This document shows, piece after piece, positions 1 through 64,000 of a DNA stretch of 64,000 bases; the stretch's first letter is position 1; each line of letters starts with the position of its first letter. Where the stretch lies: assembly GCA_006503535.1 (NCBI GenBank), contig QYRS01000009.1:620001-684000 (forward strand), in the 5' to 3' direction. The translations under genes and the position numbers were made by a program. Below the pieces are notes generated by a model. It did not search any database. It saw only the letters and a program-made list of their open reading frames with translations, and was not told where the DNA came from. The stretch comes from Arthrinium phaeospermum. Taxonomy: Eukaryota; Ascomycota; Sordariomycetes; Amphisphaeriales; Apiosporaceae.

Positions 1-180
1 TGCTTGAACGCGGCATTGGCCTGCGTCGCGAGTCTGTGTCGCGAAGGGGCCTTCTCGCCCTTGTGGCTCAGCAGATAGGTCATGACATCATTGCCGGCGA
101 TGTGGCCGAGGGGACCCACGAGACCTGGGGCGTCGCGTCGAGCGAAGAGGTACAGCTTGCTGATGCACCCTGCGCGGAGT
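1..180 (-). CDS. Possible partial gene running off the left edge
   Basis: On the minus strand, one frame stays open from about position 200 down to base 1 and reads like real protein (for example L-Y-L-F-A-R-R-D-A-P-G-L-V-G-P-L-G-H-I-A-G-N, then a basic, lysine/arginine-containing stretch). The start and any upstream exon are not clear; a plausible acceptor AG lies near 190. I do not recognise the product. The alternative is chance openness in GC-rich DNA. The reading rests only on frame openness and amino-acid character. Confidence 0.3.
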
Positions 181-1271
181 CCTGCGGCCCACGGGCGGTC
201 GCGAGGCGGAGGAGCCCGAGTGCGCCTGGTGTTCTTGGAGGTGCTTAGCGTGCGTCCGTCTGGTCGCCACCGTCGGCTTCTGGAGCCAGTCCAGCGCCGG
301 GGCGCCGCGCGCGTGTGCTCGCGTGGTCGCTCATGTTGTAGCTTCTGCCGCGCCGAGCCGTGAACTTCGTATGTGCGAGGGCGGACAGGAAGAGAGCTGT
401 CGCTGTCGATGGAGTTCGTGCCAATTGAGGCGCTCGAGTCGCTCAGCGTGTACACATACCCGACATGATGCCGTGTGCGTTTGGCGCTATTCTGAGGAGA
501 AAGTATGCGTCGAGCGCCGGCGAAAGCATTTTGTAAGTTTGACCGCCGCCGCGCGAGGAGGCGCTGCTCTGCGTGTTGTCATATTTGACATGCAGCTCGA
601 CGTTAGCGCGGGCAGCATGGGACGAGCAATGCGACAACAGGGATGGCGAATGCAACGACAGGGATGATTTCCGCCGGCGCTCCGATTCGCCAGGGGCTCC
701 ACCGCAGGGGGAACTCGACGGGGACTAGCGGCGGGAAGCAGCATACAGCCGGGCGCAACGGGCGCCCCGGCAAATAGAGCACGGCGACGTCTCGGCAGGG
801 CCTCTGAGGTACTTCGCCAACACAGATCGCGGTGGGCGAACGCAACGGTCACCACGAAGGTGCCGTTTGCTTGATTTGGAGTGACACACGAAGTGAGAGT
901 GGAGCCAGCACGCCACGAAGTCAAGGTCACATGAATCACCTGCCACGGAGAACCATAATGCCCGTAACTTTGCCATGCGCTTCAAGCCTGTCACAATTCC
1001 GAATTTCTTCCTTTGAAGCATGCACTAGTGCATGTGACCTGGCCATGTCGAGCGCCGCTTGCAGGGCCTTGCTTCGAGGATGCATCTCCTCTGACCGGCT
1101 GCTACACCCCGGTGTATCATCCGAAGACAATTGTCATTGTCAAGAGCATTCGCATCGGATGGCTGCTTCTTGGCGTGTGTAGGATGTAGATGAGTAAATG
1201 ACGGAAAGCATTTAATAGAGTGAGAATCATCGCCGTTATCTTTCCATTTGCACTTCCCTCTTGTGCCCACC
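181..1271. other. No supported gene
   Basis: GC-rich sequence with short overlapping open frames on both strands and none that carries a recognisable domain or a convincing intron structure. I see no RNA gene or repeat. Confidence 0.5.
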
Positions 1272-2700
1272 ATGGAGGAACTTTCCACGCCCAAGAAGGC
1301 GCCGCAGCTGGTCTCGTCGGCCCAGTCGTACGCCAATATCCAGAGGTTTCCCAGCCGGGCTCCTCGAACCCAGCGCCCCTGGTGCTCGAACCGCCCCGGA
1401 AAGTTCGCCTCCCCGCACCGCAGCCCAGCTTGAGAACTCGAACCTAAGGGTCAAGCGTTGCAAGCGCCGAAGACGCTGATGAACGCATGCCGCCGATTCC
1501 ACAAACGTGCAAGGCCCATGTCTATTTGGTGATCCAATACTATGGGACGCGCAAGCAGAGGATCTACCACTCGCGCCGCGCACCAAGTGGCCCAATTCCT
1601 GGTACTACCGTACGTCGCAGCCCTATCCGCCCGCACAATGACTGACAGCCGCAGACACACCGCCGCTACCCGTCACCAGAGATGGGCACGCCGGAGCCGG
1701 AAGAGCATGACACGGGCGCCGAGGAGGGATCAGCTCTGATGGGGAGGGGCTGGTGTACTACTCGAGCGACAGCACCATGTCTTTTGACGATCCCCAGGCG
1801 AAGGCGAAGACCCCAAAGACCCCAAAGACTCCGAAGACCTCGAAGGGGGCGTGTACCTGCTCCTGTACTTGCGGGAAGGGGACACTCGAAGAAGGGCGTC
1901 GCCGAGACCCTGGACAGGTGGCATGGGCAACACCCTCCACTACCGGACGTCCTTTCCAACAGCCACCCGCTCATGTGACCCCTATCACACCCAGTCGTCC
2001 CGCAGCCCCCCTCAGAGTCACGTCGTTGACTCCCCGTCTCACCCTCTCGGTCTATCCCCCTCACCGTCAGCGCAGACTCAGGTGTCATCGTGCGTCACTA
2101 GTCCTGCTCCACAATGCTATTCAGCCAGTCGCGATGACCCCGCCTGTGCAGGCCGCTGCTGCACCACCTTCGCCTGGTCATCGCCCAGGAGCCAGCATCC
2201 CCTCGTTGGCCCGAGTCTTCTTCCATATCGCTCGGACAGCTCTACCCCCGCCGCAGCAGGCAGCCACGCGGTCCCAGTCCTACCCCTGCTGGCCAACTGC
2301 CTTCGCTCTGTTTGACTCATGCACTTTCCCTCCCAGTCGTCAGTCGCCAGATGATGTCACCCTGCCTGAGATTCGCGGACCATCCCTCACTCCCAGTCCT
2401 GCCCCCGGTATACCGGGCCAGGTTCAGCAGCTCAAGGAGAGCACTAAAATCGATCTTTGGATTTCAGCGTGAACGATGCAACTCGGCCCAACCCCACCGT
2501 CCCTGCTATTCGGTCTTGCTCCATCGTCGTGGAGATACCGACCTTGGCGAATACCAGCGGCGCGAGGCGGGAGAGCGGCTGCGAACAGGCGCGACTGAGA
2601 TGGCTGAGTTGGCCGGTGATGAGCGGATGCAGAGCCTGACTCGGACCCCGAGCTACCTTTCCAGCTCCTAGAAGAAGACGGAAGTGGCAAAGGAGGAGAC
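1272..2700 (+). pseudogene. Doubtful, possibly decayed proline/serine/threonine-rich gene
   Basis: A good start context (CCACCATGG at 1268-1276) opens a 53-codon frame that stops at 1433. Further downstream a 239-codon frame (about 1753-2472) holds a short run of Thr-Pro-Lys triplets, a Cys-Thr-Cys-Ser-Cys-Thr-Cys cluster and then proline/serine-rich, featureless sequence. Phrases of the type CCCAGTCGTC/CCCAGTCCT recur at about 1990, 2325 and 2391. Frames change several times without acceptable splice sites. This may be a decayed gene, or simply non-coding GC-rich DNA. No homology is recognised. Confidence 0.2.
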
Positions 2701-3871
2701 GTCGTGCATAGGTGTTCGCGGGCTTTCTTGCCATTCTCTATATGAAGTGTGGCGGTTCAGATGATGCTGACTGGATGTATCCTTTCGCAATATTTCTTAA
2801 CTTATATTCAATATCATTGGTTGCTGTTCTGCCTTATCTTCTTGACCTTGCTGTCTTCATAGGTTAAGACGTAGTAATATCCTGCAATTAAGTAAGTCAA
2901 TGGCATTCGTGCATAACCTCGTGGACCTTACAATCTCGGTGCATGACGAAATACATGCCTGCGATCCATCCGGTTCCCTACCATACAGCCCATCTCCATA
3001 GCCAGCGCTTGTATCGCAGAACCTCTCGTGCCTAGATCCGCCGTTCGTTGGATTTGCGTTCACAAGAGTTGGTATGGTGGGACTTACGTGCAGAAAAGCT
3101 AGCAAAGGGTTCAGGTAACATGTAGCGGCAACCTAAGTGGGACGGAGAAGACAAAGCAAAGGCGGCCCAGCAAACATGCACCTCGTGTCATGTACCCCAA
3201 CAAGCTAACAGAGAAGCCTTATTGGCCTGAAAGCAGTCCGACCTTCCCAATAGAGTAATTGGGTACATCGCTGTCTCATCAAGTTTCGGCGTCCATTTGA
3301 CCCGACGAGGATACGCGCAAGGCCAGTTTGGACTTGCAGTCCACGTTCTTCCCACGTTAGAGTACATGTAAATACACATAGCATAGGGAACAACTCATGT
3401 CGCTTGTTGCAGAACATTTCTCGTAAAACGTTTGTTGAAATGAAGAGGAAAGGTGTTCATTTACTGCCCCCAGCCTGTAGGTCCAGCCAAAGGTACATGA
3501 ATTAAGCAACCGCTCTAGCTAGTAGGTTGATCGAACCAACCAACCTTAATTGGACCGTCCGGCGGAATACGAAGGAGACTCGAAGCCACTAGAGCGTTGC
3601 CAACCATCTTCAATCGGAAGCCCGAGAATGCGTACCAGGACAAGACTCGGAAAAGTGACGCGATGAAGATAATCAATTCGTACCGGCGAATCGCACGACA
3701 GATAATACATACAGGTTCCTACTAGCTCGTGAGCCGTTTCCCAAAAATTGCCAAACTCCGATCGTAACGGAAATCAACGCTCCCATAAGTCATTACTCGT
3801 AATTCAGGCGCCAACCATCCCGATCAAGTCAAATGTCCAATAGCGCTGCTCATTCATTGACGCTTCCATTC
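2701..3871. other. Intergenic, nothing recognised
   Basis: Mixed-composition sequence with frequent stops in all frames. No gene, RNA or repeat is supported. Confidence 0.5.
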
Positions 3872-4954
3872 TCAGTCGCCCCCTGAATTATGACCAGGGG
3901 CTTTGGAACGCTTCTGACGCTTGGAAGAAGCGTCGGCCAACTTCGTCGTTTGGTTACCGTCCTCATCTCTGATACGCAGACGCTTCCTGGAGGGCTCGGC
4001 AACCCCCTCCTTGTCATCGTCCTCCATCTCTTCTTGGTCATCGGCGCGAAGTCGCTGTTCAGCAATGGAAAGGAAAGAAGCAAGGGTCGCCCGCTCGGTG
4101 TTGGCCTGCTGTCGCGAAACATATCGGCACCCGGAGATGTTGAGTTCACTTCTTCGGGATCAGAGGAAGGCTGCGCTGAATATAAAGACACGTAGCCTTT
4201 GTGTTGGAAACCTGCCGCTTGCCGCACTCGTCGGCGCGCGTACGGGATGTCGACCCAAGCATGGTGCAGCCTGTGCGCGAGTACTCCAAGGCGTACTCTT
4301 CACACTTCTCTCGGAAGCTTTTGGCGGTTTCGCTGTAGGAGATCTCAAACAAACCGTGGTACGCGCGACCGACCCGGAATAGTACCTGATTGCCGTCCGG
4401 GGATCGTTTCCATCGGTGGACCGCATCGGGCTTCGAACGCTTCCTCAAACTCGCAGTACCCACAAAGTCGAGATTGTCTCGGAAGGGTTGGAGGCCCGGG
4501 TTCTCCGCAGCCACTCGATCCAGCTCCCTCGTGATAGCATCCCTCACCAAATCCCCTAGTTTCCCATGCAGCGATGTTTCGGTCATGAGCGTCAGCGTAA
4601 GATCGCCGCTTACGTCCCAGTCTACCCTGATCTTCTCCTTGTAGTATCCGTACACACCCTCGCCCTGGTCTGGAGTTTGTCGAGGAATCGTTCGAAGGAC
4701 TGCTGGCCAGCCTCAAAGTGGAAGTGGTATAATGGCTGCGCCGGGAATCCGCAGAAGCTATCGTGGACGACTCGGCATGCGCGGTCGATCTCGGAATCGT
4801 CTTGGTTGAGAACCCCATCGGCGGGCTGTGTGGTGGAGGAGTCGGATGGCTGAGGGGATGGTAGCGCCTGGGGTGTCTTCTCCGAAGACGTCTTGACAGG
4901 CTTCCCGCAGTGGCCGTCGTCGCTACTGAAGCTCGTTGCCGGCGTGGAAGCCAT
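3872..4954 (-). CDS. PD-(D/E)XK-like (restriction-endonuclease-fold) protein, frame-broken
   Basis: The start is the ATG at 4954 (M-A-S-T-P-A-T). The first frame runs to about 4665, where the reading must gain one base: a G run in the minus strand has three Gs where four would join the frames (L-Q-T-R then G-E-G-V-Y-G-Y-Y-K-E-K). The second frame runs to about 4200 and contains K-P-D-A...hydrophobic core...F-E-I-S-Y-S-E, which resembles fungal PD-(D/E)XK nuclease-fold proteins (K-P-D...v-x-E-v-s-y-S). A third frame continues from about 4165 to the TGA at 3872-3874 with an acidic stretch and a basic R-K-R-L-R and K-R-Q-K-R tail that could be a nuclear signal. The change between frames two and three may be a short intron; I could not fix its ends. 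The nuclease assignment is inference from motif spacing. It lies close to the larger nuclease-kinase gene on the same strand. Confidence 0.55.
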
Positions 4955-5478
4955 GATGGGCGGAGGAAGAGGGCGCGCGCAGACAATCGGAGGAAATGCT
5001 GCAATTGATGTAGGTAGGGGCTCTTGTGAATGACGAGTTGCGACTGCAAGTAAAGCTGGGTGCAGCACTGGGGCGGGGACGCCTGCTGTCTAACGTAGGC
5101 CGCTGAATCTTACTGGAGCGGGGTATGGTTATGCCGACGAACTTTAGCACCACCCAGCATTAGAAATCTCCGAACGGGCCACTAATTCCCGTGCATCTAG
5201 CGCTGCATGTCACCTTCTTTAGCGGATCAATCACTGAAGTCTAGGGCTGTACAGGTACTGGCGGCAGCAAGGGCCAGATTCATTCATTGGCATGATTCAA
5301 TCAGCCAGGTAGGTTAGGTAGGTAGGGTATCTCAAAATCAATAACACGCTCTTCTCCCAAGACGACCATTCGACTTTTGTGAAGGAAACCCACAACATGT
5401 ACGCCAACAATCCCAAAATGACACCCCATGTTCAAAATGACCATCCAAATCCAAGCCAAGAAGACTCCATGTTCGATA
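4955..5478. other. Intergenic spacer
   Basis: Upstream region of the minus-strand gene starting at 4954 and downstream region of the gene ending at 5479. It contains a short (TAGG)n microsatellite near 5308-5330. No gene is seen. Confidence 0.5.
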
Positions 5479-7821
5479 TCAGTAGTAATCCTTCCTCGGG
5501 TTCCTAATATCTTCACACACGCTTTCGACGCAACCCATGTCATAATTCGTGCCCCCGTGATACTTCGCTTTCCACTCCACCATCTCCGCTCCTGTCTCCT
5601 CTGTAGGAAGCCTTCTCTTGTTCGGGACGATGGACCCCAGCGGGACCCGGGGGCGCTCTATTAAGAAAGCCCGCTCAAAATCGATAATCCGAAGCTGGCC
5701 AGTTATCCGGTTGACAAGTACATTAGGAGTCCGAATATCCCTATGCACGACGCCACAGTTGTGTATAGCACGGATCGAGCGAGTTAACTGCCGGTGTAGA
5801 GCCTTCTTACGGACTGCGCTGCAATCGTCATCCAGAGACTCCCCACCCCAGGACATGAAGATGATGTACCGGATCCGGACCCGGAATTCGTAGTAGTAGA
5901 TCCGGTCCAACGGGCGCAAGTCGACTGCCCCGAGAAAGACGGGCACGTTGATGCCTTGCACGGGCTTAAGAGCCTCATAGACCTTGGCTTCGCGTTCGAG
6001 ATCCTCGATGAACTCCACCACGGTGCCCTTGCCAATGAAGGTATACCCATGGGTAAGTAGGGTCACTTTGAAGAGGACCCCGCGAGCACCTCCAATGTAG
6101 AGAGCGATGATACCGTCGTCCAAGGTACGCTGCATTTGGTCGCGAAGCAACGCGATGACCTTGCTGCGCCCAATGTCGTGGTGAATGCCATTTCCCATGC
6201 GTCGGTGATCAGCGATGTTGGGACACTCTTCGTCGAGCTCTGTTTGCATCGTCAAGCCACTCAAGCACTTCTCCGTGCAGTACGCTTGGTTTGGCCGCTG
6301 GTGGCTGTTGGACTGCTCGCTGGCGCGTCCCCTGCCTTGACCAGCCGATGAGTTCTGCGCCCCTCGGAGCCTCTCGCTACGTCTCAGCTCGGTCGGCGAG
6401 GAGGGTGATCCCTGGGGTGCTCCCGTGTTGTCATCGTCGGAAGACTCGGGCGTCCGTGGTCGGGCAGCAGGCATTGCTCTATCTCTAGGAGGTTTCATCG
6501 ACTTGTTCCTGTTCCGGATGGGGTAGGGTGACCGATTGAAGCTGCTATATGTCTCCGGCTCATAAGCGGGCGACTCTATTTGCGGCTCCTTTCGGTCCTC
6601 TTCCGGAATCGACCGCAGAATGCTGTCAACATCTTCCGTCCAAGTGCAGACCTGGGATCTAATCGCATTGCGTTCGTTTTGGCCGCGATGTGGTTTGCTC
6701 TTGGCGGAGACCATGGCCAGGAGACTAAAAGCAAGCATCTGGCTGATAGCCGTGCAATAGATTGCATCGTTGGCGTGCGCGGCCACTTCTGGTGCTGGCT
6801 CGGCTAAATGATATTGCAGTGTTGTGGGGTTGGACCAGTCGAGTTTCAAGAAGACAATCACCTCACCAGTCGTAACCACGCCATACTCCAGTCCACCTTC
6901 GATCATGTAGTGGTAAACTTGTGTCACAGAGGCGGCGACGAGGCGATCGGCGTTGTATTCGAATAGCCCCACGGGATCGGCCTTGGTTGGAATCGTGGCG
7001 CGATTAACAACTTCCTCGCAGATATCCATCGGGCGAAGACCTACGCGGAAGTGCGTTGGCCAAATCTTGTGGGGTGCCTTGTACTCGTTGACGTAAAGCA
7101 TGGTCTTTTGCATTGGATGCTTGCTGTCCTTCCTCCAGATACAGATCTGGTCGGGCCGGAGCTGAACGAAGTCGAACTGGTCTTTCTCCTGTCCGCCGGA
7201 CTGGTCTTCCCCCTCTCCCCTGGCACGACGCTCCTCGTTTTGGCGTTCAACGATCGCCTCGCGCTGGCTCACAACCTCTTCCGAATCGTCGCTGAGAGCG
7301 TTTGCATGGTTCTCGAACAGGATCCCATCCCCAAGATCAAAGGCGTTCTTGACCGCTTCGATAGAACCGAATTGCTCGACAATCGATTCTACGGGCGCTT
7401 CTACCGTATAATGCTGGAAGTATTCCAGGGCCTTCTCGCTGCCGATCCGTCTTCGACCCACGCGTTTTCCCATAACATCTATGCTGTTGAAGTTGTCGAA
7501 AGCTTGGTTCTCAGCTGGGTATATCGAGAGTAGATCGCTGAATATCTTCTTTTGCTGCTCTAAGAAGTCCGACCAAGGGGCAAGGCGTGTAGGGCAGTGC
7601 TTGTTTCGGGGATTGGTGGTGCCACCCTTCGTTGAACTCTTCCTGTTGGCGACTTGGAGCTTCGTGAACACCTTCTCGTGGTAAGCCCTGACGAACTCGG
7701 AGAAGGTTGTTTCACGCAGTTGCTCCTCTGCATTTACAGCTCGCTTGGTCTGTTCTGCGAGTTGCTGCTGTACCTCCTCGAGTTGCTTCAGCACGTCCGC
7801 TAGTTGTATAGTGGGGTCCAT
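5479..7821 (-). CDS. Restriction-endonuclease-like domain fused to a protein kinase-like domain
   Basis: A single uninterrupted 780-residue frame; the start is the first ATG (7821), although the frame stays open further upstream. Residues 5-40 are a predicted coiled coil. Residues 40-390 include D224...E246-Y-K248, the spacing of a PD-(D/E)XK nuclease core, followed by a regulatory-looking region with V-G-L-F-E-Y-N-A-D-R-L and Y-H-Y-M-I. A disordered Ser/Pro/Arg linker leads to a C-terminal kinase fold with H693-R-D...N-V-L-V and an I-I-D-F-E at 712-716 in place of D-F-G; no lobe follows beyond about 66 residues, so the C-lobe is short. Nuclease-kinase fusions of this type are known in fungi and in Crinkler-type effectors (Zhang, Burroughs and Aravind). 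Here there is no secretion signal. Role inferred: nucleic-acid targeting in conflict or transposon-related settings; activity unproven. Confidence 0.72.
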   Translation of the reverse strand: MDPTIQLADVLKQLEEVQQQLAEQTKRAVNAEEQLRETTFSEFVRAYHEKVFTKLQVANRKSSTKGGTTNPRNKHCPTRLAPWSDFLEQQKKIFSDLLSIYPAENQAFDNFNSIDVMGKRVGRRRIGSEKALEYFQHYTVEAPVESIVEQFGSIEAVKNAFDLGDGILFENHANALSDDSEEVVSQREAIVERQNEERRARGEGEDQSGGQEKDQFDFVQLRPDQICIWRKDSKHPMQKTMLYVNEYKAPHKIWPTHFRVGLRPMDICEEVVNRATIPTKADPVGLFEYNADRLVAASVTQVYHYMIEGGLEYGVVTTGEVIVFLKLDWSNPTTLQYHLAEPAPEVAAHANDAIYCTAISQMLAFSLLAMVSAKSKPHRGQNERNAIRSQVCTWTEDVDSILRSIPEEDRKEPQIESPAYEPETYSSFNRSPYPIRNRNKSMKPPRDRAMPAARPRTPESSDDDNTGAPQGSPSSPTELRRSERLRGAQNSSAGQGRGRASEQSNSHQRPNQAYCTEKCLSGLTMQTELDEECPNIADHRRMGNGIHHDIGRSKVIALLRDQMQRTLDDGIIALYIGGARGVLFKVTLLTHGYTFIGKGTVVEFIEDLEREAKVYEALKPVQGINVPVFLGAVDLRPLDRIYYYEFRVRIRYIIFMSWGGESLDDDCSAVRKKALHRQLTRSIRAIHNCGVVHRDIRTPNVLVNRITGQLRIIDFERAFLIERPRVPLGSIVPNKRRLPTEETGAEMVEWKAKYHGGTNYDMGCVESVCEDIRNPRKDYY

Positions 7822-8583
7822 TGTGGAATGCGTAGTGGAGGGAAAAGCTTCGAGAAGTTGGTTGATAGAGATTGGGAGATCTGGACCCTCAGCTTTATTT
7901 TGTTCAGAGAAAATAGACCCACTGTATTGGTTGCCTAGGGGATTGTAAACATCGGATGATGCACCGAGTAAGTACCGGCAGCTGCACGACAGGGGTCGAC
8001 TCCAGCCGTGTTGGGGAAGCGGGGTTGCCCACGAGTACGAGGCTACTACCCATTTCTCAATTGACAATTTTGGAAAGTGAGCTCGTACATGAAAAAAATC
8101 ACCTTGAGATTCTATTCACCTATTCTGTTCAGTGCTGTTAATTCTTACACTAGATTCGACTAGGATCACTATAGAGTGTTATCTCTACTACTGTATCGAT
8201 CACGAGATGCTAGTCGACCGCATCCTTTGGCTGTTGTCCAGAGTCGATCGCTCAAGTCAATCCCACAAGCCATCTATCTGAATCAGTGCACTGCCTGAAA
8301 TGCATGCAGATGCCTGCAGTGACTCACACTCTCATTGAACCCAATGAGAGCGACCACCCGAGACAGCCTGCCTGCTGCCAGGTATGTACGCTTCAACACT
8401 CGCTGTCTTTTTCAATCGAGCGCTGGCAAACAGGTCAGGTAGTCGCGCAGATGCAACGTGATAAACGACGGCCCAATCGGAACACCCGCCTGCCTCACCC
8501 TTTTTAGAATGGGACAACACGAGATCAGTGTCCATGGGGAAGATTTTTACAACGCGTTTCCTGGTATATGGAAGTCAAGCTAC
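7822..8583. other. Intergenic spacer
   Basis: Promoter side of the nuclease-kinase gene (its ATG is at 7821) and 3' side of the Hsp70-like gene (stop at 8584-8586). Short frames only; nothing recognised. Confidence 0.5.
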
Positions 8584-10874
8584 CTAGGGGTCCATTTCCA
8601 CTTCTTTGAACTCGTGCGGGTGATTGACCCTGGACATTCTGCATCCCATGCAGAGGCTGTAGTTCTTGCACACAGTACAGACCCAGGCTCTCTGCTTCTT
8701 GTGTTCTGTGTCGGGGCAGTTGCTGCACCAGAAAGGCAACCTTTGGGCTTTGAAGTCTTGCTCTTGGCCCACGATCGGGAATTTCGAAACAGGGTCGACC
8801 TTCCATGTCAATACATACTTCTTGTCGCGCGGGTTGTGCATCATTCTCCCGGCGGCATTCACGTGGTAGATGCTCAGGATCACGGGTATCGTCCCGTCCC
8901 TGGTAATCGCTTCTTGAAGTTGACCATTGATCAAAGCTTCTAGCCGCGTGCCTGTTAACTGAAAGCGTACAGTGCATCCGAGAGGGAGGTCGGATGCAAC
9001 AATGCTGCAGCCAAACTCGTACGGTGTGACCAGGTCCTCGGCACGGTCCGGCTCGGCGTCGAAATTGGGCAGCACCCTGCCTGGACTCAACCCTTCGTAC
9101 TCATCGTGGTAGAGGGGTCACAGACCAGGGTAAACCGCAGCTGGGCAGCTTCCGCGTTGGTGGCAGGGATCTTGTGCTCGCTGTAGGAAGAGCGCCCCAT
9201 TGCCTAGTTCCGTTAGCACAGCACTCGGTGGCAACGCACGGATCTTACCTGGCAAATCAGGACCTCGACCACGTCCTCGCCGACCCAGTCGTCGCCGTCG
9301 TACACTTGCGGCTGAACGCCAATCGTCAGCCCTTGTACCATGTCCTCGAGGAGAGGCATGGTAGCCACCGCGGCAGCGGCTCCTGCCGCCGGCGCGATGG
9401 ACCTGTCTTATGTCAGCGGTGTCGCAAGGCAGGTGGTGGGGCGTCTCACCAGTTCGGCCCCAGGTTTCCCATGAATGCGTAGCGGATCTTCAGGTTCGAT
9501 TGCTCGATATAGTTGGTCATCAGATCGGTCACGATGCTGCGCAAGCCCAGGCTGATGTAGCTCCCACCGCAAAACACGACGGCAAAGTCGCGCTCAAGAG
9601 CGATCAACTGCTTCATTTCGGTGTGCAGACTCTCCAGCCCGGCGTCGAAGGCGGTGCTGAAGATGTCGTCGAGCTGGGCCGCGTCCAGCTCGATCCGTAG
9701 GTCGACGCCGGCTTCATTGTTCAAGTCCAGCGACTTTTTCTGAGCAATGTGGTCCGCGTAGTTGAAGCCGGGTCTCCTTTTGAGCCGCTCGAAATTCTGG
9801 ACGTAGCTAGCGACGTCGCCCTCTTTAGGCTTGTAACCGTTCTCCTTCCGGTGTCTTTTGAGTTCCGCCTTCACAATCTCCTTCACCTTGTCGTTGGCAA
9901 TATGGCTGCCGCTGAGAACGCCGCTGAGCTGGCCTCGGTAGATGAATGGTTGACTCTTCCAAAATCTCCCCTCTTCGTCGAACCAGACGGTCACGAGTTG
10001 GTAATTCTAAAGCCGTTAGCGCGGCCCGCCAAGCGAGGAGGGGCACCACCTACCACTGTGCCGCTACCGCCATCCACTACGAGCAGATTGATATAAGACT
10101 TTCTGTCCAAGTCTTGAAAGATGGCGTCGATGTATTGATGGAGCGACCCGTGCACCATGGCACTAAAGGGCTCGCATAGGAATAAAGCCACTGCTTGTCC
10201 CTCGCTCATCACAAAGATTGGAATCGTGGGTCCCCACACGATGCGCATCAACTGTAAATAATGGTCCATGTAGCGATCAAAATCGTTCGCCTTTTCCACC
10301 GGACAGAGGTAGTTCGGATACGTCAAAGCGATTCGGCCGATCGTGACACGACGCCGCGCCGCATGTCGGTCGGCCATCTGGCGGAGGCGTCGAAAATGTT
10401 GCAGGATAATGTTGCGCATATCGTTCATTTTAATCTTGCCATCTTTGGCAAGCCTGCGCAGCTCCGCCCCGGACGCGATCCTGTTGAGCGTCTCGGGGCG
10501 GCGAATGCCGGACCAATAGGCAAGCATGGATTTCAAGGGGATGCTGACATCGCGCGCCAGCGCCGGTTTCCCTTCGATCATGCCATTTGGTGTCCAAGCC
10601 GCCGCCGCGATGTACTCGAAGGCGCTGTTCGTCTCGGGTTGGTTGTCATCGTCGAGGTCGCCGAGGAATGGGACGGGGTCGCTCTCGATCCTGCCGTGCT
10701 CGGGGCAGCGCGCCATGACGAGCTTGGAATGATTGTGGCCAAAGTCTTGCCCCAACACCCTGGGGTCCGAAGCATGTTAGCCAGAACGGGACGGAACATC
10801 GGGGGCGCGACTTACTTCGTTTGCCATGTTCGCGCGAGAACCTCACTTCGCCGTGGTGTCATTGTCGCCGACAT
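8584..10874 (-). CDS. Hsp70/actin-like ATPase with C-terminal ZZ-type zinc finger
   Basis: Five exons: 10874-10816, 10759-10054, 10006-9450, 9402-9249 and 9203-8584, with introns of 45-56 nt, all GT-AG and phase-consistent. Nucleotide-binding motifs of the Hsp70/actin fold are present: phosphate-1 G-Q-D-F-G-H-N-H-S (about residue 22), phosphate-2 V-V-D-G-G-S-G-T-V (about 247) and the adenosine motif F-C-G-G-S-Y-I-S-L-G-L-R (about 401). There is no classic substrate-binding domain; instead the protein ends in C-x2-C...C-x2-C-x5-C-x2-C...H-x-H, a ZZ-type finger. The last exon needs one extra base at about 9111-9117: four Cs on the minus strand where five would join L-V-C-D-P to Y-H-D-E-Y-E-G. 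Fungal divergent Hsp70-like proteins are common and their function is mostly unknown. The gene is transcribed divergently from the zinc-knuckle gene at 11063. Confidence 0.8.
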
Positions 10875-11062
10875 GTTGATCCATGGCATTGTGTCGCGTC
10901 TTGTCACGCTCAGTGGAGGCCCCTAACTTTTGGTGGATCAGGGGCCAGCGGCAGGGGTGGGTGGCTGACGTCTCAATTGGGCACTACCGGCAGCGCGCAG
11001 GACGACCCTGCATGGCGTGCACCACACCAACTGTGCAAGAGCGTGTCAGCGACAGAGTCGAG
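10875..11062. promoter_or_regulatory. Short shared promoter between divergent genes
   Basis: Only 188 bp separate the ATG of the Hsp70-like gene (minus, 10874) from the likely ATG of the zinc-knuckle gene (plus, 11063). Any promoter elements must be shared or overlap. No clear TATA box is visible. Co-regulation is an inference from spacing alone. Confidence 0.4.
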
Positions 11063-13424
11063 ATGGATGCACTACAGCTGTCAGACGAAGCGGTGCAACT
11101 CAACGTCATCAAAGCGGAAGTTTTTGCTTCCCTCAGCCGATGTCTGTCGGAGCTTGTCGCGTCGTACCGTAATGAGCACACGCGCTACCAGATCGCGCTT
11201 ACGCTCCAGACGACGATCCTCGATCTCATTGGAACCGATTTCGCACCGCGCACCTATGAGATTCCGCCCGCGCCCGAGGCGTTCTCCTCGGAGAAACGTC
11301 CCACTGGGTCGGAGATCCAAGACGTCGTGCAATACTTCATCTCGGAGCTGTACCGCAGCCGGCAGCGACGGTTCCAATGGATGAAGCTCTGCCAGCAGGA
11401 CTTCCAGGCGTGGGCGCAGCGCAGGGAGGTGTGGGACAAGGCCGTGGGGGAGGTGACCTCGTCCCTCCAGACCTGGGGCTACCATACCGAAGCCGACATG
11501 CTTTCGTCGGCGCTCCGGGCGGATCGCAATGTGTCCCGGCCGGGCCATTTCGACGTGATCATGACCACCGGGTACGGCCAAGAGAAGATGCGGACGACTG
11601 TCGAGGGGCGCGACTTGGCCCACGACTCCGGCGCGGCCGCGCACGACGAGACGCAGATGGAGGACAGCCAGTTGGACGAGACCCGGTTGGACGAGACCCG
11701 GATGGACGAGACCCGGATGGAAACCCGACCAGGTTCGGGATATTCCGAGAGCCGTTTGCTTCCCCAACGGGGCCGCGCCGGGTTCGGCCACGACGCGTTG
11801 CAGCTCGACGTGCTCGCCGACCCAGCCCCCTGTCGACCTGGATCCCGCCGATATGAAAAAATCGCGCCCGCAAGATGTCACATCGTGGCTGTCGTGGATC
11901 AAGCCCGGGCTCGCGCTCGCCTGGAGTTGCCCTTGCCCCTGGATGATCGTGCCCTGCATCAGTCTCTCCGCGGTCACGCATGTGTTCGTCCAACGATGTT
12001 TCCATGTCGATCCCTTGGACGGAACCACTGCGTTAGACCATTTTGCGACGAAGCATGGGCTTGCCTTTAGCGGCGTCGAGGAGATGTTCAAATCGCACGG
12101 TGTTTTGAGTAGGTTCACATTGGCCATGCGCTGCCGATTCTGCTGACACAACTTTCTGTCTAGTACAAGCCGAGCGGTTGACACGAGCCGGCGCGGCCCA
12201 GAATAACTACACTATGAGCCTCATGTATGAAGAAGCGAAGTCGGCATGGGGAGACCTTGCTACTTCGGATGAGACGCAACGCTCAGCAACTCGCCCTCCC
12301 ATCCCTGACGTCACGCGGACAGTCAGTCATGAGTCGGCCCTCCTAGCGGGTGCGCACAGCTTCCGATGGCCTCCTGACCATCCTACGGCTCCGATGTGGG
12401 TGGTTTGCTGCCCGCATCCGCAGTGCACCGCATGGCAGCATGGACCCGATCCTTGGGAGGGTGGCACCGCCATCCATCACTTCCGGCAACATGGTTTCCA
12501 GGTACAAGACGAGTACGATGTACTGAGTCTCTTTGGCTTTAAAAGTGAGAAACTCCTCCCTTCTGTCTTCAGCTTCTAACCTGTATAGTCCTTCCGATAC
12601 AAGTCGACCCGATCACGAACCTACCTATCCAGAAATGCGCCGAGGTACTTAGTCTCCTTCTATGCCTCTTCTGAGATGTAGCTAACCGTAGCGTAGTGTT
12701 CCACACATAAGAGAGTCTGCGATAGGGCGGTGCCAACTTGCTCAGGCTGCTTTAAGAGGAACACGGACTGCCGTTATTCGATCGGACCTACCCGCGTAAC
12801 ACCATGCGTCCAATGCCAGGAGCGCAAACGCAAATGCCACCATACGCCGCATGGAACGGTCAAATGCACCAATGCAAGTCACGGCCCCTTCGTCGTTATC
12901 TGTTGCTTCACTAACATATACAGTGTGCTCGTACACAATCAACATGTTCCTACGATATGCCTTGCAGCACCTGCAGAGAACGTGACCTTGAATGTGTCTA
13001 CCCGGCGCGGAAGGAGGAGACTGACAAGGGAGACCCCGGCTCAACGGGTGCCGTGAAGGCTACGAAAAGCTCCCGCCCCGCTCCAGCCGCCGGCGCACGG
13101 AAGCCGACGAGAGTTTCGGAGCCCATTCCCCCAACTCCCGCCGCCGGTGGACGGCGTTCGACGAGACGTTCTGAGCCTGGCCGCTTAGCTCCGAACGCCA
13201 GTGGACGGAGATCGACCAGACTTTCAGAAAAGCTTCCACGTCCTTCCGGAATCCCACGTCCAGCTGGGATCCCGCTACGCAGTCGACCTCCCCCGAACAA
13301 GTACTCCAGATGGCGTCGCGAGCACCTTCTTAGAGCGTGTCAAGAACGGGGGATCCCCCTCCCGACCGGCCCTGCCACAAATCTGACGTATGCGGAACTT
13401 CTCGCGAAGAACGACCAGCAATGA
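11063..13424 (+). CDS. Multi-zinc protein: two C2H2-like modules, five C-x2-C-x6-C knuckles, SAP-like tail
   Basis: The likely start is 11063 (M-D-A-L-Q-L). The N-terminal ~220 residues are helical and unrecognised, followed by a Met/Leu-Asp-Glu-Thr-Arg repeat. One base is missing in the C run at 11826-11830; with six Cs, A-D-P-A joins P-P-V-D-L-D-P-A-D-M. Two homologous modules follow, each with two Cys, two His in H-F-x-x-x-H-G and a following F-G/S-H-G. Introns 12109-12163, 12545-12588 and 12645-12696 are GT-AG; intron 12874-12923 is GC-AG. After splicing, five knuckles line up: C-A-E-C-x6-C, C-S-G-C-x6-C, C-V-Q-C-x6-C, C-T-N-C-x6-C, C-S-T-C-x6-C. Knuckles 1+2 and 4+5 each form a canonical Zn2Cys6 cluster (linkers of 6 and 5 residues). 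The tail has three Arg-Ser-Thr-Arg-x-Ser-Glu repeats and a SAP-like W-R-R-E-H-L-L-R-A-C-Q-E-R-G-I-P. Probable nuclear DNA-binding protein; no target known. Confidence 0.65.
11672..11728 (+). repeat. 15-bp coding tandem repeat (about 3.8 units)
   Basis: The unit TTGGACGAGACCCGG occurs at 11672-11686 and 11687-11701; a variant starting with ATG follows at 11702-11716, and a shortened copy ends at 11728. It encodes (L/M)-D-E-T-R in frame within the zinc-knuckle gene, a charged repeat likely to vary in number between strains. Confidence 0.8.
12874..12923 (+). other. GC-AG intron inside a Zn2Cys6 cluster
   Basis: The donor is AAT|GCAAGT, the consensus for the rare GC class, and the acceptor is ATACAG|TGT. 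Splicing here in phase 0 rebuilds C-T-N-C-x6-C-x5-C-x2-C-x6-C exactly, whereas reading through destroys it. The intron is 50 nt, typical for this window. Confidence 0.7.
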
Positions 13425-14247
13425 GGTAAAGGGGGCAATAAGATATGTACGGATATCAGAACCAAGGAGGATGCACGGAGGCTTGGTCGATCCAATTGCA
13501 TTCGTACGTAATGAACAATCAGGAACTGGCGCCACGAAAATTCACACGTGACCACCATGCGATGAGAGATCATGTGCTCACTCGATTCTACTGCCGACAA
13601 TGTACTCCCCAACCTCGTCAATCGACGGGCTGCAAGTAAATTTCACGGACCGTTTCGACTCGAAAGGCAAACAAAAGCTGCCTTCCGCCATAGGGGGCGA
13701 AGCGAGTCACCGTGGTGGGTCATGTACCATGTGCAGTAGTCCCGCAGTGCCAAGGGCGACTCCAGGCCAATGGTTCCTTGACGGTCATAAATCATTTTTT
13801 TGGAATGGCAGAAAATTGAATCTACGCTCAATCCATTGACAGCATGACATGGGCGCCACAAGATTTAGCTCGCATGGTCGATGGTTTCATTTCATGCAAG
13901 CACTTTACGCCCTGAGCCGTGGGCAACACGAGAAACGATGTGCGCTCCCGAAGTCAACGGTTCGGATGAACCATCAATCGGTATTCCGCTGGCGACTGCA
14001 ATGCACAGTAGTACGGAAGTAAGAGTCCCGAGAACGCTACTCCGCGCTTGAGGCCCCTTGCCCCTTTGTGACGGCGTTGCATGCTCGCGCGGTTGCTTGC
14101 AGCTGATGCAATGCGGGACAATGGGAGTGTCATCCGTCGGCTGGCTGGCGGAGGGAACAGGACAGTAGCAGTGGCACCCCCCGCGAGCTCGCTGGGAACA
14201 GGCTTATATACCGCTGGCGGTCACACCTCTCTCGAGATACCTAGACT
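13425..14247. other. Intergenic region upstream of the recombinase gene
   Basis: No gene is supported. A TATA-like TTATATA lies at 14203-14209, about 40 bp before the first ATG of the downstream gene. If the recombinase belongs to a Starship element, its left end should lie in this interval or further left; I see no obvious inverted repeat by eye. Confidence 0.45.
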
Positions 14248-17167
14248 ATGGCCGTACCACCCTCTAATTTGATATATTTCCTGCCCCTGAAATACTGCGA
14301 ATCACTTGAAGTCACTATGCCAGCATCCAGGCCCGTTCGTAAGCCAGAGCTTGAGAGGGCTACTGGGTCCAAGTCGCTCGCAAAAGCCGCCCTGTCTATG
14401 CCTTCACCTGTCACGCCTTCCAAGTCGAGGAACAGAGCGACACCTCTGATGACACCCTCCAAAACGCCCCAGAAACGTTCCCGCGCTAATTGGCAGACGA
14501 CCCCTGAGCAGACGGACGATGATGTCCCTGTGAAACGGCCGCGGAAGCACCAGAAAGCACGTGAAGGGAGTGATGAGGATGACGATTTCCAGCCCAGCGA
14601 AAGTGACTCGGAGCTCGGCGGTGAGTATGACTCCCAATATGAGTGCCCCGGCGGCTCCAGTCCCAGTGCCAGGCACAGTCTTGCCCTTCATGTCCCTACG
14701 GAGCGCCCGGCTGGAAGTCATCCACCCAAGGCCAGTGCACAAGCGGACAAGCAGATCGAGGACGAGATGCAAGAGTTCGAGCGGACCTACGAGGAGCTCA
14801 CTCCCAGCGACTGGAGAGTCGACGACGACGATGAACAGAGCGTGTACGACGGAAACCTGTACCCGCCAGAATACTACCGCGAGGGTCTGGAAACCCTCGA
14901 CATGAATGACTTTAAGCGCAAGGAATACGCCAAGTCGACGATGAAGCTGATCACGTACGTCGAGACGCAGTGGCAGAAGTAAGTACCCCCGACCTGCCGG
15001 GCGACCCCCGCTTACCCCGACAGATACTGCAAAAAGATTTTGGACCGGGACGACTGGGAGAAATGTTTCCTGCGCCTCGACTCCAAAAACATCCCCATTT
15101 TCCTCAAATGGCACCTCAACCAGAGGGACACCGGCACTGGCAAGCTGAAACGCAAGGTGGGGAAGCAGTCCACCTTGGTCACCTTCTGGTGTTGTTTCCG
15201 ACTCATGTATCGACGCTACACGGGCAAGATGATTGACATGATTGTCACGAAAGACATGATGAGTACTGTCCTTAGAAAGCTGGGGGAAGAACACCATCTG
15301 AGCCGCGAAAAACGGGACAACCGGGCCATTTCCATCGAAGACTTGAAGCTGCAGATCGAGACGACCTTGTGCACGACCGACGCCTCCTTCCTGCTGGGCG
15401 AGATCCGTATCCTTTGCGTGCTCTTCCTCTTGTTGATGGCGCCCCAAGGATCCCGGCCCCAAAGCATCCTCGACATCAGGCTGAGAGACATCAAGCTGTT
15501 TCTCATTCGGGTCCCAAGCGACCCAAACGGGTACCCCCGGCTGGCTATTAGTATCCGGCTCGCGAGCACCAAGGGCTATCTCGGACCGAAGCCGACGTGA
15601 GTACCGCTTCGCTAACCTGTCTGCGCCGCCTACTAACGTACGTTCCAGGAAAACCTTCTTGTGTCCGGAGATCTACTACGACGCTAGCCTTCTCTTAAGC
15701 CCCCATGTGTATCTACTGGCCATTCTCCTGAGGTACCGGGCTTTCCTATCTGACGGTATGTTCGCTATGTTCACCATTTGGTAACGATCAAACTAATGCC
15801 ATCCTGCAGACATCAACGACAACCCGTCCCTACTTGGGCGGTTGAGAGTGGTCGACAAGGAGACGAACCAGACGCCACTCGAACTCAAACCAGAGCTGGA
15901 CGACATGCTCCTGTTCCGCCGGACGAAGAAGACGCTGCACGGCCTGGAAATGTCGGAATTGCCCATGACCCAGGACTTTATGGGGAAGAAGATCAACACG
16001 ATCGGCAAGCTCTGCGGGTTTGAGAACAACACGATCTCGTACTGCCTGCGCTACTTCGCCGGCAATAGCATGGATCAGAGCGAGGATGTGAGCGCGGCTC
16101 TTCGAGACCTGGTCTTAGATCACGCACCCAATTCAGACACTTTCGCCAAGAATTATCTGAGCCGGACGGTTTGTGCAGACCTGTGGGCGACCCATCTCGG
16201 CTTGAAGCCTCAAAAGGACATTGTCCGCCAGGCCACAAGCCATGGCGGGTCGAGGGACCAGCGTCGAGTGTTCAAGCTGACGGACAAGCACATCCAGGAG
16301 ATCAAGGAAGAACCCGAGTACCTCCGGCTCACGAAGCAGATAGAGCACGGCGGCCTTTCGAAGTATTCCAATGAGCGGAAAGAGCTTACGCGCAAGCGGA
16401 AGAATTTCTTGAATAGGATGCGCCATACCAAGCTGAAGGAAATTATGAGGGATTGGACCACAAAACAGGCATTGGTCGATATCCGACGCCAGGCGCAGGG
16501 CGACGGTGCCTTCCCACAGGAGTCCCAGCAGGACGAAGACTTCCCCCAGATGGTCGAATTTGGCGACACGACTCGCAACTCGGTTCCCATGGGCAAGAAA
16601 CAGCAGGCCATGTTCGAGGCCCTCTCCACTCAGCTCACGAGCGACTACATTAAGAGCGTCACCCCAGAGGGCAACCAAACCATAGCCTTGCACGTAGCCC
16701 ATATGTGCAGACGCGATACGGCCGTCGTGGCGCTCCAAGGGTACTGCGATGAGGAGGACCACCCGAAATCGAAGATTCTCGACGCATGGAAGCCGCCCAC
16801 GCCCTCGGAATTGAGCGAGCCCGCCACGTCCGATCAACAACTCGAACAAATCAGACTGTCGGTTTTCGTCGGCACCTTGAAGCACGAGCAAGTCCTTCGC
16901 TGTTTCCTATGTGTTTGCAAAGCGCTGAAGATGGGCCGCGACTATAACAAGTTCGGGGAGCTATGTCGCAAGTTCACAACCAAGTCTCACCAGGCCGAAC
17001 ACTTCACCAAGGTCCACCTGAACACGATTACGAACTTGCAACAAACAACCTGTCCGATCTGCGAGCCTGCAGTAACGCTGGATCACAAGCAGCACCTCCA
17101 ACTTCATGCGGATAAGGTCCATGGAATCAGAACAGAAAGAAAATACGTGATGACAAAGAAGGATTGA
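14248..17167 (+). CDS. DUF3435 tyrosine recombinase (Starship captain-like) with C2H2 finger tail
   Basis: Four exons, 14248-14978, 15024-15596, 15649-15755 and 15810-17167; introns of 45-54 nt are canonical with CTAAC branch sites, giving 922 residues. ATG 14317 is an equally possible start. Residues 1-160 are disordered and basic/acidic. The recombinase part has the DUF3435 pattern: T-L-V-T-F-W near the start, a box-I region M-A-P-Q-G-S-R-P-Q-S-I-L-D-I-R-L-R-D with the first Arg, then T-K-T-F-L-C-P-E, a box-II region L-R-Y-F-A-G-N-S-M-D, L-D-H-A-P-N-S-D-T-F and K-N-Y-L-S-R with the candidate nucleophile Tyr. The C-terminus carries C2H2-type cysteines and histidines (C-P-I-C...H...H). DUF3435 proteins include the captains that mobilise Starship elements; many are also orphan or inactive. 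Motifs are intact and no frame break is seen, so the protein may be functional. Confidence 0.82.
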
Positions 17168-17350
17168 CGATGCAATACAGGGACTTCTCAAAATTCAGGT
17201 GTGCGTGTGTACCTGTTGCACTTAGTTGAAGCGTCAGGGGTAAATGTGTTCTGGTCCGGCAGCTGGACTGCCTTGGTTTGCGTCGTTCTTATTCTTGTTA
17301 CGCTTGGTCACATGTAATGGTAATCCCAAAGTATGCAATATGAGTTGCTT

Positions 17351-19297
17351 TCAATGACTAAACTTCTGCCTTCGCCACTGTTGATTCACAGCAGTAGGGG
17401 TCGTATGCAATTTAGCTGCAATAACATCATCTGTAAGATCCTGCTCCTTGTAACTAGCGAGCCGCTGCGCCTCCCACTCTGTCCACTCCTCCTTCTCTTC
17501 TTTCTCTTGGGTCTGGACTTTTCGGGGGCGGCCGCGTTTGCGTTTGATACCTTGGGTCGTAGTACTTGAAGCACCGGCTGCCCCCGAGGTAGGGTTACTG
17601 CTGATGCTGCGTTGAGCCAGACCGCCCGAAACAGTGCTACCTTTTTTTCGGCCGCGTTTCCGTGGCCCTTCTTTGCTATTAGATGGACACGCCTGATCCA
17701 TATCGAAGATAAGAAGTGGGTGAGGATCGTGCGTACCATCGTGAGAGTCTGGGCCTACACCTTCCACGCCAGAGGTCGTTTCAGAAAGCCGTGACCCTTC
17801 CGCTCTCCGTATCTCTGCATGAGACGGGAAGAGCGGCGTCGAAGAAGGCGCAGATCTGTTGACTACTTGTATAGTCGGGTTTTGGTTGTAGAAAATGGAC
17901 CTCATGGTGGCTTTAGCCGCCTCGAACTGCGGTGCCATGTTCTGGAAACGTTAGTTTGTCTCCTCTCTCTCTAGCAGCGTACGTACCCGCATGTTTGCGC
18001 TAGTGACGCCATCAACAAATAGCGTCAGGTTCAGCCTTGCCGGCTCTGAGAAGGCCGAGCGCGTGGTGACCGACCGGCTGGGCGAACGCCGACTGACGGG
18101 TGGTATAGAACGGTGCAACGAAGGGGTTATCAGCCTGTCGATGGGGACGAAGATGTCCTCTTCGGACTCCGCATCGTGCGATGGATCCCCGTTCCGAGGG
18201 CTGCGCGGGCCCAGCTGGTCGGCATCCGAGGCAAGAACCCCATTCTCATCTCCGTATCCCACGTCGACATCATCGTCCTCCGCCGCAGCATTCCCCATAG
18301 GGTCCTCGCTGTGGGCTGTGAGACCTGCCAGTGCCTCATCGCCGCATCCCATGACATCAGTTATCGGTGACTTGCTACCGTCACCCCTGGCAGGCCGATT
18401 GACCCCGGTCAAGTTGATGTGAGAGGGATCGGGGTCCTGGGTCTCGTGGAGTGGGATGAGCTCATATCCATGGCTAGGAGGGTGGAACCGGGAACAGCGT
18501 CTGCAAAGCGTCGTCGTTACGCTGCACTCTTTGCATTGATAACAAGTATCGAATATTTTACTTTTGCAGATGGTGCAATGGTATTCCACGTCGATCGTCC
18601 TCGACGGGCGCACCGGCGCACTGGGACTACTCTTGGTCTCGGAAAGTCCGGGCCCGCTAGCAGCTAGTAGTTGCTCAGCTAGCTGTGGGGGAGCACCTTC
18701 GGATACCTTTGACGTAGGAAACCCCGGGGACGGGCCGGCCACGGGTCCCTTCGGGATGAGAAAACGGTGTACATGACTCCCAAGCGCCTGGGGCCCCTCG
18801 GGTACACTGCAATCCACGCATATGGTTTTTCTACATTCACCACAAGCGTAGAACGGGATATCGGCGCCGATCTCCTTATTGCAAGCGTGACACACATCTA
18901 GGTGTGCCCTTCCACCATTTTGAGCCGCTTCGATAATCTTGCGTATAGCCTCATTCGTACCCGAGCTCGGCCTGGGCATTCGCAGCCGTTTAGTGTTGGC
19001 ATCGAGGCTTCGTGAAGCAGCGGGTGTAGCAAGCGGCGCTGCATTGGCATCGAAGCTTCGCGACGCAGTAGAAACAGCGGGCGGCGCTTTCGATGGACTT
19101 GCTGCCCGTGACCGTTGGTTCGATGCGCGTGTTGCGCGCTCTTGAGCTGGGCTTGTGGTCCGTGATTTCGACCGAGTGAAGGGCGGGGTCGCGGCTATCG
19201 GGTTTGGTCGAGGCATTGGCTGCGCGCCATCTCTCTTTCTTGCTTTTGATCTATTCGCGAATGATTCTGGGTCCAACGTGCGGGAAGATGCGAACAT
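17351..19297 (-). CDS. Double ZZ-finger, AT-hook, SANT-like nuclear protein
   Basis: Two exons, 19297-17987 and 17941-17351, with a 45-nt intron (GTACGT...CTAAC...CAG), giving 633 residues. The start is the first ATG in the frame. Residues 1-115 are basic and Ser/Ala-rich with a duplicated S-R-S-(F/L)-D-A-N phrase. Two ZZ-type zinc fingers lie at about 136-178 and 241-276 (C-x2-C...C-x2-C...C-x2-C...H-x-H or H-x4-H order). An acidic middle follows. Two AT-hook cores (K-R-G-R-K-K near 532; K-R-G-R-P-R-K near 573) precede a short Myb/SANT-like helix region (W-T-E-W-E...L-T-D-D-V-I-A-A-K-L...A-V). It is probably a chromatin or DNA-associated protein. It converges on the recombinase gene with 183 bp between stops, and shares ZZ fingers with the Hsp70-like protein nearby. 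Confidence 0.75.
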
Positions 19298-19654
19298 TGG
19301 GCGTATTGTTTGGATGGATTGAAGGGGTGTGCTGGTTGGGATCAATGTGTGGTGATATCGTCAATTAATGGAGTATGGAGAGGCGCGCGGTGAGGCGCGC
19401 GGTGGTGGACCGTCACCCCGACAGTGCATGGGCTCTGAGTTATGTAAAGATTTTATTCATGGGATTGGTCTATTGAAGGAACATGCGTACTGAGAGAGCC
19501 TGTCGAAGGTACAATGGGGTTTCCGAAGGCTACTTCAATTTGGCGCAGTCGATTCCGCGTCGTGGCTGGTGAAATTGAGACACGTGATTTTTCGCAGCTT
19601 GGCGAACTGCCTATTCGGGGAATTCTGGGAAATTCTGCTCGTGGAAAACCGACT
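19298..19654. other. Spacer between ZZ gene and A+T island
   Basis: Promoter region of the minus-strand ZZ/AT-hook gene. A short GAGGCGCGCGGT duplication is seen at 19379-19402. No gene is seen. Confidence 0.5.
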
Positions 19655-22600
19655 TATTTTATATTTATATTTTTAAATAATATTAATAAATTTTATATTT
19701 TTTTTATTATCCGTTAAAATAATAACGATAATAATAATAAACTATTTATACCTTATATTTTTTTAATCTTTATATTTTAATTTTTTATTTTAAATATTAT
19801 TTTAAATTTAATTAAGGTTAATTTATAAAGTAATTATTTTATAATAATTACTTTATCGATATTTATTATAATTAATATTTTAAATAATTTATTTAAAAAA
19901 TTAAAAATTATTTCCGTTATATAATAATAATCTTTTAAAGTAAATTTTATAAATATAAACGATAAAAAAAAGTTATTTAATTAATTCATTTATATTTATT
20001 ATTTAAATATTAATATATTAAATTTAAAATTTAAATTTTATTTTAAATTTTATTTTTAATATTAATAATAAATAATTATATTTAAAAAATTCGACGATTT
20101 AATTATTAATTTATTAATAAAAAAAAAAAATATAAATCGTTTTATAAAATATATATAACTTTAATTCGGATATAACTTAATTTTAATTAATAATAAAAAG
20201 GGGGGCGGAATTCTTTTTCTTTTTTTATTAAGTTTTGAATATTAAAAATAAATTAATTTTCTTTTTCGTTATTTTTTAAAATAGTTTATATTTAATCGAT
20301 TAATTAAATAAAAAATATAAATTTATAGCCTTTAATATAACTTTATATTTTTATTTTATTAATTTTAATTTATAAATTTAATATAAATAATTAAACTATT
20401 TAAATAAAAATATATTAAAAAAAATAATAAAATATTTTATTAATATTAAACTATTAAAACCTTATTATATATTTTAAATATATTAAAAAAAAAAAAAAAA
20501 CGCTTTTATAAAAAAATATTAAAATAAAATATATAATTTCGAATTATTATATATAAATTTCGTTAATATATTAAAAGGCGTTATAAATTATAATAAATTT
20601 ATATAATAAATAATTATTATAAATAATAAATTATAAATAAAATAAATTTTTATAATAATTAATATAAAGGAAATTCTTTTATAATTTAAATCGTTTTTTA
20701 ATTATTATAAATTATTAAAATAACGTTATTAATTCGTTATTATCGATTAAAGATTAATTTTTATAAATTATAACTTAGAAAAAAATTTTTTTAATAAAAG
20801 AATCGCTTTTATTATTTTCTTTATTAATTAATATTAATTAAACGGTATAATAAAATAGGCCGTTAAAGTATTTAAAAAAAAATTATAAATAATTTTTATT
20901 TAAATTAAATTATAATTTAATATTTAATTTAAATTTTTAAAAATTATTTATTATATATATAATAAATTTTATAATAAAATTATTAATAAAACATTATAAA
21001 AAATTTAATATATTATTAAACTAAATTAATAATATTTTTTAACCCCCGATATTTATAATTATTTTAAATTTACGGGGAAATTAATATTATTTAATCGAAA
21101 TATTTAATATAAATTCTTAAGTTATATTAATAATAATATTTTTAATTAAATAATTTTAATTAAAATTAAAAAGATTAAATAAATTAATAATATTATTTAA
21201 AAAAAAAAAATTTATATATCGGCTTTATTTTATATAATAATAATAAATTAATTTTAAAATAACTTTATATTTTTTTAAAGTTTAAAATTTTTTAATTAAA
21301 AGAGAAAGATAATATAAATAATTTTTATATTATATTTAAAAACTTTTAAACTTTTTTAAATATTAATAATAATTATTTATAACGACAATAAAAATAATTT
21401 ATAATAATACGCTTTATAATATATTATATAATAATTTTTATTTTTTAAATTATATATAAAAATATTATATTAATTTTAAAAGTTAACGATATATATAATA
21501 ATAAAGAAATAAATAACGATAATATCGATATAATATAATATATACCGCTTTCGGCTTTAAAATTACCGATTTTTAAAATATTAACGCTTAATATATCTGT
21601 ATTAAAACTTTTTTTATTATTAAAACTTAAAATTATAGTAATAAAATTAAAAGAAATCTTTTAAAAATACTTTTTATTATATTTCGAATTAAAAAATATT
21701 TTTTAACGATATTTCGAATTAAAACTATATTTAAATTAATAAAATATAAAAAGGTAATATATTATATTTATTATTAATATTATTTTTTTTTTAAAATCGC
21801 TAAATCGAATAGTTTAAATTTATTTAATTTTTATTATAACTTTTATTATAATAATTATAATTATATTATATAATTTTATAATTTATATAAATCGATTTTT
21901 TATTAATTAATAAATAATTTTATTATTTTTTTAATAAATTTTATTTAAAACAAATAATATAGTTTTAATTTTAATTACGTTATTAATTATTTTAAGTATT
22001 TATTTTATTAATTTTTTTATATAAACCTTTAAAATTAACGCTTTTTTTTAAAAATATAAAATATTAAAAGCTTTATATATTTATTTTTATATTATATTAT
22101 TTAATAACGCGGTTAATAAAAATAATTAGGAATTATAAATAATTAATATTAAAAATAAAAATATATTTTTAATATTTATTTATATTTTAAAAGCGATTAT
22201 ATAATATAATTAATTTTATTTAATACTTTTAAAAAACTTTAATTCGGAAATCTTTAATAAAAATATTAATATATAAATAATAATTAAATTAATTAAAGTT
22301 AATAATAATAAAATTTTTATATTTTAAAACGTTAATATTAAAATTTTAAATCCGAACTCGATAATTTACCTTTAAAACGCCTTAAATAATTAATAACGGA
22401 TTTTTTATAAAAATTATAAAAAAAGTAGAGATTTAATTTTAAAATAAATAAAATTTATTAATAATAATTAAATATAATATAAAAAAATTAATATTTATAT
22501 TAAATAATTAAAAAGATATATATTTAAATTATTATTAAAAATATACTTTTTTAAAAATTTAACGATTTATAAATTACTTATTATATATATTATAAAAAAT

Positions 22601-22790
22601 AAAATAAAAAATATAAGTTATAATTATAAAAAAATTAATATAAAATTAAGAATATATTATAAATATATAATTTAAAGGGGAGTATTAAAGTATAAAATAT
22701 CGATTTATATATCCTATAATATATAAATATATAAAAATGGATTTCCTCTTATATATATAATAGTAATCTTTTTATTAATTAATTCATCCT
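19655..22790. repeat. 3.1-kb A+T island with the signature of heavy RIP
   Basis: Almost entirely A and T on both strands, with no coding frame. The few remaining C and G bases are mostly in CpG (or CC/CT runs), while CpA and TpG are nearly absent: several consecutive 60-base lines have none. RIP converts C to T at CpA, so CpG survives and CpA/TpG vanish. It is most likely a mutated transposon too degraded to name. Both edges are sharp, at GTGGAAAACC near 19640 and at normal sequence after 22790. Confidence 0.8.
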
Positions 22791-24089
22791 TTTACCTCTT
22801 TATAATATTAAGTAGCTTAAAACTAGGGTTAGTAAAGAATGACCTCGATTCACACCTTAGTAAGCTTAAACAGAAAAATGTGTATCAAACTTATCTGTGG
22901 TACCTCTTAACTAAATGTAGCTAGGTATAAGATTAGTTCCAATGTTCCAATGGGGCCATAGATTAGGTTTATATGATGTACCGTATAAGGAGTGAGCAAG
23001 TCACCATCCAGTATATAACCCTAAAGATGAGCAGGTTCCATTGAAAATTGTAACGCCCCCCCGAGATCAGGGGTTCTTATGCGAATATATATCTTGAGAC
23101 AACCAAGCCGAAGGGCTGGAAACAGGTAGCTAAAGCAACTGCGCCTTGCCAGGGGACACAGCATCTAGATCACAAGAATTGCGTCTTTTCACTCGGAAGA
23201 TGGAGAATGCTGATCGATGCATGATCAAAGCAATGCAATTCTGTTAAATGGTAACACATGTTAGTAATGAACCTGCAGATGGAGGACTACTAGCACAGAC
23301 CAGCGTAGCACATCCTGGTGCCCCCTAGGAGACCAAGAGATGCCCGCCTTCGCGGCAATTACCTCCTGTCAAACGATACAACAATGAGAAGGGGGTATAG
23401 CGCCTGTAATCTAGGACCGGCATATACCTGGGAGTCAAAGCCACATACCTCAACCATCGAGAGCATGAACCTCAGAGAACATGGATTTGCTCCTCAGAGT
23501 GTCGGTATCGGCCATCTGTTGGAAATTTGGCGCATTTTCCACAAGAGGGGCTCGTAGTAAGCAAAGAAAAAGATAAGGTGAAAGAGAGGATATAGAGGAG
23601 GGGGAAAGGCTGTACCTTTCTAGGAAATGTGACTCGATCTGCCTGTTCACGATGGGCATGCCATGAGGACTAACCGGCTTTGGAAGCGCTTCAGAATGGG
23701 AGAATCACATAGCACGACGTCTTGTGGGTGCATCTAGGTATGTGTAAATCTAAATGCGATGTCTATATGAAACATACCAAGGGCACTGGGAAGAAGAAAC
23801 TACCCAGAAATTTCAGTATTAAAGTATCTTAAAACTGCAAGCTTGTGAAATGTTTCTTCCTGTCTTTGCAGTAGGTAGTAGGCTTGATAGAAATGCAGCC
23901 GCGATGATTGGACACCGTCTCGTTGCTTCAAACCAGAGGTAGATAGCCTGATCCCCTGGCTACCAAGACCATGAGTACTGCAAGCATCCAAACACAAGGA
24001 GCTATTTAGCACCAGATGCCCATACATGCAGCTGACTCCCAGGTGCTTGTGAATGAACCACAGAAAAGGAATGCTACAGCGGCTATCTA
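22791..24089. other. Gene-poor spacer
   Basis: Normal base composition returns after the island but stops are dense in all frames. A TGTAACG followed by a C run at 23049 resembles the first bases of some retroelement ends, but I found no matching partner. No gene is supported. Confidence 0.45.
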
Positions 24090-25048
24090 CCATAGCGCGC
24101 CACCCCCGTTTTTTAAAAGTATGTCAAACAGCCTTCTCAAAATCTAACGGGATCACGCATGTACCTCATTATGTTAAATCGGTAAAATGATAGTTACAAT
24201 TATATTAAAAAATACACCATTTCCCTTACCGGCTAATATTAAGCAGGTATATTCATTTGCCTAGTTATAATTATTACCGCAATAGGTAACGCTGGTTAAC
24301 CTAGTATAATGTTAATAGATTAGTATAGTACTAGTTTAAATAAATATTACCTAGCCATATCACTGTTACCCGCCGGTCACCATTTTTATATCAATATCCT
24401 TTTAAAGCTACGCTATAGTTTTCATTATATAAATTTATATACAACGCATTATATCCTAACTTTAATAAGGCTTTATTTAAAGTAGTTTCTTATTATATAT
24501 ATTTAAATAATAATAATAATAACTAATAATTATAATTAACCTATATACCGTAGTTAATATATATATAAATCTATAATTTATTTATAATATTTATAAAAAT
24601 AACCTATTTAATTCTAACCTATAACGTAATTCTTTAAATATATTATATTTTTATCTTTTTAATTATAATAATAGTTAAAAAAGTAAAAACAACTTTTACT
24701 TTAAACTTTTATATATTTTTAATAAAGTTTTAAAACTAGTGACTATTTTTAACTAATATAACCATTTTAATATAAGATAACCCTTTTAAATAAGTAATTT
24801 TTTTATAAAGGATAACTATTTTAACTAAGTTATAATAGTCTAAGTACTTTATTATTACAAGCTTACTAATCTAATACGGTAAACCTAAATTTTCTACTAA
24901 AAAAGTTAATAATATCAGGAAAGGTATATCTACATATTAAGGTAGGTACAGAAAAATGGAATTATAGTTATTTTTCTAACACCACCATTTTAGCCTACTA
25001 ATAGGATCTCTGACATACTTTTCAAAAAGGGGGGGTGCCGCGCTATGG
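24090..25048. mobile_element. 959-bp non-autonomous DNA transposon (MITE-like), TA-flanked
   Basis: The left end (from 24090, CCATAGCGCGCCACCCCC...AAAAGTATGTCA) and the right end read in reverse complement (from 25048, CCATAGCGCGGCACCCCC...AAAAGTATGTCA) match over about 37 bp with a few mismatches and one indel. Each end is directly flanked by TA (24088-24089 and 25049-25050), the target duplication of Tc1/mariner/pogo elements. The interior is A+T-rich and carries no open frame longer than a few dozen codons, so it is either a deletion derivative or a RIP-damaged copy. Confidence 0.75.
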
Positions 25049-25673
25049 TAGTTGCCCGCAGGCAAATGTTGCTTTAGTGGGTACCCCAAGTACATAAACG
25101 AAGAACACCCAGCATCACCGCCCCTCCTGCCTGCATGCAGGACCAACACGATTGAAAACAAAGATTCTCCCGTGAAAATGCCCTTGATATACTTCAAATG
25201 CTCTGCTGGAATCAGGAGTCCTACATTTGGAGGCCGGATATCACAATTGTTTCTAGATGCAAAGTTGCGAAAGGTAGGGAAAGTAGGCAGGTGCACTGGG
25301 TACAGATTTAGTCACAAACGCAGTGAGTGCAAATGAAGCAGAAACAGGAAGTCGCGGTAGTTAGGCCCACCCGCCGTTTGCCAGTGGGTGTCCATGGAGA
25401 TTTCGCTGCTGGGAAATTCTGGCTTCGCTTTTTCCTTTCTTCTCTCGCGCGCCAGTAAAAACCAGTAAGTAGCCCGTTGCGTTCCGCGATGGTCCTTGCT
25501 GGAATCTATACTGATTATTCCATGAACTGGTACAGATTGACCACAGTTTGACATTCCCTCTTTCTCCATAAAATTCGTTCATGTGAGTAGCCGTGCCGTT
25601 CAATTCTGGATTGCTTTTCAGGCCCATGCTAAACATATACTGACTCTGAGATATAGACAGAAGCACAGCAACC
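25049..25673. other. Spacer before family unit A
   Basis: Short frames only; nothing recognised. Confidence 0.45.
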
Positions 25674-26405
25674 ATGGCTGACAGAACGTAAGTACCAATG
25701 ACCCTTGTCCTTCATCAGCTCGTACGTGCGCTCATGGACAGAGAATGACTGGATATTTATATATAGTAGAACCAGCACCACCACCACTGGCACCACCACC
25801 AGCGCCAGCACCACCACCAGCGCCAGCGCCAGCACCATCACCACCAGTCCCGGCCCCAGCCCCAGCCCCAGCCCTGCCGCCGAGGATTCCCATCCGGTGC
25901 CGGTATCCCACAGGTGGTGTCCCTCCTGGTAATTCTGGTGTTGGCAACATTCCTATGGGCATGGCTGCGCCGCATCTTGCTCTCCTCGGAGAGAGGACGC
26001 CGGGCTGCGAAGGCCTTGCGCCTCTATAAGGACGAGACCATCGCCGCCACCGGCACCAGCGCCGCCCGCCTGTCCCCGGCCGGACAGGATACCGCCCGCC
26101 GCCGCCACATCGCGTTCTGCGATGCTGCGGTCGCCGCCACATCGCGTTCTGCATGCTGCCGTCGCCGCCACATCGCGTTCTGCGATGCTGCCATCGCCGC
26201 CTACCAGCTCGCTCCCAAAGTCGAGCTCGGCACGCCAGCGGGCTGGCTGGCCCAGGAGTACCTCCGGGCCGCCGAGGCCCACTCCTCCCTCGCCTTCGCC
26301 GAGGAGGAGAAGGCTAGCGACGCTAGCGAAAAGGCCCTCGCCGCAAGGACAGGAGGAGAAGGACAAGAGAGGAGGAGGAGGAGGAGGAAGCAGACCCTCT
26401 CTTAA
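25674..26405 (+). CDS. ITWG/GIPV-SWLQ family, unit A (divergent, one-base frame break)
   Basis: Exon 1 is 25674-25687 (M-A-D-R-T across the junction), the intron is 25688-25766 (GTAAGT...TATATATAG), and exon 2 begins with a Thr/Ser/Pro-rich tract. At about 25880 one base is missing next to a GG; adding it joins S-P-A-A-E to G-F-P-S-G-A-G-I-P. Then comes the family core: V-V-S-L-L-V...L-W-A-W-L-R-R-I-L-L-S-S-E-R followed by R-A-A-K-A-L-R-L-Y-K-D-E-T-I-A-A, aligning with S-W-L-Q...W-A-L-G-W-L-R-R and L-W-D-x-A-V-I-E-A-A of other units. The tail is alanine/glutamate-rich and ends in six arginines, comparable to the Arg-rich ends of units C and F. The hydrophobic segment could be a membrane helix. 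Function unknown. This unit is separated from the main array by 20 kb. Confidence 0.6.
26099..26194 (+). repeat. Three tandem ~32-bp coding repeats with a compensated deletion
   Basis: The phrase CGCCGCCACATCGCGTTCTG recurs three times with spacings of 32 and 31 bases. Units 1 and 3 read R-R-R-H-I-A-F-C-D-A-A; unit 2 lacks one base and is read in another frame (A-T-S-R-S-A-C-C), and because 32+31 is divisible by three the frame is restored afterwards. Confidence 0.8.
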
Positions 26406-28717
26406 ACGAAGCCTTCGAGCCGACCAAAACCTGAAGTGATCAAGAGGACATTGAATAGTCTTGAGATATAAACTCCTGGTCTTCAGATTGATGCACCTAT
26501 AGATCCGGGACTACATTTCACTGCCTAAACCATGCGTTGATTGAGTACTGAACAGGGGTGTGGCGGCTTTTAGGTGACAGCAGCCAGCAACTCGTCTCGA
26601 CAAAGTTTCGCGCTGAACGATTGTCATTGGCCACATTGGTCAATATTTCCAAGCAAAATGTAGGTAGTAGATGCTTAAATCCTAGATAGTTACATTCCGC
26701 TCGAGTTACACTCAACATGACTACTTGGATTCTTTGTGAAGTCCTGAGCATGATAGTTAAGATACCCTGTTGGCTGATGAATCGGAATGCATTGCCACAG
26801 GAAAGCGAAGCGACACCAAATATTTCTTCGTTCCCCACATCGTCAATTGTACGCACAGAATCAGAGTGGACGACCCAGAGACGATGAGTGAGACTTGTTT
26901 TGGGCAACTACGAAGGTAAGCGGAAAGGGGAGATTTCTGTCTGGGGAAAACCCTACCACGCAAATTGACCTTTTCATTCACGTCCTGAATCGTTATGACC
27001 ACTCGGATGCGGCATCACACAAGGCAGACTACGGCGCGATGTTTCTCCGTGGCAAACCACAGCAGTGAGGACACATATTAGGCTTGACCTCAGGGTATCC
27101 ACGCATGTTGTCGTAGTTCAAAAGGGAGTTGGTGCCGTCGCCACATCTGCAGCTCTTCATAGGGTCCCAGCCAGGTATTATCTTCACGGTGAGTTGGCGT
27201 AAGGTTGTCGGCACCAGGGATACGAGGGCATTCGATGCCCCTTTGTCCTCGACAAAGTTTCGGTTACATTGGCATGCTAGTAATCGCAGCCGCTCTAGGT
27301 AGACTCTTTATGATGCGGCAGAGTTCAGGTTGCCGGAGGTGGTGGGGTTGCGGGTACCAGAGAAGCCCGGCATCATGAACAAGGTCAGGACCGAGTACCT
27401 CATGTTGATGGCTCTACTCGAGGTCGCTTCCTGTTCAGGTAGTGTATGTGGCGAAAGGCGATTAGATGGCTGTCATGGAACCTCAAACTTACAGATGTCA
27501 AGTACGTCGTGCGATCGAAACGTCCACGGCCAAAGTTTGCTACACAGGCTCGCTGATACGTTAAGTAGCTTCCTTGAAATTGGAGATTAAGATCAAGCAA
27601 CACAACAAAGTTTGATTTCCAGGTACAATCTACGAATGCGCTGACATATCCGAGGCAGTGAATTTGTACATATCCGGATACTGAAAGCCGCCACGTGACT
27701 GGCCCACGCTGTCACTAGCTCCTTGATCCTCTGAACCCCTGTTCTCTCCCTTGTTTAGGGGTATCAATCAAACACACACCAGGCTACTCTGAACTCATCA
27801 TTTTGTAATAAAACACACATCTTTGGTCAGAATTTATATGAAGAAATGGGAGACTACCCAAGTTTTGACCAGTCCCTGAGATATGTGTTCCTGACATCAG
27901 GCATCTCAAGCCAACATTCCTTTCCGATACCAGCACCAGCGCCTGCCACAGCACTCCATCTGATCATGCTGACCAAAAGGCTCTCGCTGTCCGGCTTCAT
28001 GACTGCTCAAGGGGTGCGAGTTACGTGATCGTTGCTGCTCGGAACCTGCCCAGAAAGGTCCTAGTCAGAAGAGCGAAAACCATCGCTGTCGGGCCAATAT
28101 GGTATTGATGCCGTGGGCTAGTCAGGGGTCAGCGTGTAAGGGGGCTTGATGAAAACAGGGGTCGTGTACTTGGGCATTGACGTACTGTAGACGGGGTGCA
28201 GTCGTCGAAAGAAGATTGTTAGGTTCTGGACTGAATTTCTACCTCTTGCTGATACACTCGCATTTGACTTTTGAGGGGGGTTAAAAGGAGTTGATACGGT
28301 TGGCAAGAATGAAGGGATGAATCGGCAGGCTCATGGCATTACGACATCAGTGGATGCTTAATGTTATACCAGCAGCAGCGCTGTCGCCATTACTCCATTA
28401 CTCCATTACGAGAATGTTATCCGAGTCTCCCATTACCATTCGTTACTAAGCACCACACGCCCCAGCAGATGCTGTTGCAATGCGAGCTTGTTAAGTGACG
28501 TAATTATCGCCTAACAGGAAACAGCTCAAAGAGACGCAAACATGCATTGGTGATCAGTGGCCAATCAAGGTACAAGTGAAACGTTTTTCCTCGCTAGTGC
28601 AAACACATCGACAACACCTGATTTTCATCTTGATCCGATTTCAAAGCTGATCTTTTGTGTAGATCTTCCTTGTTACTCTTGCAGTCCGTTTGCACACATA
28701 ACCCTCTTCGTTGCGAC
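26406..28717. other. Long gene-poor stretch
   Basis: Several minus-strand frames of 60-130 codons (for example 26518-26907, and 27029-27214 with a C-R-C-G...C-P-H-C-C pattern) have no recognisable domain and no good gene structure. The 27029-27214 frame could be a small cysteine-containing protein or part of a decayed gene. Otherwise nothing is seen. Confidence 0.4.
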
Positions 28718-29434
28718 ATGAAGATCTCCCTTGCTATTCTGGCTTCCACCCTAGTTGCCGCTCACTGGCAGTATGGAGAAGAAACCAACAGCCCAGCGAC
28801 CACCACGCCCGCGCCCCTCTATGTTCGCGAGGACAAGACAAACCAAGAGCTGACCTTCATCGCTGCCCTAAAGAACGCCCTACGTCGTAACCGCGCGAAG
28901 AAGTGCCAAGGGCTCGACCAGGAAAACGTCTTCGTCGAGCGGCTCCACCGGCTTCTGGGCTACTGGGAGCCAGACGACTATCAGACGGGCAACAAGACGG
29001 AACGGGACATCCTGGTGCGCCTGGTAGAGTATCAGAGCGTGTACCAGACTATGTTTGCCCACGGCGAGCGTGGGGCCTTCCCCGACGATGTTGTCGACCA
29101 CATTCGCAGCATACATGACCTGGTCACGCGAGATGGCGGCCTTCACGGTGCCAACCCCCGCGTTCTGGACCCACTCGACATTATATTCGACGACGTATGC
29201 GCTGATACCGGGGAGACCAAGGTGCCACGGCGCGTCCAGGAGACTGTGGACATCGTGCTCCACGGGATGGAATACAATGCCGAGGTGGGGAACTCCAAGG
29301 CTCCGCCGCGACCATGTAAATGCCATAAGGAGTACTCGTGTGGCGTCACGGCAGAGCTCTGGTGGGATGCTGATGAACCCATTTGGGCCTGCGACTGTAT
29401 GGAGTATCATGGCTGTGGGAAGACTGGACTGTGA
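28718..29434 (+). CDS. Secreted cysteine-containing protein, paralogue 1
   Basis: 238 residues in one exon; the start is the ATG at 28718 because it gives a clear signal peptide (M-K-I-S-L-A-I-L-A-S-T-L-V-A-A). The mature part is mostly helical and contains E-R-D-I-L-V-R-L-V-E-Y-Q-S-V-Y-Q-T and T-K-V-P-R-R-V-Q-E, both nearly identical in the paralogue at 45254. The C-terminus carries C-x-C-x6-C...C-x-C-x5-C, also shared. It is probably exported; effector or cell-surface roles are possible but unproven. No known domain is recognised. CTCTTC/CATC-rich leader sequence precedes the start. Confidence 0.78.
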   Translation: MKISLAILASTLVAAHWQYGEETNSPATTTPAPLYVREDKTNQELTFIAALKNALRRNRAKKCQGLDQENVFVERLHRLLGYWEPDDYQTGNKTERDILVRLVEYQSVYQTMFAHGERGAFPDDVVDHIRSIHDLVTRDGGLHGANPRVLDPLDIIFDDVCADTGETKVPRRVQETVDIVLHGMEYNAEVGNSKAPPRPCKCHKEYSCGVTAELWWDADEPIWACDCMEYHGCGKTGL

Positions 29435-30545
29435 TGGGCGGATTAGGGTTTTGACAACACCAGGGGACTTGAGATATGGTTCTATCGTCGAGGCATCAAT
29501 ATCGATCGAAACCAGACCTGTTGCCAATAGCCTTCGGTGCCTGTCTGCCTAATGTATGTGCCTGTATCGTCGGCATCGCAGCCACCATCAAGGATGAGGA
29601 GCTGTCCACAGTCGCCGCTGCTAAGCGGACCCGTCCCGCTACTGAAGAAGGGATCGGTTAGTCTATGGGGTTGTCGTTGCTTCTTGTGCTTCCCAGGCTG
29701 GACTATTGCCGAGCCATCATGCTACGTCAATAAGGATATGTTCGACATCTCCCGAGTGATTCCTCATTCTTGAGTGCTGAGCTGGGCTTAGAAATTGGAG
29801 CGCAGTGTTCTACCCAGATATTGAGCGTACGTTCCTTTGAAGATACGTAACATGTGGAGGCGATCTGATTCATGGAGAATAGGGTCCATTAGCTGCGAGC
29901 ACTACTGGTATTGCCTCGGGTGGTTTCCTTGGTTGCTGTTCTGTGTGGAAGGGCAACCTGCTCCATGGAGGTCTTCTGTTTCTGCTAGCAGTGGTTGGCA
30001 TCAAACAGAAGCTTAGATGACGACACAGAATAATTGGTTGCGTCGACTCTAGTGGGGAAAACAACGATGGTGTCGACAAGGGAAAGAGGGCAACTGGCAA
30101 GGGAATCACGTTTACGTCGACAAATTTTGGACGCTTCCTATGGTTTGTCGGTACGCATCTCTCACTACTGCATCTTCTGGGGCAGCTACATCTCCGACAC
30201 GCCCCCCGAGGCTAGCGCGTCTTAAGGCTAACTCACCGGCCTAGAAACCGGCCCTGGCAGCGGCGTCGATTCCACCCACAACTTCATCGACTACACCCAA
30301 AACACACGACGACCGTCTTTTCGCCTATCACGCAAAACATGGACCCCATGGACCCCATAAGCTCCTCTCATAGACGTCATGTGGCGCGCGACGACTGTAT
30401 CCAATGCTTATTCCATGTTTATCTGGCGGTTAAAACAATATTGCACCCTCATCAGTTATGAAAATCCATCTCAGCGTTTATCCCTCTCGCTACTTGCTAA
30501 GAAACGTACAAGTATCTACTTAAGGATTAAGAAAAAACATTATCA
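29435..30545. other. Intergenic, nothing recognised
   Basis: Short frames on both strands without domains or splice structure. Confidence 0.45.
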
Positions 30546-32195
30546 TCATTCTTGTAGACGGCGCAGTCCCCAGTATCCTGTGCCAATAATAAATGCCGGA
30601 ATGAGCGTTGTCCCAACCAATCCGGCTAACCCAAGGCCAAGAATCCGGCCGCCTAAGCCCGTATCGTATACCATCCCGACCATGAACGAAGAAAACACCA
30701 GAGAGGACGTAGTGAAGACTGATAAAGCAAGCACCACCTTCAACACCTTTCTCAGTAGCGGACGAGGGGAGAAGTCGGCAAGCTTCTCTTGCACCCACAG
30801 CGAGGTCAGTACCAAAAGTATCAGCACTCCAACGATTGCCATCAGCAAGACAGCGACGCCGCAGAAATCATAAAGTAGAATTCCGAGGTCAACGAATCGG
30901 GTCTGCATGCTTAGTATGCTGGATGCCAGGCTCAATGGTAGGAAGATACTGGCCAGTATAGACAAAACATAAAGGTTTCTCGATTCGCGGACACCGCGTC
31001 TCATATCAAGAAATTTGATGTGATGCTCGAAGTTATGTATCATCTGATCCACATCAAAATTTAGACTGGAGCACAACCCTCGAGTGTCTGCAATAAGTTC
31101 TCGGATGCCTTGTTGGATAGAATTGTCAGAATTGTCGGAATTATTGGGAACGGACGCGCTGATAGACTGCAGCAGAGATTCCACTGTGGTGGTGAACTGT
31201 TTCGCATCGGAAGAAATTTCTCCATATATGAAGGCGTCGTTGGCAATCTCGTTCATGAGATGTAACCTCATTGCGAAGTTACGCGAGTCCAGAAGCGCTG
31301 TGCGGGCGTTTGTGTAGATGATACGTATCATATTGACCGAGTGAGCCAGTTCCTGAAGTTGGATTTGAGAATGCCACAATAAAAGAATCATCCGCCTCGT
31401 CGAAACCGACAGTGAGGTTGCAGTCAGAAGATCTCGGTATTTATCGCAGTTCTCCGAAAGTTGGCTTACGTATATCTCCAACCAGTCACGAACCACACGA
31501 GAAGAATATCGGTTCAGCTGCATATCCTTCTCAGATTGCGATTGATCTTGTTGCGAAGCACACGACACTCTCACTGTTCAAAGATTATAAGTTAGACGCC
31601 ATACAGTGTCCAGTGATTGGAATCTATACTCACTAATCAGACGGCCATGTTCCGTGTCCTCCCAGACCTTGACTCGTCTCAGTGCCCGGATCAGCACCTT
31701 TGCAAAAACTTGGGATCCTCCAACCTTGGCGAAATCATGCTCGCGGGACTGTTCGTGACAGACCAGGAACGAGCCGGACTCCCACGACATCTCTGGTGAT
31801 TCAGCCAACCACTGACGACGAAGCGCTTGGAATCCTCGCCTGATGGCGCTGAAATCTTCATCGGTGAGACTGTCCCTGCAGTCAAACACGCTCTCTGTGA
31901 CGTCGATGTCTTGTTCCACACATATGCAGATACTGTTTTTGCCCAGTGACTCCAAGAGCGGATCGAAGGATTCTGGCATCGAAGAAGAAGACCAAATCTG
32001 AACAAGCGTTCGCGAGCCTTCTACGGCCACTTGGGACCCATTTTTTGGCGACAGACTATAGACTCTCAGGAATCGAAAATCTGCTGGGAGGTACTGCCGC
32101 TTCTTTTCGTCGCCACGCAAAGCGGAATTACCCAGAAGATCGGAGACATCCAGCAACATCCACAATGCATTGAATATAAGTCTAGCGTCTTCCAT
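30546..32195 (-). CDS. CorA-like membrane protein with four predicted membrane segments
   Basis: Two exons, 32195-31634 and 31573-30546, with a 60-nt intron (GTGAGT...CTAAC...CAG) that splits an ATG codon, giving 529 residues. The N-terminal 190 residues are soluble. A long helical region then leads to H-I-K-F-L-D-M-R-R-G-V-R-E-S-R-N followed by the first membrane helix. This matches the organisation of fungal CorA-like proteins, where a stalk helix runs into the membrane. The Mg2+-channel G-M-N signature is replaced by S-M-Q, so transport is doubtful. Three more hydrophobic segments follow, more than the two of CorA. It acts presumably at the plasma or an internal membrane. Confidence 0.68.
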
Positions 32196-33070
32196 TTTCT
32201 TTGCTGGCACAGTCGTTGGGCCGGTGTTTAAAAGTGCTGTTGCTGGGTGGGTGATCAAGGCGAGAGAAAATGGATGATAACTGTGCTATAGTGTCCACAA
32301 GTGAAACGAGATTGGAGCGAAAATCGATGCTTAAATACATCAGCCGCCCACGTGACACTTGCCGCATCTATCGGCCCTGCTCTTTGCGAGTCTTTTCTTT
32401 TTACGGAAAAATGAATAGAAAAAGAAAACAAATATAGTATCCCGACAAGTCACATAGCTAGTTTCCACTTCACCATCTCTGGTTGGGTGTCAGCAGCTCA
32501 CATGCTGAACAACAGGCGCCTGAGCACTTAAGTATATTGTTTACGATTCAAGGTACCGTAGATAATAGGTACTTGATAATAGTTGAAGCAGCCACCCACT
32601 TCCGGCCAGGTCTAATCCCACCGATTCGAACCAGACAGTTATTCCATCGCTATCGAGTCAATTCAAAGGGCCCATTTTGTATTTTCAGCTCCGTCCAATC
32701 TTTATGTTTAGGCAGCGGGGAAGGTTGCTTATCGGTACTCGGAGTTCCGGGTATAGCTTCGGTCTAGTCCCAGGAGCTACTCCACGCTTGGCCTCGCTAA
32801 GCCTTCCCTATGTGGACGATGATGATAATTCGGGCTAGCGCCTCACCACACTGCCGAGTCTGACCACACAAAACCAGCAACTCCGAAATGGCGCTGACTG
32901 TTGAATGAATGATGGTTTTTTGCTGCTGTCAGCGATCTAGCAAGGTATAAAGAGCGACGTTCTACCGCAACGGACCTTCGATAACACATACAACTGCTTC
33001 TTATGTTTTTCGCTGCTGGGGTATGCAATAGAGACTACTGACACACTGTTGGAAAGTACCACTTGCACTG
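32196..33070. other. Divergent intergenic region
   Basis: Upstream of both the CorA-like gene (minus) and the SDR gene (plus). An ATAAAG sequence at 32947 could serve the plus-strand gene. No other gene is seen. Confidence 0.5.
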
Positions 33071-34328
33071 ATGGCTTCAAAAGGGAAATTATGGGTATGT
33101 GCTCATTCCAGCCCCTGGACTCACACCAACAATCTCTTTGGCTGATACGGTCTGTAGATCACCGGTATCACTGGTTATATCGGCTTCCAAACCCTTATCA
33201 TTGCACTGGAGCGTGGTTACAGCGTTCGTGGTGTGGTGCGCAGCGAGAGCAGCATTGCAAGCTTACGCAGGAAGAGCGACTTGATTCCCCGCAGCGAGGC
33301 TGACAGCACCCTCGAGTTCGCCGTCATCCCAGACTTTTTACATAAGGGTGTGATCGCAAGTACACTGAAAGACGTTCGAACAATCATCCATATCGCTTCG
33401 CCTTTGGCCACACAAGTAAGTTGACAACATAGCCCCCCTATTTGCCACTGTCCACTGATAAGATACTAGGCCGATGACTACGACGCTGAGATCATCCAAC
33501 CTGCGGTAAGCATGGCGACCGTCGTACTGGAAGCCGCAGCGGCGAATCCGTCTGTCCGCAGGGTGGTCATCACCTCCTCCTGTGTGACTCTCGTCCCATT
33601 CGAATGGAACTTCGCACCGGACAGCGAGCGGCTCTATACCCGTAGGTTTCTCGTCAACCCCACATATCGTACTTGCCCTTGACCACAGAGCTTACCAAAC
33701 CAACCTCCTCGACACAACAGCGAACGACCTCAATGCAAACCCCAAGGGACCCTACAGCAGCCCCATGGAAGCGTACTGGGCCTCCAAAGCCCTCGCCCGG
33801 ATCGCCACCCGCGACTTCATGACCGAGCGGCAGCCGCACTTCGACTTCGTCAACCTCCTCCCCTCGGTCGTCATCGGGCCCGACACGCGCCTCTCCCCCA
33901 GCGCCGCCCGCCCCACGGACCTCGCGGTCGAGGCGCGCGGGGCCGTGCTGGCCTCGGCGCTGACCGCGGACCTCAACTCGCCCTTTCCCTACGTGGGCGT
34001 GCCCGTGCACGTGCGCGACGTGGCGCGCGCACATGTCGACGCCGCGGATGAGGGGCTGGTGCCCGGCAACGCGGAGTACATTCTCAGCTCGGACACGCCG
34101 GAGGGCGTGGTGTGGGACAGGGACACTGCCCTCGTTGCGAACAAGTACTTTGGGGACGCGGTGCGGGAGCGGGAGCTTCCTATGGAGGGGTCGCTGGCCG
34201 CGATCAAGTGGCGGCTGGATGCTAGCAAGACGGAAGAGGCCTTTGGGTGGAAGATGACTAGTTTTGAGGAGACGATGAAGGAGATGCTGGCCCAGTACCT
34301 CGAGCTGACCAGAGGCACTTCACTCTAA
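33071..34328 (+). CDS. Extended short-chain dehydrogenase (NAD(P)-dependent epimerase/dihydroflavonol-reductase-like)
   Basis: Four exons, 33071-33094, 33158-33415, 33470-33641 and 33691-34328, giving 363 residues. The dinucleotide-binding motif T-G-I-T-G-Y-I-G-F begins right after the first intron (residues 10-18), and the next strand-turn has V-V-R-S-E-S. The catalytic region shows V-V-I-T-S-S-C followed by Y-W-A-S-K (Y-x3-K), the order expected of extended SDRs. Downstream V-N-L-L-P-S-V-V-I-G-P and V-H-V-R-D-V-A-R-A-H are characteristic of the dihydroflavonol-4-reductase-like branch. It probably reduces a ketone or aldehyde in secondary metabolism or detoxification; the substrate cannot be told. 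There are no pathway neighbours. The GC content of exon 4 is clearly higher than that of its surroundings. Confidence 0.85.
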
Positions 34329-34518
34329 ATCACAGGCTAGGTGAGGTGAATATAAGGCTATCAAGCTCTGTGGGCTGTCATTTGTCAATCACCCTAATCA
34401 ATGCAACGGTTGATCAGAACCAGAAACGTATCCATTTGTTCTAGGCGAGGGATTTTCCTTTTCTTACTTTTTCTTCTATCATCATTGCCGTCAAAAGCTA
34501 AGAGTATAATTAAGGATT

Positions 34519-36321
34519 TCATTGTACCACTTGTACAACCACCGTCACAGGCTCAGGGGGTACAGCTAACGGGGCCGCATTCCGTTGACTTCGGAGAAAG
34601 TCCGGCTGTCTTGCTATCTTATACGCAACAAAGTAGACCAATGTGGCAAAACCCCCAAGGAGATACGAGACAAGTCCCAGTGTTTGTAGCCAAGGGCGGA
34701 GCCGCGACAATCTATTTTGGCCTTGCTGGGCACGTGGCTTGGGACGGCTGGACCTCTGGTTGCTATCTTGTATTGTCGGCTCTACGGGGACCACCTCTGA
34801 GCCTTTCATCGAAGTGCTGGGTCGTGACTCAACATCGGGGTGCCTCTTCAACGAGGAGTCTGTGGTCAACTGGACCTTCTCCTGTTGCGATGCGAACCAT
34901 TCATGGCCCATGATTCTGGCTGTGCTCCATCTCTGCTGGGGGTCCCATTGGAATATCTTGTGCAAGAGGTCGCCAAACGTGTTTATCTCCTCCTCAGTCA
35001 GTCTGAACGTCGTGAGTGCATTATCAACGAATCCTCCAGTGTGTTCTTGACTAAGCTCGGTCTTAATGGGGTCCTCGAGCCCATCGCGCACGCCAGTATC
35101 TGAATCCCGTTGACTAATCTTGGTGATGTAGGCTGATGGCTGGATATTACCTGCCTCGTCGCTATCGGGAAACTCTGGTTTGGGCGTCTTGCCCTCTCCA
35201 CCGTGGCTTTCCCACTCCTCCAGTTCGCTTGCGTATAGCTTCTGCAGCGCCCGAAGCCTGAAGGGCGGCAGACAGGGACCAATCCAGTCCTCAATTCTCT
35301 CTATTAGATCCGAAGTGTAAGGCAGAGTCGAAGGAAGACCCCGACATCGGAGATCCATCAGAGTACAACCCAGGGCCCACAGGTCTGTCCCGACGCCCTT
35401 ATCACCTCCAACGATGATTTCGGGCGCCGCATACCTTCTCGGTATGCCGAGATCGTGTGGACTTGGGTTGGTTGTCTCGTAAGACTCGCCAAAGTCCACT
35501 ATGGTGATGTCGTCGGACACGTATTCCCAAAGCTTTTCCCAGTTGATGCAGGTGACAGCGTACTCGGGAGCATGTGGGCTCCTCCCGCCGGCTTCCAACT
35601 CGATGTCTATCATGCCAGGCCGTCCCAGCAGCTGGCGCATCTCGTCGACTCCGAGATCATCAAAGCATCCGTCCTTGAGTCTGAGGAGCACGTTTTGGGG
35701 GCGGAAGTCACCGTGGCAGATGCCGTGGTGATGGAGAAAGTTCATGCCCTTGACCATCTGGTAGCTGATGTCGTTGATGCGAGTCGGATCATCGCCGGCC
35801 ATGTGGTCCATCAGGTCGGACAGTCGCGGACCTAACAACGGAAGCACCGTACACAGATGGCGTCCATTAGGGGACTCGATCCAGAACGTCTCCAGAGGCA
35901 GTGCAACTCCGTTATCCAGAGCTTCTTCGACAGATACAGAATCCCGTTCTAGCGTTTGGCTGACTAGCAAGTCTCTGCAACTTTCAGGTGGCCCACTTGT
36001 CGCAGACTGGGTTGCCTGGTGGACCTTCAGGGCCCTCCATGCTTTGGCGACAACGTCATAACAGAGCCACACTGTCCCAAACCCACCAAATCCAAGTTTG
36101 TAAATGACCTGAAACCGACCGTTTATGAATTTGGACTCGTCTCGTAGCGACAGGTCAATCGGGCAAAAGCCACCAGGCTCGTATCGCTCGAGATCTTCTA
36201 CCTCGTTCTCAACTTCGAAGCCAAGAAGATCAAAGTCGCGGTATCTTGGCTTCTCCAGGCTTGCGAAGTCCTCAAGTGTCAACATGGCGACTGGCTCCTC
36301 TGTGTCATGATGCGCAGCCAT
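34519..36321 (-). CDS. SRPK-like serine/threonine kinase with C-terminal membrane segment
   Basis: 600 residues in one exon, starting at ATG 36321. The start of the kinase has K-L-G-F-G-G-F-G-T-V-W (76-86), A-L-K-V with the candidate ATP-binding Lys99, a split kinase fold, H-G-D-F-R-P-Q-N at about 203-210 (the usual Arg or Thr before Asp is Gly), D-F-G-E at about 289, and R-Y-A-A-P-E-I plus D-L-W-A-L-G-C. Y-E-P-G-G-F near residue 48 and the W-x-C-x-D phrase after the glycine loop are typical of SR-protein kinases. Unusually, residues about 558-580 form a hydrophobic segment near the C-terminus, suggesting tail anchoring. A truncated homologue of its first ~50 residues lies at 40590-40943. All kinase motifs needed for activity appear present. 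Confidence 0.82.
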   Translation of the reverse strand: MAAHHDTEEPVAMLTLEDFASLEKPRYRDFDLLGFEVENEVEDLERYEPGGFCPIDLSLRDESKFINGRFQVIYKLGFGGFGTVWLCYDVVAKAWRALKVHQATQSATSGPPESCRDLLVSQTLERDSVSVEEALDNGVALPLETFWIESPNGRHLCTVLPLLGPRLSDLMDHMAGDDPTRINDISYQMVKGMNFLHHHGICHGDFRPQNVLLRLKDGCFDDLGVDEMRQLLGRPGMIDIELEAGGRSPHAPEYAVTCINWEKLWEYVSDDITIVDFGESYETTNPSPHDLGIPRRYAAPEIIVGGDKGVGTDLWALGCTLMDLRCRGLPSTLPYTSDLIERIEDWIGPCLPPFRLRALQKLYASELEEWESHGGEGKTPKPEFPDSDEAGNIQPSAYITKISQRDSDTGVRDGLEDPIKTELSQEHTGGFVDNALTTFRLTEEEINTFGDLLHKIFQWDPQQRWSTARIMGHEWFASQQEKVQLTTDSSLKRHPDVESRPSTSMKGSEVVPVEPTIQDSNQRSSRPKPRAQQGQNRLSRLRPWLQTLGLVSYLLGGFATLVYFVAYKIARQPDFLRSQRNAAPLAVPPEPVTVVVQVVQ

Positions 36322-36827
36322 ATTGATAACCCAGACCGCCTGTTTTCAAGTTGTGAGAGGGAAAAAAGCAAGAAGCTTTCTTTATGAAGAGCTGCTCTAA
36401 CAGGAGCTCGCTTTGAATATTTGAACAAAGAAGCGTTTAGCGTGGTGGTGTGACAAAGAGCCCTGCCAGCAACTTGACAAGACAGACTTGAAGCCTGGTC
36501 TAGTAGCTCATCCTCTAATTCGAGAGCGACATCAGTACAAAGGTTCTCTCTTCCAAAGCATCATTGGACACGATTGTAGGATTGAACCGAACCACATCAG
36601 CAATACTACCTCGATACGTATTCTGAGTGATGGTGGTATCTACCGTTGGACAAAGCCTGCCAGATCGGGAGACTAGCAATCACAAAGACCTGACTCCTTT
36701 GAGATGCAGTGGTATAACATCTCTGATCGGGCGTTGATTTGCCGAAGCTTACGATACATCATGCATCCAACACCCAATCGAATGCCTGTCTTCAGATCCA
36801 GTATATCACCTAGGAGTATATAGAACA
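36322..36827. other. Divergent promoter region
   Basis: Lies between the minus-strand kinase gene and the plus-strand orphan gene. A TATATAG at 36818 is very close to the orphan's ATG at 36828. Nothing else is seen. Confidence 0.45.
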
Positions 36828-37632
36828 ATGTCGGGGCTGAAGCTAGAATTCGATGATCAGTTCAAGTGGGATATAGCCCAAACGCTCCCGAAAGGTGGGC
36901 CACTGCGAACCGCAGATTATCAACTGTTTACGAGTGCTAGGACGAAAGGGCAGGGAACAGTCCAGGATCCAGCTGTACAAACCCACTTAGATCCGCTGCC
37001 AAAATAACTTTGGGATTAGAGGGACTGATCATTTGAAATAGGTACATTGGAACTCACCTCATAATATCAAGGACCTCCAAAAGGCGGCACCAAAATCTGA
37101 CCCGGAGCTTTATATAAGAGAGACAGAGACATTTGCTGTCAGGGAAGTGAAAAGGTTGCGAAAGGGAATAACGCACATCTGGATACGGCAAGTGTCACCA
37201 CTAACCACGCCACCTAGCGCTAGCGATCAAGAGCTGACAAGCAGTCAAAGAATGCACGTCCACTCAGTGGCAAACACAAGGAATGAAACCACCAACAGAC
37301 GATCAGGCAAGACCGAGACTGCGGACCCCCACGTCACGTTATACCTCGGCACGGGCAGAGACCACATGAACCTGCACGGGCATTTCTACGTGGGGTGGCC
37401 GGAACCTCCCAGTCCCACCGCCAGCGAGAGGGAGCTGGATCGTCTTCGCCGCAAGGCATTTCAGACCACCCCCTATGGGCTCATGGACAAACGGGATCGG
37501 AGGAGATCGCCCTCCAAGATCACCTCTAGTAGATGGGAGGCACGCAACCCGGAGTTGTGGGCATGGGATCCCAGTGGAACCAAAGTCAGAGATTTGAGGG
37601 GACAAGCGATCAGGAACTTGGACAAGTGGTGA
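36828..37632 (+). CDS. Two-exon orphan protein with an H-V-T-L-Y-L-G motif
   Basis: Exon 1 is 36828-36974, the intron 36975-37041 (GTACAA...AAATAG), and exon 2 37042-37632; both junctions are phase 0 and the product has 245 residues. The exon 1 frame alone ends after 59 codons, and the intron removes that stop, so the two pieces make one protein. N-terminus: D-D-Q-F-K-W-D-I-A-Q-T-L-P-K-G-G. Middle: V-A-N-T-R-N-E-T-T-N-R-R-S-G-K then D-P-H-V-T-L-Y-L-G and M-N-L-H-G-H-F-Y-V-G-W. The H-x-T pattern recalls one half of a 2H-phosphoesterase, but the second H-x-T is not present, so I do not assign it. No known domain is recognised; the architecture looks like a compact enzyme or effector-like fold. 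Confidence 0.6.
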
Positions 37633-38212
37633 ATACGTATCATAGAAAACTTTTGATGTTCATTCCATCTTGGTCCAGCAAAGTCTCTTGGTTACTCTGG
37701 TATCTTACAGCAAATGGACATATCTCTTATTATTGAAGTTGCGCTTATTGTCAAGAGAGCAAATGGCAACCTCGAGGCTGAGCAGGCGTATTCAAATCGG
37801 CATCGTGACTCTCACTGTTCAAGACTCAATGCATCCTAAACTGTAATTTAAAGGCATCATCGACTTTGCAAAGGGGGGGATTTAATGAGATGTCGAGACA
37901 AGGACTGTACGTAGTGCTGTGTGAGAAGAATGGGGCATCGAAGGCTACTGTGAACGAAAGAAGTAAGGGCTCTAATCTGATTGGTTGTGTATCTGTGTGC
38001 CTTATGATTCTGTCGTAAGGCAGGCCAAAGGCCCATGGAAGAAGGCGGGTCGCCAAAAAGTAGCGCGTCTTTGTTGATTTGTTATAAAGATACATTCTTT
38101 AGTTCATAGATCTCTAAGATAGGAATCCGACATAAGAACATCATAACGTCGCTCATCCAGCAGCAGTACATCCTTGGATACCTATCAACTGATACGATCG
38201 TTTCAACCCACC
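37633..38212. other. Intergenic spacer
   Basis: Upstream of the first ankyrin gene. No gene is seen. Confidence 0.5.
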
Positions 38213-40448
38213 ATGGAGATCGAAACCGTGGCAAGACGATTATCGTCCGTCGTCATAGGCGGCCAGGTAAACTTCTCATTCCCTGACGATCTCTGAAATT
38301 TCCCTGGGCAACTTGAATAGTTGACTGACGAGGTTGCAGAAACTGTCCGACGACATACTATGGCATACGGCCAAGTCCTTTCTGCATCACCCAGTGGACG
38401 TCTTCAACGTCGCAAGAACTTGCCACAGCCTATGGAGCATTTTGGAAACGGAGATTTATAAAACAGATGTCCAATTCGAGCGCCGCAACGTTAGAAACAT
38501 GAAACTGGCAGAGGAAGAGGCCAACTTCAGGGAATATTCTAATTATGTGCGCCGTGACATCGATGACATGCCACTTTACCCAATGCCCCGAGCATGGCTC
38601 AACTACGAATGGATGATGTCAGAGGACTATAGAACGCCAGAGGGCCCGCACGTGGGCCTGTTTCCTGACGAGTTTCTTGCAGTCCACACCGGGGACCGCC
38701 GCCATGGCAGCGACAGCGACTCAACCAACTTGAGCGCGGAAGAGGTGCGCCCTCGGTGGTCGTCCCTCAACATCCTCCAGTGGGCCTGCTCAGCCGGCAA
38801 GGTGGCTCTTGTCGAGAAAATGTTCAAAGCGGCCCATGGGATTTGGCCCTTGTACCTCGAGTATCCTCACCAGATGAGCCTCCACGCGCCGATCCACTTT
38901 GCGGCCTGGTACGGGCACACGGATGTTCTACGACTGTTCGACGCGGGGGACGAGTACCTTATGACCATGAGGTCCGATTTCAGGTGCTGCCGGGACCGGT
39001 CTCTCGACCAGGTTTTCAGTCGCATCAACCCGGCCCTCAGGGGGCGGATCCCGTATGGCTTTAGCACCGTGCACAAGGACCGACACTTCGGCCTTAACCC
39101 TCTTGGCATTGCGATCCTCCGGGGGCATCACGAAGCCGCCGAGTACCTCGCCACGTTCCACGACGAGAGCATCATAGACGAGATCAGAGTTGATATCGTA
39201 GAGGACTGGAAGCTCGTTGACCCGCCATTCAACCCCGTCGTCCATCCGCTACACCTCGCGTCCTTCATGGGGATGGAACGCGTGGTCAAGACCATCATCG
39301 ACCGGGGCGCCGGCGCCAACGTCAACGTGTTCTGCGTGCCAATGATGTACAGCAGGGCCCTCTCGTGGGCGGTGGCGCGCCGGGAAAACGACGAGGTGAT
39401 CCAGCTGCTCTTGGACCACGGCGCCCTCGCTCTAAATGGCGATTCGCAGAACCGGACGGCGCTGGACTGGGCGCTGCAGTTCAAATGCCCAGAAAACGCC
39501 CGTCGGATGGCCGAAGAGGAGGATCCCTACGTACACGTCTGGTTCTGGAGCGGCTACACGGCCAGCTCTCTATCCCTGAGCATGGAGGACGATGCCAACT
39601 GGGAGTGCACCCAGCTCATCCTGCAGAAGCACCCTGATCTAACAGACGTGTTCAAGAAGAAGTGCGTGCACGATGCGTTTGCGAATTCGAACGCAAAAGA
39701 CAACATGAAGACGCTTAAGTGGTGCGTAGACCAGGATATGGGCCTAGGCCCCCTTTTCAAGGAAGAAGTAGGCGCAGGAGAATGGGATCGTTTTGACCCC
39801 CTCAGGAAACAGAGCATCGGCATGGCGGTCATACACTACGTGGCGGAATCAGGCCTATTTGGTGCCGACATGCTCGCTTCGATCCTGGAGAAACGGCCGC
39901 AGGACATCAACCTCCCGAACATGTATGGAGAGACGCCCCTATCGCTGGCCCTTGGACAGGACCGGTACGACTCGGAGCAGGTCGCATTCTTGCTGGCCCG
40001 GGGCGCAGATGCGCAGGCCTGCTCCATGGAGAAGCAGAGAGTCATCCTTACCGCGGTGCAGGAGGGCAAGCCCAGGGCCGAGATTGAGCAGATCATCCAG
40101 AGCTTTCAGTCAGCCAGATTGGTCGAAACGGACGACCAGGATGACCAGGACGCGGGTTGGGAGCCGGACAGGAGGGCGTACGTAAAAAATGCGGCAGAGC
40201 TGGGCATCGGTCGTCGACAGGCGCAGATCCTGCATCAGAATCGTGTCCCACTGTCGGTGACGAGTGAGCTTCGCAGCTTCGGCTGGACCGTGGACAATAT
40301 GGTCAAGCGTACATTCGATCGACGGCTGACAAAGGATGGCGGCACGCTGCAAGAGGTACTGGGCCGCCTGCGGGAGGAAGAGGAAAAGGGGTTGCAGATG
40401 AAGGACCACCATTGGTCTCCACCGCGGACCTTTGTCTATGCTATATGA
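38213..40448 (+). CDS. F-box-like/ankyrin repeat protein, copy 1 (full length)
   Basis: Exon 1 is 38213-38266 (18 codons, M-E-I-E-T-V), the intron 38267-38339 and exon 2 38340-40448, giving 720 residues. The second exon opens with L-S-D-D-I-L-W-H-T-A-K...V-F-N-V-A-R-T-C-H-S-L-W, a degenerate F-box. Ankyrin repeats follow (for example N-I-L-Q-W-A-C-S-A-G-K-V-A-L-V-E-K; P-I-H-F-A-A-W-Y-G-H-T-D-V-L-R-L-F; P-L-H-L-A-S-F-M-G-M-E-R-V-V-K). The C-terminal ~100 residues (helical, with F-G-W-T-V-D-N-M-V) are conserved in copy 2 only as a remnant. Possible substrate adaptor of an SCF ubiquitin ligase, an inference from architecture. A near-parallel gene follows at 41324. Confidence 0.8.
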
Positions 40449-40589
40449 TAGCAGATAGCAAAGGTGACCCCTAATCAATGACCATGTGTGCTATTGTGTG
40501 GACCTCTGAGGCCAGCCGGCATGACACCACCGTCCTAGGCCAGCGACCGTTGGTGCTTGGTCTCTTTTGATCCATCAGTGCTTGCATCA

Positions 40590-40943
40590 CTAGCTACGTA
40601 GTGCACTCCACAGCATTGAGGGAACTGAACCTGATGTAGGTATATCTGAGAGAAATGTATGTAGTCCCGTTTGGGATGTGCACTTTAGACTTACAATGGT
40701 AGCAGTAGCACCGAGGGGCGGTGGCAAAGGTAAAGCAGGTAGTCTATGTTGGTCAAAAAGACATATTGCTCCTTTCAACTTTGACCAGTAGCCAACTGGT
40801 TCGTAGTCCTCGATGCCTTCTGTCTCCCTGGCGACCTCGTACCCTAACAGGACCAATCCGCGATACCTTGGCTTTTCAAGCTCCTCGAAAACCTCCAGAC
40901 TTACGAAGGACGCTGCCTTCACCGCATCGTCATGGGCTGTCAT
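40590..40943 (-). pseudogene. N-terminal fragment of an SRPK-like kinase
   Basis: From ATG 40943, the first ~50 residues (L-E-V-F-E-E-L-E-K-P-R-Y-R...L-L-G-Y-E-V...E-D-Y-E-P-V-G-Y) align with residues 16-56 of the kinase at 34519-36321 (L-E-D-F-A-S-L-E-K-P-R-Y-R...L-L-G-F-E-V...E-R-Y-E-P-G-G-F). After that the similarity ends and the frame runs out without any kinase motif. It is a truncated duplicate, sitting between the two ankyrin genes on the opposite strand. Confidence 0.75.
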
Positions 40944-41323
40944 ATCAAAAGATATATCCCCTTTAGTCTCCTTTGGAAGACGTTCGAGGATAGCGAAGCC
41001 CTTTGTAAAATACCTTAAGAGGTTGAGGATTCGCTTTGTGGGTCTGAGAACAAAGGGGCATACGACACGATCTCAGATCTTAGGGTCCTAGAAAGTGCAA
41101 TAAGAATCTAGTAGCAGCGGGTTTGATGCATAGGCCATATAAAGGACCCTACATGATATCCTTCTGACGTGTTGCCTCTTTATCCCCTTTGCAGGGTTCA
41201 TTGTAGATCCGGTCCTATTGCATGTGCGATAAATAGTAGTCGCATCGCAACTCGCCATCTATTCAGTCAACCAAACTGGCTAATCATTAAACGGTCAAAG
41301 GAATACCAGATTCCACAGACACT
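40944..41323. other. Intergenic spacer
   Basis: Upstream of ankyrin copy 2 and of the kinase fragment. No gene is seen. Confidence 0.45.
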
Positions 41324-43288
41324 ATGGAGATCGAGGACGTGACGGAAGCCTTATCTTCCACGAAGATAGGTGCAAAAGTAACAATACCCCAACTAATACT
41401 TACCTCTTCGTATCCCTACCTCTTGAGGGCGATCCGCTAATGTGTGACTTGGGTAGACGCTCTCAGAAGACATCTTCTGGCATGCCGCGAAGTGCTTCTT
41501 ACACGACCCGGTAGACGTGTTCAATCTCGCGAGAGCCTGTCATGGCATGTGGCAATTGCTGGAGAGCGAGATATACAGGACAGACGTATTGTCGGAGCAG
41601 CAGAAGGCAGAGGAAACAGAGAATACCAAGCGTCCATTCGAGGAGTATTGGCAAGACCTAGAGAATGCGTGGGCAGGGCCGATCACCCCAGGCACGGGGA
41701 AGTTTCCCGACCAGCTAGGAGGGTACGACGAGCGCTATGACTACGTCAGCGAGTACAAAGAAGAAGTTGGCCGCTCGGAGGAAGAGGCTTTCTCCCGCTG
41801 GAAATCTCTCTCCATTATCCAGTGGGCCTGCTGCGTAGGTAATGTTGCGATGGTGGAGAAAGCACGTCTGGCATCGGATCGATATTGGGGGCCTTATACT
41901 ATGTGGCCTCACAGCCAGAGCTTACACTCCTCAATCCATTTTGCGGCCTGGTATGGACGCACTGATGTCCTGCGGCTATTCGAGAACCATGAAATCGAGG
42001 GAGAGGGCGCGCTTTTGAACCACATCTCCAACTTTAAAGGTCTACCGCGCCAATCCTTGCGCAAAGCCCTCCGGCACATCAACCCAGCCATCGAGAACCA
42101 TGCCACCGGTGGGTATATGATAACGACCATGGACCGGCCCTTCGTGCTGAACTCTCTCGGGATCGCGATATTGCGGGGCCACGCCGAAACTGCCGAGTAC
42201 CTCGCCCAATTCCACGACGAGAGTCGCATCGACGATCTGACTTATGATGAACATGGCTACCTGATGAAACCAGACTTTCATCCGGTGACCCACCCCCTTC
42301 ACCTCGCCTGTTTCATGGGGATGCAGGGCGTGGTCGGGATTCTCCTAGACAGAGGTGCCGACGTCAACGCAATCTGCGCCCCGGTACAGTGGAGCACCCC
42401 TCTCATGTGGGCGGCATCCCGTCGAGATAACGACGAGATCCTAGGGCGGCTGTTGGAAAAAGGCGCCGACGTCAAGGTCCGCGACTCCCAAGACCGTAGC
42501 CCATTGGAGTGGGCACTCCAGTTCGGGGCGACAGCGAATGCCTGTCGCATGATTGAGGAGGGTGCTCCGGTCGACGTCTGGCTGTGGAGCGGTGACACAT
42601 GCTGCGCATTGTCGCTGAGCATGGAAAACGATCGCCACTGGGACTGTACCCAGCTCATCTTCCAGAAATACCCGGATCTTCCGGAGGTCTTCCTCAAAAA
42701 GTGCGTGCACAGCATGTTCCGGTGGGCGTTTTGGACAAATGACGGCGTCAAGACGATCAGGTGGTGCATTGAGCAAAACATCGGCCTGGACCCAATCTCT
42801 GAGGAGGAGGTGGATGGAGACCCGAACCCCTTCTCCTACGAGGAAAGAAATTTCGGTATGTCCGCGGTGCACTACGCGGCGGCTACGGATCAACTACCGA
42901 TTGATATTCTGGCTTCGGTCCTCAAGAAACGACCCCAAGACATCAACCGCCCAAGCGAATCGGGCAAGACCCCCCTCTCCCTGGCCTTCAGTGAAAGCTA
43001 CTACACCTGTAACCGCCATGACTCTGAGCAGGTCTCCTTCCTCTTAGCAAATGGAGCTGATCCGGAAGCATGTCCCACCGAGAGACAAAGAGTAATTCTG
43101 GTAAGTAACGTGTGGCCCATCCTAGACGATGTCCGAAATACCCTGTTTTTGTCAACAGGAATAGCGCTGACGCCAGTGGCATGTAGTCAGCAGTCAAAGA
43201 GGGCAAGCCCGAGGATGAAATCAAGAAGATAGTCGAAGGTTTCAGAGAACCCGAAGATAACATTTTCGAGAAAGATTGGTCGCTCTGA
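41324..43288 (+). CDS. F-box-like/ankyrin repeat protein, copy 2 (C-terminally truncated)
   Basis: Three exons: 41324-41377 (18 codons, M-E-I-E-D-V, the same length as in copy 1), 41457-43100 and 43187-43288, giving 599 residues. It carries the same F-box-like opening (L-S-E-D-I-F-W-H-A-A-K...V-F-N-L-A-R-A-C-H-G-M-W) and ankyrin series (for example I-I-Q-W-A-C-C-V-G-N-V-A-M; S-I-H-F-A-A-W-Y-G-R-T-D-V-L-R-L-F; P-L-H-L-A-C-F-M-G-M-Q). Exon 3 (S-A-V-K-E-G-K-P-E-D-E-I) matches the same place in copy 1, where there is no intron. A TGA at 43286-43288 then ends the frame early. The remaining C-terminal homology is still readable beyond it, so this is a recent loss. Confidence 0.75.
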
Positions 43289-43440
43289 ATCCCGAAAAGG
43301 GAGGCATTCATAAACGAGGTGGCGGAGTGGGGAATCACGTCCGAACAGGCGAAGTTGATACTCTGGAGGGAAGTCAACCTCTCGGTAGTGAATGACCTTC
43401 GTAGCTTTGGGTGGAGCGTAAGCTGAGCGAGGAGCTGGAC
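43289..43440 (+). pseudogene. Untranslated C-terminal remnant of ankyrin copy 2
   Basis: Immediately after the TGA, the same frame reads I-P-K-R-E-A-F-I-N-E-V-A-E-W-G-I...L-S-V-V-N-D-L-R-S-F-G-W, which aligns with the C-terminal region of copy 1 (R-R-A-Y-V-K-N-A-A-E-L-G-I...L-S-V-T-S-E-L-R-S-F-G-W), before another TGA. It is a remnant of the once longer protein. Confidence 0.8.
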
Positions 43441-43812
43441 CATCTTGTCGAGGACAGAAAAACGGGCTACACCAAAGGGATGATGGCTGGAAGGCTCTTT
43501 TGCCAGCTGCTCCGGACACAGCAGACTGACTGATTGGCGGTCCCAGGAGGGAACATGTCGCAAACAGCGGCGCATTCACGGCCTTTGTCAATTAGCTATT
43601 GCGATTCAAAAACATCCCAGTAGTTTCTGAAGAGCAAACCTGTTGTTCTTGTCAATTCCATTGTTTCGGGGCCTAGGCATCATATAAAGTGATGCAGGTG
43701 GCGTCAGGGTTCTCCCAGTAGCAGGAAGCCTTTGGCAAGACAATGAAAGACATACACCTTCATCGTATTGTCAATCAAACCACTGAAGGTTTTGAGATAG
43801 CAAGAAAACAAG

Positions 43813-44640
43813 ATGAACTCCTTCGCATCGACAACTACGTCCTTGGGGCGACCCAGCGGACCATTTGCGCCTCAGCCAAGGACCATCCCAAACCCAAACT
43901 CATTGGGTCCCCTTCCGCGGCCACGTGTAGGTGAGCCTGTCGCGAATCCTTTACATCAAACGAGAAAAAAGAAGAATAAGAAGAAAAGAAGTGAGCCACG
44001 GCTGTCGCGTTGTGATGAGCGGCGGGCGCGATGTTCGCAGGTGCAGACAGACGACCTACAGGCGGAACCTGCACAGCAACCTTTGGACTCGCCTGCGGTT
44101 CGCCCGCAAATTCTCGCGCACGATAGCGCCATATCCCGCGCCTCGGACGAATTCGAAGATGAGTCTGTCTCCCTGGACTTGGAGTTCGAGTATGGGTCTA
44201 TCGCCCCAGCCTGGGAGTATCAGATCAAGGTCATGTATGCGACATTGAGAATAATGCATGCAGACATGGGGTTCCCCGCCTTCGTGAAAACATGTTGGCT
44301 ATTCGTTTGGCGTACGCAGTGCTGGCTATTGCAGTTGCGAATGCACCGTAGCTCTTGTTGGATAGTGCAATTAACGGCCTTCGTTCTGTGGTGGATATGC
44401 ACTGTTCTCGCCGCCATTGTGTTCTCGATTGGGATGCTGTTTCCTTGCGCCGGGTACTGCTTCCGCGCTTTGCCGAGTGTGGCACGGGAGGTGCGCAGGA
44501 ACGACGAGATCAGATGCCTGATGGGAAGCATGTTCCGTGGATTTCTGTCCTGTTGCATTGTCTGCTGGGCTCTTTACGGTGCCCAGTCCCTTTTAGCGTA
44601 CGCTGCACGTGGGGTGCTGCGGGCGATTTTGAACCACTAA
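43813..44640 (+). CDS. Orphan basic/membrane protein
   Basis: 275 residues from ATG 43813. The N-terminus is proline/serine-rich with a strongly basic run (K-K-K-N-K-K-K-R). The middle is acidic (S-D-E-F-E-D-E-S). The C-terminal half has two or more hydrophobic segments (around W-I-V-Q-L-T-A-F-V-L-W-W-I-C-T-V-L-A-A-I and L-S-C-C-I-V-C-W-A-L-Y-G). It is likely an integral membrane protein with a cytosolic N-terminus. No family is recognised. Confidence 0.55.
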   Translation: MNSFASTTTSLGRPSGPFAPQPRTIPNPNSLGPLPRPRVGEPVANPLHQTRKKKNKKKRSEPRLSRCDERRARCSQVQTDDLQAEPAQQPLDSPAVRPQILAHDSAISRASDEFEDESVSLDLEFEYGSIAPAWEYQIKVMYATLRIMHADMGFPAFVKTCWLFVWRTQCWLLQLRMHRSSCWIVQLTAFVLWWICTVLAAIVFSIGMLFPCAGYCFRALPSVAREVRRNDEIRCLMGSMFRGFLSCCIVCWALYGAQSLLAYAARGVLRAILNH

Positions 44641-45253
44641 GCAACGGTAACGTCGGCTGCTGCCCTGAAAACTAAAGAGGCCTTGGGGGAATTCCAACAA
44701 ATCCAATAATGCCCAAGGGGATGTGTCGCCGCTAATGATAGGGAATAACAAGAAGTAGCTAATATAGAAAACATCGAGTATTCAATGAACTATTGATGAA
44801 TATTATTGACCTAGTTCCATGCTGTCGAAGGCCCGAGACATTTGCTAGCGGGCTAGAGGGAGTACCCCCTGTATTATGGTTGCAGCTCACTGATGCCAAA
44901 CCCGAGCAGCTTGAGGAGGGTCGGACCTGCCAATCTCCTGTTGTTCTTTCGCTGGATTGAGGCTTTTATGTTGGTGAATTTTCTGCTCAAGTTGCTACTC
45001 TGATAAGCGAAAGTTCCTATCTGGGATGCACTGGGAAATAGCTCAAAATTGCGCAGAGATGCGTCGGTAATCAGATATTCCGGTTTCTTTCTGGTGAAAA
45101 GGAATTGGGTTCTGTCCCTCAAAGCACAACCTCCCTCATATCGCAGATTCCATTTCCTTCGTCATCTGGTTCCCAAACATAATAAATCTTTTTACTACCC
45201 GTCGCTCATTGAGTATCTACACATCTCATACGGGAGTACCTGTCGCCTACGAT
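44641..45253. other. Intergenic spacer
   Basis: Upstream of the second secreted protein gene. No gene is supported. Confidence 0.45.
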
Positions 45254-45979
45254 ATGAAGGTCCCCGCCGTCCTTCTCGCCCTCTTGGGCGCCGCACGCAC
45301 AATGGCCCATCCTCCCGTCGTTCTTGCACCCCGAGAGTTTGTCACCCCGAACATGAGCGCTGCCGCGCCAATGCAGAGAGCGCTGGAGGAATTTCTGGAG
45401 GGGTCACTATCCAACTGCCTGACCCGCAACCGGGCACAGAAGTGCGACGGGCTCGCCAATGACGTCTTCGCCGAGCGCGCAATCAAGTTTCTCAGCTTCT
45501 GGAAAACGGAGGACTACCCCCATGACAGCAGCAGTCAGACGGAGAAGGACCTGCTTGTACGCCTCGTCGAGTACCAGGACGTGTACCAGACTCTCGTCAC
45601 TGAGAATGATGATCATCAACGCTTCCCCGACAACATTGTCGACCTGGTACGGAGCGCCCGCGACCGGGCGACAGAGGAGGGGGCTTTGCTGAGTGCCAAT
45701 GCCCGCGTCCTCGACGCCCTCGATGTCATCTACGACGATATTTGCGGCGACACCAAAAAGACAAAAGTGCCGCGACGCGTTCAAGAAATCACTGATATCG
45801 TCCTGCGAGGTCTGGCCAGGAACTATGAGAACACGCCGTTCGACTCTCACCCGGAACCATGTGTCTGCGCTGGACACTTCCCTTGCGGGCTTGCCGTTTC
45901 GCAGTATTGGGACCCTTCTATCAGGGACTGGAGGTGTCGCTGTCTTGATGAGGTGGATTGTCCGGAGGCTGATGATTGA
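45254..45979 (+). CDS. Secreted cysteine-containing protein, paralogue 2
   Basis: 241 residues from ATG 45254, chosen for the signal peptide (M-K-V-P-A-V-L-L-A-L-L-G-A-A-R). It shares the collinear motifs of paralogue 1 at 28718: N-R-A-x-K-C-x-G-L, T-E-K-D-L-L-V-R-L-V-E-Y-Q-D-V-Y-Q-T, A-R-V-L-D-A-L-D-V-I-Y-D-D-I-C, T-K-V-P-R-R-V-Q-E and the C-x-C-x6-C...C-x-C-x5-C tail. Divergence is substantial outside these blocks, so the duplication is not recent. It lies about 320 bp before the first minus-strand unit of the ITWG family. Confidence 0.8.
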   Translation: MKVPAVLLALLGAARTMAHPPVVLAPREFVTPNMSAAAPMQRALEEFLEGSLSNCLTRNRAQKCDGLANDVFAERAIKFLSFWKTEDYPHDSSSQTEKDLLVRLVEYQDVYQTLVTENDDHQRFPDNIVDLVRSARDRATEEGALLSANARVLDALDVIYDDICGDTKKTKVPRRVQEITDIVLRGLARNYENTPFDSHPEPCVCAGHFPCGLAVSQYWDPSIRDWRCRCLDEVDCPEADD

Positions 45980-46301
45980 AGAAAGGATGCATATATACCA
46001 AAGTAAATTCAAGTCACCAGGACTATGACGTACGAGATCAGACATCGAGGTAGGGGATGATTCGTGTGGCTCGTTGACTTGAACTTTGACCGTGGGCCGC
46101 GACCATGTCAACCCTTCTTCAATAGTATAATATGCTCCATTCTTGTTGCGGCTTCCTATATATTGAAGATTACCTCGTGGAGGTCAGCTCTTTACGAGTC
46201 TCTCGTGTCTGTTAGGTGGCTGAATGTGACCTCAGTCTGACCGAGGCAAAACGTGACGAGTTATGCAGTGAAATGAATGGTAGTTCAAAGTGGAATAATC
46301 A

Positions 46302-46950
46302 CTAATATTTCAATGGAATAACCACCGGGAAAGAGGGAATAACTACTGTCAAAACGGCATAACTACTGGAAAGGGTGAATATATTATTGATCCTACCACG
46401 CCATGCTAACATCACCAACATAGTTGGAAGCGGCGGCGGCCCGGGCCAGACGCGCCGAAGCGCCGGCGAGACGCGCGAAGGGGCGGACGGGCTTGTTGTC
46501 GCCATCTCGTTGGCGACGGCGGCGTGCTCTTGCGCACAGTCCGCGAATTCATTTGCCCTTGCTTCCGCTGCAGCCACTGCGTCGATGACCGGCGCGTCCC
46601 ACAGCGGCGCGTCCCACAGCCGGAGGGCGCGGGCGAACGCGCGAGTTGCCTTGGTCGCCAGGAAGAGACGACGCAGCCAGCCGAGCGCCCAGTCAATGAC
46701 CCCAAAAACTTGGAGCCACGAAACGGCCACCGGAATCCCATTGGCGCCCTTGTCCATGAGGCCCAAGTTCCCCCATGTGACGTATATTGGCTATGTAACA
46801 CCTCGTGTTAGCAGTAATCTGGATGGAAAGTAGATAGAACGAAACCTACCGGCTGCTCGTCGTTGGGCTCGGGGCCGGGCTCGGGGGTGCCCTCGGTGGC
46901 AGTGGCAGTGGCAGTGGCGGTGCTGATGTTGGTGGTGCTGGGGCGGGCTA
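46302..46950 (-). pseudogene. ITWG family, unit B (broken, spliced upstream)
   Basis: The minus-strand upstream part has Ala/Thr and Pro/Glu repeats ending in D-E-Q-P, then an intron (GTAGGT...TTACATAG, about 46791-46850) and P-I-Y-V-T-W-G-N-L-G-L-M-D-K-G-A-N-G-I-P-V-A-V-S-W-L-Q. The core runs on to the L-W-D region, then A-V-A-A-A-E-A-R. Near 46480 a single missing base would link to R-L-A-G-A-S-A-R-L-A-R-A-A-A-A, matching unit C's alanine-rich region, before a stop. The Ser/Asn-rich and Arg-rich tails are missing. Confidence 0.7.
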
Positions 46951-47430
46951 GGGCGCAAGGTTTCTCATGGCGGCGACGGCAGCGCGGCTCGTAACGCCAT
47001 CATCACCAGCGTAGTCCTCGGTCGTTCTCGTTCTTTTTCTCGCCTAACCCTAGTAGAGCCCAGATACGCGGTGTCAAAGGCCCTGGCCCGGTCTTTATCC
47101 TTCTGGTGGCGACCATGGAAGCAGCCGCTGGCCGTTGGGCTCGGGCTCGGGCGTGGCGGCAGCGGGTGGGGCGCTGGCTCTGGCTCCGACGCTGGCTCTG
47201 GCTTTGGTTCTGCTGTTTCTGCTGCTACGGGTGTGGCGTCCAGGTCGGCGGCGGTAGTACGGCTTGCGACGCTGTGGTCACCCGCTTCGGCGGCGATCTC
47301 ACTCAGTCTCTAGGGGGCGGTGAGGAGAGCGACATGGCTGGCGGCAGCATGGCAGCCGTGACCTCGGTAGACGCGGCGGATTAAACCTCGTCAAACCGAA
47401 CTTCTCCATCCACAGGCCCCAGATGGAGTC

Positions 47431-47756
47431 TCATTCGATCCCCGATTCCCACCGAAGTATGGGCCAGGTCAGCGGATGGGGATTCGCAGTAATGTCCGCA
47501 GCGATGGTCCATGTGATGTAGAAATGCCGTGCAAAACTCAGTGTTGGCAGGAGGGTGGGAGGTCGCGAGCCGGAACGAGGAATTCTCTGTCGGTGGTGGT
47601 CTCGCTGCTGCCCTCGTTGGTGGTAGTGATCATGTGTGATGGTAGGTAGGCCTCGTTGAAGCGTCAATGAAGCTATATTACCACACCGAATTAGCTCAGG
47701 CTGCTTCGTAGCACGTTAGGACTTAGTGTGCAAGGTATATCGTACGGGGCAGCCAT
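47431..47756 (-). pseudogene. ITWG family, unit D (first exon, intron and a fragment)
   Basis: Starts at ATG 47756 with an 11-nt first exon (ATG GCT GCC CC) and GTACGA. The conserved intron end TGAGCTAAT...AATATAG follows, as in units C, E and F. The next exon has a stop soon after; further on, F-Y-I-T-W-T recalls the start of the core before the match is lost. It is a decayed copy. Adjacent sequence (46951-47430) contains glycine/alanine- and Pro/Glu-rich frames compatible with further debris. Confidence 0.55.
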
Positions 47757-47949
47757 CATGGTAATTGGGATGGCGGTGCTAAGGTCAGCGACGAAAGCAA
47801 TAGGGCCATTAGCCGCGCCGTGCTCCTTGGAAGTCTTCTCCTGGTCCTCGAGCCCGCATCTGCAGGCCCAGTTGGTGCCAGGGCAGCGAACGTGCTCCTC
47901 ATCTGGACAGGACTGGTGTTACAGGGATGGTGCTGGTGGCGACGCTGGG

Positions 47950-48115
47950 CATGATGGTGGCAGTGGTAATGGGCTCAGCACAGCTAGCACCGGGGCAAAA
48001 TCCTGCAGTGCAGCGGCGGTGGCGACATCGATCCCGAGGGCCTGGCCAGCCGCGACCCTCGCCATTTCGTTGCCCTTGCTCCGGTGTGATGGGGAAAGGG
48101 TCCAGCTAAGAAATT
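47950..48115 (-). pseudogene. ITWG family, unit L (C-terminal fragment and a second start remnant)
   Basis: The minus-strand reading N-E-M-A-R-V-A-A-G-Q-A-L-G-I-D-V-A-T-A-A-A aligns with N-E-E-M-A-K-I-S-V-G...L-G-G-L-A in unit E2 and D-E-T-A-K-M-A-S-G in unit E0. It is followed by ...CACCATCATGCCCAGCG, the same context as the start of unit C (CACCATCATGCCCAGCAC), without the splice donor. Units thus lie head to tail. Confidence 0.5.
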
Positions 48116-49241
48116 GTAGGATCGGAATTCTGAGAGGGCAGCTTCGCGTAAACTTTGGTCGTTGTGGTGATGTTGAAGTTAGCCTGGTTGTTGTACTTGT
48201 ACGTTAGTTCCCAGGTAAAATGCCAGTGCGCACGACTGGGGAGAGGCACCAGAACAACCTGACATTGTACTAAGTTTTTAAGCTGGCTGATGTGGGCTTT
48301 TGCCATTTTCAACCTTAAGCGCAACCTACAAACGCTACCTAGGTATCTCACAGGCCCGACGGATACGTACTTTAGGTATCTAGATGATGTGCCCCCTCAT
48401 CGCCAACCACCACGCGAACCAGAATCAACAAGTCGGCCTCCGAGCTACCCTTCAAGCCAGATCCCCCAATTGATTGCGTGCAATCAATATTAATCCTTTC
48501 CCGCTAGCATCTGAACAGGACTTCAAGTCGAGATGCATCATACTCGAGTGCTAGCTCGAATCTGAGTAAGTAGTTTGGTCGGCGACGAAGCTGCTGGACG
48601 AAGGTGACGAAAAGGGGCTGAATCGATCAATTTGTGGCCCCTGTTGATGGGAGCTGGAAAAGCAGCAACGGTACATGATTAGCTTATGGGGGCGTCGAGA
48701 CGAGTCGGGACAACGGGTGGTGTCAGTGAAAACTATGCTTGCATTGGGTAGTCGGGAATACATCATTGATGTTTCAGCTTATTGATAGGTACAGTGTGAC
48801 CTCCCGTTAGTCGTCTCCAACCAGCCTGCCGGTAAGGCAGGGATCTCATGGTATGGGCATCCCAACTCCGCATCCATATATTAAAGATAACCTTGCATTA
48901 CCGCAGCCGCTAGTGTATGTCGTTGACTGGACCTGAAGTGGTAGTGCTCGCACTAGCTCAGTAATAAGTACGAAGGCAGCTCTCCGTTACAAGAGTGGCA
49001 CAGTAAACAAGTCACGATATGAAGACGTTTATATGTGTGTGTGTGGGTATGGGCAGGGCCGCCCCGGTGTTCAATTGTTCAAAAAAAAAACTTCTGCCCT
49101 GTTATACAACCCATGAAGACTCCCCTCCCCCCTCCCCCTTCCCCCTCCTCCTCCTCCCCCAACCCCCCAAAAAAACCATGATACTGCTGCTGTTGCTTCT
49201 TCTTCTTCTGCTGCTGCTGCTGTGGCCGCCGGCTCGCCGGC
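48116..49241. other. Spacer between family remnants and unit C
   Basis: Low-complexity (CT-rich) sequence precedes 49160; no gene is seen. Confidence 0.45.
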
Positions 49242-49460
49242 CTAGCGGCGCGAGCCGCGCGAGCCACGGTTGCGGCGCTTCTTGCTGCCGCCGCTGTTGC
49301 TGCTGCTGTTGTTGCGGCCGCTGCTGGTGTTGTCGCTGCTGCTGCTGGTGTTGCCACCGCCGTTGCCGCTGCCGTTGCTGCTGTTACTGCTGTTGTTGCT
49401 GTTGCTATTGCTGTTGCTGCTGCTGCTGCCCTGGTCGTTGCTGCTGCTGCTGCCGCAACC
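49190..49460. repeat. CTG/GTT trinucleotide-rich tract (coding Ser/Asn-rich tail)
   Basis: Runs of CTG, GTT and related triplets on the plus strand. Read on the minus strand in the frame of unit C they encode the Ser/Asn-rich C-terminal region, so the repeat is coding. Confidence 0.85.
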
Positions 49461-50151
49461 CGCGAGGGCGGCGGCGCCCGCAGCCATGTCGACCGCCTGC
49501 GCGGCGGCCTTCTTGGCGATGGCGACATCACCGGTGGTGGCGGCGGCGCGGGCCAGGCCGGCGGCAGCTCTGGCGATGGCGGCGCGGGGGATGGCGGCGG
49601 CGCAGCCGGCGGCGACCATATCTGCGGCGTCGGCCGCAGCCTCGGCCTGGTCGGCGAAGGCGTTTGCGCTGGCGTTGCGCAGGCCCGGGTCGGCATTGGC
49701 GGCAGCGGCACCCTCGAGGACCGAGTGGTCCCACAACTGCAGATGGGCGGCGAAGGCCCGGGTCCACTTCGTGGACAAGAACTGCCTCCGGAGCCAGCCC
49801 AGCGCCCAGTCGACGAGACCGAACAGCTGCAACCACGACACCCAGACCGGGATGCCCGTGGCGCCGGTGTCGGTGGCGCCGAGCTGGCCCCAGGTGATGA
49901 CGACGGGCTCGCGGTTGGCGGTGGGGGTGGCGACGGGGGTGGCGGCCGCCGCAGAGGAGGTGGTGGTGGCGTCGTCGGCGCCGGCGTCGTCGGTGGTGGT
50001 GGTGGAGGGGGGGGAGGGCAGCTTGTCGAACGTGGTTTTGGGGGGCACCACCCCGGAGACCTTGTTGGTATCGCTAATACATGGTTGATTAGCTCAGTTC
50101 GTCTGAAAGCAGACTCAGGGGCAAAGGTATAAAGACTTACGTGCTGGGCAT
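49242..50151 (-). CDS. ITWG/GIPV-SWLQ family, unit C (intact reference copy)
   Basis: Exon 1 is 50151-50141 (ATG CCC AGC AC), the intron 50140-50074 (GTAAGT...TGAGCTAATC...ATTAG), and exon 2 50073-49242; about 280 residues with no internal stop. Order: short Thr/Ala/Asp-rich N-terminus; core V-I-T-W-G-Q-L-G...G-A-T-G-I-P-V-W-V-S-W-L-Q-L-F-G then L-V-D-W-A-L-G-W-L-R-R-Q-F-L; L-Q-L-W-D-H-S-V-L-E-G-A-A-A; an alanine-rich region; a Ser/Asn-rich (prion-like) region; and a basic R-R-N-R-G-S-R-G-S-R-R end. The hydrophobic stretch between I-P-V and L-R-R could be a membrane or amphipathic helix. There is no signal peptide. No known domain is recognised; I cannot assign a function. This unit is the reference for reading the broken ones. 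Confidence 0.75.
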
Positions 50152-51541
50152 GATGGTGGTGGTGGTGAGTGTGTGTGTGTGCGTGGGTGTCTGTAAGTCG
50201 TCAGTATGTGTCAAAGGGTCAATCCAAAGCCAACCAAAACAGGTAAAACTTACGAAGTTCCTTCAAGAAAACACAAAAAAATTGTCAAGTGGTTCCAACT
50301 ACAATCAATGGTCAGTACTTGATGATACGCCGATGGAACGATGCGCTGATGGACAGGAAAGGATGGGGTTGCATACAGTGTTTGATGAGCGGGCGAGAGA
50401 AGAAAGGAAGAAGAGATTCAGAATCCGGGCAGCGAGAATTCCCTAATATCCCTACGACTGGCGCGCGACGCTAGCTACCCGTTGAGTTACCTATCCGTTG
50501 GGTGCCTTATTCAGTACTGCAGCAACTGTTCGTACCTGCGTACTGTTTACTCGACTGCAGGTGCAGCCGGACAGGGCACGGCGTCCCGTCACTCCGCGAT
50601 GTCATAACTAGCAGATAACGATTAAAAGCATATCTCAGTCCCATTAGCCTGTCAAATCGCTTCCTTGTCCTTGCGAACCGTATTAGTCCCTTTCAACCCC
50701 CTTTTCAAAATCAAGTGCGAGTATATCAGCCAGAAGTAGAAAATCAGTTCAGAACCTAGCGAGTATCGTTCGACGACTGCATCTCTCCCACGGTACATCC
50801 ATGCCCAATTGCAGGGCCCCTGTTGTCAACGACCCCCTTACACATTTGGTGCAATAGCGGCATCGAATTTCTATTTCAATCGTGGGCTCCCACAAGTGGT
50901 GAAATGTGTCCACTAGTCGTATAAGACTCAGCCTCTATCTTGTTTATATCATGTCGTGCGACAATTCTGTTGAGAATAAAACACTGCGAGAGTGTAGACA
51001 AAGGGAGTTTCCAATGATCAGACGTTGGTTGTGAACACCATACTTCGAATGTCGGCTTTAGATGTAGGGGTATCAAGACAACATATCCCAGCGACTGATT
51101 GGGAATTGCAATCATTTCCCATATTCGCCCATCAACTCTAATCATCACTGTGAGGTTAATCCTCAAGCAAACGTTCGAGAAGCTTGCTACATTTGTAGTT
51201 ATTATCCCTAACGCGGATGAGAAAAGGGGTTTGGAGGATTCAGGGGTAAGTCACACAGTGGGTCAGTCACGTGAATCACGTGACGACTTTTAATCTTCAG
51301 AGATGTGCAGTCTATTGCGTCAAACAGCCCAGCACATTCGTTGATTGTACCTAGCAATCCAATCATTATTGTGTTCTTTAATACTTCATCTCAATTCCAA
51401 GGGAGCCCTTGAGCATACCCGCGAGCCTGCCGTGCAAACTTTCACCGGAAACGATTTGGCTCATATTCCAATACTGTACTACTTACTGCCCCCATTATCC
51501 CCTCAGGTTCTGGTCGGCGCGAAGGCTTCAACTAAGAGGTG
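50152..51541. other. Spacer; possible tRNA-like remnant
   Basis: Upstream of unit C there is a (GT)n-like stretch. Near 50395-50500 on the minus strand, TAACTCAACGGGTAGC followed downstream by a GGATTCTGAATC resembles the A and B boxes of a tRNA-derived element, but no cloverleaf could be confirmed. No protein-coding gene is supported. Confidence 0.35.
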
Positions 51542-53323
51542 CTATATGAGAAGTAAAGTCATCGGCAGATCGTGGTACATTTGGTAATCCATCTCTTGGC
51601 TCCATTCCAGGACGACGAACTTGGTCAACGCAATTACGTCGTCATCAGACAACTGATCGTGGTCAGGCTCTGTAGGACGTTCTGGTCCACCGGTTTCTGT
51701 CCCCGTAGTAGAACTATGCCTCAATTCGGCTTTCCAAAACCCCGTCCGGTCCAGATTCCTGGTCTTGGCCTCGGCCAAAGGTCCCCCTAAAGCAACCAAT
51801 GCGGCATCAGTTAGTACCCGGACGACATCGCCACTGTCACCCTTGCCAGCCATGACAGTAGAGTAGACAATGTCAGGCATGCTTCGTGCTGTGAATTGAG
51901 GGTCCCAGCCTTTGCTGATGAGGACGGAGCTGCCAGTTATCACGGCATTCTGGAGTGAGACTGCGAGGCGTGTCCTGTACTTTTCCATAGCGGGCTTTCC
52001 TACAGATAGTAAGTTGTCGCGCAATCCACGATGCATGGACCATGACACATGGGCCCAAGGGATAGAGTCCAGTGCGCTAACAATTGTGCCGTATTCCTCT
52101 GGTCCCATAAATAGGGGAACCATTTTCCCCTTGTTCAGACTCGGCAGTAACACTTTATGGGTATGAGTCTCCACTGTTTCTCCGTGCTCGATACTCCTCC
52201 AATGCAAGAGGTCGACCTCGAACACATTCCCGCCTGACATGTTGAAGAAGTGACGACTACCATGGGCGCCTGGGAACCCTCGCCGTCGGAATTGTAACAC
52301 ACCAGGAACCGCCTTGCGGCCAGGAAAAGCCACACGAAGGCCTGCTCGGTTGTCGATGATACCAGCCAGCATCTCGACGGAACGGTCTACCCGTATTTTT
52401 AGGGATGGTGGGTACCTATCCTTCGAATTCTCCGTGAACATATCGTGCAGGCTGAGCGTGACCACAGCTTTAGCGCCAATCGGCCACTCGACAGTCCACA
52501 GTCCTGCATAGGAAGGGAATGATGCTCTGTATCCCGAAGCGCCCGAGTACTTGAATATCTCTCGAGCATTGGAGATGCACAACAACGTAATGAGCGTCGT
52601 TCTAGAAATCGAGACACCGGCCAAGTCTCGGTGTCGAACAAGATCTCGCAGTTCCGCTGAGGGCCTAGGGTAGATGTCCGTAGCCATGTGCTTCCAGACT
52701 AATTCATGCTCTGTATTGGTCATTTAGTACGACCAACAGTATTTGACGAGGAAGGTTTAAACCAGGTAGGTCAAAAAGGGATAATTACCTGGGCCCAGTG
52801 CATCAGGATTGGATGATGTTACGTTGAAGACTGCCATCACCGCTGTCCAGGACATTCGACCCGATGGTGAAAGCGGGCGGCGACTGAGATGAATTTCGTT
52901 GGATCTACAAAATCCCCCGTGCCATGACACGACCAGCAGTGGCCCTCGGAGGTTGGGCCTTCGCAACTGGTACCAGCCTCGGTACGGTTGTCTCATGATC
53001 CACGCGCCGAGCACCTCGTGGCTTCGCAACGTGAAGAAGGGGTCCATATGCTCTTGAATGACGGTCCCCTGAGCAATGAGGGAGCTGAGGCCGACAGAGG
53101 TCGCCAGCGCACCCACCCACCCCGCAGTCAAGTTGGCATAGTCCATAGTTTCCGCCATAGATGTGCCGATGAGAAGAGGTAGGATATCTTGAGAGGGGCA
53201 AAACTTCCCGCGGACCGGGGAAAAGATGGTGTCTTTATGCAAGCAGAGTGCGCTAGGATTCAAACACGTCAGCAAGCTGCACAAAGTCCTCATTGACATT
53301 GGCTCAGCTTGGTAATCTTGCAT
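51542..53323 (-). CDS. Orphan protein with N-terminal membrane-like segment
   Basis: Two exons, 53323-52789 and 52710-51542, with a 78-nt intron (GTAATT...AATACAG, phase 1), giving 567 residues. Residues about 60-85 contain M-D-Y-A-N-L-T-A-G-W-V-G-A-L-A-T-S-V-G-L-S-S, a hydrophobic segment seen at the start of many fungal proteins of unknown function, followed by H-M-D-P-F-F-T-L-R. The remainder is soluble, of mixed composition, with no recognised domain. The length, single clean intron and continuous frame support a real gene. Function is not assignable. Confidence 0.72.
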
Positions 53324-53913
53324 CTGCCCGAGAAACCAATTTTATTGGCCTGTGTGTTTCGAAAGTGTGATAGTGGCGTGCTGACTACATGATTCACCCG
53401 GCTCAAGTAGCGATGGTAACCGCGCCATTGCTCCGTTCTTTCTGCACCGAATCTCATTCGTACAGACAGTTCAACACCATATTGTATCTATAACCGTTCA
53501 GGATTGCCTCGAAAAGTACGAGAAAATTTTGACCAAGATCTCGAACTTACATGATGTAAAGAAAGCTCACGTGGGATTGACTACTAGAGCTGCATAAGTA
53601 TATCCAACATGGAGATATGCAGGACTCGAGGCACGTGGGCTAGTACAGACGCATATTGATCACGTGAACAATACTCAGTACTCAGGCCAGTACGCATGCT
53701 TCATCTACCGGTATCTAACCATCATGAGAGAAACACCCCAGGACCGAACATTTCATGTCGAGTTGAAACCCTGTTACCCTCCACCGCAGCAATTGGATGT
53801 ACTGGCTATCATGTCTAGTTTCCAACGTTATTTACCAAAAGCCAGTGCTGTTACATAGCTGCCACCTGGCAGCCTTTTCCTTCCTTGATACATGCAATTT
53901 GGTTCCCATTTCC
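53324..53913. other. Intergenic spacer
   Basis: Promoter side of the gene starting at 53323. No gene is seen. Confidence 0.45.
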
Positions 53914-54689
53914 CTAACCGAGCCCCTCAGTCATTACCTGAAATTGTTTCATAGATCGCTTGGGCTTGTCGTCGTGAGAAGAGAATGTTGTGCGATCTGA
54001 TGATACCGGTTAGCATGAACTGTTCGTGGCGGTCACGTGATACGTCGCCTGGGTTGACGCCGGCATAATAGAGAGGTACTTACACTGGGCATCAGCTTCA
54101 CTGAGATGTACTGTGACTCGGACAGAAACGCCATCCAAAATTTGACTGCCCCGGTCCTTGCGTCCATGCACACCTCGAGATGGGAAGCCCCCAGCATATC
54201 CTCTAGCTGAGCGTGGGTCACGCGCGTCTGCTGCTCGTCCTGCCCATTTTGGGGCACCATGCGACAAAGGACGAGGTCCTTGTAGTCTCCGCCCGCCTTG
54301 GCCTTGAGACGGCGACGCATCTGGTCGGTCTCGTCCTCCTGCGAGTCACGGCCGACCGACTGCACAGCCGACAACATGCTTCCACCGGGCGGAGGGGGTG
54401 CAGCTCTGCTAGGGGGGCCGCCGGCCTGGCTCTGGTTCACGCCCGACATGCGCATGTTGCGGACGTCCAGGTCGAGATGAGGGATATCCCAGGCGATGCC
54501 GGACGCGATGTCGCCCAGGTCGCCGAGACTGTCGCCGAAGTAGTTGGTGCCGGCTTTGGAGATGGGGCGGAAGGATTCCCCCTTAATGGACGCGGAATCC
54601 CTGCTGGTGCGATCCCAGCCGCTAGCCGCCGCCCCCTTGTTGTCTGCAGGGTGCTGCTGCTTCGACTCGGGGGTTCTGGAGAAATGCAT
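53914..54689 (-). CDS. Orphan disordered protein, spliced near the C-terminus
   Basis: From ATG 54689 the frame encodes a basic, Ser/Pro-rich protein with Y-F-G-D-S-L-G-D-L-G-D-I-A-S-G-I-A-W-D and a more ordered part (C-R-M-V-P-Q-N-G...L-S-E-S-Q-Y-I-S-V-K-L-M). A donor (GTGTAAG or GTAAGT) at 54085/54083 and an acceptor at 53997 give a short last exon ending in a TAG at 53914-53916. The last exon depends on the donor chosen and is uncertain. No domain is recognised. Confidence 0.45.
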
Positions 54690-57600
54690 GCTGGCTGGGC
54701 GCGCGGCAATTGGATGTGAGTGGGGGGGTTATGCAATCAAATCTATGACGACAGGGCTTGGTCGTTGGTCGACAGGGATGCGGCGATAGGTTGATGGGCT
54801 TTTCCGGGTTCGGGTTGCGCGTATTTACTTTGTTGTTTTGATATTGGGAAGTCGGTTTAAGCTACTCCCCGCTTGGGCAGCTGCTTTCCTGGCCATAAAT
54901 ACCGGTCCCTAAAGATGTGGCCGGTGTCTCAGCCACAACCGAGCATTAACCGTAGCACTTAGTCAGCTGGAGATCTGCACATGATTGCCGGTCGCAGCCA
55001 AGGCCGGCGTGCTGGAGTGTGAGATGTTTGAGTGCCCAACCTAGCTCGGATCACCCTCGGCAGACCCCGAGCTCCAGCCCACTCATTATGCGAGGCTAAA
55101 CCGGCAGGTTGGGTCGCCAGGGGCACGCCTGGATGGCGGGAAAAGCCCAACACGAACCTCGCTGTTTTCTTTTTGACGACTTTTCGTGTTTTCCAGTCGC
55201 TTTTCGCATCGAGCCACCTCTCTAGGCGAAAAGTTCTTTCACCGCCAATCAATTGCTGTAATTGCGCGGGCGCGGATCACGTCGCAGCGCGTCTCTGCCG
55301 GGTGTGCTCAGACCACCCTCTGCGCTGTCCCGTCGGTCCTGTCCCAGAAATACGTCACCGCATGTCTCCTTGATATCCATTTTTCCGGAAAACCGCCTCC
55401 CTGGATTTTCGTCTCCTGATATTTGGCTCAGATCAATAAATTGGGACTTGATCATATGTAATTGCAAATCGCAATGACCATCTCTTTCAAGGGTCAAATT
55501 GGATAAAATGTATAAATCGATCAGATTGCCCTGCCCGGCACTTCTCCCACAAAAACCCGAAACTACGGAAGCGTCTGTAGCCCGGCCAAACGACGACTAC
55601 CGTGATAACTGCTCATGTGGGTCCGGTCATCCCGAAGCCAACTATTTAACCGCCTAGCCCTGTTTCATAGACTTTTGCAGGAAGAACAAAACGGATAAAC
55701 CGCTTCAACATTTTATTATTGCAGAACGACTGGCCTAAGGCAGATATGCTCTGAAAGGCACTTACAGTGAACTATGGTCGCACCGCGAGGGCGGTCAAGA
55801 ATATCGAGGTAGACTTTTACGAGATTATAGCAGCCAGCAAGGGAAAGGGGAGACACGCAAGCGATGAAACAGATATGTATGGCATTGAGTACAATTTTGC
55901 CAGAACACCATTCCGTGGTTCTTTGTTACAGGTTTCGGGGGTCCCGGTCTAGGGCTGGCTCACACCGGAACCGGCGGGAAAGTGCGCATCCTCCGCTGCT
56001 CCAACGTTCCATGCATTTTCCAAGGTATCAAAACGGATGAATAGGTAGGCATGTGTCTTTCCCAACCAGACAATGACGCCCGGCTGTCCGAAAACGTTGG
56101 TCTAGCTTTCATGGCCAACCAGATGAAATACCCAGGAGACCTGCATTAAGAGATATGACAAAATAGGCGAATACTTTGTCGCGTTTGCGTTTGCTTACAC
56201 AGTTCTAGACGACAAAACGAAATCTAGATAGGTCGATATTTAAGCCTTCGAACGAGGTTGTCTGGCGTGATCCTCTTAGAGCCTTGTACTCGTCGACAAA
56301 AGTTCTGTGCAACGAAGATGGTTTGCTCTCGGGATCTATATACGTCAACTTACATGAGGCCGGACAGTCAATTGTGGATCAGGAAGATTGCATGATGGCC
56401 TTTCTGGCATCGAGCATTCTCTGGATGGTACATACACGTGTACATCATCGAAAGCTAGAAGGTTGGTCATGTTTTGAACAGTCTACCAATAATCCTGGGA
56501 AGATGATTCATTTTGATGGACACTATTGGAAATATCCTCGAGCCTGTAGCTATCCTGGGCAATTGAGGTAAGTCCGGCAATGAACACGAATTATCGTCGT
56601 CTAACAGTAGACACCAAAATCAATAAGACTGGCATGTTGACGTCTGGGTGGTCTTCAATCCAGACACGGGCTGGTCGACGGGCATTATTCCACCGCATCA
56701 AACAAGCTTTCCTGGTACTTGGCTGGGACAATGTGTTATGAGATATGTTTGGGGAATACTATAGTTTTGATCTGCTAGAGAATATGGCCCTTAGATGCTT
56801 CTCTGAGGCGCAAATTGGCCCAGAAATGAAGGCGTGGGTGGATGATATTTAGTGCATCCACAACTGCCGTTCGGCCCACGAAAATGGCGATTCAATCTAT
56901 TGCCCAATGCAGAATACTTTCCGATTCAATGATGAGCGTCCAGCAAGGTAACTATGTAGCGTCGCTCAATGACACCAAATATGCTGCATTCCTTCCGAGT
57001 TTAGATTTCTTGCTGACACCTGCACTTTGCCTGTGAGAACCTTACGTTTTTGACCCAATGGCTTAGTAGTGCATTGAATGCGAGAAGGGGGATGAAACGA
57101 CAGGAAAATGTCGGGAAAGACCCACTGATACCCATATACCATAGATGTGTGATTGATTACTAATTATTACACCTGCTGGCGAAGAGGTTCTTGCAAGCAA
57201 AACAATTAGTGTTGGCAGTAGCTCGAAGCCTCCCTGCAGCCCCGCCCTAAGACGAAGGCTTGGGCCTTGGGGAAAAGGTTGGACCCTGCTTCAATGACGA
57301 CATGGTCGAACAGCAGAAGCCATGCCGGGCTATCCACGAAGTTGTGGTCAAAACATAGGTAGGTAGGCATGTAGATTAGGTAGGTAGGTACAGAACACAG
57401 TTAAACTATATCTAAAGAAGGAAGGAAGTCGATGTAGTGCAGTTGAAACCCCGCTCAACCGAGCTCTCAATCGTTGGGGTCTGGCTGGCTAATTCTTATG
57501 CTCTCCTTTGCCTTTGCCTCATCATCCGATGCGTTTCCTCACATCGACTTAAACACTTTGTGCATTACTAATTGACTTAGCGAGTCAAACTTCGTCAATA

Positions 57601-57700
57601 TCAATTTTTGTTCTTTCGCCCTCACATCCGAATCCGTATGTCACCCATCGCTTTGCGAATATCGAATTTATACGACCGATTGCATACTAATTATTGATGG
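54690..57700. other. Long gene-poor stretch
   Basis: Several frames of 60-110 codons, the best at 56284-56571 (V-N-L-H-E-A-G-Q...L-A-S-S-I-L-W-M-V), look like fragments at most. A (TAGG)n microsatellite is near 57358-57392. No gene is supported. Confidence 0.4.
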
Positions 57701-57812
57701 CGTAAATTTGTTATAATACCAGTACCAGCATCCCCAGCAGCCCCAGGATCCCCAGCAGCCTCAGCAGCCTCAGCAGCAGCCACAGCACCACCACAGCAGC
57801 AACAACAGCACC

Positions 57813-58622
57813 ATGGCGACCACGTATGTTATACACCCTAACCCCTGAACATGATGCGAAGCGACTTGAGCTAATGAGGAGTGATATATAGATTCTCACC
57901 CGGTACCGATGGGGCTCTGCCCACCAAGCCCGCGGCCCTGCCCTCGGCCCCCAGCAGCAGCAGCACCAGCGCCACTACCACCAAGACTGATGCCCCCCCA
58001 CCCCGCCGTCATCAAGGCGGCTCAAGAGGCAGCCGCTCACATGGCTCGTCGAAAGCGTGGCAATTTCGGTCGAGCAACTCGCGGGCGTTGACCTCGCGGC
58101 CACCCCGCATGCCCAGATCTGTCGGGCCTCTGCGCGGGTGGCTCGCACGGCCGCCGACAACGATGACGACGAAACGGCCAAGATGGCCAGCGGTCGATGC
58201 CTCGACCTCGCTGCCTCTGCCTTCACCACCATCGTACCCAGGCCCGTTTGCACAATCTTTAGCACCAGCGTCGCGCCCAGCAACGGCACCACCAGCTCCG
58301 GCACCACCACGACCAGTTCCCTGCTGGCCCCGTCGACACCGCCGGCTTCTTGCCAGCAACAAGGCCCACGGGGTGGTCCCCCTCAAAATGACCTTCGATA
58401 CCACAACCGACACCACCACTATCACCATCACCTGAGGCCAGCTCAGCGCCACCAACAACGGCGCCACGCGGTATTCCTGTAGTGGTGTCGTGGCTGCAAG
58501 TCTTCGGTCTGATCGACTGGGCGCTGGGCTCGCTCCGGCGGCTCGTATTGTCCAGCAAGTGGACGAGGGCCTTTGTAGCTGCTCTGCAATACTACCACCA
58601 CCCCAATAACAGTAGCGACGTC
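57813..58622 (+). pseudogene. ITWG family, units E0 and E1 (merged, broken)
   Basis: E0 begins with an 11-nt exon (57813-57823, M-A-T-T), an intron (57824-57891 with TGAGCTAATG) and F-S-P-G-T-D-G-A-L-P-T-K-P. It then jumps to P-A-V-I-K-A-A-Q-E-A-A-A, which belongs after the core, and to D-E-T-A-K-M-A-S-G. A second N-terminus follows (N-K-A-H-G-V-V-P-L-K-M-T-F-D, similar to N-K-V-S-G-V-V-P-P-K-T-T-F-D of unit C), then T-I-T-I-T-stop: a TGA at 58433-58435 stands where unit C has W of I-T-W-G. Further a frame break precedes G-I-P-V-V-V-S-W-L-Q-V-F-G-L-I-D-W-A-L-G. The core stops after F-V-A-A-L-Q. Recombined and inactivated copy. Confidence 0.65.
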
Positions 58623-59217
58623 AACCGCAGCCGCAACAGTAGCAACAGCAGACGCAGCAGACGTAATAACAGGAATAGAGCAGTAGCAACAAGAACAGCA
58701 GCAGCAATAGCAATAGTGGCAGCAGCAACACCACCACGAGCCGTAACAGCAACAGCAATACCACCACCACCATCATCATCATCATCCAGATTGCCACCCC
58801 CGCTCCCACCACCGCCGACCGGGTAAGTTGCGTTCCGGCTCTTACCTTTCCACCTGGGATAATGCTAACTTGAGGTGCTACACAGTCGATCCACATCACA
58901 TGAGGCCGATTAGGAGCCGGGGCCACAGGGGCCACCGGTATCCCGGTAGTTATGTCTTGGATGCAACTCTTCGGGCTGGTGGAGTGGGGGCTCACGTTCG
59001 TCCGTCGCCGGTTCCTCGCCAGCAAGAGGGCCCGTAGCTTTGCCACGGCACTGCGCCTCTGGGACCCCGCCGTCATCAAGGCGGCTAAGGCAGCCATCGT
59101 CTGGGTCTCTGCAGGCGTGGCCTGAACCTGACCTAACATTGCAAACGAGGAGATGGCCAAGATCTCGGTCGGCCACCGGGGACGGATCCTAGGTGGCTTG
59201 GCCACTCATGTCACCAC
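58623..59217 (+). pseudogene. ITWG family, unit E2 (stop in place of Trp)
   Basis: Exonic Thr/Ala/Asp-Arg sequence (T-A-D-R) is followed by an intron (58823-58885, GTAAGT...TACACAG), and then S-I-H-I-T-stop-G-R-L-G: the TGA at 58901-58903 replaces the Trp of I-T-W-G. The frame continues with G-I-P-V-V-M-S-W-M-Q-L-F-G-L-V-E-W-G-L, L-W-D-P-A-V-I-K-A-A and A-I-V-W-V-S-A-G-V-A before a stop. After a frame change, N-I-A-N-E-E-M-A-K follows. The intron matches the one in unit B; unit C lacks it. Confidence 0.7.
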
Positions 59218-59236
59218 CGCCGTCACCACCATCATC

Positions 59237-60106
59237 ATGCCAACGTACGGCTTCATGCCTTTGCCCCTAAATTTGCTTTGGGACGAGCTGAGCTAATATT
59301 ATTCATCGTTGAATAGCTCGACCAGTCCAATCGGCGCCGGGGCCCTGTCCCCCTACCGCAACAGCACCGCCGCCACAACCCCTTCCACCTTCGCCAACTG
59401 CCCTTCGCCGACTACCACCACCACCAACAACACCACCACTAACAATACCACCACCAACAACACCACCGCCGCCGACGACCCCCCGGCTGGCTCCCCCACC
59501 TCCTCCTCCTCCTCCAACCCCATCTACATCACATGGGGCAACCTCGGCCTCGGGGAAAAGGGGGCCAATGGCATCCCCGTATAGGTGTCATGGCTGCAGG
59601 TGTTCGGCGTCGTGGACTGGGCGCTCGGGTGGCTGCACCGCCTCTTCCTGGCCTCCGGGCAGGCCCGCGCGGTCGCCCGCGCAATGAAGTTGTGGGACAC
59701 CGCGGTCATCGAGGCCGCTGCTGCCGACGCTGCCGACCCTGGCGCGCGGGCCCGGCGGGTCGAGGCCTTGGCCGCCGCCGCCGACGCTGCCGCTGCCGCT
59801 GCTGACGAGATCGCCGGCTCCAACCCGGCCGCCCGGCCCCTGGCCGGTATCACACGCGCTGCCGCCCGCCTTGCCGCCGCCTGCGCCGCTGCCTCTCCGA
59901 CGAGGAGGGTGCCAAGACTGCCGGCCGGTGGCCCTCCTCCTCCTCCTCACCACCCCCACCCCAATCCACCCAGCAGCAGCAGCAGGCACAGCAGCACCAG
60001 ACGCAGCAGCAGCAACAGTAAGAGCAGCGGCAACAACAACAGTTGCAACAGTAGCAACAGCAGCAACCGACGCCGCAACCGTGGCTCTGTCGGCTCGGGC
60101 CGCTAG
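59237..60106 (+). pseudogene. ITWG family, unit F (single in-frame stop)
   Basis: Exon 1 is 59237-59244 (ATG CCA AC), the intron 59245-59316 (TGAGCTAATATT...AATAG) and exon 2 59317-60106. N-terminus: S-T-S-P-I-G-A-G-A then a long Thr/Asn repeat. Core: I-T-W-G-N-L-G-L-G-E-K-G-A-N-G-I-P-V-stop-V-S-W-L-Q-V-F-G-V-V-D-W-A-L-G. The TAG at 59582-59584 occupies the position of the W in unit C's G-I-P-V-W-V-S. After it, the whole C-terminal half is open: L-W-D-T-A-V-I-E-A-A, the alanine-rich part, the Ser/Asn tail and R-R-R-N-R-G-S-V-G-S-G-R. Apart from that one stop it is complete, and a read-through or recoded product would be full length. Confidence 0.75.
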
Positions 60107-60365
60107 GCAGCAGTAGCAGCAGTATCAAGGCGTTTGATCATTATCATTACGACTATGCAAGGCGTACGGCATTGGTTTTCTTAGGGGATGGAGGGAAAGG
60201 GCCAATCATGGCGTTATCGGAGGAGTTAACCTTGCGCATTTCACGCTTGGCAGACGAGCCTTCTTCACGGGTTGTACAACCGGGCGCTATCGATACACAG
60301 TTGACAGTTGGGTCGGCCCTGAACCCGCATAACACATGAACGTGCGACTGGTCTGATTTGCATTC

Positions 60366-60560
60366 GTGTGGAATCAGAACGAAACGTGGCTCCGGGTCTT
60401 TGGCCTGGTGGAGTGGACGCCGGCGTGGCTGCGTCACTTGTTTCTGGCCTTCGAGCCATCTCGCGCGCTGGCGCGCAAGCTGCTGCTCTGGGACCTCGCG
60501 GTCATCGAGGCCGCAGCCACCGCCAACCCTGCCACCCGTCCTCTGCCGCCATCATTCTCA
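60366..60560 (+). pseudogene. ITWG family, unit H (core fragment)
   Basis: Reads W-L-R-V-F-G-L-V-E-W-T-P-A-W-L-R-H-L-F-L-A, then L-L-L-W-D-L-A-V-I-E-A-A-A-T-A-N-P-A. The N-terminal part and the tail are missing. It abuts unit G directly. Confidence 0.65.
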
Positions 60561-60561
60561 C

Positions 60562-61316
60562 TAACTCCCCCATATACATAACTTAGGGCGACCTCAGACT
60601 GGGCGGCAAAGGCACCACAGGCACCCCGTGTGGGTGTTATGGCTACAAGTCTTTAGCCTAATCAACTGGGCGCTCGGGTGGCTACGCCGCGTCTTCTTGG
60701 CCTTCGAGCCGTCGCGCTCCCTGGCGCGCAAGCTGATGCTGTAGGACCTCGCGGTCATCGAAGCCGCAGCCGCCGCTGCCACCGACCCTGGTGCGCAGGC
60801 CCGCCGCGCCGCCCACGTCGAAGCTACTGGCGCCGCCGCCAACGCCGTCAACCCCTCCGCCGGGTCCCTGGCCGCAATCTGCTGCGCCGCGGCCGCCATA
60901 GCGCGCGCCAGAGTTGACGCCAGCAATGAGGAAGTCGCAATATCAACCGCCATCACCACCGCCGATCCTGATGCTCGGGCCCGGTGCGCCAAGACCAACG
61001 CCGATGCTGCTGATGCCATCAACGCCGCCAAGGAGATTGTCGCTGCTATTCTTGCCGCCCGCCCCTTTGCTGCCCTCTCCCACAACAAAGTCCGCGCCGC
61101 CGCCGAGGATGCCGCCGCCACCCTCGAACAATGGCTCTCCCGGCCCATCTCTAGCGTGGTGGTCGAGGGGGACGCCCGGGCTCTCTCCCCCGGCCCCCAG
61201 GATCGCCGCAACCTATCGACCCTCGACGTTAGCATTTGCTCTTTTTGGAGGGAAGAGGATGTCTCAAGAGGGAACAATGGGAGTTTCTCGAATAAACGGT
61301 TCCTCTTTCCATCGTG
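60562..61316 (+). pseudogene. ITWG family, unit G (long alanine-rich copy, two stops at Trp codons)
   Basis: I-Y-I-T-stop-G-D-L-R-L-G-G-K-G-T-T-G-T-P: the TAG at 60584-60586 sits at the I-T-W position. After a one-base gap in a C run near 60624, W-V-L-W-L-Q-V-F-S-L-I-N-W-A-L-G-W-L-R-R-V follows, then L-M-L-stop-D-L-A-V-I-E-A-A, with a TAG at 60742-60744 in place of the W of L-W-D. A long alanine-rich helical region (A-R-V-D-A-S-N-E-E-V-A-I) with no Ser/Asn tail follows, continuing with few breaks to about 61316. Confidence 0.7.
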
Positions 61317-61411
61317 AGACACTGGGATAGCTTGGAATAAACACTAAACCAGGAAGGAATAAACATCGAAAGTCGCTTACCAGCCGCTTTGACCGCCACG
61401 ACTCCATCCAC

Positions 61412-61545
61412 TAGGAGGACAACCAGCCTGTGCGCCATCCACGCCAAGCGTGTCGCCATCCAGTCTAAGGACACCATCCTGCGCGCCATCCACGCCTAGC
61501 GTGTTACCATCCAGTCGAAGGACATCCAGCTTGCCCGCCGCAACT
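61412..61545 (+). pseudogene. Histone H3 C-terminal fragment with a 51-bp internal duplication
   Basis: The plus strand reads L-C-A-I-H-A-K-R-V-A-I-Q-S-K-D, then a second copy A-I-H-A-stop-R-V-T-I-Q-S-K-D-I-Q-L-A-R-R. The sequence immediately upstream (GAGGACA-CCA-CCTGTGCGCC with one extra A and one G) matches the E-D-T-N-L-C-A region of histone H3 with a frame break. The two copies are offset by 51 bp. Histone H3 is strongly conserved, so the assignment is secure. It is a dead fragment. Confidence 0.85.
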
Positions 61546-62430
61546 CCTCGGAGTTTCTGGGGATTGCAACAGTGGAGGATGAACACTTCATGAGCAATAT
61601 GGAATGGTTTTGATGACAACGGTCTTGAAGGGTAAAGGGTTAATCATGTCGTTTGTGTTCGCGTTGATTTTTCATGAGTGAGGGCAGTATCTTTATCTTG
61701 AATTGATACAGGCCGCCCGAGGCACCAACCAGACATACAGACTTCTTCTCCCTTGTGACTTGCTTGCTGTGATATTTGCCTTTCGTAACATGAGTAGGGC
61801 TGCCCTTGTCCTTGATGGCGAGCTAATCCAAGCCCTGTCACCCCAATTTCATGGAGCGACAGACATTCGCGGCTGCGGCAATGCAATATTATTTCTATAT
61901 GGATACTGTGCCGAGACACCTAGAAGAGTAGATCCCTGCGTTGCCCGTAGACAGTTGAGACGGCTAATCTAATAAGTTAATTTCTGCCACCCCACGCCTG
62001 ATTTCGACTCTCTCCTAACGTCGGTTTCATCCCTCTCATCAACTTTGCCATCGACTGGACCATGCACCTTTAGACCAGCGTTGGAGCCAGCATTTGAGCA
62101 CAATACATCATGACGTCAATGTCGAAATCGCATGTTCGTTAGGAAGAATTATTGTTAACTGCATATGTCAGATGTCTATTCTGGCACAAAGATTAGCTTG
62201 AAGGCTGGTAGGCTGGCTCGTTGTTCTAGTCCACAACGGGAGAGAATACACAAGTACCTATCTAATACCCCCTGGAGGGGTCTGGGTTGGCGCCTGTAGG
62301 GTGTGTTTAGGGTCAAAATGGCCAAGAACCCACTTGTCTTAGCACGTTGAAACACTGTTGGGTCCCTTTACTTGCCCGCACAGGCATTGAGTACGGGTAC
62401 TAACGTCCACCTGTCACCTAATGCATCTGG
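61546..62430. other. Spacer, nothing recognised
   Basis: Short frames only. The interval lies within the family array but I see no clear family sequence here. Confidence 0.4.
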
Positions 62431-62439
62431 ATGACTTTA

Positions 62440-62750
62440 AAACCACAACCATCAAGTTCCGGAAGAAGCCACTCGTTCAGCAACTCAGTCTTATCCATTT
62501 GTTGGCCCAAACCCGCCACCGTTGCGGACTTGGTTCGTACCGCTACCATCAACAAGGACGAGGAGGTAGCGAAGGTCACTACTGCTCGGGCCCTCGCGAT
62601 CGTTGATACTGCTGATGCTGCCAACCTGCGCGAAGAGCGCGCAAAACGCTACACCGCCAAGGCCGATGCTACTTCCTGAGCAAACGAGCACCTCACCGCC
62701 AGCAGCCACGTCGCCGCAACCAGAGCCGTCCCTGTCATTCTAATCAACCG
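62440..62750 (+). pseudogene. ITWG family, unit I (alanine-rich C-terminal fragment)
   Basis: V-R-T-A-T-I-N-K-D-E-E-V-A-K-V-T-T-A-R-A...V-D-T-A-D-A-A-N-L, then a TGA and A-N-E-H-L-T-A-S-S-H-V-A-A. It aligns with the A-R-V-D-A-S-N-E-E-V-A-I-S-T-A-I-T-T...A-D-A-A-D-A-I part of unit G. No core sequence is visible upstream. Confidence 0.5.
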
Positions 62751-63189
62751 ATTGCAATTGGCCGTCACCATTGCAGCCAGAGGACCCGCGGCTAGGCTTC
62801 GGCCAAGCCCTCCGTTTCTACAACTAGGAGATCGTCGACGCGTTCGCTGTCCACGGCTTCGTCCGCTCTGCCAAATCTACCGCACGCTGCTGTTAGCGTA
62901 CACCGTCAGTGCGCCGGACGCGATGGCGTGGCGGGCTATTTCGGGACCCTCGGACTTGAAGCGGCCGTTGCCACCGGAAACGCCGGGCCCCTTCCCGTGT
63001 CAGCAGCAGAAATATAGCTCGATCCTGAGTCTGAGCCAGAACCCGAGTCGGAGACGGCCAGCACTGCGTTCTCGGCGTCGGGCTAGAACTGCCCCATAGC
63101 TAGCGGCCATGCCCGCGGGCGCCGCCGAAAGGCCAATTGTCTCTGGCACCGCGTATCTTCCTTCTCGAGAAACATGTCGGGGGCGAGGA
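62751..63189. other. GC-rich stretch with possible further debris
   Basis: Alanine/arginine/proline-rich frames without a clear match. A gene is not supported. Confidence 0.35.
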
Positions 63190-63292
63190 CGAACAGAAGA
63201 ACACCGAAGTCTGTGCGTGGCTGTTCCTGCTGGCGAGCTTCAGGCTTATCAATTGTGGCCTGGTCTTTCTGCGTCTGATAGTCTCACGCCAG
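63190..63292 (+). pseudogene. ITWG family, unit K (diverged hydrophobic core)
   Basis: Reads C-A-W-L-F-L-L-A-S-F-R-L-I-N-C-G-L-V-F-L-R-L-I-V-S-R. It aligns with S-W-L-Q-V-F-G-L-I-D-W-A-L-G-S-L-R-R-L-V-L-S-S, with the D-W replaced by N-C. It is a diverged relic; the similarity is moderate and could be partly compositional. Confidence 0.4.
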
Positions 63293-63469
63293 TAAGTGGC
63301 TACCGCCAACATATTTCATGAAGCCCGCCGCGATCGAGTCTGGGTCAGGACTTCCTGATACCCAGTGGTCATCGCCGTCGTCACCAAGACTCGCTCGGTT
63401 TCTTGCCCCTGTTCCGCGCCTCCCGTGCTTAGGCGAGAGCGAACACGAAGAAGAAGAGCGTCGAGGTCT

Positions 63470-63640
63470 ACGTATTATGGTTGTTGGCTGGTAACCTTCG
63501 GGGTCATCGATTGGTTTTGCATATGGCGGTACCGGTGGGTTCTCTCTGTCGGCAGCACTCTGTGGCTGGTGAATTACGAGATAATTAACGCCGTCGCTGC
63601 CGCGGAAGATCCCGGGCGCAGTTTAGAATCAGACAAAAGA
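63470..63640 (+). pseudogene. ITWG family, unit J (diverged core)
   Basis: W-L-V-T-F-G-V-I-D-W-F-C-I-W-R-Y-R-W-V-L, then N-Y-E-I-I-N-A-V-A-A-A-E-D-P-G-R, aligning with W-L-Q-V-F-G-V-I-D-W-A-L-G-W-L-R-R-L-F-L and V-I-D-A-V-A-A-A-E of unit B. It lies after an Arg-rich region; no start is identified. Confidence 0.5.
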
Positions 63641-63838
63641 GTATGCCCGTGCAGCGAAGAGAAGGTCGCCGATTTTCCAACCAGAACTGATCTGTATGCG
63701 TTGCACACACCCACGGGTTGTTGTCTTCCAAAACCGGTGGTGTAAACTGCTCTCAATATGTAGTCAGCTTCAAGGCGCCTGCATGAAATGTATTGATCAT
63801 AGAAGGCAGACCATCAGCATCAACCCACTACTGATATG

Positions 63839-64000
63839 ACTGCTATGACTACTAGTACTACCACGCATACTGCTACGACCACCACCACCATTTGGGACAG
63901 CATCAGCAGCAGCAGCAGCGCAAGTTGAGGTAGCAGAAGCAGTAGCATCAGCGCCACAATGGAGGAAAATTCGTGGTGTAATAAAATAGCACAAACTGAT
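63839..64000 (+). other. Thr-rich low-complexity start, possibly the next family unit
   Basis: ATGACTGCTATGACTACTAGTACTACC and following triplets encode M-T-A-M-T-T-S-T-T-T-H-T-A, like the Thr-rich N-termini of family units. It then reaches AGC triplets and a TGA. The window ends before a core could appear. Confidence 0.35.

Follow-up and report, generated by a model that had tools for sequence, protein, structure and literature searches.

A clustered, unrecognised gene family with one apparently intact member at a single locus of Arthrinium phaeospermum

Introduction

In a 64,000-nucleotide stretch of Arthrinium phaeospermum DNA (the window), a number of similar units lie close together between positions 46302 and 63640. 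It may be asked whether these units represent a real protein family, whether any of them is still intact, and how the incomplete ones are to be understood. A first-pass annotation had described them as an unrecognised clustered family with a shared layout, a prion-like tail and possibly membrane-active products.

Units of the Array

The common layout is present in the sequence as it had been described and consists of a tiny exon 1, an intron, a Thr/Pro/Ser-rich N-terminus and the motifs ITWG, GIPVxVSWLQxFG, DWALGWLRR and LWD, followed by an Ala-rich part, a Ser/Asn tail and an Arg/Gly end; the tiny exon and the intron are recognisable in several copies. Using tblastn at E <= 1e-3, seven core copies were found between 46302 and 63640, at 46.6(-), 49.9(-), 58.5, 58.9, 59.5, 60.4 and 60.6 kb, with copy-to-copy matches down to E 9.5e-38. 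Another three core copies were found beyond the window, at C9:606.9, 607.4 and 685.6 kb, and the earlier count of at least ten units is reached only across the 104 kb searched. A decayed stretch at 63.4 kb was not detected by tblastn at this threshold. The description of copies lying head to tail on both strands holds for the use of both strands and needs correction as to order: two minus-strand units at 46-50 kb are flanked on both sides by plus-strand groups.

The outlier at 25.7 kb, listed earlier as one more unit of the same kind, is a real relative of a second subtype (B-type), to which a copy at C9:610.3 kb also belongs; a further diverged copy lies at C9:607.8 kb. The 60.6 kb unit is a mosaic of an A-type core and a B-type C-terminal segment (61085-61209; 87% identity over 127 bp to positions 929-1053 of the second B-type copy, L021), and mosaic units of this sort, joining A-type and B-type pieces, support the repeated exchange proposed previously. 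Bulk repeat-induced point mutation (RIP) of the array was considered and rejected, the dinucleotide indices of its 2-kb bins not being RIP-like; CpA observed/expected was 1.31 (not depleted) in one array bin tested versus 0.08 and 0.24 in two AT-rich blocks. A literature search joining Apiospora and repeat-induced point mutation gave nothing beyond one mention of Apiospora.

All copies examined except unit C contain stops, frameshifts or truncation (Table 1). As had been stated, no copy other than unit C was found with its frame open throughout, and judged by reading frame and splice signals unit C is the single intact member detected in the genome. Its two probable 5'UTR introns were assigned solely by splice consensus, with their ends checked, and were seen by eye in an alignment of eight flanks, where similar stretches also occur upstream of some other copies. 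Searching the genome with a 131-bp piece of the 5' flank returned only itself, while 102 bp of this flank are 77% identical (blastn) to C9:606.2-606.3 kb. Scans of the window for tRNA and Rfam families found none.

Table 1. Features of the array and of the outlying paralog (positions in the window)
Feature	Position	Strand	Remarks
Unit C, two-exon gene	49242..50151	minus	280 codons/aa, MPSTDTNKV...NRGSRGSRR; open frame, splice signals and length checked
Unit C exon 1	50151-50141 (11 nt)	minus	predicted splicing, from sequence
Unit C intron	50140-50074	minus	predicted, from sequence
Unit C exon 2	50073-49242	minus	predicted, from sequence
Two probable 5'UTR introns of unit C	50191..50376	minus	50376-50299 GTATGC...TAG; 50253-50191 GTAAGT...CAG
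Unit C core domain	49728..49907	minus	PVVITWG...GIPVWVSWLQLFGLVDWALGWLRR...LWD; 60 codons; predicted hydrophobic helix
Unit C Ala-rich part	49464..49727	minus	predicted three-helix bundle
Unit C Ser/Asn-rich tail and basic Arg/Gly end	49242..49463	minus	AGC/AAC triplet-repeat tract
Unit 46.6 kb	46302..46790	minus	tblastn E 8.9e-22 to unit C; core exon after probable second intron 46849-46791; frameshifted in Ala-rich part (by eye)
Unit 57.8-58.8 kb	57813..58760	plus	exon 1 and intron, then rearranged exon 2; core 58458-58601; TGA at ITWG Trp (58433) in a frame different from that of the core
Unit 58.9 kb	58793..59125	plus	probable second intron; TGA at ITWG Trp (58901); second stop 59123
Unit 59.5 kb	59237..60106	plus	exon 1 59237-59244, intron 59245-59316, exon 2 59317-60106; one in-frame TAG (59582-59584) at Trp position after GIPV
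Core fragment	60384..60539	plus	tblastn E 8.3e-11; 5' and 3' parts missing, no internal stop
Unit 60.6 kb	60568..61240	plus	A-type core; two TAG at Trp positions (60584, 60742); frameshift
Decayed core stretch	63460..63620	plus	by eye only
B-type paralog (25.7 kb outlier)	25674..26405	plus	exon 1, intron, Thr/Ser/Pro tract, GIPQVVSLLVILVLATFLWAWLRR helix; frameshift before GIP (by eye); E 0.0037 to PG984_014959

Constraint on the Core

In the comparison of the core of unit C with the other copies, pN/pS was 0.38 over 422 codons, and the differences fell 130/73/195 on the three codon positions, third positions being the most hit. The Ala-rich part is under weaker constraint (0.68 over 264 codons). 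Within a gap-free block, pN/pS was 0.35 for unit C against 8 broken copies (304 codons) and 0.41 for 27 pairs of broken copies (922 codons), whereas two shifted frames gave 1.14 and 2.16. Single pairs ranged from 0.07 to 0.65, the pairs sharing ancestry so that the counts are not independent, with synonymous sites near saturation in some pairs. Because the differences gather at third positions and pN/pS is low in frame and not in the shifted frames, the ITWG...GIPV...LWD core is, on the evidence of codon comparison, a real protein domain constrained in frame. Mere similarity of composition, named in the first-pass annotation together with absence of transcription as a finding that would refute it, was rejected, since the shifted frames speak against it.

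Relatives and Known Families

Searched against the genome, unit C gave 11 matches, all in C9:606.8-686.1 kb. PG984_014959 gave 14, of which 13 fall in the C9:606-686 kb stretch and one on C5 (E 0.003, 3 stops), and the diverged copy found itself and one weak match on C1 (E 0.04, 2 stops). Weak matches aside, the detected relatives are confined to this one chromosome stretch. The only protein relatives found were one unnamed 77-aa fragment and three Apiospora proteins, namely PG984_014959 (P0002) from Apiospora sp. TS-2023a and PG991_008899 (P0003) and PG985_015078 (P0004) from Apiospora marii, with identities of 58% over 64%, 72% over 36% and 51% over 59% of unit C, respectively. Unit C belongs with the P0002 family (E 1.7e-48), sharing the MPS start, leader, core and Ala-rich part. 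All three proteins resemble unit C in the MPSS leader, the Thr-rich stretch and parts of the core and Ala-rich part; unlike unit C, P0002 has nothing beyond its Ala-rich part and has the ITWG-GIPV piece doubled, the VSWLQ stretch is missing from P0003 and P0004, and the start of P0004 lies further upstream.

No Pfam family reached E <= 1 with unit C or the 46.6 kb unit, the 59.5 kb unit had two matches, both below cut-off, and P0002-P0005 had none at E <= 0.1. NCBIfam gave one match each for P0001 and P0002, far below cut-off, and none for P0003 and P0004; in the PDB there was no match below E 0.48. The absence of a named family over the cut-off in Pfam and NCBIfam leaves the family unrecognised, as had been claimed. 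HeLo-type membrane cell-death proteins, marked by a HeLo or HeLo-like domain, are a possible lead; in the Pfam search unit C had no match of any kind.

Predicted Structure and the Tail

In the model of unit C, a Trp-rich hydrophobic helix (residues 76-100, block pLDDT 71-82) is followed by an Ala-rich three-helix bundle (residues 131-200, block pLDDT 89-96), and most of the tail has pLDDT <50. The model of PG984_014959 has the same helices, both predictions coming from these same two sequences. Fold matches of the model were generic helical bundles and were rejected as an identity. A-type helices have hydropathies of 1.26, 1.30 and 1.46 with a summed insertion energy of 5.4-5.5, and they are not transmembrane by the simple scales used. 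The diverged copy scores 1.31, the second B-type copy, read in one frame, 1.74 with +3.1, and the B-type paralog at 25.7 kb 2.30 at the homologous place, which is plainly transmembrane-like. Since the A-type and other copies score lower, membrane contact leans on this one paralog; the membrane activity suggested in the first-pass annotation may hold for the core helix, the case being weak where unit C alone is concerned, whose product is perhaps membrane-associated.

Tandem Repeats Finder marked 49283-49453 (period 3) and 49293-49453 (period 21) in the tail of unit C. Degenerate triplet repeats occur in the Ser/Asn tail of unit C and, in the 59.5 kb unit, in both the Ser/Asn tail and the Thr tract, and the similarity of these tracts is probably only compositional. 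As the tail is a triplet repeat, which reads Gln-rich in another frame, the self-assembling, prion-like reading proposed earlier gets little support, and a prion-like tail was rejected as a selected feature.

Discussion

The locus holds a gene family with a core constrained in frame, in which a single open copy lies among copies with lesions, some of them mosaics. In our opinion, the balance tips somewhat towards a family of Apiospora and close kin, within the reach of our searches, whose copies undergo birth and death at a single locus through duplication, recombination and loss and of which unit C is the intact member. Its product would be a small protein: the N-terminus, rich in Thr, Pro and Ser, would be disordered, a hydrophobic helix with many Trp would lie on or within a membrane, an Ala-rich bundle of three helices would lie in the cytosol and may bind a partner, and the basic tail would be flexible. 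Most copies would have worked long and broken late, because about 0.6 of synonymous sites differ and yet the core still looks constrained. The whole array, unit C included, could instead consist of decaying pseudogenes with unit C open by chance, as the damage in all other copies examined and the patched look of the gene models PG991_008899 and PG985_015078 may suggest; this is rather unlikely, for unit C still has its start codon, its splice sites, a reading frame of 280 codons and the basic terminus, the core is constrained in frame only, and PG984_014959 is 58% identical in another species. That broken copies serve as silent donors recombining into unit C and varying its product would suit a single intact gene among incomplete copies and mosaic units, and is hardly credible when copy matches of at least 120 bp are only 67-87% identical; near-identical tracts are absent, so no recent conversion is visible.

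In Fusarium graminearum, A-to-I editing of UAG during sexual reproduction has been reported for PUK1 and a further 69 genes (PMC4817773, PMC11156358). An in-frame UAG at Trp could likewise be turned into UGG here, making some copies conditional genes decoded only in sexual reproduction, which we consider very improbable; slightly less probable still is that part of the array (e.g., the 59.5 kb unit, with its UAG at a Trp of the hydrophobic helix) stays silent during vegetative growth and, by such editing, gives a full-length product in perithecia alone. If true, editing would explain the constraint still seen in broken copies. The TAG of the 59.5 kb unit stands for Trp, follows a T and lies in a predicted hairpin loop, and the sequence linking GMP to ALGWLRR is absent from both A. 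marii models (P0003, P0004), as if by a false intron round a stop. The genome has four matches to DUF726, which we take to be tied to editing. Introns of such a false kind are reported for edited genes in PMC4817773, and the review PMC11156358 does not mention DUF726. Against editing, 14 of the 23 single-step changes that create a stop in the core start from Trp codons (14/18 for transitions), so the seven of eight stops found at Trp are near chance and were rejected as a signature of editing or RIP. Three of these seven are TGA, without the U before A that editing favours, and the 59.5 kb unit also seems to be out of frame in its last Ala helix (by eye, compared with copy L020). Loop adenosines are common here (126/290), and hairpins at UAG sites are uninformative; the adenosine of the stop at 60584-60586 is paired in a 41-nt fold. 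No literature on Xylariales and A-to-I editing was found.

The family adds an undescribed constrained protein domain to the many fungal genes that are restricted to single lineages. Its compact locus allows duplication, mosaic exchange and gene loss to be traced copy by copy, and, with copies that are broken yet constrained, both the editing idea and the question of when genes were lost can be put to a direct test.

Comparison with Known Systems

In the comparison with fungal prion-like and amyloid proteins, the composition of the triplet-repeat tail of unit C is the one likeness seen. The array resembles PUK1-like edited pseudogenes in having UAG at Trp preceded by U and gene models whose introns seem placed so as to skip stops, and differs from them in a stop pattern that is near chance, includes TGA and is known from DNA alone. 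Tandem birth-and-death clusters of filamentous fungi are taxonomically restricted, and many described ones encode secreted proteins; unlike in these, inspection of unit C by eye shows no signal peptide. The narrow range, the single locus, the many broken copies and the RIP-marked AT-rich blocks nearby are likenesses to such clusters, and the array looks like an ordinary fast-changing family private to one fungal group rather than a new kind of system.

Distribution and organisation of the family

The family is real, lineage-restricted and previously undescribed, and has one intact member, the A-type copy named unit C, with a spliced frame of 280 codons. When 202 residues of unit C were searched against the whole genome (48.4 Mb, 19 contigs), at least 11 matches were obtained, all at 606.8–686.1 kb of contig QYRS01000009.1 (C9); P0002 (Apiospora sp. 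TS-2023a PG984_014959) gave at least 14, including 13 in the same interval and a weak one with three stops on contig C5, and the diverged copy matched itself and, weakly, contig C1, these totals being overlapping tallies of exon pieces and lower bounds.

In the 104-kb stretch C9:600001-704000, which takes in the window at C9:620001-684000, tblastn (E <= 1e-3) detected 10 copies of the core, the ITWG...GIPV...LWD domain that precedes an Ala-rich part. The first-pass annotation had placed at least ten units in window positions 46302..63640 and an outlier at 25.7 kb; only 7 were detected in that interval, with 3 beyond the window, but the outlier does share the layout, as a B-type copy. The tiny exon 1 and its intron are recognisable in several copies, and GCTAAT often precedes the acceptor. 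The regions upstream of 8 copies show a loose alignment (mean column identity 47%), but CT-rich blocks recur in them, as do probable introns of the 5'UTR recognised by eye. Mosaics were also found: the 60.6 kb unit terminates in a segment that matches the B-type copy of L021 (a C9 stretch outside the window, as are L020 and L022) with 87% identity across 127 bp, and the leader of the 6.5-7.1 kb unit of L020 contains a B-type segment. A tandem repeat (period 51, 2.6 copies) lies 3' of the 60.6 kb unit at 61404-61539.

All named protein relatives come from Apiospora, namely three proteins found with unit C at E <= 2e-33; an additional relative is a 77-aa protein from a 36.9-kb contig. These searches scored the ~8000 candidates with most shared words, and residues 108-190 of P0002 returned only P0002 itself (1 of 260 candidates). 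Within that sensitivity, which distant kin can escape, the family is confined to Apiospora.

Constraint and stop codons

Comparison of unit C with ten stretches of nine other copies (422 codons) gave 130/73/195 differences at the three codon positions of the core and a pN/pS of 0.38; the value for the Ala-rich part was 0.68 (264 codons). In a gap-free block of 43 codons from 9 sequences, registered by hand and leaving out the L022 copy because its core spans two frames, pN/pS was 0.35 for unit C against 8 others and 0.41 for pairs of broken copies (27 of 28 pairs, those with at least 20 codons; pairs share history, and single ones range over 0.07-0.65). Shifting the reading frame of this block by one or two bases gave 1.14 and 2.16. 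These alignments indicate a coding core constrained on many branches, including those of broken copies; as constraint extends to the latter, many breaks are likely to be late.

Eight core stops were read, seven at Trp (4 TAG, 3 TGA) and one at a Tyr position of one L020 copy; L022 has two further TAGs beyond the core. The ITWG Trp is hit in five of the seven (three TGA, two TAG), in copies related by descent. Trp supplies 14 of the 23 one-step routes to stop in the unit C core (14/18 counting transitions), and therefore the preponderance of Trp among the stop sites calls for no particular explanation. Another explanation is that UAG at Trp positions is restored to UGG by A-to-I mRNA editing. 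According to PMC4817773, 69 PUK1-like pseudogenes of Fusarium graminearum are so edited in perithecia, and wrongly annotated introns bypass their UAG; a review expects editing across many other Sordariomycetes (PMC11156358). P0003 and P0004 (Apiospora marii PG991_008899 and PG985_015078), judged from their protein models, resemble such stop-avoiding patched gene models. However, among the indirect signs examined, hairpin-loop placement is common for adenosines here (126/290 overall, 10/16 after T) and the stop pattern is near chance expectation, so editing of the family copies is unlikely.

Neighbouring genes

A DUF3435 gene is located at 15334-17167 (+) (E 2.9e-42); we take this domain to be that of Starship captain recombinases. 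It has 14 match pieces genome-wide, two of them here, one with 2 TAA inside (introns ignored). AT-rich blocks at 20001-22000 (8.3% GC) and C9:614001-616000 (window -5999 to -4000; 16.6% GC) show CpA O/E of 0.08 and 0.24 with CpG kept (11.2 and 3.9), which are strong RIP marks; the genome has 4 DNA-methylase matches. The proteins of a second clustered family carry Cys residues and, judged by eye, begin with a signal-peptide-like stretch; this family has 11 match pieces genome-wide, of which 4 lie on C9 in this region and the other 7 on C1:4.995-5.161 Mb, and the two members searched gave no Pfam domain over the cut-off. An open frame of 393 codons at 51542-52723 (-) had no Pfam match at E <= 1.

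Coordinates of family features and neighbouring genes (window positions unless C9 or an L stretch is named)
Feature	Position	Strand	Remark
Unit C exon 1	50151-50141	-	11 nt; from sequence
Unit C intron	between exons 1 and 2	-	67 nt; from sequence
Unit C exon 2	ends with stop at 49242	-	from sequence
Stops at ITWG Trp codon	58433, 58901, 60584; C9:606936, 607144		five copies
B-type copy	25.7 kb		shares family layout
B-type copy	L021 250-1050		shares family layout
Diverged copy	L020 7813-8493		shares family layout
Cys-bearing family	45254-45979, 28718-29434; C9:612078-612538	+, +; -	
Ankyrin-repeat genes	38334-40448, 41517-43232; L022 5721-7941	+, +; -	similar starts; surround array
Protein-kinase domain matches	5479-8067, 34519-36321	-, -	two genes

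Predicted structure

The AlphaFold2 model of unit C (13 sequences; mean pLDDT 65) contains helix 76-100, the hydrophobic core (block means 71-82), and a bundle of helices 129-156, 158-180 and 183-205 (89-96 over residues 131-200), with no structure in the leader or tail. P0002 gave the same helices at lower confidence from the same input sequences, so that the two models are not independent, and fold searches returned generic bundles only. The core helix has a hydropathy of 1.26-1.46 across three A-type sequences and of 1.31 in the diverged copy; for the two B-type copies the values are 2.30 (25.7 kb paralog) and 1.74 (second copy, single-frame reading). A hydrophobic helix is thus retained though its residues change. 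It looks plainly transmembrane in one paralog only, and the family product may be membrane-associated. The locus is of an ordinary kind for fungi, with an unnamed domain.
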